Below are positions 1 through 64,000 of a stretch of DNA of 64,000 nucleotides, piece by piece (position 1 is the stretch's first letter; every line of letters starts with the position of its first letter). Under the pieces are notes generated by a model that searched no databases, was not told the origin of the DNA, and worked only from the letters and a program-made list of their open reading frames with translations. The translations under genes and the position numbers were made by a program. Source of the DNA: Owenia fusiformis (Eukaryota; Annelida; Polychaeta; Sabellida; Oweniidae); contig CAIIXF020000008.1 of assembly GCA_903813345.2 (NCBI GenBank), forward strand, positions 2,427,341-2,491,340. Direction: 5' to 3'.

Positions 1-115
1 AGTTTCAAAGGAGCTTTTATCAAGTCTCAAAGGAGCTTCTATCAAGATCCAAAGGAGCTTCAATCAAGTTTCAAAGGAGCTTCTATTAGGTTCCAAAGGA
101 ACTTGTTTGGAATAA
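1..115. repeat. 22-bp minisatellite
   Basis: About five degenerate tandem copies of a 22-bp unit with core CAAAGGAGCTTCTATCAAG lie at the window edge, so the array may extend further left. It is probably in an intron of, or upstream of, the FUT8 gene. No coding signal was seen. Confidence 0.7.
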
Positions 116-912
116 ATTAAACATATACTCAGATAGTAGCACAATTCTGTTGATTACTCATTCTGTCAACTGAGATCCTCAGAGATAATGGGGATATCTG
201 CAAGTCCCTATTTTAAGTGACTTTTTCAATAATATGATTTTCCACCTTTGGTTTATTTTATTTTATTTATACAAGATTAAACTCTTGATAAGCCATATCA
301 TCTCAACTCCTGTTTCTTGTAAGTTTATATCTGAACAGCTTATATTAAAGCAGGCCTACCCAAAAGGGCAAAAATATAAGATAAATTTCACTTGAAAATA
401 GATCCCTTGCTGAAATCCTCATAACCGTAACTTTAGTAGAATCCTGATAAATTTAGCTCCAAGCAGTGAAACCATATTATGAGGGAGCCTCTGCAAAGTA
501 TACTCCTATTATTAGAAGGGCAATTATGAACAGGAGATCTCATTATACAAGCCATAAAGACCATTAAGGTTTTGTCAGGCTTGCAACTGAGCTGCCATAT
601 AAATATAATATCAAATCTGAGCACTCTTCCCAGTTCAAATGTAGCACAATTCTGAAATGCTTAATTCCCTCTATCAGATCAGTAACATGCACATTAGGAA
701 CGTCTGGAAAATTGTTTTGCATGAAATAAAGGTAATTTTAAATGCCAGCTATTATTTCATGTATACATTAAACCTGCACATCGCTCCAAAACGCAATATG
801 TTGACATATATTGTTTTTACATTTTCAAGCTCTAATATAAAGTTTATGTAAATAAAATTTATTTTTTTCTGCGTAATATCAAAGAACAATCATTTAGTTA
901 AAAAAATAAAAA
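116..912. other. AT-rich non-coding stretch
   Basis: Only short, low-complexity open frames without splice context are present. I recognise no exon, repeat end or RNA here. It presumably belongs to an upstream FUT8 intron. Confidence 0.4.
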
Positions 913-982
913 GGGGAATGCGGGATTCTAACCCGGGCCTCCCGGGTGCTCGGCGAGGATTCTACCGCTACACCACCGTATT
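913..982 (-). pseudogene. tRNA-Gly-like pseudogene or SINE head
   Basis: The reverse strand resembles eukaryotic tRNA-Gly: an A box (TGGTGTAGCGG), the anticodon-arm flank CTCGC, and AGGCCCGGG followed by a near B box (GGTTAGAATCC, one change from consensus). Three things argue against a working tRNA. The acceptor arms do not pair (AATACGG against ATTCCCC), the last T-stem pair is C-C, and the anticodon loop reads CGAGCAC, with G instead of U at position 33 and no GCC anticodon. It is best read as a decayed tRNA copy or tRNA-derived SINE that still has pol III promoter boxes. Confidence 0.6.
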
Positions 983-2499
983 ATTGTGAGTGGAGGAAGT
1001 AATTAAACGCTACTTATTTTGAATGCAATGATTCGGAAGTGACATCACATTCTTCATTTAGAAACCTTTCCAAAATCATATCGCCGGCTCCGATCGAAGC
1101 AAATTCAGTGAAAAATCTTTGAAATGACACATTTATCGTAAGTATTTCTACACAAGATTTGCCCCATTTGTTCATCATTCTATAATCTTTCATCAAGCTC
1201 AAAATGATAAAGTTCACCCCCGAAACAACCCAAGATTGCGTTTCGGAGCGTAGTCCAGCTTTAATTATTGTAATGATGCAATTTCCTTATATTCATTTTT
1301 GTTTCTATAATTGCATAAGATAAATACAAAATAAGAATTAAAATACAAATTAGAATTATCATCCCTTGTTTAAATCTGTGATTGTTGTGGTAGATGTAAT
1401 TTCCTGAGATTGGAAAATAGATTCATTTTCTTGGGATTCATTTCAGCTTGAGTCAACTGCATATTGGTATATTTAAAATTATTGGTATATTAAAACTTGT
1501 CTTTTAAAAAGTGCTCAGGTATGGCAATGTTGAAGTTCTTCTATGATTCAATTTTTAAATATCAGAGCATAATCGACAACCTAATATTCATATTTTTACC
1601 CTTTAAGATTGGGTTTTGATATCTTTATTTTGAAATGTAGCTTTTTAAGTAGGAAATTCACCCAAAGAATAATTCAAACAAGACATTCTTGGTTTGTTAA
1701 ATCTGAAGTGATTTATAGTATTTATTTGTTCAAACCAGATTTGGATGTTTTAATTCAGGTCTTTTACTGGGAAATAATAATTTGGAGGTTAAGTGACAAA
1801 TCTTTCATGGCTTGCTGTAGGGGCCTAAATGAATATTTTTAACAGGGATATATATTATTATAGGCCAACTCTGATCATGTCTTTGTTCAGAAATGCATGA
1901 AATTATACTTCTTTTCTCCCTCCATGTATGTGGTTAAAGTGTCATTTCTATATGATATTCTTCGTTGATTTACCTCTAACACAATCTGTTATTTGAACAT
2001 GAAGGTCATGGCAATATATTTCTTGTAGATATGTTTTATAAGTAAATATCTTTAATTTGTATTGAGTAGTCTACAATGTAAATCGTGTATGTTATTAGAT
2101 GCAGATTGGGATATAAACTAAAAGATAGAATAATGCGTTTAATTCATGTCTTATTAGTATGTCTTATATCAAACATTTGAATAGATTAGTCTCTAAAGTA
2201 ACTTGACGCAAATTGGGATATTAATGAATGATACTTTTAATTCACAGTTATTGCTCTTTGTATATTTATGTCTTAAGAAATAGGTATTGATACTAATTAC
2301 AAATAAGATGTAATTGATATGCCCTTTAAATGTCATGTTTATGTCAATACAGTAATTCCCTCTTATTCTAAATTCTCTATTTATTTTGTCAGTAAGATAC
2401 ATTCCAAGGCATTGTGCTGTGTTTGATAGTTAATTTGTAAAACTGTTCTTGTATTATGATTTATTTCAGATAACTACTATTCTAGTAATTAGGGCAATA
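983..2499. other. AT-rich non-coding stretch
   Basis: No exon-like frame with splice sites and no repeat structure was seen. It is probably intronic to the FUT8 gene, whose 5' exons lie outside the window. Confidence 0.35.
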
Positions 2500-2677
2500 C
2501 AGTAAAACCTGTATATCTGAACACTTTTCTAATCTGTACACCTCTCATTGTGAACACTTCTTTCGTCCACATTTTTTAATCTGCTTAAGACTCTCTTATT
2601 AGAAAACCTCAAATTTGGACACTCAATTGGTACACTTGGCCAGTTCCAGTGGTGTCAAGATTAGGCAGGTTTTACTG
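2500..2677. mobile_element. 178-bp Tigger/mariner-type MITE
   Basis: The left end CAGTAAAACCTG is matched by CAGGTTTTACTG at the right end, flanked on both sides by TA (2498-2499 and 2678-2679). This end sequence and a TA target duplication are typical of short non-autonomous pogo/Tigger elements. There is no coding capacity. Confidence 0.75.
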
Positions 2678-3168
2678 TACTAATAAATCACACTTACAAA
2701 TTTATTAGAAAACAATCTTTTCAACCTACTTGATGTATAGCAGACTATTTATGATTTTTAGATTTTGAGTATTTTGAAGTGTTGTTTCTAGTTATTCCAT
2801 ATTCATACCAGCTGAGAAAGTACATTTAATTGTACCCAGCTTGTAACACTGAGCATTACTTATGGGGAGGGGGTTACCTTTTAGTAGTTTTTCTCTCGAT
2901 CAGAGGGCTCCTTTTCCTTTCAGAAGCAGAAGAACACAGATTTTGTTTTCACTTATTAAAGCCCACGATATGGATTCTTAACAGTATGCAAAAACTCAAA
3001 ATACACAATTTATTTTTTCCCATTTGAAATTCAAAATATTTTCCTAAAAATTTAAGCCCAAGAATATTATATCTAAAAGAATTCAAACAAAGATCCTAAA
3101 TTAAAAAAATCATATATTATATTTAAAAAGAGATGATTGTATCATAATTGTGTCCATTTCATTTATAG

Positions 3169-6100
3169 AACCCATCAGACTGTGAATCAGCGAAGAAACT
3201 TGTGTGTAACATCAACAAGGGATGTGGGTACGGGTGCCAGCTACATCATGTCGTCTATTGTTTCATCATCGCCTATGGGACAGGACGTACACTTATTCTC
3301 GACTCTACAGGATGGAGGTAGGCTCGCTATACCAGAATTCCTTAGGGATCATATTAAAGTTGTATCTTTATCACCACTGGGTTTAAAACTTATAACTGCC
3401 GGATGGGAATTACTTTTTCTCTTGACAATGAACTTGGAAAAACAAGTTGGCTATAAGACAATGAACTGAGTGCCATATTTGTTAATTCCGGCAATCATAT
3501 TTCATCCAGATGTTTCGTGATGCAAGACTACTAAGATGTACTTTGTTCACATAGGCCATCTTCATCTAGGCAATAGCCAATGGGCCCAAACAATAAAACC
3601 TAAGCCTAAAATTGTGCCTACTAACCGCCAATGGCCTTTGAAAATATTGACACATAACATTGTTTATATATTATTTACATGTATTGTATTATTAACTTAG
3701 AGGCAGTTCTTGTAATTTGCTTTCCTTATTTGTTTATTTACTATACAGGTACAACCCTCAAGGTTGGGAGGCAGTCTTTAAACCAGTCTCAGATACATGC
3801 ACAGAAAGAGGATTCAAGTCACCTACGCCTTGGGGAGGAGGTGGGTAAAGATAAAGCATTCAGTTATTATGTCCCCTCATCTTTTTTTGTGACTGGAGAT
3901 TGAAATTTGGTGTCACCGCCAGTGACAAATCGTTACATTTTTCACCAAAAACGGTGCCTTATTATTATGGTCTCCTTTTTTGTGCATGGATAATATAATT
4001 ATCTGTATAAAGCCTTGTTGTATTTTTTACAAAGTGATGACATTTTGTCATGTATATGTATATTGCTTGTAATAGTTTTGGTCCTGAGTGTTTTATTTAT
4101 TCCATTATAACACACCCAGTCAGTTAATAAACTCACTAATTGTGAGTATTTCTTTTTTTTCATTTTAGATGAGAATCGTTTGAAAGATGTCCAGGTCGTC
4201 AGCTTGCCAATAGTTGACAGTTTACACCCTCGTCCTGCTTATATGCCTCTTGCTATCCCAGAGGACCTTGCCCCGAGGCTCATCCGTCTCCATGGTAACC
4301 CATTTGTGTGGTGGGTAGGGCAATTTATGAAGTATTTATTGCGGCCACAGGCGTCACTCGCTGAAGATATGGCTGAAACCAAAGATAAACTGGGCTTTGA
4401 GAGCCCCATAGTAGGGTGAGATAGAATCATTAATGATCATTTAATATTTAAGTGATATTAGAATATGCAAAGAAATCAGCTTCATAAACCAGCCCCTACT
4501 AGTACATTTTTTTATATCCTAAATCACTATGTAAATTGTAGATGCCTTTGTTAATAAAGAATGAGGAACAAACCGTTTACAGCATCGAAACGAATCATTG
4601 AATATTATCTGATCTGAAAATCCCCGAAAAGTAAGCTTCCTCAGTTCACAAACCCCTTGGAAGTTTAAATAATATATTCATCTAGCTTGCATTAAAATCT
4701 AGAATAATGCAGATTTAGAGAGTGCATGTAGTTAAAAGAAAATAATGAATACTTATAATACCTTGTCATATCATACACATATTGTTTGATTTCAGTGTCC
4801 ATGTACGTAGAACAGACAAGGTGGGCACTGAAGCAGCATTCCATTCAATAGATGAATATATGGTCCATGTAGAGGAATACTACGCGCGTCTCGCTAGGAG
4901 ACAAACTGTACATAGAAAAAGAGTATATTTAGCCACCGATGAACCTAATTTATTAGCAGAAGCTAAACAAAAGTAAGTGCTGTATAAGAGGAGGAATACA
5001 CCAGAATTCGTAGATGACCCTCATCTCAATGTAAACATGAACATCTAGAGCAAACTCCCATGCAGTGATATATCACTGCAGCGGGCAGGTATCTCACCGT
5101 AAGCATGGTAACTTCGTAATAACCAATTGACGTGATTGGTTCTAGTCCCATGCTTGGGTCGCGTGATTGTAGAATTTAAACACAACTTTTACTCAGAATT
5201 CCTTCCGCGGTGATGTCTTCTCATATTTCAATAATTTTGAAATATTTTTAAGAAATAATGATTGGGGAACATTCATGAATACATAGTATATTTATAAGTT
5301 GTGTGAAAATTGACCACATATATGATGAAAAGGGGAACTATTTTCACCAAATTTTGGGGATTACCTTCATCTGCCCGCCACAGTGTCTCAATGGGAGTTC
5401 GCATCTAGAGGTTCATCTTTGAATTGTGGGTATTTCCTCCTCTTGTAGATTATCAAGCTATTTATTATTGATGTGAAACCACCACCACTATAAGCACATG
5501 ATAATTCATTTCATATGCTTATTAATCAACCTCTATTTAATAGATAGAAAAAATAGAATATTCCATTTTGATGAAAGCTTAATTTCCAAAATTTGTCTTT
5601 TTCTGACAGTTTCATCATCTTTATCAATTTTTCCATTATTAATGCATGATTATTTCCATGATTAATGCATGATTATTTCCTTGATTAATGCATGATTATT
5701 TCCTTGATTAATGGATGATTATTTCCTTGATTAATATATTTATGATTGCTTTGTTGCAGATACCCCAGCTATGTGTTCATAAGTGACACTGGGATTTCAC
5801 AAACTGCTGGTCTTAACAGTCGCTACTCAAGCTCATCACTGCGTGGTGTTATTTTAGACATCCACTTCTTGTCTCTCACAGATCATCTAGTCTGTACTTT
5901 CTCTTCACAGGTAAAATTTGAAGTGTTTTTTTAATATATCATACCTGTGTGCAATGTTTCTCGTATCTCTGTATTTGGAATTAGTTTATTATTACATGTG
6001 GATGTGTTAGGATTTTAAAGATTTCTAGAATTGATTCTTTTATATTCATATTCTTTAAAGTCCCCGTCTAAAGTTTGAAAATATTTTTTTATCATTCAAT

Positions 6101-7364
6101 TACTATTTGTCAGGACTTAAAAAGTGATTTTAGAGATTTTTGAACAAAAAATTTTTTTTGAAAAAAAAGTTGTGAGCATTTCATTTCTCAAATATTCAAA
6201 TTTCCCGCCATTTTTCAAAAAAAGTTGAAATTTCTTAATCATCAAATATTTCTTAATGCATTTCAAAAAAGATTATATTTTAACACCAATGCAAAGATTG
6301 AACAAAAGACACACTATTTCAATAATAAAATGTCATATTTAATGGGCCACTTCAATGTTTTAGCTTATCAAAAATATTTTGAAACATTAGTGATGTCACT
6401 AAGGTAACAAAAACTTTTTGAAAAAAATTAAAATTTTTTTTTCGATGTCAATCTTTTCTAAATATGCTAGACTTTCATAAAAAACCAATGTTGATTGTCT
6501 AACCAGGTTAAAAGGAAGAATAAATTATGTTTTAGATATCATTGTACCATTGGTTTCTATGAGAACTAAAATTTTGAAATGCATTTTTCTCAGAACCATT
6601 TTCATGCACTGATAAGTTCATTTCTCGCTTGTTTATCAACCGATTTTCTTAATTTTTTCGGCAAAAAACATGGGAGGATGTATGCTATGCATTAGTATGA
6701 ATTGTGGCTAATTAGAAGATATGAGTGACCTCTAAAAGTTGGTTTTGAATAAATTCACACATTTTGGAACAAAAAGTCTATCAAAAACCACTTTTTGAAA
6801 TTAAAAAAAAAAGTTTCACATATCACACTTTGATAACATTGGGTAAGACTACAATATAAGCCAAAGTGGTTTAAACTTTACATGGGGCCTTTAAATAAAT
6901 ACAGTAGATGCTTTTTTATGTAGAAAAACAAATAAATTTACATAAGACATCCATTATATTGACTTAATTTGGTAAGAAATGTGTATATGTCAAATGTTAG
7001 CAACATGAAAAGACTGTGCTATATTTTCTTGCAGGTATGTCGAGTAGCATATGAAATTATGCAACATCTTCATCCTGATGCTTCATCCCACTTTAACTCA
7101 CTAGATGATATATATTATTATGGTGGCCAAAATGCTCACAACTTACGTGCAATTTATGAACATAGTCCTAAATCTATGCAAGAGATAGGTTTCGAGCCAG
7201 GTGATGTCATTGGAATGGCAGGAAACCACTGGAACGGTTTCTCAATGGGCTCAAATCGTCAAAATTCAAAATCTGGGTTATTCCCATCATATAAAGTTGA
7301 AGAAATATATAATATTGTAAAATTTCCTACTTATTCAGAAGCAGATAAAAAGGGTAAAAGGTGA
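3169..7364 (+). CDS. FUT8: alpha-1,6-fucosyltransferase, C-terminal six exons
   Basis: FUT8 transfers fucose from GDP-fucose to the innermost GlcNAc of N-glycans (core fucosylation) as a Golgi type II membrane enzyme. Six exons splice in phase to 381 codons: 3169-3317, 3749-3840, 4169-4415, 4796-4972, 5760-5910 and 7035-7364 (stop included); every junction has AG/GT. The first exon holds the Cys-rich segment with CGYGCQLHH. The fourth carries [15 protein letters not shown], the GDP-fucose-binding region with the paired arginines characteristic of GT23. The fifth has [12 protein letters not shown] and the last has [13 protein letters not shown] followed by an SH3-like tail (AGNHWNGFS...[10 protein letters not shown]). 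The N-terminal cytoplasmic, membrane and coiled-coil exons lie left of the window. No frame breaks were seen, so this is an apparently functional gene. Confidence 0.95.
4987..5450. mobile_element. foldback/MITE in a FUT8 intron
   Basis: The left end (AGAGGAGGAATAC... CAAACTCCCATGCAGTG ...GCGGGCAG) recurs inverted at the right end (CTGCCCGCCACAGTGTCTC... GGGAGTTCGCATC ... TTCCTCCTCT). The arms are roughly 80-100 bp and imperfect, around a central spacer. It lies in the intron between the exons ending 4972 and starting 5760. No coding content. Confidence 0.6.
5639..5745. repeat. 23-bp minisatellite
   Basis: Four to five tandem copies of a unit containing ATTAATGCATGATTATTTCC lie directly upstream of the acceptor of the FUT8 exon at 5760. 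Confidence 0.75.
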
Positions 7365-8167
7365 AATGAGTTACAACTAGTGAAACAGTAAAAGCAATAG
7401 ATCAGATCTTCTTTATTGCTTTTAATTTTAATTCAGTTTTATTTTATAAATGAGTAAAGATCCTCTTTGATAAATATCAACATTTCTGCTATTCTCCAGT
7501 GGCATAAATAAGATATTGTTGTCAATAAGTTTTTAGATTTACTTTTTAGTTTACTATGAATCTATGGAAGATCTCTATGAAATCCGTATAGTTGTACTGA
7601 GCATTTATGTTTTTCAGTAACTTTGAAGTATAGGTAGTGCCAATGTACTATATACAAACAATTTGATTTCAGTAGCATTATCTAAGTTAGTTTTAATGTT
7701 TCTACTTCATAGTTCATCATCTTGTTGTTTTGTTGAGTTGTCTAAATACTAAGTTCCTTAGACTTCTCGTCATCTGATGAACCACCATTGTTGTGTATAC
7801 AAAAGTATTAAGTAAATTAAATGGTAGGCCAAAGAATAAGCATCAACATCTATTAAAGTCTACTTGATGAATCTACTTGAGCAACTGAGAGTTACAACCC
7901 ATCTTGTTAAAAATATGTTGGCACTCTATCGAAAAGATAAAATATTCTGATATTTTGTCCGAAGTTTCAAAATAAAAGTCCATGGAATCATGAATTCAAT
8001 TTTACATTCAAGATGTATATTATATGGTTCTTTGTGTTAAAACAACAGATGCTGTTAAACTTTATTGGAGTCATCCAAAGCTTGAAAACCTACTCCACTG
8101 ACATATAATGAATCAAATTTTAGATGTTATTCTAAAAGTATAAGTATGAATTTGTGTTCCTTTTGAT
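7365..8167. other. FUT8 3' UTR / downstream DNA
   Basis: AT-rich sequence follows the FUT8 stop. An AATAAA at 7971-7976 is a possible polyadenylation signal, but several others exist further right, so the transcript end cannot be fixed from sequence alone. Confidence 0.35.
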
Positions 8168-8506
8168 GTTTATGTATTCATAAGTGATTCACCTGTATGT
8201 ATTTATAAGTGATTTACCTGTATGTATTTATAAGTGATTCACCTGTATGTATTTATAAGTGATTCACCTGTATGTATTTATAAGTGATTCACCTGTATGC
8301 ATTATAAGTGATTCACCTGTATGTATTTATAAGTGATTCACCTGTATGTATTTATAAGTGATTCACCTGTATGTATTTATAAGTGATTCACCTGTATGTA
8401 TTTATAAGTGATTCACCTGTATGTATTTATAAGTGATTCACCTGTATGTATTTATAAGTGATTCACCTGTATGTATTTATAAGTGATTCACCTGTATGTA
8501 TTAATG
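8168..8506. repeat. 25-bp minisatellite, about 13 copies
   Basis: There are highly uniform head-to-tail copies of a 25-bp unit containing GTATTTATAAGTGATTCACC. Only a few single-base differences separate the copies, so the array looks recently expanded. It lies roughly 0.8 kb after the FUT8 stop and could be in the 3' UTR or just beyond it. Confidence 0.9.
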
Positions 8507-9280
8507 TATTTATAAATAACAATTTTGATTATAAATTTGTTTAGTCAAGATTTTACAGAGTAAATATATGCACATATACATGTAATGATCATATACACTA
8601 CACACAATGTTCATATGATGCATATGATATATGATGTAAGGTACATGTTGGGCCAAAAAAGAATCCATATTTTGCATGAACTTATTTAGCCATTGCTGAA
8701 GATCTATTCTTAAAAGAAAATTTTTTGGAAATTCATGGCTTATTAAAACGTTTTTGCATAATAAAAATGTGGAAATTTTTGCTCCACGCTGTACATAAAG
8801 ATTATGTACTCGGAGGTTATTAACACAGGTTTAGTCCAAAGGAGAAACACATGTGTCCTCATACGAGGAATTAACGCTGTATCCAAAACCAGCTTTCCAT
8901 AACATGTATCCCATATCTATATCCAAGATTTTGAAAAATGGATTAATATTATTTATTCAAACATGACTGTATTCATGCCTTCTATAAACTGTGAACAAAG
9001 TCAATGCTTCAGGTGGGTTATATTCGAGATTAATGCCCCAGCTCTGTACTAGTGTTTCGTCCAGTGCACTCAATGGTCAGTTCAGGCTGTTCCGTTCTTC
9101 TTTCAATAATTATCAATGTAGTAGATATGTGTGAAACCAATAAAATAGGCCTAAATGTCAATAAAAAAGTCGGTCAGGAGGTAAGTAAACAAATTGGAAC
9201 AGCCAAACGCTCAACCGGAAGTAGAAATGAACATCGAAATTGACGATTTTGCAATATTCTGGTGAGTTTTCATGTTCGAA

Positions 9281-9418
9281 TCGGAATATAGACCTCAGAG
9301 TAGAGCTACTGGTTTCGAATACACCCCTTAGGTCTAGGCACAAAAGCTCGAAAACGTTTGTGCCAAGACCTGCGGGGTGTATTCGAAACTAGTAGCCCTG
9401 CTCTTCCGTCTATATTTC
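9281..9418. mobile_element. foldback (palindromic) element
   Basis: An arm of about 57 bp (AATATAGACC...CTGGTTTCGAATACACCCC...GGTCTAGGCAC) is followed after about 18 bp by its inverted copy (GTGCCAAGACC...GGGGTGTATTCGAAAC...GTCTATATT). The transcript would fold into a long hairpin. It resembles a short foldback transposon; no target duplication was identified. Confidence 0.7.
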
Positions 9419-9978
9419 TTAATTAAACTTTAAATATGAAATTTTCATTAATAACTTCTTAAAAATTAGTGAAAAATGTACTTGGATCCTTAGTAGGTAT
9501 GAGATACATATTTATACACTGTACATGTGTGTATGAGAGAGACAATCAGAATCACATATTTTGGCAACTGTTTAATTTCAAATAAATGTGAACATACACA
9601 TTTTCAATCATTGTTTATATGTGTAATTGCTTGTATCATGTATATTGGTTCTATTTTACATCAATCTGAGTAATTATCAAGTACAAGTTGTAAGTACGTA
9701 TGTACGAGTAGATGACATTGTAATTTACTTTATAATAAAACCTGTGAATTGCGCCATATTTCACTTCGTAACAGTGGAGAAACTATTATTAAATAGAGAA
9801 ACAATCAAAAGCTGATTTACACAGTGATTGTCAGAACTTTCCTTTCATATATTATTTTGTATTATTATTACAGTATAATTTTAGTATATAGTGAGATGAG
9901 CATACCAGTGTATATGTCCTGTCAACACTTTGAAATATAATTTCATATTTTTGATCATTGTGTAGAAATGAATAAAGT

Positions 9979-10198
9979 TAGGGATGTTATCCAATTATCA
10001 ACAGTTGTGGAATAATGAAGCTAGTTTCATTGGGGGAGGGGGTAAATGATGGTTTCATTAGCGAATAATGTTGATTTTTGATATTCAAGTGAAAGACAAA
10101 TCAACATTTTAAAACTTTGTTAGATGAGGGGAGGGGGTCAAACTGTAATGAAATTAATTTTGTTCATCCACAACTGTTGATAATTTGACATCATCCCT
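9979..10198. mobile_element. MITE with inverted ends around purine-rich stretches
   Basis: The left end GGGATGTTATCCAATTATC...CAACAGTTGTGGA is matched by the inverted right end TCCACAACTGTTGATAATTTG...CATCATCCC. Both arms contain a run like GGGGAGGGGGT. A related single-arm copy occurs at about 10672-10790 (TCTCCAATTATCAACAGTTC and a longer G run). No coding sequence. Confidence 0.65.
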
Positions 10199-10671
10199 TA
10201 TGGGATTAAGATGCGCATATCTCCATGGTAACATGGATGAGAACCAATGAAAGTGTAACTCTAAATGGTTCTACTTAGAATAGCTGTTATATGCATATTT
10301 GTGGATCAATGTTATATCAGAGTATTTTTGATGTAAGATGTGTTTTATCATACCTAGTATTCAAATGTAGAAATTATGAGTAGTGCAATTATCACTATGC
10401 TTTTAAATTAGTATTTACAATGGATGATTTTATACTGAGATTTAATGAAATCCACCACATTTTACTTGTGTTACACATGCAAATTACATAGAAGCCTCAA
10501 GAATTACAAGTCATTATGGGCCTTGTAAAAGCAGGCTCTTACGAGTCAAGGCCCGTTGACTCAACGAGCTCTGTACGGGCTTGTATGGGGTCCGATGTAA
10601 TTTGCCTGTGTATATTTTTAAATGTAATGTAAAACTTGCAGGCAAATTATATGATTAGTTTGGTTGGACTC

Positions 10672-10800
10672 TTGAGGGATTGTCTCCAATTATCAACAGT
10701 TCTGGAATGGAAACGTTTGTTTTGTTAGAGGGGAGGGGGGGGGGTAAATGATGGTTTTCTAAATGAATAGTGTTGATTTTATCCCATATTGGGCTCAGTA
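10672..10800. mobile_element. partial relative of the 9979-10198 MITE
   Basis: The sequence TCCAATTATCAACAGTT, a G-rich stretch (GGGGAGG followed by a longer G run), GTAAATGATGGTTT and GTGTTGATTT follow in the same order as in the neighbouring MITE. Its other arm is not evident. Confidence 0.5.
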
Positions 10801-11284
10801 AGTTATATGGGTGTTCAAATTCATCCACATTTGAGAAAATAAGAATGAAGAAAAATATAGTGTAAAAAATAAAATTTATTTCACAGCAGCACATGCATTG
10901 TTATGTTATGTTGGAAGTTTATTGATATTTTGAACTGATAAACACATAGAGCAATGTACAATAATAAAATACATGAAATCTTAAAGAGAAAAATGTTTGT
11001 AACACAAAATAAACCTGGGAAGCTGCTTACAATACTCATTCTTGTATGCAGTTCTCAATTAATTATTAATTATTCAAATAAATAAAGGTGCAGAATTACG
11101 GTCCTATAAACTATAACAAGTCACAGAAAATACACTGAAACCTATATTAACAAATGTATTTTTTTAAGTGAACATCATTTCTTGAAACATATTCCATTCA
11201 ATTGACATCTTCAAAACACTGTACTGAACACCCACTTACAGTGAACCATTTTTGTTGCTCCAAATATACAAGTATGTTCGTCAC

Positions 11285-11398
11285 GTTTCAATGTACGCAA
11301 TAAATACATTTATTCCATAATAACATGTTTTCCCTGGGAAATAAACCGGGAATAAAATTGATATTAAAAAAATCCCATATAAAATCCTGTATCAGATC
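11285..11398. repeat. direct repeat, copy 1
   Basis: The segment containing TTTATTCCATAATAACATG, TTTTCCCTGGGAAATAAAC and AAAAAATCCCATAT recurs in direct orientation at about 11758-11850 with few differences. The two copies flank the small inverted-repeat element at 11626-11742. Confidence 0.65.
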
Positions 11399-11625
11399 CC
11401 TTTTCAGGTAGAACTATCAGATTTCATGTGACTGACTATTGTGTTATTATGGCATATTATGATCCATGTTGGTATTATATATTATTTCTATTTCAAAATT
11501 TGTTAATAAAAGTTGAAAATGTCATATGATAAATTAAAATTGTATTATTTTCTGTCACCATCATTGGGTGACGACATGCAAAATAAGTTTCAGAAAAAAT
11601 ATTATAGAGTAAATAGGTTATGGTC

Positions 11626-11742
11626 ATGATGGAATATGAATTCTCCCTTGAGAAAATATGATATTGGCCTTTGGTCAATATGATATTTTCCTTTGCCACT
11701 ATCATATTTTCCCTTGGAATAAAATTCATATTCCATCCCTCC
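11626..11742. mobile_element. short inverted-repeat element
   Basis: GATGGAATATGAATT at the left is matched by AATTCATATTCCATC at the right, with inner inverted blocks (AAAATATGATA / TATCATATTTT). It sits between two direct repeats, so the local structure may be one composite element. Confidence 0.55.
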
Positions 11743-11757
11743 CATTAAATAACCTCT

Positions 11758-11850
11758 ATTTATTCCATAATAACATGTTTTCCCTGGGAAATAAACAGGG
11801 AATAGAATTGATATTCAAAAAATCCCATATTGGATCCCGGATCAGGCAAA
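11758..11850. repeat. direct repeat, copy 2
   Basis: Second copy of the segment at 11285-11398, sharing TTTATTCCATAATAACATG and the TTTTCCCTGGGAAATAAAC core. Confidence 0.65.
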
Positions 11851-12360
11851 ATCCTGTATCAGAAATATTTTTGTAGTGTGGCTATTGAAATATACATAAT
11901 AATCAGGGTCTCCATAATGTAAAGTGTAGACCTTTTGGACACCTTGTATATTTGTAAAGCCACCCTTTCAGTTTCTATAAATCCAATAATTGTAAGTCTC
12001 AAGTAATATATCAATGTCATAAACACAACAACGGATTCTATTATACTTAGCAATCAATAATAGCTATTCTCTATGGACTAGAAAGAAATGTTAATGACCA
12101 CCTATAATGAAAAGTTCCAGTGAACAGTTTTGTTATTATTCGACATTGATGTGAGATCATGTTATTAACACAGCTTATGTACCTAGTCTTTCCCCAGTCA
12201 ATGGTAGTCCACTCAAACTCCACTCTCAGCAAGTACAAGTATCTCTACGAATTTTGCAACTTTATGCACCTCTATTAAGGCTTATTTAACAGTTAATCCT
12301 ACTGAGTAATGATTACATAGTGAGTTAAAAGCTGTCCTTATGTATCATTTCCACTAGGTG

Positions 12361-12899
12361 TCATGACACAAGATAACCTACATTTTCAAGGATTTTTGAC
12401 ATTCCAACTGATGCTATGGTTGGTTCTCTTGTTTTTTGTATAGCCCTGTAGTCCCAGATGACTCCCTTCATAGGCTTGGAAGCATAATTGAATTCATTGT
12501 CCATGTTGTACACACTGACACAAACTCTATTATGTCAGAATAATAAAGTAAATGAGTCATCATATATATTGTAACTGGTGTCATGTCTATCATGACATTG
12601 ATTTTCAGTATCATGATGTATATACGAGATCACTCATATCCACATATTTTCAAGCAGACATCCAGGCAGGATAGACAGCCTGAGACGCAGCATCTACATT
12701 TCTCCTTACACCAAGGTACCCATCTGGTCTCCCTTTTTTCAACATCTCTTATTATAATCTGTTCCCGATCAGTAATACTGACACTATCAAATGGATTGGC
12801 GTCATAATCCGAAAGTCGTTTTCTATTATTTGCTTGATTCATATTTTCAAGCTCGATTTGTCTTAACGAAGCTGCAGAACTTGATGTAATATCCGCCAT
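12361..12899 (-). CDS. hypothetical two-exon protein, 139 aa
   Basis: I do not recognise this protein. A frame opens at an ATG (12899, context ACAATTATGG) and runs to 12634. A GT donor there and an AG acceptor before 12514 would splice in phase to a second exon, 12514-12361, ending in TGA. The product would be 139 residues: a polar N-terminus (starts MADITSSSAASLRQ, with NANPF-like and SITDRE stretches), then a dense cysteine cluster (WCKEKCRCCV...CLSCLDVCLKIC) that could be palmitoylated or bind metal, then a tail with MDNEFNYASKPMKG. No signal peptide or clear membrane helix was seen. The weak donor (GA|GTGATC) lowers confidence. Without splicing, the first frame ends at a stop after 89 residues. 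Confidence 0.4.
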
Positions 12900-14220
12900 A
12901 ATTGTTCTACATTATCTAGTAATTACATATATGAGATTATTCAATAGTTTTTTAACGATAAAAGACCTCCAAGATTGTCCATAAGCTATTATGTTTCGTT
13001 TAACATCATAAAAGCTATTGTGTAATGTATCTATTGCGAGTCGATGATTTTTCTGGAATTATCCAATAAGTTAATAATGTTAGGCTGTGTATTCCCAGCT
13101 GTATATTCCTGTCTTCACTAAGTGGTTGCTATTTTCATCACATATTATGTTCTCTTCCTGTGTTATATTCCTGTGTTATATTCTATAGATTTACTGGAGT
13201 TCTGTATTTCAGCCGTCCATATTTAAACCACCATATGTGTTTCATAAATTTACTGCTTTATATATCAATTTTAAATCATCCTCTGGAATATTCAACATGT
13301 GAAATGCCTGGATTGTTCAATTGTAAATATCGTCTACTGTTCGCCTGCTACTTAAAACTTGCATATACTGCTTGTAGGCTGACCTGGCAAATCTACAATG
13401 GTCTTTTATATGAATAGCAATACAATAACAATAGCGCCAATATAAACAGCTTATTTCTATGAAACTGATCAATTGGCTTAACATGTCAATAGAGAGTCAA
13501 TAATTCTTCTATTATAAAGGACTCAGGCAGTAAACCTATTATTATTAGTAGCCATACACCAATAAAAAATTAACGGGTTGAATATGATGAAAAAGATTTA
13601 CTCTGAGAAGTACATGGCAGTGTATTATTTTTGTGGTGGTACTTTTTAATACACTGAGATCTTAAACAAGAAGGCTCTGTATTTATTTGGATTTTATTAT
13701 AAAGTATATGGAATATCACCCCCAAAGAATTTTCCATTTTCATTTAGAGTCTTCAGCCATTCATCCTTTTCAGACTTCATTCAATATGCGTAATAGATTT
13801 TAGTATTCCCAATACTTCCTCAAATGGGCTCCAAACATTATTACCAACCCTTTCACCTTATTACATAAATGAATAAACGCAAGGAGCCAGACAAATAAAT
13901 AAGTCATTTTACTGTGCTCTAAAGAAACTGAGAATGAAATCTCCATTAGAAGCATATAATTTGATTGATAGCTATAGTTCCAAGAGGTAAAATCAAAAAA
14001 GAAAGATTAGACAATCCTCATGTGTGATGGATTCAATAGAAGCTTTTAGGAGCCTGTAAAACTACAAGCAAATAATGAAATCAGAAACCCATGGGAACAT
14101 TAGTAACCAAAGACATACAGAAGCTCATTTATACAACTGGAAAAATCACATACTATGAAACAGCACACTTTTGGATTTTCACAAATTTACTTTTGAAGCC
14201 AAGGCATTAATATGACAAAA
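12900..14220. other. non-coding stretch
   Basis: AT-rich sequence with no exon, RNA or repeat that I can support. It may hold the promoter of the small minus-strand gene that starts at 12899. Confidence 0.3.
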
Positions 14221-14544
14221 TGTCACCACCTAGTTGCTCACAATATTATGAGTTCAATCATGAGTCAGATTTGAATGAAGATAATAAAATACCTTTTTGA
14301 CCTTAAGAATGTCATTGAAGGTCAAATCTAGAGTCAGATTTGAACTGTTGAGAACTTGTACATGATTTTGAAAATTTTTCAAGCAAGTCAATTTGAAGCA
14401 AGTTGAACAAGTTGAAAAAGACCTTTTTTGACCTGAGAAAGTCATTGAAGGTCAAATCACGAATCAAAAGTCAGATTTAAACTTCTGATACTTGTAGATG
14501 ATTTTGGAAAAAAATTGGTCAATTTATAGCAAGTTGAAAAAAGA

Positions 14545-14545
<1 letters not shown>

Positions 14546-14575
<30 letters not shown>

Positions 14576-14576
14576 T
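14546..14576 (-). repeat. poly(A) tail of the LINE
   Basis: A run of about 30 T on the + strand marks the 3' end of the minus-strand LINE, about 230 bp beyond its stop codon. Confidence 0.85.
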
Positions 14577-14806
14577 TTATTTCATTAAAACATGATAACA
14601 TTTTTACATATTCGTGGTCGTGACACCTACATAGGTATATAATTGACCACATTTAAAATCGTTATTCTAAAATTTTCAAGTGCTTGAAAGTTTAACACAA
14701 CATGACACTGGGTGAACCATAATTTGTCTCATGAATTAAAAACATTGGTAAAAAATAATGTACAATAAAGAGGATGGAATTACCTTATGTTTGCAGAACA
14801 TCAAAA

Positions 14807-16396
14807 TCAGTATTTTGAAAAAGTGTCATCTTTAAAAAGACGTTTTAGTTTATAAATATTATTGGTAAGTTTAATAGTATTAGGAATTTTATTCCAGATA
14901 ATTTCACCTTGTACTTTAAAACTGTATCTCAAATAATTGGTTTTGAATTTTGTTACATGAACTTGTTCATTCTGTCTAGTGTTGTGTTCATGAACACTAT
15001 TGTTTTTTCCAAAGAAGTCAATAAAAATGTCACTTGGAAAAGAATCGGGTCTGTTAATACATTTGTAAGTTAGTTGCAGAATATTAAGGTCATATATGTC
15101 AGTAAATTTTAGAATTTTGAATTGTTTAAAGAATGGCCCGGTATGTTCTCTATTTCCGCTGTAAGTAATAATTCTTAAAAAACGTTTTTGTAGTTTAAAT
15201 ATTGAATTTGTTGCAGTTTTGCCTGCATTTCCCCAAGCACATATACAGTATTGAATTTGAGAATATATAAGTGAATAGTAAATTGATAGAAGTGTTTTTG
15301 TATTTAGTTTATGTCTACTTTTAAATAGTATCCCGATGATTTTTGATATTTTAAGCGATATTTTTTTTATATGTTCCTTCCAGTTTAAATCCTCATCAAT
15401 AATTATCCCTAAGAAGTTGAATGATTGTACTCTCTCTACTAAATTATTTCTTATTTTGATCTCAATATTTTGTGGAACTTTATGTTTGCAGGTTGTATAT
15501 ATCATAAATTTTGTCTTCTGTACGTTAAGAGATAGCTTATTAGCACAAAACCAATCATCAATTTTATACAGTTCACAATTTAATTTAGTTATCAGATTAT
15601 TTATGTTCTTATCAGAATACAAGATGTTTGTATCATCTGCAAAAACTACATATTTTAACAAAGAACTTGAACATATAATGTCATTGATATATATAATAAA
15701 CAAAATAGGACCTAAGGTAGTGCCTTGTGGAACTCCACATGTGATTGATTGTTCCTGAGATTTAACATTATTATCACCATATACAGTAAATTGTTTTCGA
15801 TTATTTAGATAACTTCTAAACCAATCATTAGCTTTTCCTCTAATACCATAAAAATTGAGTTTAGATAATAAAATGTCATGATTAACAGTATCAAATGCTT
15901 TACTGAGGTCCAAGAATATGCCAATAGAGAACTGTTTATCATCTAATGCTTTACGCAAATTTTCTAAAAAAGAAAGTATAGCCAAGTAAGTGGATCTATT
16001 TTTTCTAAAGCCAAATTGATTACGACACAAAAGTTTGAATTTTTCAAAAAAATCTGTAAGTCTATGAGCCATTACTTTTTCAATTATTTTTGAAAAAACA
16101 GATACTAAAGAAATAGGTCTATAGTTACTGAAGAATTGTTTTGTACCTTTTTTATATAATGAAATTACCTTGGCAACTTTCAAATCATCTGGAAAGATGC
16201 CAGTTTTAAAAGATAGTTGAGTTAGGAATACAAGAGGTTTTGCAAGGATGGCACTACTATTTTTGATAACTATAGGCTTTATATCATCATTACCAGCAGA
16301 TTTATCTTTCAAATTATCTAAAATTGATTTTATTTCGTCAAAAGTGACATGTCGTAGATATAAACTTTGGCTTAAAGAATTAGACATTTTCTTCAA
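14807..16396 (-). CDS. non-LTR retrotransposon reverse transcriptase (5'-truncated)
   Basis: An uninterrupted 529-residue frame encodes a jockey/CR1-like reverse transcriptase, which copies element RNA at a nicked target. Recognisable blocks are KDKSAGNDDIKP, SNYRPISLVSVFSKIIEKV, GIFLDLSKAFDTVNHDILL, GVPQGTTLGPILFIIYINDI and the catalytic FADDTNILYS, followed by a thumb and C-terminal region. The apurinic-type endonuclease expected upstream is absent, so this is a 5'-truncated insertion. The roughly 30-base T run at 14546-14576 is the poly(A) tail seen from the + strand, so the element spans about 14546-16397. The intact frame suggests a recent insertion. Confidence 0.92.
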   Translation of the reverse strand: MKKMSNSLSQSLYLRHVTFDEIKSILDNLKDKSAGNDDIKPIVIKNSSAILAKPLVFLTQLSFKTGIFPDDLKVAKVISLYKKGTKQFFSNYRPISLVSVFSKIIEKVMAHRLTDFFEKFKLLCRNQFGFRKNRSTYLAILSFLENLRKALDDKQFSIGIFLDLSKAFDTVNHDILLSKLNFYGIRGKANDWFRSYLNNRKQFTVYGDNNVKSQEQSITCGVPQGTTLGPILFIIYINDIICSSSLLKYVVFADDTNILYSDKNINNLITKLNCELYKIDDWFCANKLSLNVQKTKFMIYTTCKHKVPQNIEIKIRNNLVERVQSFNFLGIIIDEDLNWKEHIKKISLKISKIIGILFKSRHKLNTKTLLSIYYSLIYSQIQYCICAWGNAGKTATNSIFKLQKRFLRIITYSGNREHTGPFFKQFKILKFTDIYDLNILQLTYKCINRPDSFPSDIFIDFFGKNNSVHEHNTRQNEQVHVTKFKTNYLRYSFKVQGEIIWNKIPNTIKLTNNIYKLKRLFKDDTFSKY

Positions 16397-16605
16397 ATAA
16401 CCTTGAAAAGGTCAAATCTTAAATATAAAGTCAGATTTGAACTTCTAAAAACATGTAGATGGTTTTAAAAAAAATTGATGTTAGTCTTAACAGTATTTGT
16501 TAAGTTATTGGAAGTTGTAAGAATTTGTTACAGACGCCGATCGCCAACCGCCATAAAAAAAACCCGGAGACCATAACAATATGTCACCACTTTTTGGTGG
16601 TGACA

Positions 16606-17736
16606 TAAACACAGAAAAGGCAGTCTTCAAACCAAGAGTGTAATAATAATAAATAAAATGTAGATATTTTGTAGTTTTAGGGAGTATAATTTATTTGCTC
16701 ATTGTTCGATATTAAAGCCCACTTTCACTGGGGAACAAGAATGTTTTTGGCACTTATTTTTATCTCAATGTGGGATCGAGGGTTAATAAAGTTGTGTCAA
16801 ATTTAGATATCAAATGTATTCTTAATTAGAAAATGAATGTGCCACCGTCAATGAATTCATTCTAATAGTTTTTCTAGCAATTGCACAAATGTGAATTTGC
16901 AAGACTATCTCTCCCATTGGCTTACATGTTAAAGTCTGTTTATGTTTGATTTTCTATTTACATAATATCTACTGGAAATGTGGATGTCAAAGATGGAGAT
17001 CAAAACTGATGAGAGGTTTTAATCAAATTTTGAATTGAATTGAAAAGGTTTTTGTGAGATAAGTTGGCAAATTCAATTGTAGGATGGATGAATATTCAAT
17101 TAAATCCGCGGATACGACTTGCATGGGAATGGAGATTTTCAAAAATTCATCAGATTAGTCATTTATTTTCATCCTAATGCAATCGTGGAAAAGCAGAACA
17201 TTGGAATTGATCACAATTTATATTTCCAGCATTAAAAGTGGTTTTAACACAGATTATGCAAATAAGAAATCAAATATAAAGATGTAATACAACAATGAGG
17301 GAGCTAAGGTTGGCAAACTTATAAAGAGGTGTGTATATACAAAGGTACATCACATGAGTACATGTTCACATATTTACATACAGTAGAGCATATGTATTTA
17401 TGTACTGTATAATGTAATAAGAATAAGAAAATTCACATGTTCTTGTCATATTTTTATTATCTAATCTGATATTTTTCACTGATATCTCTCACATATACAC
17501 TTCATATTTCCATGCATTTACAAACGAAAATCTCTCATGGCAATTACAAGAAATTCAGCTACAGATTCTATCCAATATTTAGAAATACATACTGCACTTA
17601 AACTGTCATAATTTGAATTCTTTACACAACTGCATATCAATGGATAGACTATGTACTAGTAATTGAATAACTCAAATGCTGAAATGTCCTGCATTGTCCC
17701 GAATACTATGACCTCAACACAAATTCCATGGGACTA
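16606..17736. other. non-coding stretch downstream of FANCM
   Basis: AT-rich sequence with no recognisable gene or repeat. It is downstream of the minus-strand FANCM-like gene and beyond its 3' tandem array. Confidence 0.3.
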
Positions 17737-18524
17737 AATGACATTGTCATGTATTATTTAGCAGAAGGTACCATTTGCATATTGAATTCATGTCTGATGT
17801 ACTGATATATCTCTAAGGCCATAGACTGACATTGTCATGTATTATTTAGTAGAAGGGACCATCTGCATATTGAATTCATGTCTGATGTACTGATATATCT
17901 CTAAGGCCATAGACTGACATTGTCATGTATTATTTAGCAGAAGGGACCATCTGCATATTGAATTCATGTCTGATGTACTGGTATATCTCTGAGGCCATAG
18001 ACTGACATTGTCATGTATTATTTAGTAGAAGGGACCATCTGCATATTGAATTCATGTCTGATGTACTGGTATATCTCTAAGGCCATAGACTGACATTGTC
18101 ATGTCTTATTTAGTAGAAGGGACCATCTGCATATTGAATTCATGTCTGATGTACTGGTATATCTCTAAGGCCATAGGCTGACATTGTCATGTATTATTTA
18201 GTAGAAGGGACCATCTGCATATTGAATTCATGTCTGATGTACTGGTATATCTCTAAGGCCATAGACTGACATTGTCATGTCTTATTTAGTAGAAGGGACC
18301 ATCTGCATATTGAATTCATGTCTGATGTACTGGTATATCTCTAAGGCCATAGACTGACATTGTCATGTATTATTTAGCAGAAGGGACCATCTGCATATTG
18401 AATTCATGTCTGATGTACTGGTATATCTCTAAGGCCATAGACTGACATTGTCATGTATTATTTAGCAGAAGGGACCATCTGCATATTGAATTCATGTCTG
18501 ATGTACTGGTATATCTCTAAGGCC
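17737..18524. repeat. 88-bp tandem array derived from the FANCM stop exon
   Basis: About nine copies of an 88-bp unit, each with ATTGAATTCATGTCTGATGT and GGGACCATCTGCAT, run head to tail. The copy at the high-coordinate end (18458-18524) is the real end of the minus-strand FANCM coding exon, including codons for IYQYIRHEFNMQMVPSAK and the stop. The others repeat that coding segment and stop downstream of it. Copies differ by only a few bases. Confidence 0.92.
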
Positions 18525-20072
18525 TTTGATTGAGACAGATGTCCTCTCTCCTGGATGACAGGAACAGAGCTGGAATACAATGAAAAAACATATTCAATAA
18601 CTTCAATGTCTATACATTATGCTCCCTGATAAGTCATTAAGATCCCTCATCAGTTATCATGCTCCCTCATATATCATTACCATAATGATACAGATACAGG
18701 ATAGTCTTATTATCTCACCAACACAAGCCGTGACATATTGTCATAGTCTCCCAACTTATTTTGTGGATAGTGTTTGGCATTTGGTGTTTGATGTATGTAA
18801 CAAATGGCTGGCGGTGACATTTTGTATGTTAATTTAGCTCCAATTACGTTAATAATATGCAATCTAGTTCCCCTAGCAATGAATTTATAATTAAGATCAT
18901 ACAAAATCAACATCCACATTATGTAGAAGAATATGAAACAACAAACATTGTAAAATTATAATTCTGAAGTCATACATCTGTACATGCGAAAATGTTTCAA
19001 AATCCTATTATGCAAATCTAAAACACACTGTGAATAAGTACTGAATTAATAAACAGTGCCAATAAATACTTCACTGCACTAACTGGATTCAGGAAACTCT
19101 CCTTACTCATACTGAATATAATTATTTTAAAGTACCTTTGCATAAAGTCTCTCAAAGTCCTATAGTTGTGGGAAAGATTTAGTGCGGTGACATAGTTGAT
19201 CTTCGGTAGGGACATGTAGAACTTCATTAACTTAAATATATAAATAATACAGAAATAAAGTAAATATCATATAAAGATCTTTAAGCAACAAAATCCCAAC
19301 TAACTCGATAGTTAATGTTTTTAACAAACTTTTGATTGGTTCAAAATGTTCCTCATTACTAAAACTGCCTAATTTGTAAAACTTATATACATGTATGTAG
19401 GGAAAGATGATCTTTTAAGTACATGTATTTTACCTGTTCTCTTTTGGTTGTCAAAGTTTCAGGTACATTAACATGCTGATTTTTCCGCTTCTCCATGTGG
19501 ACAATGTCTGCTATGATTTTAGAAGTTTCCTCTACAAAGAAATAAAGCTTGATCTCAAAAAACACAATATATGCTCCGCGTCACATTGTTATAATATGTA
19601 TGTATATAAATTGAATGGAACAATAAACTTAAACTTAAAAACTAAAAGAGCATTTCATAATTCTCCAATATAGACAGAGCATGCATCTCGCTCTCCAAGA
19701 TTTGATACAAAGTCTGCATTGTCAGCAATTTTCCTAGCATGAGAGCAGGTGGCTCCTGCACCTTATTAAAAGGATAGGTATCGAAATTGTACTATTAAAT
19801 TGACAATGTGTACAATTTTCAGAATTTTTTGATGACTGGTTTAAGAGAAACGTGTGTTCAAAAAGTTCACCATATCGATACCAATCCTTTAGAAATAAAA
19901 TGCCACCCTGTTAGCATTCTGCTAGGGGAGGATATCAAGTTTTACATTAAAATGCATTTATTTGTTGTCTAACTGTAAGGCATTCTACTTACCCTGGGAG
20001 TCACTGTAGAAAACTTTAACTCTGCTTTGAGATAGATGTGCCAGCATAGTGTCTGTGTACTTTGTACGGAAC
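18458..20072 (-). CDS. FANCM: Fanconi anaemia group M homologue, last four exons
   Basis: FANCM is a DNA translocase that remodels stalled forks and anchors the Fanconi core complex. Its C-terminus (ERCC4-like fold plus tandem helix-hairpin-helix) binds FAAP24 and DNA. Four exons splice in phase: 20072-19993 (FRTKYTDTMLAHLSQSRVK…), 19531-19434 (EETSKIIADIVHMEKRKN…), 19230-19136 (MKFYMSLPKINYVTALNL…) and 18569-18458 (…SKALEIYQYIRHEFNMQM…, stop TAA at 18460-18458). Order and pattern match the end of vertebrate FANCM (QEETADLLKEL, YLSIPNISYITALN, AEEIYRYIHYVFD). Upstream exons were not found; several mobile elements and a gap lie on that side. XPF is a more distant alternative. Confidence 0.85.
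18714..18820. mobile_element. short GTCACC-ended MITE in a FANCM intron
   Basis: It begins CTCACCAACACAAGCCGTGACATATTG and ends GGCTGGCGGTGACAT. The interior (GTCATAGTCTCC, GTGTTTGGCATTTGG, TAACAAATGGC) matches the element at 42028-42155 and one end of 14221-16605. It lies between the last two FANCM exons. Confidence 0.6.
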
Positions 20073-20525
20073 CTGAAAAGCATAAGAAATAATTAAATAT
20101 TTATGAATGATATTTTTCTTTCATAGAAATATGTTGATCTGAAGCAGGAAACACAAAAAGAGTTAGTTAATTCTGCGAGGCAGCTATACTAACTACTGTA
20201 GATTGGGTTAATTTGGTGCCCGCTTTAATTTGGCCAATTTGGCAAAATTGAAAAATTCGCCAATATAAATCTGCGCCAAAAGTCAGAATGAATCATCTAG
20301 GGTATTTTGTCCAGTGTATCTAGGTCACTTCCGGTTTAGTTTTTTCCAAAAATATGAAAAAATGTCTCTCCTAAATAGGGTTAGAACTGGTCAGTCACTC
20401 ATTAATACTCAGGGGAAAACAAGAAAGGAAAAGCACGGTACCGTAGCAGCATCGATAGAGGTGCAAAATGTAAAGGATGATCTCACAAAAATTTACAAAT
20501 GTGATGAATATCGCCAGTGGTCCTC

Positions 20526-20636
20526 AATAGAAAAAAAAGAACATAGCCAAACATGCCCATTTACATGGTAATTCACAAACAGCGCGTAAGTTTAACATTG
20601 CATTAACATTTTTTTTTCATATCTGCCAAATAAAAT
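20526..20636. repeat. ~110-bp direct repeat (left copy)
   Basis: The segment from AATAGAAAAAAAAG through AGCCAAACATGCCCATTTAC and CACAAACAGCGCGTAAG to CTGCCAAATAAAAT is repeated almost exactly at 21467-21576. Together they bracket a LINE fragment and look like a very long target-site duplication. Confidence 0.85.
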
Positions 20637-20661
20637 TGGGGTTTTTCAACAGATTATGTAG

Positions 20662-21351
20662 ATGCAAACATTTCATTACAAAAAAGTCTTCATTTTAAGA
20701 TTGGCAAGTTATTTGTCGAACAGAAAAACATTTAAACAGAAAGGGTTCTTCAATGATCTATACAATCTGGCTGAAAAATATGAATATATACCAGACCAAA
20801 TTCAACAATTCATCTGTAATGGCAATTATTTGATTAAGGAAAAGTGGAGACTGCTTACTAAATCACAAATTCATATTAATGAGGAGAAAAAATGGCAAGA
20901 AAGCTGCCAGAAGAATGTCTCTTTACAATATTTTCGTAACGTCCATACGGAACTCAGCCCAAGCATAATGTGGGAATTGGGTGGACAATTCCCAAAATGC
21001 ACTTGGAATTTAGGCAATCTCATTCATTTATCCTTACCTAATGTATATGATAAGAAGTGTAAAATGTGTGACACCATTATATTTACAAATGAGTTCATAA
21101 TCGTGCATTACCTATTGCATTGCCAAAATAGCAGAATTATCTGTGAGAGAGACGATCTTTTTAATTTAATAGTCTCAATTTTAGACATAGATACTGGTGT
21201 AAAGCTGTTTTCTGCTGACACACATGTTTTTATTGATGCCATACTAGGAAGTCAGGCAGATGTTCTCCAACAATTGGATGATGACACATTTTGTAATTTT
21301 TTACTAACTATTGCAATTAAGCTGCAATTTGTGCAGCACTATTTCATGTAA
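20662..21351 (+). CDS. C-terminal fragment of a non-LTR retrotransposon ORF
   Basis: A 229-residue open frame matches the region after the reverse-transcriptase domain in CR1/L2-type elements. It has a KEKWRLLTKSQI stretch, WELGG..PKCTWNLG, and a terminal zinc-knuckle-like CKMC...HYLLHC. It has no polymerase core, so the 20637-21466 insertion (about 830 bp, ending in AATAAA-rich repeats) is a 5'-truncated copy. It is not a host gene. Confidence 0.65.
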   Translation: MQTFHYKKVFILRLASYLSNRKTFKQKGFFNDLYNLAEKYEYIPDQIQQFICNGNYLIKEKWRLLTKSQIHINEEKKWQESCQKNVSLQYFRNVHTELSPSIMWELGGQFPKCTWNLGNLIHLSLPNVYDKKCKMCDTIIFTNEFIIVHYLLHCQNSRIICERDDLFNLIVSILDIDTGVKLFSADTHVFIDAILGSQADVLQQLDDDTFCNFLLTIAIKLQFVQHYFM

Positions 21352-21466
21352 ATATTATTCTTACATTATCATGATTATTCTCTATTGTATAAAATAACTG
21401 TATTGTAATTATTATGTTGTTGCTCCGATTAATTTTCGGGAATAAAAGAAACAATAAACAATAAAT

Positions 21467-21576
21467 AATAGAAAAAAATGAACATAGCCAAACAGGCCCA
21501 TTTACATGGTAATTCACAAACAGCGCGTAAGTTTAACATTGCATTAACATTTTTTTTCATATCTGCCAAATAAAAT
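21467..21576. repeat. ~110-bp direct repeat (right copy)
   Basis: Right copy of the segment at 20526-20636, with only about three substitutions or length changes in A/T runs. It immediately follows the AT-rich tail of the LINE fragment. Confidence 0.85.
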
Positions 21577-21839
21577 AGCCGCCAATATGCCAAAAGTGGC
21601 AAAATCGCCTAATTAAGTAGCGCCAAATTAACCCAATCTACAGTAATCATTGCATATTTAACTTAACAAATATTTTTAATTCAAGTAGATTAGCTAACCA
21701 CCCCCATGTGTTGCACATATTTCCAATAAATACTGTAGATTTTAGCCCCAAAATTATCTAGGGTATTTCGCCAAATTAAATAGCCGCCAAAAATACTTGT
21801 TATTTCTAATGTTTTGGACATTTGAACGTGTAAATTGGT

Positions 21840-22525
21840 GTGAGACATTTAAAAACGGCTGCCAGGAGGTTGAGGCTAGACGATGATACTATTGATGCGC
21901 TCTTTGCAGACTCTGAGAGTGACAATGACAGTGATTCTGAAATTGAATTTTTCAATGATGATGATCAGTTTGATGTAGATCGCATTCAGCCCAATTTAGA
22001 TGGAAAACCAGGAGCTAATCTAGGTATTTATACAATTTTTCTTGAAATGAAAGTAAAATTATTGGTTGTGCTATTGCTTCTGTCCCAAAGTGTATGTTTT
22101 TTTCGCAACATTTGACATACATGTAACATATTCTAAATAAAAAAATAGTTAGTTAGCTGTTTGTAATGCATATGATTGAGACTGGCAGTTGTATGATAAT
22201 ATGCAACCAGATGATGTGCCTGGATCGGAGATTTCAATCCACCTGCTAGGCGAGGTGTGCTGATAGATACAGGGGACTTTGACCCAGTTGATTACTTCAA
22301 AATCTTCTGGCCAGATAATTTAGTTCAGTTAATATCTGATGAGACAAACAACTACGCGTTCTCTTATTTTGATGGACCAGATGTGTTTGAAAATCTGCCA
22401 CCAAGGTCAAGATTTAGAGACTGGACAGAAATAAATCCAGAGGAAATCTTGAAATTTACTGCTTTACAGTTAAGCCTGAGTATGCCAGCTGAAGTCGATT
22501 ATTGGACCATAGGTTGTTGGCTGAT
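21840..22525 (+). pseudogene. piggyBac-type transposase, N-terminal part, cut by gap
   Basis: piggyBac transposases excise and insert DNA with an RNase H-like DDD core. Two blocks are visible. 21840-22022 has an acidic N-terminus (DDDTIDALFADSESDNDSDSE) ending at a possible donor. 22215-22525 has DPVDYFKIFWPDNLVQLISDE followed by a segment typical of the domain before the catalytic core (INPEEILKFTALQLSLSMP). The frame then enters the 500-N gap, so the catalytic residues are unseen. A CTGTAGATTTTAGCCCC end at 21733 after TA may be its left terminus or that of an older MITE. Called pseudogene because incomplete; the real state depends on the gap. Confidence 0.6.
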
Positions 22526-23025
22526 NNNNNNNNNNNNNNNNNNNNNNNNNNNNNNNNNNNNNNNNNNNNNNNNNNNNNNNNNNNNNNNNNNNNNNNNNNN
22601 NNNNNNNNNNNNNNNNNNNNNNNNNNNNNNNNNNNNNNNNNNNNNNNNNNNNNNNNNNNNNNNNNNNNNNNNNNNNNNNNNNNNNNNNNNNNNNNNNNNN
22701 NNNNNNNNNNNNNNNNNNNNNNNNNNNNNNNNNNNNNNNNNNNNNNNNNNNNNNNNNNNNNNNNNNNNNNNNNNNNNNNNNNNNNNNNNNNNNNNNNNNN
22801 NNNNNNNNNNNNNNNNNNNNNNNNNNNNNNNNNNNNNNNNNNNNNNNNNNNNNNNNNNNNNNNNNNNNNNNNNNNNNNNNNNNNNNNNNNNNNNNNNNNN
22901 NNNNNNNNNNNNNNNNNNNNNNNNNNNNNNNNNNNNNNNNNNNNNNNNNNNNNNNNNNNNNNNNNNNNNNNNNNNNNNNNNNNNNNNNNNNNNNNNNNNN
23001 NNNNNNNNNNNNNNNNNNNNNNNNN
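22526..23025. other. assembly gap, 500 N
   Basis: Exactly 500 N, the same length as the other two gaps in the window, hence a placeholder of unknown true size. It cuts the piggyBac-like frame. Confidence 0.98.
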
Positions 23026-23390
23026 TCATTGAAAAATAATCTAGATGCGAATAGAAATAATCTTAATTTACATCATCAAATATTCAAAATTCAGTCAAAG
23101 AAAGTGATGTCATATTTGAAATCTACATGTAGAAGTACGTCTAGAAATATGGTTTCGAAAAAATTAAAGGCTATTCTTTAAAAAAAATTAAAAAGACCCA
23201 ATACATAGATATCTTAAATATTAATACCTTCAGGGTTATACTGAAAACATAATATGTAAATATTATCATATCACTATATCGTGCCATTAAAAAATTAAAA
23301 AAGAAATGATACATTTTAGAGTATGATACTCTGGCGTCGTTTTATAGCTTTTACTCATATCGTTATTGGACTTCAAACAGAAGTGGAAGT

Positions 23391-23490
23391 TTTTTACAAA
23401 GACCCCCCACGAAGTGGGATTCTTTTTACAAAGACCCCCCGAAGTGGGATTCTTTTTACAAAGACCCCCCACGAAGTGGGATTCTTTGTA
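23391..23490. repeat. three ~32-bp tandem repeats with mini-hairpins
   Basis: Three copies of a unit with TTTTTACAAAGACCCCCCAC and GAAGTGGGATTC. Two copies form a perfect CCCAC-GAA-GTGGG hairpin with a three-base loop; the middle copy lacks the AC. Confidence 0.8.
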
Positions 23491-23499
23491 CCTTATTCC

Positions 23500-24613
23500 G
23501 GGCAATCGCCAGTGGATCGGCCACGTGACCTAAAGACCGCCTTTATTACCTTATATGGCAAATTGTCAAGGGAACTACCGAAGTCGTCATACGACGCGAT
23601 TACGGATCGATTGTGTTTCCAAGTAATGTCGTCATGTGACGTAGAACGCATTGTCCGCCATTGCTCTCAATTTTGTCTGAACGGGTAAGCGTATTCTAAC
23701 ATTTCTGTTAATTTAAGTTTGATTTGTGTATTTATAATCGCATTTCACTCCAACTTGATTATAGAAATGAGTAGAATTGTAACTTCTTATTGTACTGAAT
23801 CATTATTCGGGCCAGAAGTGGTGTAAAATCAATTTATGAACTTGAAGAAATTTAGATTTTGTTTCTCATGGAACGAGTTTTCCAGATGCTTCACATAGTC
23901 ACGATCTGATCTATTTCTAATGTTCTGAAAATGACTATTATGATGCTGGTCACAAGGAGAGGCATCAGAAGTTCAACGTCTGATAGGAAACTAAATAAAT
24001 CTACTTTTGAGTTTGACCCCCCTCCCCCCAAAAACATGATCATCGCGGACTTTTCGCGTGTGGACTTAGCCTAGGACTTTCGTGGATTTGGGATTTTCAT
24101 TGGGATATTACCATAAATTATGTAGAATTAAAACATGTGACAGTAGGCACAGCATTAGCAGAAAACATCTGGTAAACTCTTTATTTTAAAACCATTCCAA
24201 GGAATTCTGATCCGAGTCAAAATTGCACAAAAATTGAAATGTTAAATTTTGTCTGATAGAAAACTGAAATGGCTTTGACCCCCTCCCCCACCCTTCTAGA
24301 TTTATTTAGTTTTCTAGTCTGAACCTAAGATGCCTCCCGCGGGACTTATGTCAGAGACTGGCTATTAGTTTTTAAACTGGAACTCAAATGAATATACTTA
24401 TATAGACTGCCCCACTTTATTCTTTTTCAGACAACAACAACACTAAAAACAAGATCCTATACATACAACACCAACAACAAGTGAAACAACAATTAATGCA
24501 AACAATTATGAAGGTTATGTCAACAAAGACGTACATTATAAATCAGGTGTGAAATCGGCGAGAACTATGAACAAAAGTGGTACTGTAGAAACGGAGGAAA
24601 CGTAGGATAATTT
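23500..24613 (+). other. candidate promoter and non-coding 5' exons
   Basis: 23500-23684 is clearly richer in CpG than its surroundings, carries a CACGTG box (23522) and a TGACGTAG box, and ends at a strong donor (CGG|GTAAGC after 23684). A segment 24431-24613 has a good acceptor (TTCTTTTTCAG) and donor (GTAAGT). No continuous coding frame crosses the junction. This could be the 5' UTR of a + strand gene or a non-coding RNA, but no downstream partner was identified. Confidence 0.3.
23957..24335. mobile_element. inverted-repeat element
   Basis: GAGGCATCAGAAG...AAACTAAATAAATCTA on the left is mirrored by TAGATTTATTTAGTTTTC...AAGATGCCTC on the right, with a C-rich run (CCCCCTCCCCC) beside each arm. 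It overlaps the intron predicted between the two candidate 5' exons. No coding content. Confidence 0.5.
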
Positions 24614-26446
24614 GTAAGTCTTTAACTTAAAACTGATTTATTTCTTTTTGCTAGTGGTCTCTTTGTTTTATTTTCTATTTATGAAAAATTAATGAGATTG
24701 TTTCGACCCTTCCCATTCGCGGTTTATGTCGCAAGAAGTACTATTGCTTAACCTTTCTAATAATCGTATGGTTACATCTGTAGTTTATAATGTGACGTTT
24801 TAAATCGTATATTTTAGTGTCCAAATATTGAATAGGCTTCTGAACACTAGCCTATTACTGCAATGAGCTTGACAATTGCCTCATACAATAATACTAGTAT
24901 AGGATTTAAAAAACTATTCGTATAAATACATGAATTTTATACGTCTCTGTTCAAATGTATAAATGTTGTACATGTTGTACAAACACAAGTAGGAAATGTA
25001 TTGACTAAGGCCGCACTATTTCCAGGGCATGGTAATAACACAGGTCAAGAAGGATGACGTACATTAGAACAATCCACAGAGTCCAAATGACATCACGACA
25101 AGATCCAATGAGTGACAATGAGTGTCCAGATGTCATTTACTGGGGATTTAATTGGACTTTTTGAGATTTGATGTATATTTTTGGGCTATAAGACGCCACA
25201 ATATACTGATATATGTGCTAAAATTACATGATTCATTGTTTTATGTCACCGTGTAGAGATGGTGACATAATGAAGTTTGTTAAAATTTATTCTATGTTAG
25301 TCTCAGGTATATTTAAACTTCCTCTCAGTACAGCAGTACAGCATCAACATAACGTTAAAGAGCACGAAGCGCTATCCTTATTGTTTTTGGTACAAAAATA
25401 ACAATACTATTGAATAGAGTTCCTTACTTGGGACCTAAGTAACCCGACCCCATCCAGAACAGTATAACAGTTAGTACAAGTGGCGCTACATGCTACTGTG
25501 ACAATATAATCATTTACTAATAGTTAAATCAACATTTCGTTATCGCTCCATCTTTTCCGCCCCTTATACCCTAACTTCGGGTCTTTGTAGTTTTTCAGTG
25601 ATTTTTTCACTGGATTTTCTTGTTGCAAATGATATATGCATTGCATGGAGATTTTAATTTTCTTTGGTATACCGAAACATATCACTTAAAAAATAGTTTG
25701 TTAAGTTATTTTAGTGATTTTGTGAAAATAGCATGCTCCCCAAGCTGGACAAAATTTTCGATGACAACCCTGTGGTGCATTGCATAACCGAACCTTCACA
25801 ATTACGTGTTCAAAATTATCTGATCTATATCATAAATTAGGGACCATGTTGACGACGTCATATCCCAATCAGACAGTTTCTACTCGGTAATTATGCTTTG
25901 TACAATTGAATTCCTTTTTATGATAATGATATTGGATCAGTGTTCCTGGTCTAAAATGCGAAATATTATCGCCCATTTCATAAAAGATCGTTTTTCTGTA
26001 TTTTAGTCTTTTTTCTTAAGATAAAGTTAGACATCTCATATATATTTCCATTTTTGTTTATACCTCAAATATATTAATTAATCAAAAAACGATAAATTAC
26101 CGTGAAATACTGCAAAAAATCAACATAAACGTTCAGGGGTTCGCATCTAATTGCCGGAAAAGATGGGTTCAAATAGGCAAGATTTCTTCATCATACTGAA
26201 CACCTTTCCAATGATTTCAGTCCAAAGTTGTCATATATGACCACCCCCTAGAATTTTTTGAAGAGTGAATCTGCTTCAAGCTCCGAAGAAGTACATGTAC
26301 ATATAGATTGGGGTCTTCGCAGTGATATAAAGCTAAAAAGTGAGGTTTCTTAAACTCTATAGGTTCCATGCATTGACTTTTACCGTAGACTATTTTTCAA
26401 AATTTCAAGTTTTCAACTATCAATGTAGAATTGCACACAAAAATCT
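24614..26446. other. non-coding stretch with a small palindrome
   Basis: No gene recognised. A perfect hairpin, TTATGTCACC - 10 bases - GGTGACATAA, lies at 25241-25270 and echoes the ends of the TGTCACC MITE family. Confidence 0.4.
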
Positions 26447-26768
26447 TTGACATGTGTGTTAAGCCTATATTATTATACGGAAGTGAATTTTGGTCAATGC
26501 TTCTTGAAAGTTGACAGAAGGATTAGTCAAGGGGACCTTAAACTAGAGAGTTCTTATGAAGACTTTATTCCTGAAAAAATACACAATAAATTTTGCAAAT
26601 TCCTTTTAGGGTTTAACAAATATACTTCAAGTTATGCCGTCAAAAAAGATTTAGGAAGATTTCCATTAGCTATAGACTCACTATTCCATAAAATATTGGT
26701 TGAAATGTGTGCATCAAACTTAAACGCGGATAGCTTAATAAATATATCATTTCGGGATAAAAATAACA
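26447..26768 (+). pseudogene. non-LTR retrotransposon fragment, left part
   Basis: One frame reads KPILLYGSEFW (26462 on) and, after a frameshift, the next reads EKIHNKFCKFLLGFNKYTSS and DLGRFPLAIDS. These are landmarks of the segment after the reverse transcriptase in CR1/L2-like elements. The copy is 5'-truncated and frame-broken, and it is cut at 26769 by the TA-flanked Tigger element. It resumes at about 34665. Confidence 0.75.
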
Positions 26769-27634
26769 TAGGGGACCCGGTCCTAACTTCGGAGACGTCC
26801 CAACTTCGGAAAATATCCTGTTTTCTGTCTTTAAACTATGTTTTCAGTGTTGAATGATATGAAATAAACATACATTTATTAATATAAAGAGTTACTGTAT
26901 TGTTATGTTTCATCGATTCGGGTGTATTTTTAATACAAGTCAGTTTACATGTCAGTATATGCCCCCGGAAGTATTTCACCAAATTTGACGTAATCGAGCC
27001 GTACCTAACTTTGGCGGGATTTTTGAAGAGGCCAAAATTTGTAAGCTCGATTCAAAAGGTTAGTATGGTAAATAATTTAATTTGATTACATTGATAATTC
27101 TTTTTTTTCAAATTAATGAACATTTCAAGATGCGTCTCTTATCACATATTTTAACTTACCGTGTCTGGAATTGCAGATATTTGACAAGATACATTTAAAT
27201 TCAGTTTCCGAATTTGAGACGACCTGTTTTGTAAAATTTTAAAATTCCCACTTCCTGTGTGCACTTAAAGAGCGAACTCAAGTAATTGCGTAAAGCTAAG
27301 TTAAATATGCGAACGTTTCTGCGTTCGCAATAATACGGTAAATGGAGCTGAATGAGACGTTTCAAAAAGGGCCAATGCGTATATCAGGTGTATGCTGCAA
27401 TGTTGCTGAATTGTCCATATTTTAATAAGTAAGATTCAACAATCCTCTCTGGAAATTTCCCATTTTAAAAAATTGTACATGATACAATGGACGTAGGCCT
27501 ATATCTAATACCTTACGTCCATGATGATATATAAGAATAAATAAGTTTAACCCTAAGGTTTCTGTTGTGTCATTAATAATCTTACATATAACCCCAGACC
27601 ATCTTTATTCAACTTAAACTTAAACTACACAGGT

Positions 27635-30600
27635 ATGCCATACAGAGGATACCATCCGAGTCGACTTCAAAATGCTGTTCAGGGTTACAAGGCCGGTATG
27701 TCACTTGCCGAATCCAGTGAAATATTCGGTGTGCCAAAATCAACCATTCATGACTATGGGACAGGCCGCATGGCATTTGGTGCTTCGCCCGGTAGAAAGC
27801 CAATACTCCCAGATCACTTAGAGCATAAATTAGTAGACTGGGCCTGTAATCTGGCCGACCTAGGAATAGGCATTAGCAGGGCATGCTTTATAGAAAGGGC
27901 TGGTGAGTTAGCCAAGAAATACAACGTCGCCATTGGGAAAAATGGACTGTCTGACAAATGGTGGCGAGGCTTTAAAAACAGGCATCCAAACATCAGCCTT
28001 TTGAAGCCTGAGCCAACTGCAGGTATTAACTCAGTTGGCAAATATAAGGATAGTATTCACTCCCCGATTCTGCCTGAGTTGCTTTTAACCCTAGCCTATG
28101 ACATCCATGTTCTGTTAACTTTGTAAACTTAAGACAACACGTGTTATTTTATGTTCTATTATTATAATAAAACATCTAACTATGGATTATCTGCAACATT
28201 TTTGTCACACGATGGCTATAAGCACCCTCCCTGTACACGAACGGCATAAACGGGGCTTGAATACTATATCAGTGAAAATGGCTCATCACCGCTTCTTCTA
28301 TTTGCCAAATATTGAAAATAAACAATTATCGTTTTAACTAATCAATATCAATAGGCATATACCTTATTTATCTAAGTCGTCAAAACTATAAATGCAAGTT
28401 GAAAAGATAAATTGTCACATAACATTTTACCATGTAAGTTGCAACATAATTATTAATTCAACTGAGAAAAATGATTTATATGTGCATGATGTAATGTAAT
28501 GGAAAATTCAAAACGTTTAATTTTTTATTCATAGATTGTAAAGGAGTAAACAAAGCGCTAAAATAATAAGAAAAATATATTGTCAATCATTTTATAATCA
28601 TTTTTACGACAACACGTTTACAAATAGCTCGAGGAAAAGTTCTTTGTTAAGATACACATGAAATTAAGATGCAACATTCTTACATCATCATTATGTGAAT
28701 ATGTATTGTACATATACATTTTAAGTGTAAATAAAGATAGATTTAAAATTATAGGTAAAATGCATACCTTGTTTGTTGCAGCGAACCGACACAGACAAAT
28801 GGACTTCAGAACGGTCAAGTATTACTTTGACGACTTGGACCACATAATGACATATTTCAATATGCACGATGACCCCAGCAGATTATGGAATGCAGATGAG
28901 ACTGGGTTCTGCCTCAGCCACAAGTTCGTGAAAGTGATTGCACGGAAAGGCACCAAGTCCCTCCAAGGAAGGACCAGTTCTAACAAGGACAACGTATGAT
29001 TTTTGCATTGTGTCAAACTTATTAATAAATTCTTCTTTTAAACTGTCTATAAGATTTCAAATCACAAACGTTAAGATGGTCCTATATGGGTACTCTTTCA
29101 ATGATTAAAATTATGTCTCCTCTCTCATACCTCTTTTCAAATATGAATTGTATGTATGAATCTTTCGATCTGATGCCAAGATCGTACACGTAATGAGATT
29201 TTTAAAAGTTAATTATTATTCTAATGGCAGAGCGAGATACACTGTATAAGATATGCAACATTGCAAGAAACATGCCCGACCAACCTACCAATATATTGTT
29301 CACCGTCTCAAACATAATGGAGAGGTTAAGCTTTGCATATATAATCGAAACTGAACCTGTACGTATCACTCGACCATATACAAATTCATGTAGCCTTCTC
29401 ATATAAATAGCCGTTCAAATCCAGTGTTTGTTTAGACTACACCATAGCGTGTAATGATTCTATAGTATGTCATTGATGCGGTTTTATAGCTTTCTAATAC
29501 ATATTTTAAACGAGCTCGTTTCGTAAGATTTTTGGCGCTAAATCATGCATGACATACATCATCGTGTTCAGCAAGAATTCAACTGTGCATCGAAATCAAA
29601 ATTGACAGCATAGTGTTCAATAGACACGAGTAAAATGGTTCCCGTTGACCAAACGTCAAATTTCAAATCTCCCGTTCCAAACCCGAAACTCTGAAGCTGA
29701 ACGAGTATCTGAAGTAGACTAAGCGCGCATAAAACTATGAGCGCTCGATACATTCCTTTGTTAATTTTTGTACTTTGCGTTCACGGTTACGTTGTGAAAA
29801 ACATCGTTAGCTTAACCTCTCCATTATCTCCAAAACGAGAGGATAATTTGGAAATCCACATTCATAGATCAAAACCATGAAATAAAGGGAATGAAAGGAA
29901 TTAAAAAAAAGAAATAGGCTTATCAAGAATGATATGAGCCGAAATCATTAAATTGAGGCATTTTGTAAAAATTCAGATCGATCGATATAATTCTGTTTTA
30001 TAATCGCAGTTAGTGCTAAATCTCTGGAGCAAGACAAGCCCATTAAAGGGCATTGTATATAAAAGGGATAGATCTTTAAATCTAATTTCTCACTCAGAAT
30101 TTGTCGTTGTTTCTTTTTAGTTTAAATAAAGTATATAAATCTTGCATTATTGACTATTGTTTGAATAAGCATGAACTTCATTGCGTTTAATTTCATACTA
30201 ACAATGTAATCTCATCGTATCGTATCATCAGATTTTTCTTTCCATGTTTTCACTCAAAAGTAGATTTTTATCCTTTTCTGAGAACTTTGACATGTCTGGC
30301 TACGGCCATGCCTAGTGGAGCAAACATTTGAGAAATGATTAGCCATAATTCGAATTTTAATTCTACTCAAATCGCCGATATGACCATATGAAAAACGTTT
30401 TACAAACGTTTTTACGTATTTTCCCTATTATATCATTTACTTTTTAAAGGATCGAGGGAAGGTTATAACATTGCAATTGTGATTGTAGGTCACGTGCATG
30501 GCCTTCGGAAGTGCAAGTGGAGCAGTGGGGCCGCCACACCTCATCTTCAAGGGAGTCACGATGAAGGCTCTTGATAGCGTTGACACCACCTATGCCCCTA

Positions 30601-32483
30601 TCGGATGCCGGTTTTCAGTGTCAGAGACTGGATGGTCGAATCGTGAAATAGGTCTGTTGTGGTTCAGAGGGGCCTTCCTTCCTACCATCGGGGAAAAACG
30701 TCCGGTTCTGCTGATACTTGATGGGCATGACTCCCACCTGACAAAAGACGTGGCAGAATATGGGTTTGAGAATGGCGTGATAATCATTATTTTGCCACCT
30801 CACACGACTCACTATTTGCAGCAACTGGATCGAACAGTCTTTGGCTCATCTAAGAAGAACTGGGACAGCGAGTGTTCGAAATACACAAGAGAAACACCAG
30901 GTGTTCCAGTAGGCAGGAGCAATTTTTGCCAAATATTTGCTAAAGTTTGGGAGAAATCCGTAACGTCTGAAAATATAATCAGTGGCTTTCGAGCAACTGG
31001 GGTGTACCCATTTAACCCCGATGCAATTCCAAAAGCTGCCTATTTACCATCTTCGCTTGAGAATGAGGTCGCACCTACTCGCATGACAAAACCAGTAAAT
31101 CCTGCAGATTGTTGCCATCCAAAATATGTTTCTACATCTACTACTTCAACTGTCGTTTCACAATCCACCGTACGTCCTACCACTTCCAAAGATATATCTA
31201 CTGCTTCAACTGTCGTTTCACAATCCACCGTACGTCCTTCCACTTCCAAAGATATATCTACTGCTTCAACTGTTGCTACACAATCCATCGTACGTCCCAG
31301 CACTTCAAAAGATATATCTACTGCTTCAACTGTTGCTACACAATCGAACGTAGGTCCCAGCACTTCAAAAGATACTGACCTGGCAGATGATAGAATATGT
31401 CCAAGCGCTACGAGTGCCCTGGCAGACATCCCTGTGATTGATACCACAACCATTGCCTCTGCTTCAATTGTGAGACCGACTGCTTCTTCTTCATCGGATG
31501 TATCACTAGAATCACCATTTGACAGCATGGACATCGAAAGTCTTCCCACAGATGTGTCTTTAACGACCTCATGTCCTCCGAAAATGGCACTGAAGACACT
31601 TGAAGATGCTATTGGCCCAAAGGATCTTAAATTATACAAGAGGAGGGAAGCTGCAGGTTTCAGGTCCTCCGTAGATGCAACATACGCGACATGGCTCAAA
31701 CTGAAAGAAAGCATTCCCGATGAACTGGAAAATGGAAAATGGCCGTTTATGAATACATCTTCCCCCACCGATGAAGATAGTGATATCCTCAAATATCCAA
31801 AGAAGTCATCCAAAACATCAAATGAAACGCGCAAACATTTCATCATTACCAATGCTGACTATATAGAAGCAAAAAGAAGAAAAGAAGAGCAGAAGTTCCA
31901 ACTTAATCTAGAAAAAGAACAGAGGAAAGATGAAAGACTTAAGAAAAAAGAAGAGAAAGAAAATGGAAGAAAACACAAGCTAAAATCATTGGTAACTGAC
32001 AAAAGAACGATTCACGGAAAACCAGGTATGAAAAGAGCAATAAACAAAAATGTACTTCTCATGTATTTAAAGATCAGGGCCCCTGTAATAAACAATCAAA
32101 TTCTCTCACACCTCTTAAAGTCATTAGGGGCATAGCAATGATCCTAAGAGTTTTTGATAGGTGAGCCAAAGTGAGATGAATATCTGAATTATTTTTCTAA
32201 TGGTTGATACTGCCTCGTCTGCATTCCTTGCTAGGCCTACATCCTTGTTTATAACGTGAAAACTTGACCATGTCAAGTCACTGAATATTTCAATCCTCAG
32301 ATCGCGTCTTCTTAGAAATGTTTAAGAGATGAATAGAATCATGTATGTGGATATTGATATCAATTAATATTTGTTACAGAGGCAACAGTGACAACAGCGC
32401 CAGTAACAGTAGAACCAGTGCCACAAATTGAAGAACTAGAAAGACACCTAAGTGAACGGAATATATTTGAAGACTTTCTCTAA
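27635..32483 (+). CDS. Tigger/pogo-like transposase, four exons
   Basis: Exons 27635-28022, 28782-28993, 30489-32025 and 32380-32483 join in phase to 746 residues plus stop. Exon 1 has a psq-like helix-turn-helix (SRLQNAVQGYKAGMSLAESS...VPKSTIHDY) and a CENP-B-type second helix domain ending WWRGFKNRHPNISLLKPEP. The DDE_1 core carries all three acidic positions: WNADETG in exon 2, LDGHDSH and HYLQQLD in exon 3. The catalytic cut-and-paste enzyme therefore looks complete. The C-terminal third is a Ser/Thr-rich linker with four 20-residue repeats (DNA 31133-31370), then a Lys/Glu-rich probable coiled coil (about 31860-31990). If exon 3 were read through at 32025 the protein would end at 32135 instead. 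No inactivating lesion was seen. Confidence 0.85.
31133..31370 (+). repeat. 60-bp coding tandem repeat, four copies
   Basis: Four in-frame copies of a 60-bp unit encode a Ser/Thr-rich 20-residue repeat (core TASTVVSQSTVRPSTSKDIS) in the transposase linker. The period is a multiple of three, so the frame is kept. Confidence 0.9.
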
Positions 32484-33121
32484 ATGCGTCTGAATAGGTT
32501 GAAAACGTCTGGATAGACTGAATATGTCTGATCAATAGGCTGAATTGACTGTTGTAAATTGAATTGACTAATAGGCCTATACTTTTTTAATAATTCCTTT
32601 TAGTGTCATCTGTGACATACATATGCATATTACAACAGATATATGTACTATAGTTAGGATAGGTTGTACTATTGTATAATTGTAGTTCTACATAAACTAA
32701 ATCAATGTGCATTTTAGAGATTTTAGTATATATTACGTTCATTTCATATTTTGATTGAAATTGAATAAAAAAGAAACATAAATCCATTCTATTTTATGGT
32801 ACAGAATGCGAATTATACGAATTGTACGAATTATAGTAAACGATTTGGAAACGTGACAATATACGGTAACATTGCATGCAATACTACACTGATTTTTTTC
32901 ATAACCAATGGTCTCTAAGAATTGGCAATTGCAACCAAAACAGTAAATTGCCTTATAAAATTCAATCTTAAAAGTCAATCGATCTTACTTGAAAAATTAC
33001 TCCTTTTGTGCATTTGATAAAAATAAAGAAAAGAAAATGAGTTACTATTTCTGTTTCATATTTTAATTTTCAGATAACAGTAGTATTAAAAGAATAGAAA
33101 GTATAAACATATAAGATATAG

Positions 33122-33804
33122 ATGAAGGTTGTCGTACTGTACCCAGTGGATGTTGTTGGGATGTGGCATCAAGCTAAGGTTGCTGACCTTGGAATCACCA
33201 AGAGCTACAGCTTAAAGCGGGAACCTTCAAATAGCAATGACAGGAATGCGTTTGCAGTAATGGATGGCGGTATGTTGTATCTTGCAACGAGTCGGAATAA
33301 GTGATTGTACAAAAATGTTGCGAAGAATGAGAATAACGTTTAATAACCATCGATTTATGTATTTTGGTAATTATGACAGTGTTCTCAAAGAACAGAAGTT
33401 AAATCATTTCAAACAAACTCGGATACAGGTCTGCATAAGTGTGAAATTCATGTCGCCTAAATTCTTCATCCTAGACTCAACTCGTCAAATCGATCGCGTT
33501 TCTGAAATGTGCATGATGATGTAGGACTTATAAATATACTTGTGCACTTTATTTCTCTAAAATTTCAGAAAAACGTATGGGATATTTAAAGTGGGAAGAC
33601 GCGGAGCTTATTTCTCCAATAGTGGATGAAAATAGAGAAACTATCAGGAAATTGTGGTTTAAAGCCAGTGAAGTCTCACGGCCGAGTAAAAGAGGACCAA
33701 TGCAGAAAGGCCAAATTGCATTCTACATTGAAGAGTCTGATGAAATACGGATGAAGACTTTATTTCCGTCAAGATTCATGCTCTCTGTAAAAAAGACAAA
33801 TTGA
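33122..33804 (+). CDS. HIRAN-domain protein, two exons, inside the transposon
   Basis: Exons 33122-33269 and 33569-33804 join in phase (G|AA) to 127 residues. Features of HIRAN are VVGMWHQAKVADLG, SYSLKREPSNSNDRNAFAV and, after the splice, MGYLKWEDAELISPIVDE, corresponding to the G-x-(V/L)...LAPLLD part. HIRAN domains, as in HLTF, bind single-stranded 3'-OH DNA ends and recruit remodelling or repair factors. The gene lies about 0.6 kb after the transposase stop and before the right terminus, in the same orientation. An AG acceptor just before 33075 suggests a spliced 5' leader, possibly shared with the transposase transcript. Its role in transposition is inference. Confidence 0.7.
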
Positions 33805-34664
33805 TTTTTGTATAACCTGATAACTGACCTTTTAGTCATAAATTCAAATACCAGATCGCCTTAGAAGTTGTACTGGACAATGCGTTTGCAATAGTATATA
33901 TTTCCCAATCACAATACAATTACTTTTTATTATATCTCAGTATTCTAGGACTTGAAAGCACTTAGAAGAAAACTATAAAAACTAATACAATCAACCAAAG
34001 ATTATAACTGAAATAAATCACGGCAATCATCATTTTCTGCATAAAAATTACGAATATTGAAACTGAAGCAGCCAGCTTTCCTTCGTATACCCAAGCTGTG
34101 TGTATATTAGATGTGAGGAGGAAACATCGCTCCACAACAATATATTACTTTATGAATAATAAATTGATTCAAATATGATATCAAGTTTTTACAGCATCGG
34201 AATAAGCAGAAATTAAATTCTCGTCAGTCTTATAATCTTTCTAGTTACAAATCAAGGTAACAAAGCAGCATGTCACATAGACCTAAAAATGAAACAAATG
34301 ACACTTTAGCTTGCTAAATGCAAAAAGGTACTAACGAGTGCGTTGAATATAAACAACATTGGCTAAATTTATATGTACGTCTTTATTTTAAGTTGCGTAA
34401 GTTGGTGAATAGTATCTTGTGTGAGTTGACGAATCGACTTTCCGAATTTGGGACGACCAGTCCGAAGTTAGGACGGGTGTTATGATATGTTGTGGCGTCC
34501 ATTTGTGCGTTTCTGTCTTACCGGGGAATACTTTCATATTATTTATTATCAACAACAAAGTCATTGCTTTCCAATTTCAAACATATTTTACCACATATCT
34601 AGATTTTACTCGTTTGACAAGCCAATCTCTCTGAAACTGTCCGAAATATGGACAGGCTCCCCTA

Positions 34665-35395
34665 TATGTCAAACATATGGAATGCATATTAAAGTACTTT
34701 CATTTTCAACATGTCTTTGAAAATGGGAGTACGTTTGGAATAAAACGATTACTAAAAGCAATTAAACTTGAAATGCAAAGAAAATATATAGAACATAATG
34801 ATAAGCCATAAGGGAAAATAGAAAACTTGGAAATTATATAAAAATTGATTACAATCTGGAAAGATATTTAACATTAAGCGTGAACAAAATGTTAATTTTT
34901 AAAATGGCCAGGTTTAGATTAGCAAACCATAATTTAAGAATTGAAACAGGGAGACACGAGAAAAAGAAAAAAGATGGCACTAAACAGCATCGACTTGAAA
35001 TAAATGAAAGAATTTGTCAGATTTGCAATAAGGGGGAAGTAGAGGATGAAAAACATTTTCTTCTTGTGTGTGATAGCTATAAAAAATGTAGATTTGAATT
35101 TTTTAATAAACTAAGTTTTATTGACACATTTGATAATATGTCGGATGAAGAAAAATATAACTTTTTAATGACTTCTGATGATTTTGAAATTGTTAACGAA
35201 TTGATACATTTTATAAATAAACTTTTTAATCAGCGTCGGGAGCTATTTGAAAAAGGAAAAAATTAGATTGTATGATAGTATTTGTGAAACAATGAATGGT
35301 GTTTTTTAACTGTATAATTATATGTAAATGTCTTGTAATTGATTTTGTGAGGAAACCAAGTGTTTGGTTTGAAACACAATAAAATCTTGAATCTT
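34665..35395 (+). pseudogene. non-LTR retrotransposon fragment, right part
   Basis: This is the 3' end of the LINE split by the Tigger element. A 128-codon frame at 34880-35266 contains MARFRLANHNLRIETGR and a zinc-knuckle-like CQICNKGEVEDEKHFLLVC, the usual end of CR1/L2-like ORF2. It finishes in a 3' tail with AATAAAATCTTGAATCTTGAATCT, a short tandem 3' terminus typical of these elements. The frame upstream is broken (stop in 34690-34880). Confidence 0.75.
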
Positions 35396-36030
35396 GAATC
35401 TCTATTTTCGTGAAACTGCTCTTCACATCTGTTTTAATAGCAACTTGGTTCTAGAAGGGTGGTGAAATGACTACAAATAAGAGCCAAATAAGCTTAATCT
35501 TGAACTAAATATTTGGATTGGCAAGTCGTATATCAATAGGGGAAATCCTTTGTGTATTTTGGGGAATTCCCCAAATCAAACCTCTACAATCAGGTCTTTC
35601 TAATTATTTGTAAATGCAACTATAGGCCTAGTGTACTATATATCCTTGATTTTCTAAAGTCTCTAGAAATGAAGAAATCAATTATATATGTAGTCAGACC
35701 TATCAAAGATTTTATTTTACTTTAACAGTACATATTTAGTGCTAATACACTATATTCTTCTGACAAAATAATATTAATATCATTGAAAAGTAAGACTTGA
35801 TTTGCCATATTTTGTACTCTGACCGGCAATCGATAAATTCACTAATAAAATGTCAAATTCAGCAGTAAGTATGCGTCTTTTATCTTATATAATCGTCTTA
35901 TTATATGCTTCTATATTTTGGTCGCATAAGCAGACAATTCTCAGCTATGGTTCCTGTATGATTTAGCTGTCATCATTCTGATCAAGATTTACATAAAATT
36001 AAAACCCGGAAGTGCCAAGTCCGTCATTGC
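35396..36030. other. non-coding stretch
   Basis: AT-rich with no gene or repeat I can support. Confidence 0.3.
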
Positions 36031-36039
36031 AGTTCAGCA

Positions 36040-36344
36040 CAAGGAGGATTGGCTCCCAGAGTGCACCACCGATATTCTGTCCCATATATGGGTATGTCGT
36101 AATACAAAATTCGAATTCAAACAGCCGCCATTTTGTTCACTTCAACATTTAAATCGTGAATTTTGGTCTTATTTCCAAACGAAAAATTCCAAAACTCACA
36201 AGAAACGATCGAGATATTGGTTCGAATCTTTTGAACTGTTTATTTTGAATTTATAGTCGGTTTTAATTTCAGAAAATAACGACATTTCGACGTTTTCATT
36301 GTTGGAAAATATCGAGTTTCGATCCTGGGAGCCAATCCTCCTTG
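36040..36344. mobile_element. 305-bp MITE with exact 9-bp target duplication
   Basis: The ends CAAGGAGGATTGGCTCCCAG and its inverse CTGGGAGCCAATCCTCCTTG bound the element. AGTTCAGCA is duplicated exactly on both sides (36031-36039, 36345-36353). A 9-bp duplication points to a Mutator-like family. The interior is non-coding. Confidence 0.85.
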
Positions 36345-36365
36345 AGTTCAGCAACAAGTGACATA

Positions 36366-36470
36366 GAGCCATAGGCGTAGCGCCCGGTACGCTGGGTATG
36401 CACAGGCGTACCAGATGGTTGCAAATTTGCTCTAAATACAACCAAATTTCAAAAATTTCCTGGGGGAGAA
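36366..36470. repeat. dispersed repeat (inverted partner at 41545-41625)
   Basis: CATAGGCGTAGCGCCCGGTA, ACCAGATGGTTG and a tail AAATTTCAAAAATTTCCTGG occur here. The reverse complement of 41545-41625 has CATAGGCGTAGTGCCCACT, TGGTACGCAC, ACCAGATGGTTG and an A-rich tail. They are probably two insertions of one family in opposite orientation. Confidence 0.55.
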
Positions 36471-36485
36471 CAGTAGTATGTATCC

Positions 36486-36512
36486 AACAGACTGACTAGA
36501 AGTCAGTCTGTT
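36486..36512. repeat. perfect 12-bp hairpin
   Basis: AACAGACTGACT-AGA-AGTCAGTCTGTT is a perfect inverted repeat with a three-base loop, and further flanking pairing (AGTAGTA / TACTACT) extends it. It may be the core of a small foldback element. Confidence 0.7.
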
Positions 36513-36915
36513 ATGATGTACTACTTTCCTGTGGAAATTGCAGTGAAATTTTTTGCATAAAATTATCAATTAGTGGAACCATTTCTTCAATAAAATAAAC
36601 ATTACAAAATTTCAATTAAATAGTAAGGTACAATTAAATGCAATAAAAAGTAACACAGCTTATTGTCAAGTGGAAATAAAGCTAGTTGAAGAAACAAATG
36701 TGCAAATTAATTTTACCCAATCGGCCATTTTGAATAGCACTTCCTATGTAAACAAATATTTAGAATTACCAAACTTTAACATAGGTGCCTTATAGTCTGA
36801 ATATAATTCAGACTAAATAGGATATAGTCTAGGGAGAACAGACCCCCCTACAATTAAATTTTTTATTCTGTGAATCAGTTCATATGGTTAGAATAAGGAA
36901 AGAATGTGATGTAAC

Positions 36916-37483
36916 TTACTCCCGTCTAGAGCTACTTAGATTTTGAAAGTATAGCTCTCTATCGCTAGAATCAACAGCTTAAGAATCCTGACTTCACGGA
37001 AAATTTCAGGGAATTCAGCTGACTCATGTTGCACATTATATACCTGAAAATGTATCCTACATCGCCATCTTTCATTCAGCTCAACTATAGAACGTCTCAC
37101 TGCCCTATGTATCGATCAGGACTTCATTTTATTGGTCGTGTCAAAAGTTTTGGCCAGGTATATTCAATATGGCGGCTTGACGTTTCCCAAGTTGCGCATG
37201 CGTCGATAATATTTCCGTTTAACCGCCATATTGGAAATGGGTATCAAACGATGAATTCAAAAAACGATTAGAACTCCTGATCGCCATAGAAGCACATCCG
37301 CGATCCTACATGCACGGGGAAAGTAGACACATATGAGCCCATATGTAGGATACAGTTTGAGACAAACAGTAAGCCGCTGAATGGCGCTGATCAAATTTAG
37401 ATGTCACAATTCTTCAGCTGGAGATCCTCACGATGGAGAGCTATACTTTCAAAATCTAACATGGTAGCTCTCGACGTGAGTAA
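36916..37483. mobile_element. 568-bp MITE nested in the left arm, 8-bp target duplication
   Basis: Its own ends (TTACTCCCGTCTAGAGCTAC and, inverted, GTAGCTCTCGACGTGAGTAA) with inner TTAGATTTTGAAAGTATAGC are flanked by an exact duplicate GATGTAAC (36908-36915, 37484-37491). An 8-bp duplication suggests a hAT-like family. Confidence 0.85.
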
Positions 37484-37973
37484 GATGTAACCACGTGTCT
37501 ACTTACTAGCTTGTTCTATGTCATCCATCGGACAAGGTTACATCGTGGAACGCAGCCAAACACGACAATTAAGCCAGTATTCTGAGGTTATAAAATATAA
37601 ATCTAAATGATTTCCCATTTGCAGCCCATTGGAGATTTCCGGAATTGAACAAAGTAGCGAACGTTGCGATCTTTCAACTTTAGTTCGTTCTTTTTCACCA
37701 CCTTATGTGTACTGTTTTCATTTAGGAGGCGGTCTTTTTTGAATGCATCATTTCAGGTCTTTATGAATCAATAGATCAATAAACAGCTCTAAAAATACAA
37801 TTTAGCAGTTTCTTTCATTGCGTACTGCGCCTGTTAGGCACGAAATACAATTTAGCAGTTTCGTTCGTTGCGTAATTGGGCCTTCTATAATCAGTAGCTA
37901 ATGCTCGGAAAACATTTTCCAAAATATTTACTTTCGTTTTCCTTGAAGACATGGTTGGGTGACACGTCATTGA

Positions 37974-38046
37974 CACGTGATTAAGTCACATGATCGATAT
38001 AGTAACTAGTCACGTGATCAGACATGTGTCACGTGTCAGTCACGTG
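37974..38046. promoter_or_regulatory. cluster of four CACGTG E-boxes
   Basis: CACGTG occurs at 37974, 38011, 38030 and 38041, mostly in GTCACGTGA context, with near-variants (CACGTC, CACATG) between. This matches the palindromic site of MITF/TFE, USF and Myc-type bHLH factors. Whether it drives a transcript is unknown. Confidence 0.5.
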
Positions 38047-38250
38047 AGCTTGCAAAATGGACAATCTAAATTTCCAAAAATCGGCTAAGATCAAGATAGA
38101 TATGCTGTTGCCTTCAGTGTCCTGTTCGGCTGCGTTCCACGATGTAACCTAGTCCGATGGATGACATAGAACAAGCCGATAAGTAGACACGTGGTTACAT
38201 CACATTCTTTCGTTATTTTAACCATATGAACTGATTCACAGAATAAAAAA

Positions 38251-39339
38251 AACGACTCTAAACACTCGTTTTTTGCTTCGCTCAACTATTGTTCCCGCGC
38301 TGGCGTACTACTTAGAAATATAGCGCTACACCCATGGATAGAGCTATAGCAACCTACTGATAAACCAGCAGAGAGAGACTCAAAATTTCATAAAATTACC
38401 AACAATTGTGATTGGTTAATGTGAAAAACATTGTGATTGATTGGCGAATGAACTGATGGCTTTTACGTGGATGACCACAGAAGCATGTAGCGTCATCTAT
38501 ATACTTTTCTGGGTGGGGTTTCCGTCCACTACATGCTCCTGTAGCTATGATGTACGAGAAGCCATCACAGACATCTAATACGTTCTTCGAACGGGAATGA
38601 TATCAATAACAGGACTGGCATCCAGATCCAAGTATTTTTCAAGACCGCCGACTCTCGTTGGGCTATTTATCCCTATTGACTCAGTTGTTCATATAAATCT
38701 ACGTACCTTAGATGCTTTGTAATCGACGTAGATAGAAAATATTGTTTCCTAAATTGTTCTGAAGAGCGATAATTATTACTAAATGTACTTTGAACAGGTG
38801 GGCCACAGGTCGACTGACCAAAAAGTCGGGCTTCTGGCACAAGGTCACATGACCTATTCGGGAGGTCACGGGAGGTTACGAGAACTAAATTCAAATTTCC
38901 CAAACAATCATCATTTAACCAATCAACGTCGAGATAAAATTGATGACGCCACCACCATCGGTCAAGGTCAGGTCAAAAGTCATCCATCTTGCCATTTGCC
39001 CAGCGGATTCTTACCAGTCGCTAAAAAACGATGAAATCACGTTAAAAATAAAATATACACTTTAAAATTGAGGCTGATTGAATATGACAAGACTCCATTG
39101 AATACAGCTGTGCAATTTACAGTCACCAAGATGAGCTAATTTCGGAGATATTCGGGAATTAAAAAAGGTAACACATTCTGGTTTCCCAACTTCCCAAATT
39201 TGAAATCCCAGAATCTCCTTTCACCAGAACATTCTCTCTGACTGTGGAAGCCATGAGTTTTGAAGAGAAAGCCTATTGAAAAACAGTTGATGAGCAGTGT
39301 CAATAGAAATTAACAAAATAAACAAACTGACAGGTTACT
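38251..39339. other. non-coding stretch
   Basis: No exon or repeat can be supported. It may include the first exon or promoter of the acyl-CoA-binding protein gene, whose initiator exon I could not locate. Confidence 0.3.
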
Positions 39340-39731
39340 AGTGTTGCCATGATGTGTCATAATCGTATATCGATGCATCAGCAATTTTCAATAGAAAACA
39401 TTGATGCACATCGCAATGTTCATTGGGAAAAGTCTTACCAAATTTATTGCCATTATAAAATAAATAAAATTCTGAATGCAACAATTAAATAATAGTATGA
39501 TACTTCCAGTTGGACATGTGCGTAAACAAATGTAAAAAATGAGGTTATATGCTTCATAAGCAAAAATGTGAGAGCGAAAGAATGAAAAGGTATGGCATTT
39601 GCATGAAAATGAGACAGGAAAAGGTGATTTTAGCAGATTTATTATTTTGATGTTTCAAACATCGATGCATCCCCAGAATCACCTTTGGCGATGAATATTG
39701 CGATGTATCCATTAATCGTGACAACACTAGA
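39340..39731. mobile_element. hAT-type MITE
   Basis: CTAGTGTTGCCATGATG on the left mirrors CGTGACAACACTAG on the right, with inner ATCGATGCATC motifs in both arms (39370, 39661). The TAGTGTTGYCAY end and the repeated CGATGCATC blocks resemble hAT-derived MITEs. The flanking 8-bp duplication is degraded. Confidence 0.6.
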
Positions 39732-39948
39732 CCTTACTGAGATGACGAATATGGGACTGAGCTGATTTGTCACGCATACGTAGTATGTTGAACTGACAGC
39801 AGTTTTAGTATTTTCGGGAAAATATTAAGTTGACGGCAGAATGGTGCCTCTCGTTTCAAGACTGACAGCGACACTCTTCTCTCATTCTTCACCCACTCTC
39901 GTTTTTGCCAAAGAGATCTATTTGTACTGTTCCATAGTTATGAGTCTA

Positions 39949-40592
39949 CAGGGTGTCCCGAAAGTATGAGGCCCCCCCTAGGCAGACATATTCCAGTGTC
40001 CTCATAGTATGTGTCATATATCATTTTAAAGCTTATCCAAAGTTACATTGATTTGCCAAGTATCATGGTTTAACTCACAAATTGGAAAAAGTTACAGTCA
40101 TTTTAAAAGTTAGTGTTTTGTTAAAATAAAGATCAATTTTACACCACATTACTAGTCAATGAGTCCCCCCTTGGCCATGTTCACAGCAGCAATTATTTTC
40201 AGATATGACCTTAAAAGCCCTTTAAATAGGGGTGTGGAATTTTATAACCCTCTTAAAATATGTTAAGGAACTTTAGAAGAGTTTCCTTAGAGTTTCTACG
40301 CTCACCATTCTCTTTTTCCAACTCAATATCCATCCGACCCGATAATAATTGCTGCTGTTAAAATGGCCCGGAAGGACACATTGACTATTGATTTGATGTA
40401 AAATTGAACTTAATTTTGACCAAACACTAAATTTTGAAATGCCTGTAATTTTTTCACATTTGAGAGTTGAACAATGATACTCGGCGAATCAATGTAACTC
40501 TGGATAAGCTTTGAAATGATATATGGCACATACTATGACGATACTCGTATATGTCTGCCTAGGGGGGGGGGGCATTCTTTCGGGACACCTTG
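39949..40592. mobile_element. 644-bp mariner-type element with ~250-bp inverted arms
   Basis: The ends CAGGGTGTCCCGAAAG and (inverted) CAAGGTGTCCCGAAAG are flanked by TA (39947-39948, 40593-40594). The arms match for about 250 bp, including TAGGCAGACATAT, CATATATCATTT, GCTTATCCA, AGTTACATTGATT and GCAGCAATTATT. The whole element is essentially one large imperfect palindrome with no coding frame. Confidence 0.88.
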
Positions 40593-40871
40593 TATTCAAG
40601 AGGGACAAACTCTAGACTTTAACTTTTGGGTCGGTCAAAGCCATCTAGAAACAATAACGGCCAAAATTCTTTTTTTTCTAAAATGAGCCAGTTTCAATTA
40701 CAGTGTATGTAGCTTAACAGAAACTGACCTATCTAGATTCAAATCTACTCTAACAATTTCAATGTCAATCAATTCAAAAACTTCATGAAAATCTCCAAAC
40801 TGTGTCAACTGTCTAGTTTTTGTCTGACATACCTGTATGCAAATAAGATCAGATATTTTTGTGGTTTTCAG

Positions 40872-40986
40872 GAGTTTAACAAGGCAGCTGAAGATGTCAA
40901 GAACTTCACATCAAAGCCTACTGATCAAGAACTCTTAGAAATTTATTGCCTTTTTAAACAGGCCACAATTGGGGATTGTAACACTG
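40872..40986 (+). CDS. acyl-CoA-binding protein, one internal exon
   Basis: Acyl-CoA-binding protein (ACBP/DBI) buffers long-chain acyl-CoA esters in the cytosol. The exon, bounded by TTTTCAG and GTAAGA, encodes EFNKAAEDVKNFTSKPTDQE followed by LLEIYCLFKQATIGDCNT. These are helix 1 and most of helix 2 of the four-helix bundle, with the ligand-contacting YCLFKQAT motif. The family is usually about 87 residues, so the start codon exon and the C-terminal half (KGKAKWDAW region) are missing. They may lie upstream unrecognised and in the 41026 gap. The fragment itself is intact. It could equally be the ACBP domain of a larger ACBD protein. Confidence 0.85.
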
Positions 40987-41025
40987 GTAAGAGTCTAAAG
41001 TATTGCATATGTCCACATATTGCAT

Positions 41026-41525
41026 NNNNNNNNNNNNNNNNNNNNNNNNNNNNNNNNNNNNNNNNNNNNNNNNNNNNNNNNNNNNNNNNNNNNNNNNNNN
41101 NNNNNNNNNNNNNNNNNNNNNNNNNNNNNNNNNNNNNNNNNNNNNNNNNNNNNNNNNNNNNNNNNNNNNNNNNNNNNNNNNNNNNNNNNNNNNNNNNNNN
41201 NNNNNNNNNNNNNNNNNNNNNNNNNNNNNNNNNNNNNNNNNNNNNNNNNNNNNNNNNNNNNNNNNNNNNNNNNNNNNNNNNNNNNNNNNNNNNNNNNNNN
41301 NNNNNNNNNNNNNNNNNNNNNNNNNNNNNNNNNNNNNNNNNNNNNNNNNNNNNNNNNNNNNNNNNNNNNNNNNNNNNNNNNNNNNNNNNNNNNNNNNNNN
41401 NNNNNNNNNNNNNNNNNNNNNNNNNNNNNNNNNNNNNNNNNNNNNNNNNNNNNNNNNNNNNNNNNNNNNNNNNNNNNNNNNNNNNNNNNNNNNNNNNNNN
41501 NNNNNNNNNNNNNNNNNNNNNNNNN
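41026..41525. other. assembly gap, 500 N
   Basis: Placeholder gap of unknown true size. It probably hides the remaining ACBP exons (+ strand) and the last exon of the SnoaL-like gene (- strand). Confidence 0.98.
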
Positions 41526-41544
41526 TTTTTTTTAAGTTTGGTTT

Positions 41545-41625
41545 AAATTTGGAGTGTATTTTCAACCATCTGGTATGTCTGTGCGTACCAGGCATACTGG
41601 AGTGGGCACTACGCCTATGAGTGTG
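41545..41625. repeat. dispersed repeat, inverted partner of 36366-36470
   Basis: Contains CAACCATCTGGTATGTC and ACGCCTATGAG, the reverse complement of the shared core. It directly follows the gap. Confidence 0.55.
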
Positions 41626-41830
41626 TAAGGCATATGAATGAATTGCCATTTTAACCTCTTTGGAGCAGAGTGTTTTTTCATCTTTTGATGTTTTAATCTT
41701 CTAATACCATGTAATATTCAATATGGAAAGCTAAGTAAACATACATGTAGGCCCGTTTTTACTAAATAAAAAGTTCCATATATCATAAATGGCCCATAAA
41801 TCAACCCCTTTGATTTAGATTCATAATTAC

Positions 41831-43406
41831 CTCACTGATGTAACCAGTTGACCATCTTGTGTTTTTAATCCACACTCTTGGCTTGTCACAAGTATGTTTC
41901 CACTGTGGTCATACTCCTTGATGTAAGTTGTCATCACATAACCCTTACCATCATACTCATCAATGTAGAATTGCCTTATTGCTTAAAGAAATAGTTGAAA
42001 TATTATTGTTTCAGATGTAATTTTTTTGTCACCACAACAAGTGATGACATATTCTTATAGTCCCTTTTTTGTGGATGATGTTTGGTGGTTGGTATGTGGC
42101 AGTTGGTGTTTGGCATTCAATGGTTGGCATCTGTTACAAATGGCAGGTGGTGACATTTGCATGTTAATGCCTTGTTAATAACGTAATTGTATAAAGAAAT
42201 TGCTATTTTTAATAATGTAGTTTTTGCTACCTTGCTTGTCTAGTGTGGATACCTTCATTAGAAATTCTGGCAAAAACAGAAGAAGAAATAGAAAAAGTGA
42301 AGTACAAGTAGAAAGTGAATGTTCCTTTGCTGTCCTCTATGATTAAAAATGATATGTTATAAGGATGTTCTCAGTTTTGTTCTAATTTATTTGTCCAACC
42401 CAGGTGCCTTTCATGGACATACTTTGATCTCACATACCTTCCTTTCCACGAACAAAATCACCAGTTGTTGCCAAGGTTGCATAATCTGCATAGAGATCTG
42501 CCACAGCATTCCAGTCTCCAGCATTAAAGTAATCAACATAATCTCCCAGGGCTTTCTGTAATTTCTTATTTGTCTCTGGATCTAAAAGGTAAAAACAAAA
42601 CAAAGGTAAAAACAATACTATTGCAATTAAAGCTTCAGCTTGGACAAATAATCTTGTTTCCCAAGGCTAATGGCAGAGAAAAAAAGAAGTGAAGTTTCTG
42701 TGTACCAATTACGGAGTGTCCCTAATAAATGATATATTCTACAAATGAAATTTTGAAATGCTCATTCAGCCACAGATGGAAACAATGTGCCTTTTCTGTT
42801 TCTATGTGATATCAGTCCATCCTATACCATCAATGATTCAACAAAAATGATCCCAAGATTTGCAATTTAGAATTCAAAGAAAAATCACCGAAAATTAGCA
42901 TTTTCAAAAAGATAAATTTTGGGTGGTGTCAAAGTCAAACTCTGGTGATCAAAAACAAATTCAGTTTCCATGTGATTAATATGAGTTGTGACCAATCTGC
43001 AATGATGATATGATTTAGTTACAGAGCATTAAAATAGATATGTGTCAATAAGCTCATAAAATACTGGGAAGTTTTCCCCAAACTTAACATGCCCTTTTTG
43101 AGTTGTCCTTGAGCCCAGCTTTGTGTTATTGCCATTGTATAACAGTTGTGACTTCACAAACAATAAAACATTTCTTAAATGCACTTTTAACATTTACATG
43201 TTAAATGCATTATATTTTTAGTTTTGAACTTCAACATATCAGTTAAAAATTAAAATGTGTTATAACATTTTTTTTAATTTGTTCAGCCAGTTAGTTCTCT
43301 GTACTCTTATTAATTAATATGTAAATGTTTATAAAATAAAATACTTACTAAATGCATCTGTGGTGACACATATTGTAAAGATGATCAGAAAAATGAGTTT
43401 CAGCAT
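41831..43406 (-). CDS. secreted SnoaL/NTF2-like protein, three exons
   Basis: Exons 43406-43349, 42581-42438 and 41981-41831 join in phase. The first encodes a start and a clear signal peptide (MLKLIFLIIFTICVTTDAF). The second encodes the start of an NTF2-like cone fold (LGDYVDYFNAGDWNAVADLY ... ATTGDFVRGKEG), the layout of the SnoaL-like/DUF4440 family. The third gives the beta-sheet part (YVMTTYIKEYDHSGNILVTS, GLKTQDGQLVTSV). About 118 residues are visible; a final exon is expected after the donor at 41830 and is probably lost in the gap. The family includes enzymes and binding proteins; no catalytic role can be assigned. A MITE lies in intron 2. Confidence 0.75.
42028..42155. mobile_element. 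GTCACCAC-ended MITE in an intron
   Basis: GTCACCACAACAAGTGATGACATATTC on the left and GGCAGGTGGTGACAT on the right, with an interior of ATAGTCCCTTTTTTGTGG and GTTTGGCATTC. Same family as 18714-18820 and the ends of 14221-16605. Confidence 0.65.
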
Positions 43407-44608
43407 TGTGATGTTGTTGTAGCAGTCTTTTCGATATTTTAATTGGCGTTCATGTCCATGTACCTGAGACTATAAGACCAGCAATCCAGGATATTTATTA
43501 AAATAAAATAAACATATCATATACAGAGTAAACATAATGCAGTTTAATGGTTAAGTACTATATGATAAAACTGTCGCTGTGTTTAAATGGAATTAATCTT
43601 CATTATGGTCAAAGTAGAAATAAGTTATTTTTGATTAAAATTCTTCTGACGTTAAATACAAATAGGAATAATACGATCCAATAAGAGTATTTTTTGAAAA
43701 CACATGTAAAGTCTCAGTGAAGTTCAATGGTTGGGTTGTTTTACACAGTGGTTTGTTCAGCGATATTTCAGTTATGCAAATGATAAATTCAAGGTTTTCA
43801 ATGAAGCAGAGAGAAAAACATTTTAACCATAAATTTAAAGTACATGTACACTGTAAAACATTCCACTTTCTTTGGTGTTACTTTTTCAAAATGTTAGTTT
43901 GTTCGTCATTAAGGTGGAGCTGGAAAAAGTACTACTGATATTTCAAGCTGTTTTTCTTGGCAACGAATGTTTTTCATGAGTTAATACATATCAATATTAC
44001 AGAACCATAAATTTTAAGTGCTATGGTCCCTAGAGACAGCATTTGGACCATAAAGTGAGAGTAATTCTGGTAAATTTCAAAGAATACTTTTAGCACGGAA
44101 ACACATTTGAAAAATTTCGGTAAATCATCTTTCCTTACCAGGGAACATCAAACAACTGTGAAAATGTGCATTAGTTGTGTTGATATTGAGATAGGAGGCT
44201 CAAACCAAATGTCATCAATTTATTTCTTGTCATCCATCTTTTCTTGCACTACTTGTTTTGACAGTCCAGTGAAATATTTCTCATATTGATATATGAGACA
44301 AATAGATATGACAATACAATATACTTGTATTTTTTATCTTCCATTATATCTGTTGATTTATTTCATTGTTAGAAATTGCAAATTTATCATTATTAAAGCT
44401 ATACTGTGTATCTAATATTCCTGGGATTTCACCTGTGAAATTATTTTGTTTTGACACGTGATTTTATATTTTCACTTTACAGCTTATTGGCCTGAAAAAA
44501 TGAAGTTATTCATAAAGATCGAATAAGGAATAAGTGCGCAACTGATTTAAAATTATATAATGTTTTATTTTGACAAACTAATAAATGCACAAATTATCGT
44601 TTACTCAC

Positions 44609-44839
44609 CATGAATTGATCAAAACTGCGTAAATCTGTTTCAAAGTTTTTTGCCAGAAGTAGCCTATTCACGATCGTAACCTTGGAAAATGCTACATCCG
44701 CTAAACGAGATCTTGTATTTTCAACAAAATGAGATCGTAATTGCATATTTAGCCGTTTTTTGGCTTTAATATTTTTAAATAATTTATAAAAAATCATCTT
44801 ATTGAAAAGTTGTAACGTTAATTCTGTTTTATTTACCAT
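44609..44839 (-). CDS. possible first coding exon, unrecognised
   Basis: A 77-codon frame starts at ATG (44839) and ends in frame at a strong donor (CATG|GTGAGT). It is rich in Lys/Arg/Leu and could be an organelle-targeting N-terminus, for example RLNMQLRSHFVENTRSRLAD. Upstream on the same strand, AGGAAATGGCGG (about 44880-44895) resembles an ETS/YY1-type promoter motif. No matching downstream exon was identified, so the gene identity is unknown. Confidence 0.35.
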
Positions 44840-45356
44840 CCGAAGTCACAATCATCATTGTCCGGTGAAATTATATTCATCCGCCATTTCCTGTTTATAG
44901 CCATTAGATTATGTGAAGGAATCATCAAAATGTAACCAAAATACTCAAAATCGGAGACAACTTGGAGATGTTACATCTTAGTCTACTGTCATTTTGAATC
45001 TGTTGCAAGATCTAAATTTTATTTTAAATACTTCTCCCTTACACTGTTACACTGTTATCTGGCTGTATTGCAGTGTAATATTTCAATTTTTTATATGAGG
45101 TTGTCATTTTGTCAAAAGTGCCATGTCGCATGTCCTCTTTTTCAATTTTATTCAATTTAAATGAATATAAACATTTCTGCATCTTGAATCTCTTGAATGG
45201 CACTCAACTGATAAACACAAAATGGTGGAATGTACACATTTTGCTCTTTATCAATTTGAGGGGGGGGGGAGGCTTGGTTATACTTTTATTGTTGAATTGA
45301 CAATAAAAATTTAAAAATTAAAAAATTTATAAGGTCTTTGTTGTAGGTATGGTTTT

Positions 45357-45693
45357 AGTAGATATAAAATGTCAGGTTCTGGCTCGCCACGGGCCGCCAC
45401 GGGCCCGGGGCTTTCAAAATCTCTGAAGATGAGCAGGAGATATAGATGAGCAGAAGATAAATTAATTGGATGGGGATTAGGAGATAAGTTAATTGGATGG
45501 GGCTTTCATCTTAAATGTGTAAAAATGTTAGATAAGATGCGCATGACATCATTGTTATCTTAAATGGGTGAGAGATAAGATGCGCATGACATCATTGTTA
45601 TCTTAAATGGGTGAGAGATAAGATGCGCATGACATCATTGTTATCTTAAATGGGTGAGAGATAAGATGCGCATGACATCATTGTTATCTTAAA
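45357..45693. repeat. left terminal inverted repeat with four 43-bp iterons
   Basis: A GC-rich outer part (GCCACGGGCCGCCACGGGCC) is followed by ATTAATTGGATGGGG repeats and four tandem copies of a 43-bp unit with AGATAAGATGCGCATGACAT and CATTGTTATCTT. The inverted counterpart at 49537-49829 matches almost base for base but has one fewer iteron. Confidence 0.93.
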
Positions 45694-46156
45694 TGGGTGA
45701 GAAATGTATTTCTTGGACTGAATAGTTAAGTACAAAATAAATCCCTTATATATATTTTAAATTTGGTATAATCCATTAACAGTGTTTACAATTCTACTTT
45801 CAATATTAACCCAACATTGAAAAGAATCAATAATCCTATTGAGTTGGTCAAACAAATACTGTTCGCATAAAAGGAAAGAGAACTGGATTTTGGATTAAAT
45901 ATGTGTACAGATGAAAAGGTTTATTTATTTAAGTCATATATTGAATTGACCGTTGAAAAGGTTTATTTATTTAAGTCCTATATTGACCATTTGATCTTAC
46001 TATACTTGATTTCAACAATAATGGTATTTTAATGTAATAATTGAATGTTGACATTTAATTGTGTCATCACAATGTTAATCCTTCATATTCTAGAACATCT
46101 TTTGTTTACAGTGTTAATCCCCCTTTTCAAAAACAGATTATAGCGATGAGTCATTA

Positions 46157-46179
46157 TTCTGGAAGGTTCCAGAAGTTTG
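46157..46179. promoter_or_regulatory. heat-shock element, copy 1
   Basis: TTCTGGAAGGTTCCAGAA comprises four consecutive perfect inverted pentamers (TTC-GAA-TTC-GAA), followed by an imperfect fifth (TTG). This is the consensus bound by trimeric HSF1. A two-box TTCTAGAA lies at 46088-46095. Confidence 0.8.
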
Positions 46180-46337
46180 ACAGAAAAATCTATTGAATGT
46201 ATCTTAATTTTAATGTAATAATTGAATGTTGACATTTAATTGTGTCATCACAATGTTAATCCTTCATATTCTAGAACATCTTTTGTTTACAGTGTTAATC
46301 CCCTTTTTCAAAAACAGATTATAGCGATGAGTCATTA

Positions 46338-46360
46338 TTCTGGAAGGTTCCAGAAGTTTG
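46338..46360. promoter_or_regulatory. heat-shock element, copy 2
   Basis: Identical four-box element in the second 181-bp copy, about 190 bp upstream of a TATATAT at about 46526 and 260 bp upstream of the first ORF. A second TTCTAGAA is at 46269-46276. Confidence 0.8.
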
Positions 46361-46600
46361 ACAGAAAAATCTATTGAATGTATCTTAAGAATATAAATAA
46401 TCTTTCAACTTTCTAATCTGGAATGGTCAATAACAACAAGAACTACATTAATTCACGACATCAGTTTCTAAGAATATCACGACATCAGATGTTGATAAGA
46501 AGTTGATATTGATGCCACTTGACAATATATATTGAGTGAAATATTCAAATCGTTATCATTTCAATCCTCATACTTGATATATACACATCAACTAAAAACC

Positions 46601-46975
46601 ATGAAACTAGTACCATATGTAGACAACCCAGAACATTGGTTGAAACTTATTCGAGCTGGGAGACAGAATAGATTGAAAGTATCTCAAACAGGAAGAGGGT
46701 GGATAGGCATAGATGACATTAAAGAAGATACTAAACCGGTACAAATCATTTCACCCATGACTGCAGTTGTCGACAGAGCAAAGGCACAATTGAAACGTCA
46801 ACATGAAGATATGAAATATGAAGAGTATAGACCATCTAAAGAGAAACAACAAAACTCTGTAAATATAAAGAAGAAACATTCATTTAAACAGAAAAAACAA
46901 AACACTTCGAATACAAGAAAGAAACGGACATTCTTATACAAACCACCTGGTATCCCAGCAAGGATGGACGATTAA
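46601..46975 (+). CDS. small basic protein of the Polinton-like element, 124 aa
   Basis: I do not recognise a family with certainty. The start at 46601 (ACCATGA) is preferred to an upstream in-frame ATG at 46532 because it lies about 75 bp after the TATATAT box. The N-terminal part has DNPEHWLKLIRAGRQNRLKV and a GRGWIGID segment. The C-terminal half is very rich in Lys, Gln and Asn with several KKK/KRK clusters, so it is probably DNA-binding and nuclear. It lies 0.9 kb before the ATPase on the same strand. A role as a core-type DNA-condensing or packaging accessory protein is inference. Confidence 0.7.
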   Translation: MKLVPYVDNPEHWLKLIRAGRQNRLKVSQTGRGWIGIDDIKEDTKPVQIISPMTAVVDRAKAQLKRQHEDMKYEEYRPSKEKQQNSVNIKKKHSFKQKKQNTSNTRKKRTFLYKPPGIPARMDD

Positions 46976-47089
46976 AGTTATTTGTATATAATACTGAATG
47001 ATATGAATAAAAATAAATAACTAAAGTTTCAAATGTTGTTTGCTATTTACAGTCATTTACAAATGGTTTGAATATGTATGAACATTAGT

Positions 47090-47785
47090 TAGCATTACCT
47101 CATTAGCATCTGTTAGCATTATCATTAGCATATGTTAGCATTATCATTAGCATCTGTTAGCATTACCATTAGCATCTGTTAGCATCATCATTAGCATATG
47201 TTAGCATCTGTTAGCATTAGCATTAGTATCTGTTAGCATTAGCATTAGCATATGTTAGCATCTGTTAGCATTAGCATTAGTATCTGTTAGCATTAGCATA
47301 AGCATCTGTTAGCATCATCATTAGCATATGTTAGCAACTGTTAGCATTAACATTAGCATCTGTTAGCATTACCATTAGCATCTGTTAGCATCATCATTAG
47401 CATATGTTAGCATCTGTTAGCATTAGCATTAGTATCTGTTAGCATTAGCATTAGCATCTGTTAGCATCATCATTAGCATATGTTAGCATCTGTTAGCATT
47501 AGCATTAGCATCTGTTAGCATTACCATTAGCATCTGTTAGCATCATCATTAGCATATGTTAGCATCTGTTAGCATCAGCATCTGTTAGCATTAGCATTAG
47601 TATCTGTTAGCATTAGCATTAGCATCTGTTAGCATTACCATTAGCATCTATTAGCATTAGCATCTGTTAGCACGTGTTAGCATTAGCATTAGTATCTGTT
47701 AGCATTAGCATTAGCATCTGTTAGCATTACTTAGCATTACCATTAGCATCTATTAGCATTAGCATCTGTTAGCATACATTTAAAT
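47090..47785. repeat. TTAGCA-based satellite, ~700 bp
   Basis: There are dozens of TTAGCATCTG, TTAGCATTAG and TTAGCATATG units in higher-order blocks between the two ORFs of the element. All units derive from the hexamer TTAGCA with spacers of multiples of about six. Confidence 0.92.
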
Positions 47786-47877
47786 TAGCATTCTTGAACA
47801 TGCCTTTGAACACATATACATAACAGAATGAAATTATGAATTGCATCCATTTTGTTATCAGTCTTTGAGGCGGTAAC

Positions 47878-49428
47878 ATGTATTACTGTCATTGTGGTAA
47901 AGAATTTAGACATGCTTCAAGTTTAGCGAGACACAAAGGCATGCACTCTGCACTAGGTAAAGAAGACATACATGTAGGTATGGACAAAGTGTTGCATCAC
48001 CCCTTTACCATGTTGGTCACTGGTCCCACAGGCTGTGGGAAAACTACCTTTGTCAAGCAACTTTTGGAAAATGTAGAGCAACGCATCCAACCCCCTCCAC
48101 AGCGTATTATCTGGTGTTTTGGACAATGGCAACCACTTTACATAGAGATTAAGAACACACATCCTGGAATAGAATTCATGATGGGAATTCCAGATGAATT
48201 AAACAGTCCAGATTTCTTAAATCCTAGAGTGCGTAATTTAATGATTGTTGATGACTTGATGTCAGATGCTACCAAAGACAGGAAGATCTCTGATTTGTTT
48301 ACTAAAGGGAGTCATCACAGAAACCTGAGTGTAATCTGTTTACTGCAGAATATCTTCCATCATGGAAGGGAGAATCGAACCATCAGCTTGAATACACATT
48401 ACATTGTATTGTACAAGAATCCAAGAGATCAAAACCAAGTAAGAGTACTTTCTCAGCAGATGTATCCTGGGAACAGTCACAAACTCTTAGATGCTTATAA
48501 TGCAGCTACTCTAAAACCATATGGGCATTTACTGATTGATCTAAAGCAAGAAACCCCAGAGCATTTAAGACTGTGTTATGATAAGACTCATCAAACAATG
48601 AATGAGCATGATAGTAGTCATCTAAAGGGAGAACCATTGACTAAGACAGTACAATCCAATGACATAGCACTACCATATGATTTGAATTCTAATGAAAACC
48701 CATTTAAAGAGATGTCACAGTATGATACTTCAATAATGAAACCTCCATATCAGTTCACTGCGAGTATAAAAGATACTATCCCCAGCAACGTTATACATTC
48801 TGACAACAAAAATTACAACATGAAAGAAATATGTCATTGTGACTATTGTGGCGTCATGTTAATATCAAGAATGGATCTACAGAATCATATCCAAAACTGT
48901 CCATTGAATGAGGATATAGACGACCCTCCAATGAAGAAGCTATGCACTGAAGGGTTTCAGGAAAACCCTGTGTATATACGGCTAAAGGATAAAGCTATTA
49001 ATAAATTTAAAGATCAAATTGAAGAACAAGAGGCAAAATATATAGACAAACAGAAGGGGAATTCTGAGTATGATAGAAGATATATGGCGAATCAAAAATT
49101 CCTACCCAAAATAAGAGAAACGTTTAAGACATACTACAAGTATTTAGTTGAAGATTTACTAGATTTACAATGTAGTCCAACACATAAAGAAATCATGGTA
49201 GACATCCAGCAATTAATGAGTACAGGCATACCGTTTGAAGATGCTTTTAAGAAGACCATGTTACACCACAACTATATGACAGAAGACATTATTAATGTAG
49301 GACTTTATGATGATGCAAATGTTTCAGATGAATCGTATACTGACTCTAGTGACAATGACGAAGCTAGTGAATCTAGTGATAATGAATCTGATGACACCAA
49401 TGATTCTGCTAGTGATAATAAGGATTAA
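47878..49428 (+). CDS. packaging-type ATPase with N-terminal zinc finger, 516 aa
   Basis: The protein begins with a C2H2-like finger (YCHCGKEFRHASSLARHKGMH, residues 3-23). It continues as a P-loop ATPase of the A32/FtsK-HerA type that pumps DNA into virions in Polintons and large DNA viruses: Walker A GPTGCGKTTF at 49-58, Walker B LMIVDDLM at 121-128, then SHHRNLSVICLLQN with a sensor-like polar residue. A second finger of C2HC type (CHCDYCGVMLISRMDLQNH) lies near residues 319-341. A charged linker and an Asp/Ser-rich acidic tail end the protein. The frame is uninterrupted, so the protein looks functional. It is the only recognisable Polinton core gene in the element. Confidence 0.85.
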   Translation: MYYCHCGKEFRHASSLARHKGMHSALGKEDIHVGMDKVLHHPFTMLVTGPTGCGKTTFVKQLLENVEQRIQPPPQRIIWCFGQWQPLYIEIKNTHPGIEFMMGIPDELNSPDFLNPRVRNLMIVDDLMSDATKDRKISDLFTKGSHHRNLSVICLLQNIFHHGRENRTISLNTHYIVLYKNPRDQNQVRVLSQQMYPGNSHKLLDAYNAATLKPYGHLLIDLKQETPEHLRLCYDKTHQTMNEHDSSHLKGEPLTKTVQSNDIALPYDLNSNENPFKEMSQYDTSIMKPPYQFTASIKDTIPSNVIHSDNKNYNMKEICHCDYCGVMLISRMDLQNHIQNCPLNEDIDDPPMKKLCTEGFQENPVYIRLKDKAINKFKDQIEEQEAKYIDKQKGNSEYDRRYMANQKFLPKIRETFKTYYKYLVEDLLDLQCSPTHKEIMVDIQQLMSTGIPFEDAFKKTMLHHNYMTEDIINVGLYDDANVSDESYTDSSDNDEASESSDNESDDTNDSASDNKD

Positions 49429-49536
49429 TTAGATTATGTGGTACTTTTGTTTGTAAAATAAATGCAAATAAATTAAACAATATTGTACATTAATTTTTTC
49501 TCAGTTATTTGATGTAGTAATTTGATGTAGTGATTT

Positions 49537-49829
49537 TTAAGATAACAATGATGTCATGCGCATCTTATCTCTCACCCATTTAAGATAACAATGATGTCAT
49601 GCGCATCTTATCTCTCACCCATTTAAGATAACAATGATGTCATGCGCATCTTATCTAACATTTTTACACATTTAAGATGAAAGCCCCATCCAATTAACTT
49701 ATCTCCTAATCCCCATCCAATTAATTTATCTTCTGCTCATCTATATCTCCTGCTCATCTTCAGAGATTTTGAAAGCCCCGGGCCCGTGGCGGCCCGTGGC
49801 GAGCCAGAACCTGACATTTTATATCTACT
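49537..49829. repeat. right terminal inverted repeat with three 43-bp iterons
   Basis: Inverse of 45357-45693. Three iterons (AAGATAACAATGATGTCATG, then GCGCATCTTATCT) are followed by the GC-rich terminal block and the CT terminus. Confidence 0.93.
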
Positions 49830-50556
49830 GGTTTTGTTCCATTTTCATCAAAATTGAGACTCTGTGGGTGTTAAACTCAGATTTAAGTAATCATTTATTT
49901 ATTAATCATTTATCAAAAAACATTGGGAGATACACATCATTGCAGAAGTGATTGAGTTAAGTTCCTGTGTGAACTCAAATGACTGTCAATGTTTCACCTT
50001 GCAAATTATCAGTTTACTCTGTATTACATTTGACGTGAGAAATCTTAGCAACAAGCTAGTAAGAAAACTGTTCATACATGAAAATTTATTTAACATTTGA
50101 TAAAAGAAATGTTTGTTTTTAAATTTGAAATAAATTATTCCTTGCTTCTATTGTAATGATCTCTATAATAAGACCACTGTCAAATGAACATTTTTTTCTT
50201 TTATCTTGGAATTAAGAAATTTAGATTTTGTTGATTTTTTTAATTTTGGATATGTATCACCACCAAGAAGTGGGATCATAATGTTAAAGCCACTATTTTT
50301 GGAACTGATGTTTGGCATCTTTATTGGTATTCCTTATCTTTGTAAATGCTTATTTGTAGGTAAATTTCAACCTGGCGATAGAAGTAGTAATAAAACTTGT
50401 AAATGGCATTTTATTGTTGTGTAATAATATATAATGCCTTGTTTGCACGAAGTTAAGTTGTACTTGTATATGTTGTAAGTAACTTATGTATCCTGTTACT
50501 GATATCAAATATATAAACAAGATATGTATTAATCATGAAAATATGACTATTTAATA

Positions 50557-50803
50557 CTAATAGTCAACTTAATGTGGCGGCCAATTTAATTTGGCAAATT
50601 GTATAAATTCTCCAATTCATCTCTTTCTTTATATTTGAATAGCTGGTGTTGCTTAAATTTTATTTGCCACACTGGCTCACTTTTTTCAATTTTTATCTAT
50701 ATGCTTATTTGATCCTTAGGCTACTAAAATTGCCAAATTAAATATTTGCCAAATTTGCCCAATTCGTCAAATTAAATCACGCCAAATTAAGTTGACTAAC
50801 TGT
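50557..50803. mobile_element. MITE with CAACTTAAT...GGCG ends
   Basis: TAGTCAACTTAATGTGGCGG on the left mirrors CGCCAAATTAAGTTGACTAA on the right, and inner AATTTGGCAAATTG / CAAATTTGCCCAATT blocks pair. The repeated GCCAAATTAA motif relates it to the elements at 20196 and 21733. Confidence 0.7.
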
Positions 50804-51492
50804 AGTCCTTTTTGTGTGTTTATCCTTCTAATAAATCACTATTATGAGGTGGAGTGATACTATTTTCAATTAATTACCCCTAATAATATTATATTTCAGG
50901 TGCATCATGAGACCTTCCCCTCTCATATACATTTACATTGATCATTTAACCTGCATATCATTTTAGAGCACAATCTTTGGTTATATCAATTGTAAGGTTT
51001 TGAGGGATAATGAAGGAATGTACATTGATGAACATATGGGGCAAATATTGTGTATAAATACTCACGATAAATGTCATTATGAGGATTTTTCCTGCTATTG
51101 CTTGAATTGTTGCCAACTATTTCGTTTTTGGAAGGTTTCTGAATTTATACTATGATGTCACTGCTTAATTAGACAGTTTCTTATAATACAAGTGAAATTA
51201 CACTTGTGATTATTAAATCACTCATTTGTCTTGTGCAGCATGCTTGCTTACAGCACAGATTGCCATCGTTCAAGTTCATACAAGAATTATTTTTAAACTA
51301 AATGTCTGTGCTTTTATATTACAAAGAAAAACCACGCCAACTTTATATTAGGGCATTAATAATATTGTTGGTTGTATGAAAATGTAAAAATGATATATGT
51401 CCACATATTGCATTTTACAGTGATAGCAGGTTTTATTGTTCACAAGAACACTCAACTATAAAATATAACATATTCCTCATGTGTGTTTTCAG

Positions 51493-53098
51493 AAATACTT
51501 AGTGTGCAACCCCAGACACATGAGTAGTGTGGTGGATGAGCATCATTTCATCAATGAATCTTTTTCACAAATAAGGTAGGGCTATACTTTCTCTCTTGGG
51601 GTAAATGATGCTTTCAACCTTGGACTTGATTAATGTTGAAAAATAATTCTCTCAATGTACTGTGTACATGAGCTGGCTCATATATCTTTGGTAGTTGGAA
51701 TAAAATTTCAGCGGATATTCAATACAGTCTACTGTTGTAGATATTGTAATTGGCCTTGACTTATTGACCCATATCACTGACCTTGACCTTGTTATTGCTC
51801 TTGTAGGACTCTATCTCGCTTGAAACAGTTTCCAAGCAACATTTCAGTTATGGTTGTCAATGGCAACTATTATGATGAACAACTGCCATCAGGCCTAAAT
51901 AAGGTGAGTGTTGTTATATCAAGAGTTATGCCTGGGTCACATTTGCTCCGATTTTCACTGCGGCGCCCGGCCGATTGAGTATTTTGTTCAAAATTGAATA
52001 AAATATTGAACAAAACACTCAATCAGCTGGGCGCCGGCTAATGGATCAGAGCAAATGTGACCCAGGCATTATGGGATGGAATTTGCTTTGTCTTGCTTGA
52101 AGACCCTGGACCCCCCTATCCACTTTTACAACAAGTGTTGTGATGTGATGGTGAAGTAGATAGAGGGAAGTCCGCAGTCTTGAAGCAAGGATTTGCTCAT
52201 TAAACTACAAAATAACCTTAATTGGCTAAAAATGACCTATATGACGTTTAAGAAGGCATTGATGTTAACCCTTTAATAATGTAGAATAACACAAAATACA
52301 ATGTTTTCTTTTCCTTAAATCATTAAAAAATCTTTACTTTTTATTCAATTATAAACTGACTTTCTGATTGGTCAAGGCGCTGATGTCATAACCAATCAAT
52401 CAAAGATAAAACTGCGCGAACAATTTTTCTAAACTCATCTCAATCATTTTCAAACCATTTGTTTTATTTGTCAATTCTATAAGAAAACGGTACTCTCTGA
52501 CCAGGCTACATCATCATAGTATGTTATAAATCGTTTATGTCACTATCGTGGCACATATGCCCTCGGTTCTCAGAGATCAATGTCCCTCCCAAGGTCGGGC
52601 CATATATCACTGAAACCTCGGGCATATATGCCACAATAGTGACATAACCTCTAATTATTAAAATTTTCAGGATTTTATGAAAAAGTCAGGCTTAATCCCC
52701 ATTGACAGAATGTTTGTCAGAATTTGTTTCTATAATCTATATTATGAATAGTATTCTGGCCCTACCAACACCCAAGCTGCCATCTATTTATCCATCTATA
52801 TAGCAAATGGTCCATTTCAGACAATACAGACAAGAATTCATGCAGCCAATCCCAATTGTGCTTTATTGTTCTGTTTTGATCCTCTCTCATGACATTTCAT
52901 TGTTATTTCCAGGCCTGGGCCAAGTCCCAACAACATCTCATCTCCCAACTACATCCCCAAAGTCAGCACGTCCTGGTGAATGGCGGAGATCATCGCATGA
53001 TATACAGAATGCCACAGACAATAGTCGAACCAATTGTTCGAATCATAAAAAAACATAGACACAACAAAAGGACTACAAAAGATACAAAGTCATCTTGA
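51493..53098 (+). CDS. alpha/beta-hydrolase family protein, last three exons
   Basis: Exons 51493-51575, 51807-51903 and 52913-53098 splice in phase (AG|G; K|A) and end in TGA. The second encodes SNISVMVVNGNYYDEQLPSG, the strand that usually precedes the acidic residue of the triad. The last has HVLVNGGDHRMIYRMPQTI, where GGDH holds the expected catalytic histidine. The C-terminus is Lys/Arg-rich. The nucleophile-elbow (G-x-S-x-G) exon is missing and must lie upstream of 51493, where the Polinton-like element and MITEs may occupy the intron. Substrate cannot be predicted. Two palindromic MITEs lie in the last intron. Confidence 0.7.
51928..52069. mobile_element. palindromic MITE in a hydrolase intron
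   Basis: ATGCCTGGGTCACATTTGCT pairs with AGCAAATGTGACCCAGGCAT, and GCGGCGCCCGGC with GCCGGCGCCC. Arms are about 65 bp and nearly perfect, centred on an AT-rich loop. Confidence 0.88.
52535..52647. mobile_element. palindromic MITE in a hydrolase intron
   Basis: TTATGTCACTATCGTGGCAC...ATATGCCCTCGG pairs with CCTCGGGCATATATGCCACA...ATAGTGACATAA. Arms are about 40 bp with a roughly 30-bp centre. Confidence 0.8.
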
Positions 53099-53690
53099 TA
53101 AGGGGAGTTATTTTAATGGAATTATTGCTCATTCTTAATGTCAACTTTTAGATGCCAATAATGCAATACATTTGTTCATACATGTATAAGTGTGATATTA
53201 TCATAAGATTTGTTCATTGTATTTGTATCATCTAAGTGAGTGTCTACTTGTATCTCATAGTTGTATTTTGTTATTAAATGTAATCAATTATTTCAGTAAT
53301 ATTGGGTAAAGGTGTATTCTTTAATTTTGGAGACCAGTAATATGAATTAGTAGTAAAAATTGTTAAATGTTGTCACATTCTTAAAGGGCATTCTATTATT
53401 TGTTTATGTCTTGAGATATTTGACATTTTTACATAAAAAATGTAGAACATTGGTGATAGCTCATTTATTGACAATGTATAAAAGTCAGGTCTCTGTTAGT
53501 TTTTCAATATTGAAAGTTTGTTATTACTTTTTAAAGTGCCTTCAACTAACAGTTATCTCATACCTACTGAGGTTAATAAGCACAAGATTATATGTTGTTT
53601 CTAAGGAGCAGGATGGCTATTTTCACATTATTGTGTTCCACTTTCTTCAGGGTCTGTCAAATGATGATGGTGAACCTTCAGTAGGTACAC
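53099..53690. other. hydrolase 3' UTR / intergenic
   Basis: AT-rich. ATTAAA at about 53273 is a possible weak polyadenylation signal for the hydrolase transcript. Nothing else was recognised. Confidence 0.3.
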
Positions 53691-53709
53691 CCCCAAAATG
53701 CAATCTGAT

Positions 53710-53875
53710 TTTCGACGCCGTTTCGGTGCCAAATTTCGGTGCCGTTTCGGCACCAAATGGACTGACTAGTCCGGTAGCAAATTTTGGTGTTGAAAGGTTT
53801 CGGTGCCGGAACGGTGTCGAAACGGTGCCGGAACGGTGCCGAATTTGTTCGATGCCGAAACGGTGTCGAATTATA
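53710..53875. repeat. GGTGCCG/CGGCACC short-repeat cluster
   Basis: Many direct and inverted copies of TTTCGGTGCCG-like words (GTTTCGGTGCCAAATTTCGG, GAACGGTGCCG, CGGCACC) lie in a CpG-rich island within AT-rich DNA. It could form several hairpins. Confidence 0.7.
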
Positions 53876-54116
53876 TTGGCTGTGTATGAGAGACTTGTTA
53901 TATATGGTCCAATTAAACACTGTGGATCCAAGGGAGATACAACAAATATTTTCCCATGAATAAACACCACATCTAAAACTTCCAAGTACATAACCCATAC
54001 AGTACATAAACATTCCAAAATGGATGCATTTACATTGATAAGGTAAATATTTCTTGAACATCAAATGAACATGAAGACCAATTTTATTCATTATATATAT
54101 GCTTTATATTGTATTA

Positions 54117-54122
54117 TTTATT
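54117..54122 (-). terminator. possible polyadenylation signal of the nesprin-like gene
   Basis: AATAAA on the minus strand, about 1.6 kb after the KASH stop codon. The intervening AT-rich DNA has no other gene, so it may be a long 3' UTR, but other signals exist. Confidence 0.25.
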
Positions 54123-55713
54123 GCTGCCATATATTATGATTATACATGATATAAGAAAATACATTTGCAAGTGGCACCTTAATATTTACAGCTTTTGTTA
54201 CATTACATTCAATAATACAAGTGTGTGTAAGTAATAACATAGAAAGCACTGTGGTGACTGGCAGAGGGCACCACCATAGCAATATTTGAATTGCCAGAGG
54301 GCACCACCATAGCAATATTTTAACAAGCTTTTGCTCCACATTGATACAGTGAAACCAGACTCAGTGAAAACCTTTCTGACATCGTACTGTCACTAATGCA
54401 GGTTTCATTGAACAAAGGGAATCACTCATTGTGATTAGAAATCTTCACTTCTCTATATAATATTATACAATATATACAACACAACATGTTTAAATATTAT
54501 TATGTACAGTGTAATGTACATATTTCATCTATAATTTATATAAAGTATAAATAATTTAAGCAACTAAGAAATATAACACTTCATCTAATAATACTAGCGC
54601 ATAAATAGATGACATTTCAATTCTCTTCATTACATCTTCAACTAAAGCTACAGTATCAATGAACAATGACGTTTATCACATGATCTATAAGCATATTAGT
54701 ACATGTAAATGTATTTATAAATCCAATCTGATATAACTATAGTGTGGAGTCAATTAAGCAACAAGCATAAGCTAAAATAAGTCTCTAGAATAAACATCAA
54801 TAAACTAAAACCATTGCAGAACTTCATTTCTGAGGAACATACTTGCACCTAGTATTCACATATAAAAATGCAGGTAACATGCTAATATACAGAATGGAAA
54901 TGAATAATAAGTTAACAATTTACACTTGTTGAGTTCACAATGTAAACATTCTCTTAAATAATATGAATGTACTAAGTATATTTATAATGTATTAGATAAA
55001 ATCAAGTATAATTATTTAGTCTAAAATACAAGACATTCTGTATCTACAGACAATTAAGTAGTAGTCTTTCATCACTTGTACATTTTGGCATTATTTTACA
55101 CATTTGTACATATTGAAATTATATGTGCATGATTAGATCATGAAAACATTATAAAAATCCAAAATTAAAATAAAACACAACCTAAATATGTTTTTACCCT
55201 TATAAATATTCTCCAAATGTCTCATTATTATTCCATATGGCACAAAAATCAATCACAGTTTACAATTAACAACCTTGACTATATCCAGTCAATTATTGAA
55301 CTCTGTCCAATCTTAACAGTAAATGAGACATGATTAATATCCATCCAATCACAGAGCTTTATTTTACGTCACAGAGCTCCTTGATTTCCATAGAGCTCCA
55401 TTGTATTCAGAGAGCTCCATTCCATATCTCAGGACTCCATTTTATTTACAGAACTCCATTCTATGTCAGGGTTTATTTTAAATTATTCTTGATACGATCC
55501 TTTGGTTCAGAATAAAGACATGTCGCTTGTGATTGTAGATTATATAACAATAGTATAATGTTGAGATGAATATCTTTGGAATAATTCTCAGAAGTAGAAT
55601 GTATAATGAAACATCTTTTCACAATGACTCATGTTTCAAGATATCAGTCATTAAACTTCTACAAGTCTATACATGGGGTACATTTTTAGTAATATCACAT
55701 TTAGTAAAAGTTC
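54123..55713 (-). other. probable 3' UTR of the nesprin-like gene
   Basis: AT-rich sequence without recognisable exons. At 55340-55460 there is a run of AGAGCTCCATT-like words. The UTR extent is inferred only from the AATAAA at 54117. Confidence 0.3.
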
Positions 55714-58700
55714 TCATATAGGTGGCGTACCATCTGGGTATCGGAGCATTGGGTCAAATGATCGTCCAAAATTGTTCATGAACACGCAAGCATACTCATC
55801 ATCTGCTATTGGTACGAGGCAGGCCACACCCAGGAGGAGGAGCATCAACATCTGTAGGGGGAGGGCCGTACGAAGGACACGAGCCAGAAGTGGTGATCTC
55901 TCATCCCTAGGGCTTGTAGTGCAACTGAAAATGAAGAAAAAACATGAATATTTGGAGAATTTCAAGTTTAAGATTTTTCAGATTAATAATAACTAAGTTA
56001 AACATAAATATGGTTTTGATCATCTAGTTAATTGTCAATTACTGCAAATTAAGTTCTTTACAAAGAAAAGTCAAAATCCTATGTTAAAATTCAGCATACA
56101 GCAAGTATGCAAAAGTATTTAAGCAAAACAAAGGTAAAGTTCAAACTTAATATGTAATTATGTGTTGATCTATCTGCTGAAATAGTGTAAAAAGCATACT
56201 TTGAAAAAACTACATTTTTATATAAAGCAAAGTACAGAATTATCAAACAAGAGCAAAAAGCAATGCATGTCTAAAATAAATAACCAAAAATAAAATAACA
56301 AAAACTCAGAAAAATCAATCAGCGTACATAACTCTATAGGAATTCTAAATGGTTCACTATTTGTGGTTCCTACGTGGATATGGTTGTCTAACTGTCTATA
56401 AAGCCAGGCGGGTTCTAGTCTATATAAAGCAGAATTCCTAAGCAAATAAATTATGTGAAGCTACATTTCTAAATCAACATTCCACCACAAATGTTCACAC
56501 ATTGAATTCTTCGTTGTAGATCAGCGCAAATATACATCACAGGTATGAGGAATATTGTGTTTTGAGTTGTTCTTAGTACACTTATGTACTCTATTTCATT
56601 TCTTGTGTACTGTATTACTCCACCTATGTACTGTAGTACACCTTCTGTATACTGCAGTACACCATTTGCAAACTGTAGTACTACATCCTTCATACTGAAG
56701 TACACTTTCTGTATACCGTACTACACCTCCTATGTATCATAGTACTTCACTTTTGTATTGTATTTCTCCACCAATATACAGTAGTACAACTACAGTATGT
56801 AGTGTAGTATACTAACTACATTGTATTTATACTATACTACACCACTTATGTATGGCACTGCACATGCTATATACTGCACTAAACCATCTATATATATATA
56901 CTGTAGTTCACTGCCTAGGTACTGTACTACATCTCCTATTTACTGTAGTACACCACCTATATACTGCACTACACCATCTATATACTGTAGTTCACTGCCC
57001 AGGTACTGTCAACATCTCCTATTTACTGTAGTAAACCACCTATATACTGTACTACACCATCTATATACTGTAGTTCACTGCCTAGATACTGTACTACACC
57101 ATCTATATACTGTAGTTCACTGCCTAGGTACTGTACTACATCTCATATTTACTGTAGTACACCACCTATATACTGCACTACACCATCTATATACTGTAGT
57201 TCACTGCCTAGGTACTGTACTACATCTCCTATTTACTGAACTACACCACTCATATACTGTAGTAGTACTCCTATGTACATAGTGCACAACCTATGTACTG
57301 TACTACACAATCACTTCATATAATATCAAAATCATGTATTTGGTATATCATATGGTACAGATATGTATGGTAGTTTGGTACAGTATGTAGTTCTGTTTGT
57401 TTTGAATACAGTGCAAGTTGTGACATAAGTTGTAAAATAAAATTGTTCCATGCATTCTAGTTTGGTGCATAATCTAAACATAAAATGTTAATGTGCAGGA
57501 TAGGAGTTCACATGTAATGGTTAGTAAAGAATTTCATATTTCATCTGACACCATTTTCTACCACCAGCCTCATCCAATCAAATGGGCATGCTTTACAATT
57601 TCACCAAACTTTATGGACAATGTTCACCGTATAACCCATTTATTAATTTAAAAGTATATTTTGTTCAAAATATATTTTTAACATGCATATGTCAAAAGCA
57701 ATGCCATTCGCTTATGCAATATGCAACTAATAAATAGCCAAAACTCACGACATTTTGCAAATAGCATGCAGTAAATCTTATGTAAAAGGTACACAAGGGG
57801 ACCAAATACAGTACAAGGCACAAAGATGGCTACAAATACTGAAAAAGGCACACAAGGGTACCCAACACAGTACAAGGCACAAAAATGGCTCTGAATACTG
57901 TAAAAGGCTCACAAGGGTACCAAAAACAGAAGAAGCCACACAGGTGGTACAGAATACTGTAAAGGCACACAAGTTATACCAAATACAGTAGAAGGCACAC
58001 AATTGGCAATAAATACTGTAATAAATAGCACACATGTGGCACTGAATACTGTAAAAGGCACACAGGTGGCACTGAATGTTTTAAAAGGTGCACAGGTGGT
58101 ACCAAATCAGTAGAAGGCACAAATGTGGCACCAAATACTGTCAAAGCCACACATGTGGTAGCAAATACAGTAAAAGCACACAAGTGTCATCGAATACTGT
58201 CAAAGCACACAGGTGCCACGGAATACTGGTTTAGATCATAACATTATGCCTTGTTCATCAGTAAAGAAAAAATGGATCAGACCAGCAGAGCAGTATTAGG
58301 CAATTGCGTAAAACAGCTTAAGCCCCAACCCTCTATTAGCACGATGCACTACTGCAAGAGAACTTAAATGTTGCATTACTTCTCTTCTGTCCCCATTGCA
58401 CCATCACTTTGGTCTCCAGTGGCTCCACCTATTCCTGCGACTAATGCTCGCTGTTAAACATACATAAGTGAGTTAAATATTTGAAAACAAGAGTTTTTGA
58501 ATTTCCAAACTTCCATCATTCTGTTTGGTTTGATCCCAAAAGATATTAATGCGACTAATATTACACAGAGAAAGGGTACAATTAAAGATCCGTGAAACTA
58601 TTTCTCTCCATATGATTCATAAAGCTGAAACCATTATATAATTTTGTTGATAGACTTGAATTTCCTATATTTCTACATCCAATTTTCATCAGTTTTGCCT

Positions 58701-60459
58701 CCAAGATATTTATTCTGAACTTCTAACATGAAAAGAAAGTAGCAGCCATATATGGTATATTTTTAGGAAAGAACCTGACAGAAAACCCCAACAAACAATC
58801 ATTATTCTTTCTTTTCAATCAAAGCATTATTCAGTTTCACATGTATATAAAATCCTAACAAAAATTCTTTTTGTAAACTTTTCCACACCATAATTATTTT
58901 TCAATCCACACAAATAATCACATCAAAATTCAAAATGGGGATGTTACAACATGACATGTATTTATATAAAATCCTAATTAATCATATGAAATTTTGTTTA
59001 ATCACTTCACTTCTAAACAACACTTAACTACAGAATCAGTTTCTTTAAGATGTGTAAATGTGAAATGTGAAGAATAAAAAATGAAAAACAAAGAATTAGA
59101 CAATAAGAGTGCATATCATACCATATTATCTCAATAAACACCTCAATAGAAAGATAAAGCTTGCAAAATGTAAAACAGAATTAAGGTAGGCAGTAGAGCC
59201 ATTTTTGATTGATTTACACATGTAAGTATGCAAAAGCTCAAAGCCAACCTTAAGAGAGAGGAATGGAACACTTCAAGAATGCCAAAGCAACAAAACCTTA
59301 AGTGTTTTTTGAGACAATGTGGTACTTTAGGATGCACTCGTTCAAATCAGGTGTAAACTCTATATAAGCTTACCTGTCTTACTGCTCCTAAGGGGGGTCT
59401 TCTTAGACTAACACCAGATGGTGAAATGGACTGGAAGTAGACATTGAGTCAATGAAACGAATATGCGGAGGTGTCTCATGGGAAGTATCTCTTTTCATTT
59501 AATTAGAGGTTGAGAATTAAACCACAATTTCATTTCCAATCTTTTCACAATCTTAAATGGACATTCATGCCCAAGAATTAGTTCAATTACTCTTATTGTG
59601 CTTACTGTTCGTGGTGATCTTTCTATATTGAGGGCACTCTCAAGCATCTCCATATATCCCACGCAAGTCTTCAACAAAATCTTCATCCTCTTGATGATCT
59701 CTGTTAGTTTTGTCTTTGACTGTAGGCTAGCAGCATCAGCATTGGTGGTTGAGATGAGCTGATCTGCAGCATCTTTCAAGGATAGGACCCTACCCTGGGA
59801 CTGTTCAAGCTCACCTTTCATTTCCTGTAATATACAATGGATTAAATACTTTACTAGAGCATTTTGTAGGGTTTCATTATTTAGGTTTCCTTTCTGTCTG
59901 ATAACAAGTTATCTTCAAAATTTGTATTTTGAGCTTGTATTTTGTCAGGCAATAAAGTCGATCACCAAAAATATATTGATTCAGAGACAAGAATGATAGG
60001 CCTTTACTGAAGACTATAAGAGATTTCCAGAATTGGACAACTGGCACCTCTTTCCACAATCTGTAGCTGTATCTTAATACAAACTAAAATTGGATAATTC
60101 TCTCCACACACTACAAAACTTTAAAGTACCTTGAATTTAGAGTATTTAAGCTGAAGTATGTCCTTTTTATCCTTAACATCAACGGGTTCACATAGTTTTA
60201 TTTTTGTCTCCACCCCCTCAAGCCACAATGACAGGTCCCTGATGGTTCTGTGAAAGTCCCGACACTGCATCAATGCCATCTGCAGCCTCTTCTGCCAGCT
60301 TGTTGTCTTCCCGCACACAGCCTCCCAGCGTGTGTTCATCACCACCAGCCTCTCTTTGAGATCGTGGCAAATGGGAGTATCGATGCGAGTGAACTGCTCT
60401 CCAAGGAGATTAATTGACAAAACACGGGTCTTGTATTTATCAAGTTGGATGAGAAATTC
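55714..60459 (-). CDS. nesprin/SYNE-type protein, last five exons with KASH domain
   Basis: Nesprins span the outer nuclear membrane and link SUN proteins to the cytoskeleton. Five exons splice in phase: 60459-60130 and 59824-59606 (helical spectrin-like repeats, e.g. [35 protein letters not shown]), 59430-59374 ([17 protein letters not shown]), 58450-58380, and 55924-55714. The last encodes the KASH domain: [13 protein letters not shown], a membrane helix [15 protein letters not shown], then the lumenal peptide with [18 protein letters not shown] ending TPPI. The lumenal Cys sits where vertebrate KASH peptides form a disulfide with SUN. About 295 residues are visible; the rest lies beyond the 60526 gap. 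It is SYNE1/2-like, but the exact paralogue cannot be decided. Confidence 0.92.
56580..57300. repeat. degenerate TACTGTA-rich tandem repeat in a nesprin intron
   Basis: Units built from TACTGTAGTACACCACCTAT, ATACTGTAGTTCACTGCCTA and ACTACATCTCCTATTTACTG recur many times with a period near 30 bp, in the intron before the KASH exon. Confidence 0.85.
57770..58230. repeat. degenerate ~30-bp tandem repeat in a nesprin intron
   Basis: Copies of AGGCACACAAGGGTACC / GGTGGCACTGAATACTG follow one another for about 460 bp in the same intron. A spurious 78-codon frame runs through it. Confidence 0.85.
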
Positions 60460-60525
60460 CTGCAAAAGTAAAACATATTTTTACATCAATGTCTAGAAAA
60501 TGTGTCCATAAGTCTCCAATTTTGG

Positions 60526-61025
60526 NNNNNNNNNNNNNNNNNNNNNNNNNNNNNNNNNNNNNNNNNNNNNNNNNNNNNNNNNNNNNNNNNNNNNNNNNNN
60601 NNNNNNNNNNNNNNNNNNNNNNNNNNNNNNNNNNNNNNNNNNNNNNNNNNNNNNNNNNNNNNNNNNNNNNNNNNNNNNNNNNNNNNNNNNNNNNNNNNNN
60701 NNNNNNNNNNNNNNNNNNNNNNNNNNNNNNNNNNNNNNNNNNNNNNNNNNNNNNNNNNNNNNNNNNNNNNNNNNNNNNNNNNNNNNNNNNNNNNNNNNNN
60801 NNNNNNNNNNNNNNNNNNNNNNNNNNNNNNNNNNNNNNNNNNNNNNNNNNNNNNNNNNNNNNNNNNNNNNNNNNNNNNNNNNNNNNNNNNNNNNNNNNNN
60901 NNNNNNNNNNNNNNNNNNNNNNNNNNNNNNNNNNNNNNNNNNNNNNNNNNNNNNNNNNNNNNNNNNNNNNNNNNNNNNNNNNNNNNNNNNNNNNNNNNNN
61001 NNNNNNNNNNNNNNNNNNNNNNNNN
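60526..61025. other. assembly gap, 500 N
   Basis: Placeholder gap. It separates the nesprin 3' exons from the rest of that gene and from the transposase remnant on its right. Confidence 0.98.
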
Positions 61026-61716
61026 ATGTCAAATGAAAGAAGAGCATGGGCATCTCTTGAAAATAAACAATTGAAGGATCACTTTAGTGAATATCTAGAG
61101 AAAAAAGATTTGCCCTGTTCAAAAAATCAAAGATCAAGCTAATATTTTGAACTCAAGAGACCCTGGAGTTGGTGAAAAGTCATTCCATCATGTGTTGTAT
61201 TAAGAATCAGGCAGACATTCCCAGATCAGAATGGCCAGTATGTTGGGTTCATTCCCAATGAGCACAGGCCGGTATCGAAAAATTTACTTACTTCATGTAA
61301 TGGATATATCAATTGCGGGCAACTTTAACTTATGTTTGAAGTCCAACAACACTGATAGTAAAAGTAATTGAAAACAGCGCCGGAGTATCATACTCCAAAA
61401 TGTAATTGTCTGCAATTGTCCTGAGGTCATTCTCATACACGCTATCGTTGTCGTACCCCCACAAGTAGGTACAATTTTTGACAATGTGTGCAGGTTTGTG
61501 GCCACTGGGACATGTTCTTCAAAGTGCTGTAACATTGATGTAAGTATCAATCTGATGGTCATGCAATGTATTTGGCTAGTATGAAATTGAATCTTGTACA
61601 TATGTGTAAAATATCATGGAGTTATAGAGTGACAAAGATATGAGGATAATGGTGTAAAGGTTTCTGTTTTTTGACCACCTTGAATGTGTGTTTCTTGCAT
61701 CTAACCATATTTCTAG

Positions 61717-62381
61717 GAGATGCTAGGATGGACTCACCAGGATGGAATGCAAAGTATTGTACATACAGTGCATTGGAGCATGAGTCTGACAATATTCTCT
61801 CTATATCAATAGTGGATAAACGGGAAGTCGAGCTTAAATCAACCTCTATGGAGAAGGGACTTATTAATGTCTTGCGTGACCTCAAGAACAGGCTTGAACC
61901 CATTGAATCCTATGTTGCCGAGATTGCCACGGATGGACATATTGGCATTAAGGCCATAATAAGTATGTTTATTTGATAAAACAAATCCCTTGGAAAACAT
62001 CTTGCCACTGATAATATCCAGTTATAATAATACATTTTCAGTGTGTCGTTTTAGCATACCAAGGTTGACAATTCACATTATCCTATGAACACCATTCTTG
62101 ATCTGCCAATCCAATCCTAGAGCTGATGAACTATTACCAAGGAACACATTCATGAATAACTTTTTACTGAATTTCTGTTGAATCTATTTCCAGTAACTGA
62201 GGAGTACCACTTTATATATACCACTTTAATGACATCTGGCATTGTGGCAAGTCAATTGCAAAACGATTATTGAAATGTGCAGAGAGCAAGGATAAGAAGG
62301 ACATATTACCATGGATACCAGAATTGGTCAGGCATTTCTGGTTGGCTGCAAGTCAGTGTAAAGGGGACCAAAAACTATTCA
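61717..62381 (+). pseudogene. degenerate DDE-type transposase-like gene
   Basis: Two exons are visible. 61717-61962 has GDARMDSPGWNAKYCTYS, ISIVDKREVELKSTSMEK and VAEIATDGHIGIKA. 62194-62381 has TEEYHF and DIWHCGKSIAKRLLKCAE up to a donor. These blocks match a transposase-like family common in aquatic invertebrates, in which the two DxxxxxxG/TDxH segments and a (F/D)(D/N)xWH block form an RNase H-like core. In the second exon the frame entered from exon 1 does not match that of DIWHCGKS; an extra TA pair in the TATATATA run at 62212-62220 accounts for the shift. That makes the copy inactive. It may lie in an intron of the minus-strand nesprin gene. Confidence 0.6.
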
Positions 62382-62964
62382 CAGTAAGTAATGGGGATCC
62401 CTCTGTAAACAACTTTTGGAGAGTAAAAATTGCTAATTATAAGAAATTATTCTCTTTCCATTTTATGGGGGATTATAGTGGTAATTACTCCCAATTTTGT
62501 TTTGTGCCTTCACCCAAAATATATTATTACTTCCTCAAATATGATATTTGGTATAAGTATACTGTGAAATAAATAAATTTCATAATTTTAAATTCATTTA
62601 AGCCCACCTGATTTGAAAATGAAAGCCACCTTTTTTGTCACAGTAAAACTAAAGCAACAATATCAACTTTAGTCAATTTCAAATCAGAATTAAATCAATG
62701 CACCATGTAATTTTCTATAAAATTCAACTATGAGGATTATATTTCATGTATGACATAATTACTTATACAATATCCGGAGAGGTGGTGTACACCACGTAGT
62801 AGGGAAACATCGATGGCTAGTGCCATAATTATAATGTAAGTTTATACATAAATAAGGATTATTCTACAATTCAATATGTTATTTTTACAGAAATGTTTAA
62901 TTGTCTTCACTGATAGATTATTTTTCCATGAAATAAAGCATGCAACATTTTTACTGCATTTTAG

Positions 62965-63198
62965 GCATTGATCAATTCTATGGAAAAGGAGGTCCTTGTT
63001 GATACCCTCTTGAAGATTGTAAAGAAGTATCCGTCATTAATCTTTGACATTATCAGCACCAATGAGCCTGAGCCGGAGAGACCACCCAATGACCATATGA
63101 ACTTTCACTGCTCATGTCTCAATTGCCGAAATATGCCGACAGACATTGAAAACCTTTGTTGTGGGAACCAGCCAGAGAACTGCCTCTCAACAAGAGCT
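62965..63198 (+). CDS. P2X7-C-like zinc-binding exon, copy 1
   Basis: A 78-codon exon bounded by CATTTTAG and GTAAGT. It encodes LVDTLLKIVKKYPSLIFDI, an acidic spacer, then HCSCLNCRNMPTDIENLCC ... PENCLST. The C-x-C-x2-C ... CC ... C arrangement is that of the P2X7 receptor cytoplasmic C-terminal domain. In many invertebrates this domain occurs alone or in transposon-linked proteins, not in ion channels. The transposase remnant just upstream favours the latter. Membrane helices of a P2X channel are absent. Confidence 0.65.
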
Positions 63199-63229
63199 GT
63201 AAGTTTATGGCATTTTTACTGCATTTTAG

Positions 63230-63463
63230 GCAATGATCAATTCTATGGAAAAGGAGGACCTTGTTGATACCCTCTTGAAGGTTGTAAAGAAGTATCCATC
63301 ATTAATCTTTGACATTATCAGCACCAATGAGCCTGAGCCGGAGAGACCACCCAATGACCATATGAACTTTCACTGCTCATGTCTCAATTGCCGAAATATG
63401 CCGACAGACATTGAAAACCTTTGTTGTGGGAACCAGCCAGAGAACTGCCTCTCAACAAGAGCT
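63230..63463 (+). CDS. P2X7-C-like exon, copy 2
   Basis: Tandem copy at a 265-bp period. The protein is nearly identical (one conservative change and the start Met variant AMINSM). It is separated from copy 1 by only 31 bp, from GTAAGT to the next TTTTAG, which is too short for normal animal splicing. Copies 1 and 2 therefore cannot both be joined in one mRNA by that intron. Confidence 0.6.
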
Positions 63464-63494
63464 GTAAGTTTATGGCATTTTTACTGCATTTTAG

Positions 63495-63703
63495 GCATTG
63501 ATCAATTCTATGGAAAAGGAGGACCTTGTTGATACCCTCTTGAAGGTTGTAAAGAAGTATCCATCCTTAATCTTTGAGATTGTAAGCACCAATGACCCTG
63601 AACCAGAGAGACCACACGATAACCGGATGAACTTTAAATGCCAACAGACATCGAGAACCTTTGTTGTGAGAACTCGCCAGAGAACTGCCTCTCTACAAGA
63701 GCT
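63495..63703 (+). pseudogene. P2X7-C-like exon, copy 3, with deletion
   Basis: Third copy of the 265-bp unit. After MNF, deletions of 23 bp and 2 bp remove the first cysteines (HCSCLNC region) and shift the frame. The remaining DNA could still code ENLCC...PENCLST only in another frame. It is more diverged than copies 1 and 2. Confidence 0.6.
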
Positions 63704-64000
63704 GTAAGTTTACTTTGACTTCAAAAGCATTACATTTTATAAAGAGTAGAAAATGATAAACCACTAATGTTTTCATGATATTCTTATCCTTACTGCATTC
63801 ATAATACAATATTGTAGTCTATTGCTATTGCCTGTTTTATTTTTTATTCTTTCTTCTCTCTTCCTCCTACCCAATGTTCTCATTAACTATAACAACTTAA
63901 TTAAACCAACTTATTATTATATGGTTAACTTAGATATAGATCTGACTTTCTGCAAAGGGTTCAAATTTTTATCTATGTCAAAGGTAAAAAACTAGATCAA
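63704..64000. other. non-coding stretch at window end
   Basis: AT-rich with no recognisable feature. Confidence 0.3.

What the first reader, a model, noticed from the sequence alone, without database searches (positions are those of the whole stretch)
45357..49829. Mini-Polinton that keeps only the DNA-packaging motor
Seen: exact inverted termini (AG...CT), an exact GGTTTT 6-bp target duplication, and just two ORFs, one an intact A32/FtsK-type ATPase with Walker A and B. Known: Polintons normally also encode PolB, integrase, protease and capsid proteins in 15-20 kb. Inference: this is a satellite that borrows replication and integration from a helper Polinton or adintovirus but brings its own packaging ATPase, which could favour its encapsidation. 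A defective mobile element that specifically preserves the motor, with a zinc finger fused to it, is not something I know as a described class.
Basis: partly seen in the sequence, partly recalled or inferred. Interest (0 to 1): 0.88.

Follow-up and report, generated by a model that had tools for sequence, protein, structure and literature searches.

The report
Two-gene satellite Polintons in an annelid
A marine worm's genome carries many small virus-like mobile elements that have lost almost everything except a DNA-packaging motor and one small partner gene, and seem to borrow the rest from larger relatives with the same ends.

Summary
In detail: a 4,473-bp element with perfect 294-nt inverted ends, a 6-bp target duplication (GGTTTT) and two ORFs. 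The host is probably Owenia fusiformis. It is not a one-off deletion: nine such copies (3.9-4.5 kb) sit at nine sites with different exact 6-bp duplications, each with an open 516-aa ATPase frame. Their ends are shared with a 14.5-kb Polinton-like element (integrase, protease, ATPase, polymerase candidate), 8-kb elements and near-perfect palindromes; three terminal variants recur across these classes, yet both ends agree in 21 of 22 elements. No ATPase outside the family is more than 49% identical over near full length among the loci scored. The second ORF is a Polinton gene seen elsewhere in this genome. Three further two-gene (ATPase + ORF1) families have other ends, and gene orders differ. 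Of 83 ATPase loci examined, 44 have ORF1 beside them and no detected capsid candidate, integrase or polymerase candidate nearby. Best reading: satellites mobilised by helper Polintons that keep their own packaging pair. Packaging itself is inferred. The zinc-finger fusion is ordinary. I found no description in the open papers searched.

The parts
45351..45356 (.). left copy of the 6-bp target-site duplication GGTTTT
45357..45650 (+). left terminal inverted repeat, 294 nt, perfect
   Evidence: outer 34 nt identical to L031, L032, L049 and the 14.5-kb element L046/L047
45530..45702 (+). 43-bp iterons, 4.0 copies
45357..46120 (+). left-end module shared (about 84-96% by stretch) with 8-kb elements and palindromes; the 14.5-kb element shares only the inverted repeat and a 74% patch upstream of its polymerase-candidate frame
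46026..46388 (+). 181-bp tandem duplication, 99%
46208..46307 (+). rest of the shared left-end module (about 93-95%)
46601..46975 (+). ORF1, 124 aa, basic C-terminal half; 86% protein identity to the 14.5-kb element's ORF1 over 65 N-terminal codons
47088..47775 (+). TTAGCAT-rich tandem array between the ORFs; the stretch between the ORFs varies in length between copies
47878..49428 (+). packaging-type ATPase, 516 aa: C2H2 - A32/FtsK-type ATPase - second zinc-finger-like motif - acidic tail
48022..48045 (+). Walker A motif GPTGCGKT (residues 49-56)
   Evidence: sequence; G54 and K55 invariant in 33 sequences
48238..48255 (+). Walker B motif LMIVDD (residues 121-126)
   Evidence: sequence; D125 and D126 nearly invariant
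48838..48900 (+). second zinc-finger-like motif (C321, C324, H337, C341)
49536..49829 (-). right terminal inverted repeat, 294 nt
49536..49656 (-). 43-bp iterons, 2.8 copies
49830..49835 (.). right copy of GGTTTT

Best explanation
The element is one copy of a satellite (non-autonomous) Polinton family. It borrows replication and integrase from a helper Polinton with the same ends (the 14.5-kb class C is a candidate), and it makes its own two-part packaging kit: the A32/FtsK-type ATPase and the basic protein ORF1. When a helper is active, satellite DNA is copied and its ends are homogenised. It is integrated with 6-bp duplications, and I infer that the ATPase-ORF1 pair loads satellite DNA into capsids built from helper proteins. 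Shown here: mobility, shared and exchanged ends, open frames, absence of other recognised genes in the elements read, recurrence in four families. Inferred: helper dependence, protein-primed replication, the roles of ATPase and ORF1, and packaging. My estimate is about 0.85 for 'trans-mobilised satellite family' (lowered from 0.9 because the helper's polymerase is identified by motifs only) and 0.45-0.5 for the packaging role.
For: (1) Nine copies, 3,933-4,473 bp, nine different exact 6-bp duplications; ATPase frame open in 9 of 9. (2) Ends shared with a 14.5-kb element holding a polymerase candidate (open frame 1287 aa), integrase, ATPase, a 448-aa capsid candidate and protease (L046/L047), and with 8-kb elements. 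Three terminal variants recur across classes while both ends agree in 21 of 22 elements, as expected if the classes replicate by one machinery. (3) No ATPase outside the family exceeds 49% identity over near full length; partial matches reach 63% (83 of 252 candidates scored). So it is not a fresh deletion of a Polinton found there. (4) The same pair occurs in three other families: L054/L055 (5.5-5.8 kb), L056 (7,551 bp), L057 (5,078 bp), each with own ends and exact duplications, convergent or ATPase-then-ORF1, no other recognised gene. (5) 44 of 83 ATPase loci have ORF1 within 2.5 kb, no match to the capsid candidate or integrase within 12 kb, none to the polymerase candidate within 15 kb. 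(6) ATPase omega 0.27 (dS 0.54) between families M1 and M2, with no capsid-candidate match within 12 kb of their scored loci. (7) A 14.3-kb element with ORF1, capsid-candidate and integrase matches has M1-type ends (94% and 79%).
Against: Palindromic relatives with ORF1 only (4 fetched, arms 1.8-2.9 kb) or without ORF1 and ATPase (3 fetched) are mobile with the same ends, so an own ATPase is not needed in cis for mobility. ATPase constraint among the nine copies is weak. ORF1 of the two M1 copies shows no constraint (2 synonymous, 8 nonsynonymous changes). No particle, transcript or biochemical evidence. The polymerase candidate has no Pfam, PHROG, NCBIfam or solved-structure match to a polymerase; its label rests on motifs recognised by eye (motif knowledge recalled). 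The 448-aa capsid candidate has no Pfam, NCBIfam or solved-structure match and only weak PHROG matches (best E 0.0054, unknown function). ORF1 has no relative of known function. Absence of other genes at most of the 44 loci rests on searches with one lineage's proteins, and the 83 loci are those most like the window's ATPase; I read 9 + 4 elements in full.
Confidence: 0.5

Rival explanations
1. Passive non-autonomous derivatives: the ends alone are enough for mobilisation, and the two ORFs are leftovers that have not yet decayed.
For: Relatives without the ATPase are mobile; weak constraint on the ATPase among the nine copies; no constraint on ORF1 between the two M1 copies; non-autonomous elements with shared ends are common in other transposons (recalled).
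Against: Same two genes in four families and three gene orders; ORF1 omega 0.11-0.23 in the window family; ATPase omega 0.27 between M1 and M2; the family's ATPase is not that of any full Polinton scored here.
Confidence: 0.22
2. Interference: the divergent ATPase and ORF1 poison or compete with helper packaging, so the element limits its helper and persists partly by sparing the host, rather than by packaging itself.
For: ATPase far from the 14.5-kb element's (45%) while the ORF1 N-terminus is close (86%); Polinton-like viruses that reduce other viruses are reported (PMC12945077 title, PMC12220804 start of abstract: listings only).
Against: Copies move and keep exact ends, so they appear to profit from helper replication and integration.
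Confidence: 0.16
3. The pair acts on the element's own DNA outside packaging, for example partition or nuclear delivery of an extrachromosomal copy.
For: FtsK/HerA-type ATPases also move DNA in cells (general knowledge); both proteins could bind DNA (zinc fingers; basic ORF1 tail).
Against: The best family match is Pox_A32, known as a viral packaging ATPase (recalled); elsewhere here ORF1 sits directly upstream of the capsid candidate at 33 of 72 loci with a match of 900 bases or more.
Confidence: 0.08
4. The element is one segment of a split (multipartite) virus genome, complementary to the 8-kb class.
For: Classes share a left-end module and ends and differ in gene content.
Against: The 8-kb and 14.5-kb classes already carry an ATPase and ORF1, so the segment would be redundant.
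Confidence: 0.04

Closest known systems
Polinton/Maverick (polintovirus)
   Same: AG...CT ends, long inverted repeats, 6-bp duplications, A32/FtsK-type ATPase related to the ATPases of larger elements here
   Different: no recognised polymerase, integrase, protease or capsid gene; 3.9-7.6 kb instead of 15-20 kb. Krupovic et al. 2014 (PMC4028283, passages) report that 9 Polintons without the capsid gene also lacked ATPase and protease, i.e. concerted loss; here the ATPase is kept
Non-autonomous DNA transposons
   Same: share ends with a coding partner and lack its integrase
   Different: keep two open virion-type genes, in several families
Phage satellites that redirect packaging (PICI, P4, recalled; PICMI PMC10803314 and Mulch/Flayer PMC10690885, starts of abstracts in the listing)
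   Same: small and, on this reading, helper-dependent, with own genes thought to steer DNA into helper particles
   Different: bacterial; unrelated packaging proteins (recalled); helper packaging is established there (recalled), not here
Virophages and transpovirons
   Same: small DNA elements dependent on a larger DNA virus
   Different: virophages encode their own capsid (recalled), which these elements lack; transpoviron gene content not compared
Tlr elements of Tetrahymena
   Same: Polinton-related elements once proposed to be non-autonomous derivatives (passage in PMC4028283)
   Different: they encode capsid proteins and integrase (same passages)

Membership tests
Polinton/Maverick, autonomous | inverted ends AG...CT and 6-bp target duplication | tested here: met
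Polinton/Maverick, autonomous | packaging-type ATPase | tested here: met
Polinton/Maverick, autonomous | protein-primed PolB | tested here: not met
   only two ORFs of 80 aa or more; no polymerase-candidate match within 15 kb of the ATPase
Polinton/Maverick, autonomous | RVE integrase | tested here: not met
Polinton/Maverick, autonomous | protease, major and minor capsid proteins | tested here: not met
   ORF list; no capsid-candidate match within 12 kb; protease and penton candidates not searched genome-wide
Non-autonomous Polinton (satellite) | ends shared with a larger coding element in the same genome | tested here: met
   outer 34 nt identical to L046/L047; that element's polymerase is a motif-based call
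Non-autonomous Polinton (satellite) | multiple copies at different sites | tested here: met
   9 copies, 9 different duplications
Non-autonomous Polinton (satellite) | moved in trans by the partner's proteins | not testable with these tools
   inferred from shared ends and missing enzymes
Packaging-redirecting satellite (PICI-like in function) | own packaging gene kept under selection | tested here: inconclusive
   open in 9 of 9; weak within the family, clear between M1 and M2
Packaging-redirecting satellite (PICI-like in function) | satellite DNA found in helper particles | not testable with these tools
   needs particle sequencing
Virophage | own major capsid protein | tested here: not met

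The most novel reading that the evidence does not exclude
Animal genomes host a recurrent class of satellite viruses whose minimal genome is a packaging motor plus one partner protein: the eukaryotic counterpart of phage satellites that redirect packaging. They carry the pair in three gene orders, share or exchange their helpers' ends, and in this genome outnumber capsid-bearing Polintons among the ATPase loci examined.
Probability: 0.4. Interest if true: 0.92.

Novelty: new variant of a known kind. Interest (0 to 1): 0.8.

Why it matters
Polintons are thought to be viruses, but how they interact with parasites of their own is hardly known (my general knowledge). A class that drops replication, integration and capsid genes yet keeps the packaging ATPase and ORF1 points to ORF1 as an unrecognised packaging partner and gives a testable satellite/helper system in one sequenced animal. 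It runs against the concerted loss of capsid, protease and ATPase reported for nine degraded Polintons (PMC4028283, passages). It also suggests that terminal homogenisation and palindrome formation, expected of protein-primed replication, leave traces in the genome.

Tried and rejected
Unique internal deletion copy: rejected (nine copies, no parental ATPase among the loci scored). Zinc-finger fusion as the oddity: rejected. Assembly artefact: unlikely (exact duplications at 22 of 22 delimited elements). Recent derivation from the 14.5-kb element: rejected for the ATPase (45%, synonymous sites saturated) and for ORF1 (dS 0.74). Single versus multiple origin of the two-gene families: unresolved. 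Holding them as one clade is not rejected (p-AU 0.282), and L060, an ATPase with a capsid-candidate match 2.4 kb away, groups among them. ATPase+INT loci without a capsid match looked at first like another partial class; 13 of 14 have a polymerase-candidate match nearby, so they are probably full Polintons with a capsid gene too distant for my query. Viral contigs gave no relative. ORF1 function: no Pfam, PHROG or solved-structure lead; its only database hit was from Owenia. A helper for family M3 was not found (40 of 114 candidates scored). Pfam PF03175 in the own genome could not be run. No genomic context could be obtained for the database relatives, so spread outside Owenia is untested.
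Full report
OBSERVATION. The window element spans 45357-49829 (4,473 bp). Its arms are 294 nt and perfectly complementary, and it is flanked by GGTTTT on both sides. It carries 43-bp iterons at both ends and two ATG-started ORFs of 80 aa or more: ORF1 (124 aa) and a 516-aa ATPase with a Pox_A32 match (E 1e-9).

HOST. The window lies in G000:C8:2427341-2491340, a 498-Mb assembly of 525 contigs. The only database hit of ORF1 is an Owenia fusiformis protein on a contig of 35,751,742 bases, the length of G000:C2. I take the host to be this annelid (taxonomy).

A FAMILY, NOT A SINGLE COPY. The 294-nt end gives 46 matches in the genome (40 of 78 candidates scored). I delimited 22 elements with these ends. 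Nine carry ORF1 and the 516-aa ATPase (class A; 3,933-4,473 bp). Five are 8.0-8.5 kb (class B), one is 14.5 kb (class C), four are palindromes with ORF1 twice (class D), and three are palindromes without ORF1 or ATPase (class E; one holds two overlapping 84-aa ORFs). All 22 have an exact 6-bp duplication. The ATPase frame is open and 1,548 nt long in all nine A copies, whereas 747 of 1,225 alignment columns between the two ORFs hold a gap in some copy. The same script counted 370 gapped of 1,921 columns in the ATPase stretch. As the nine frames are equal in length, I think a duplicated 3' piece in L034 (a second match to residues 479-516) was misplaced by the aligner, but did not resolve it. 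A tenth, partial copy lies at C6:19885018 (94%; L053).

THE CANDIDATE HELPER. Class C (L046/L047) holds a polymerase candidate (open frame 1287 aa), a zinc-finger/A32 ATPase (571 aa) and a 365-aa integrase. It also holds a 138-aa frame (penton candidate), an ORF1 relative (118 aa), a 448-aa frame (capsid candidate) and a 148-aa protease. Pfam matches were obtained on class-B relatives: rve E 6.2e-12, Peptidase_C5 E 4.4e-5. The polymerase label rests on motifs I recognise in the frame (DANNLYG, NNSMFGK, DTDS; motif knowledge recalled). Pfam, PHROGs, NCBIfam and the solved structures give no polymerase match, only C2H2 fingers and an endonuclease VII-like stretch; the frame was searched in pieces, which lowers sensitivity. 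'Capsid' and 'penton' are labels by position and size: neither frame has a Pfam or NCBIfam match, the 448-aa frame has no solved-structure match, and its best PHROG match (E 0.0054) has no known function. Class B keeps these genes but has no polymerase-candidate ORF. Taking L044 as the B reference, class C is 99.6% identical in the capsid candidate, 95.6% in integrase and 92.4% in ATPase. C-type polymerase candidates occur at four loci (94-100%, one with a stop).

EXCHANGE OF ENDS. The outer 34 nt occur in three main variants, each found in several classes: one in A (3), B (1) and C; one in A (1), B (2), D (2) and E (1); one in A (2), B (2), D (2) and E (1). Four elements (3 A, 1 E) have variants of their own. 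In 21 of 22 elements both ends carry the same variant; L048 differs. Within-element homogenisation and between-class sharing fit co-replication by one protein-primed machinery; that machinery is inferred. Classes A, B, D and E also share a left-end module of up to about 0.95 kb, wholly or in part, of which class C has only the inverted repeat and a 74% patch upstream of the polymerase candidate. The palindromes have arms of 1.6-2.9 kb at 98-100%, like snap-back molecules of protein-primed viruses (recalled).

THE ATPASE IS NOT THE HELPER'S. A versus C ATPase: 45% identity over 464 aligned codons, synonymous sites saturated. ORF1, 65 N-terminal aligned codons: 86% identity, dS 0.74, omega 0.16. 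Among the loci scored no ATPase outside the family exceeds 49% over near full length; partial matches reach 51-63% (83 of 252 candidates scored). In a 41-row tree A has a branch of 1.14 changes per column and falls in a clade of nine rows (98/96) with the other two-gene families, one locus with a capsid candidate (L060) and one database protein.

RECURRENCE. Loci chosen for their ATPase similarity and ORF1 spacing gave three further two-gene families. M1: L054 (5,547 bp, GCACGC) and L055 (5,769 bp, AACCAA), ends AGTAGTATTATCCG, ATPase and ORF1 convergent. M2: L056 (C7:38958776-38966326, 7,551 bp, GTTTAC), convergent; paired ends enclose ATPase and ORF1 matches at 11 M2 loci by coordinates, in some of them with a partial or interrupted ATPase. 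M3: L057 (5,078 bp, TATAGC), ATPase then ORF1 on one strand. In family A ORF1 precedes the ATPase on the same strand. No other recognised gene lies inside the four M elements read; small unmatched ORFs occur in L054, L055, L056 and L057.

CENSUS. One search gave 85 matches; I merged two second segments, leaving 83 ATPase loci. These are the loci most like the window's ATPase, not a sample of all Polintons. With all 113 ORF1, 94 capsid-candidate, 128 integrase and 79 polymerase-candidate matches, 44 of 83 have ORF1 within 2.5 kb, no capsid candidate or integrase within 12 kb and no polymerase candidate within 15 kb. Of the rest, 9 have ORF1, capsid candidate and integrase; 13 capsid candidate and integrase; 2 capsid candidate only; 14 integrase only, of which 13 with a polymerase candidate; 1 none (run on part of the integrase and polymerase lists, gave the same counts). 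The four match lists are themselves incomplete: 131 of 131, 94 of 96, 112 of 625 and 49 of 129 candidates were scored. ORF1 directly precedes the capsid candidate at 33 of 72 loci with a match of 900 bases or more. Of the 113 ORF1 matches, 33 have neither neighbour; 14 of these are the ORF1 pairs of seven inverted-pair loci. For M1, a 14.3-kb element with ORF1, capsid-candidate and integrase matches has related ends (C9:19499336-19513642, 94% and 79%). No scored ATPase match fell inside it (78 of 260 candidates scored), nor a scored polymerase candidate.

SELECTION. ORF1, 16 sequences (8 A and 8 D; the 123-aa ORF1 of L038 left out): mean pN/pS 0.137; 13 synonymous to 8 nonsynonymous changes, P 6e-5 to 9e-4 over transition weights 1-4. 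ATPase, nine A copies: pN/pS 0.374; 19 synonymous to 31 nonsynonymous, P 0.0025 to 0.06; for changes shared by two or more copies 6 to 8, P 0.09-0.15. M1 versus M2: ATPase dS 0.54, omega 0.27; ORF1 omega 0.36-0.39. Between the two M1 copies ORF1 has 2 synonymous and 8 nonsynonymous changes, omega about 1.

MECHANISM. The elements lack recognised polymerase and integrase but move and keep helper-type ends, so I infer that replication and integration come in trans. They keep a packaging-type ATPase and a basic protein encoded elsewhere next to the capsid candidate, which suggests a packaging complex acting on satellite DNA. Against a need for the ATPase in cis, palindromes without it are mobile too. 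Integration does not require packaging, so the ATPase may matter only for spread between cells or hosts; this is inference.

KNOWN OR NEW. Seven library searches were run; six bear on novelty and one on phage satellites. No listed title or abstract start described a Polinton derivative of this kind. The phrases 'nonautonomous Polinton', 'non-autonomous Polinton', the same with 'Maverick', and 'mini-Polinton' occur in no held paper, and 'Polinton-derived' in three (listing only). Many subscription papers and Repbase reports are not held, so earlier description there cannot be excluded. PMC4028283 and PMC6431247 were seen as passages only; the others as listings. I rate it a new variant of a known kind: a satellite or non-autonomous Polinton with an unusual, recurrent gene content.

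Noticed in passing
L037, L039, L040, L041, L042, L033, L043: Near-perfect palindromic elements (arms 1.6-2.9 kb, 98-100%) with the family's ends and exact 6-bp duplications; four carry ORF1 twice in inverted orientation. One search shows seven such inverted ORF1 pairs.
   Followed up: partly
L036, L044, L045, L049, L050: 8-kb elements without the polymerase candidate but with integrase, protease, capsid candidate, ATPase and ORF1, close in these genes to the 14.5-kb element, yet with the satellites' left-end module.
   Followed up: partly
L046:4498-7600: Polymerase-candidate frame of the 14.5-kb element starts with C2H2 fingers and has an endonuclease VII-like stretch.
   Followed up: partly
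L044:4176-5270: Polinton integrase ends in a chromodomain.
   Followed up: no
G000:C10:22410347-22424082: Two M3-type ATPase-ORF1 pairs in inverted orientation between M3-type ends, a possible head-to-head double element.
   Followed up: no
G000:C5:23701973-23710971, C1:40898713-40902359: M3-type paired ends about 3.5 kb apart with no ORF1 or ATPase match inside; the C5 stretch holds two such pairs.
   Followed up: no
window 27635-32135: Pieces of a Tc5/pogo-like transposase (HTH_Tnp_Tc5, DDE_1).
   Followed up: no
window 14807-16396: Reverse transcriptase frame, E 5.7e-40.
   Followed up: no
window 60124-60465: Spectrin-repeat exon-like ORF (just under Pfam's cut-off), perhaps part of a host gene.
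   Followed up: no
window about 22520-23020, 41010-41540, 60510-61040: Stretches that read as N in the window (X runs; limits approximate).
   Followed up: no
window 17739-18524 and 62946-63635: Tandem arrays of 88-bp (8.9 copies) and 265-bp (2.6 copies) units.
   Followed up: no
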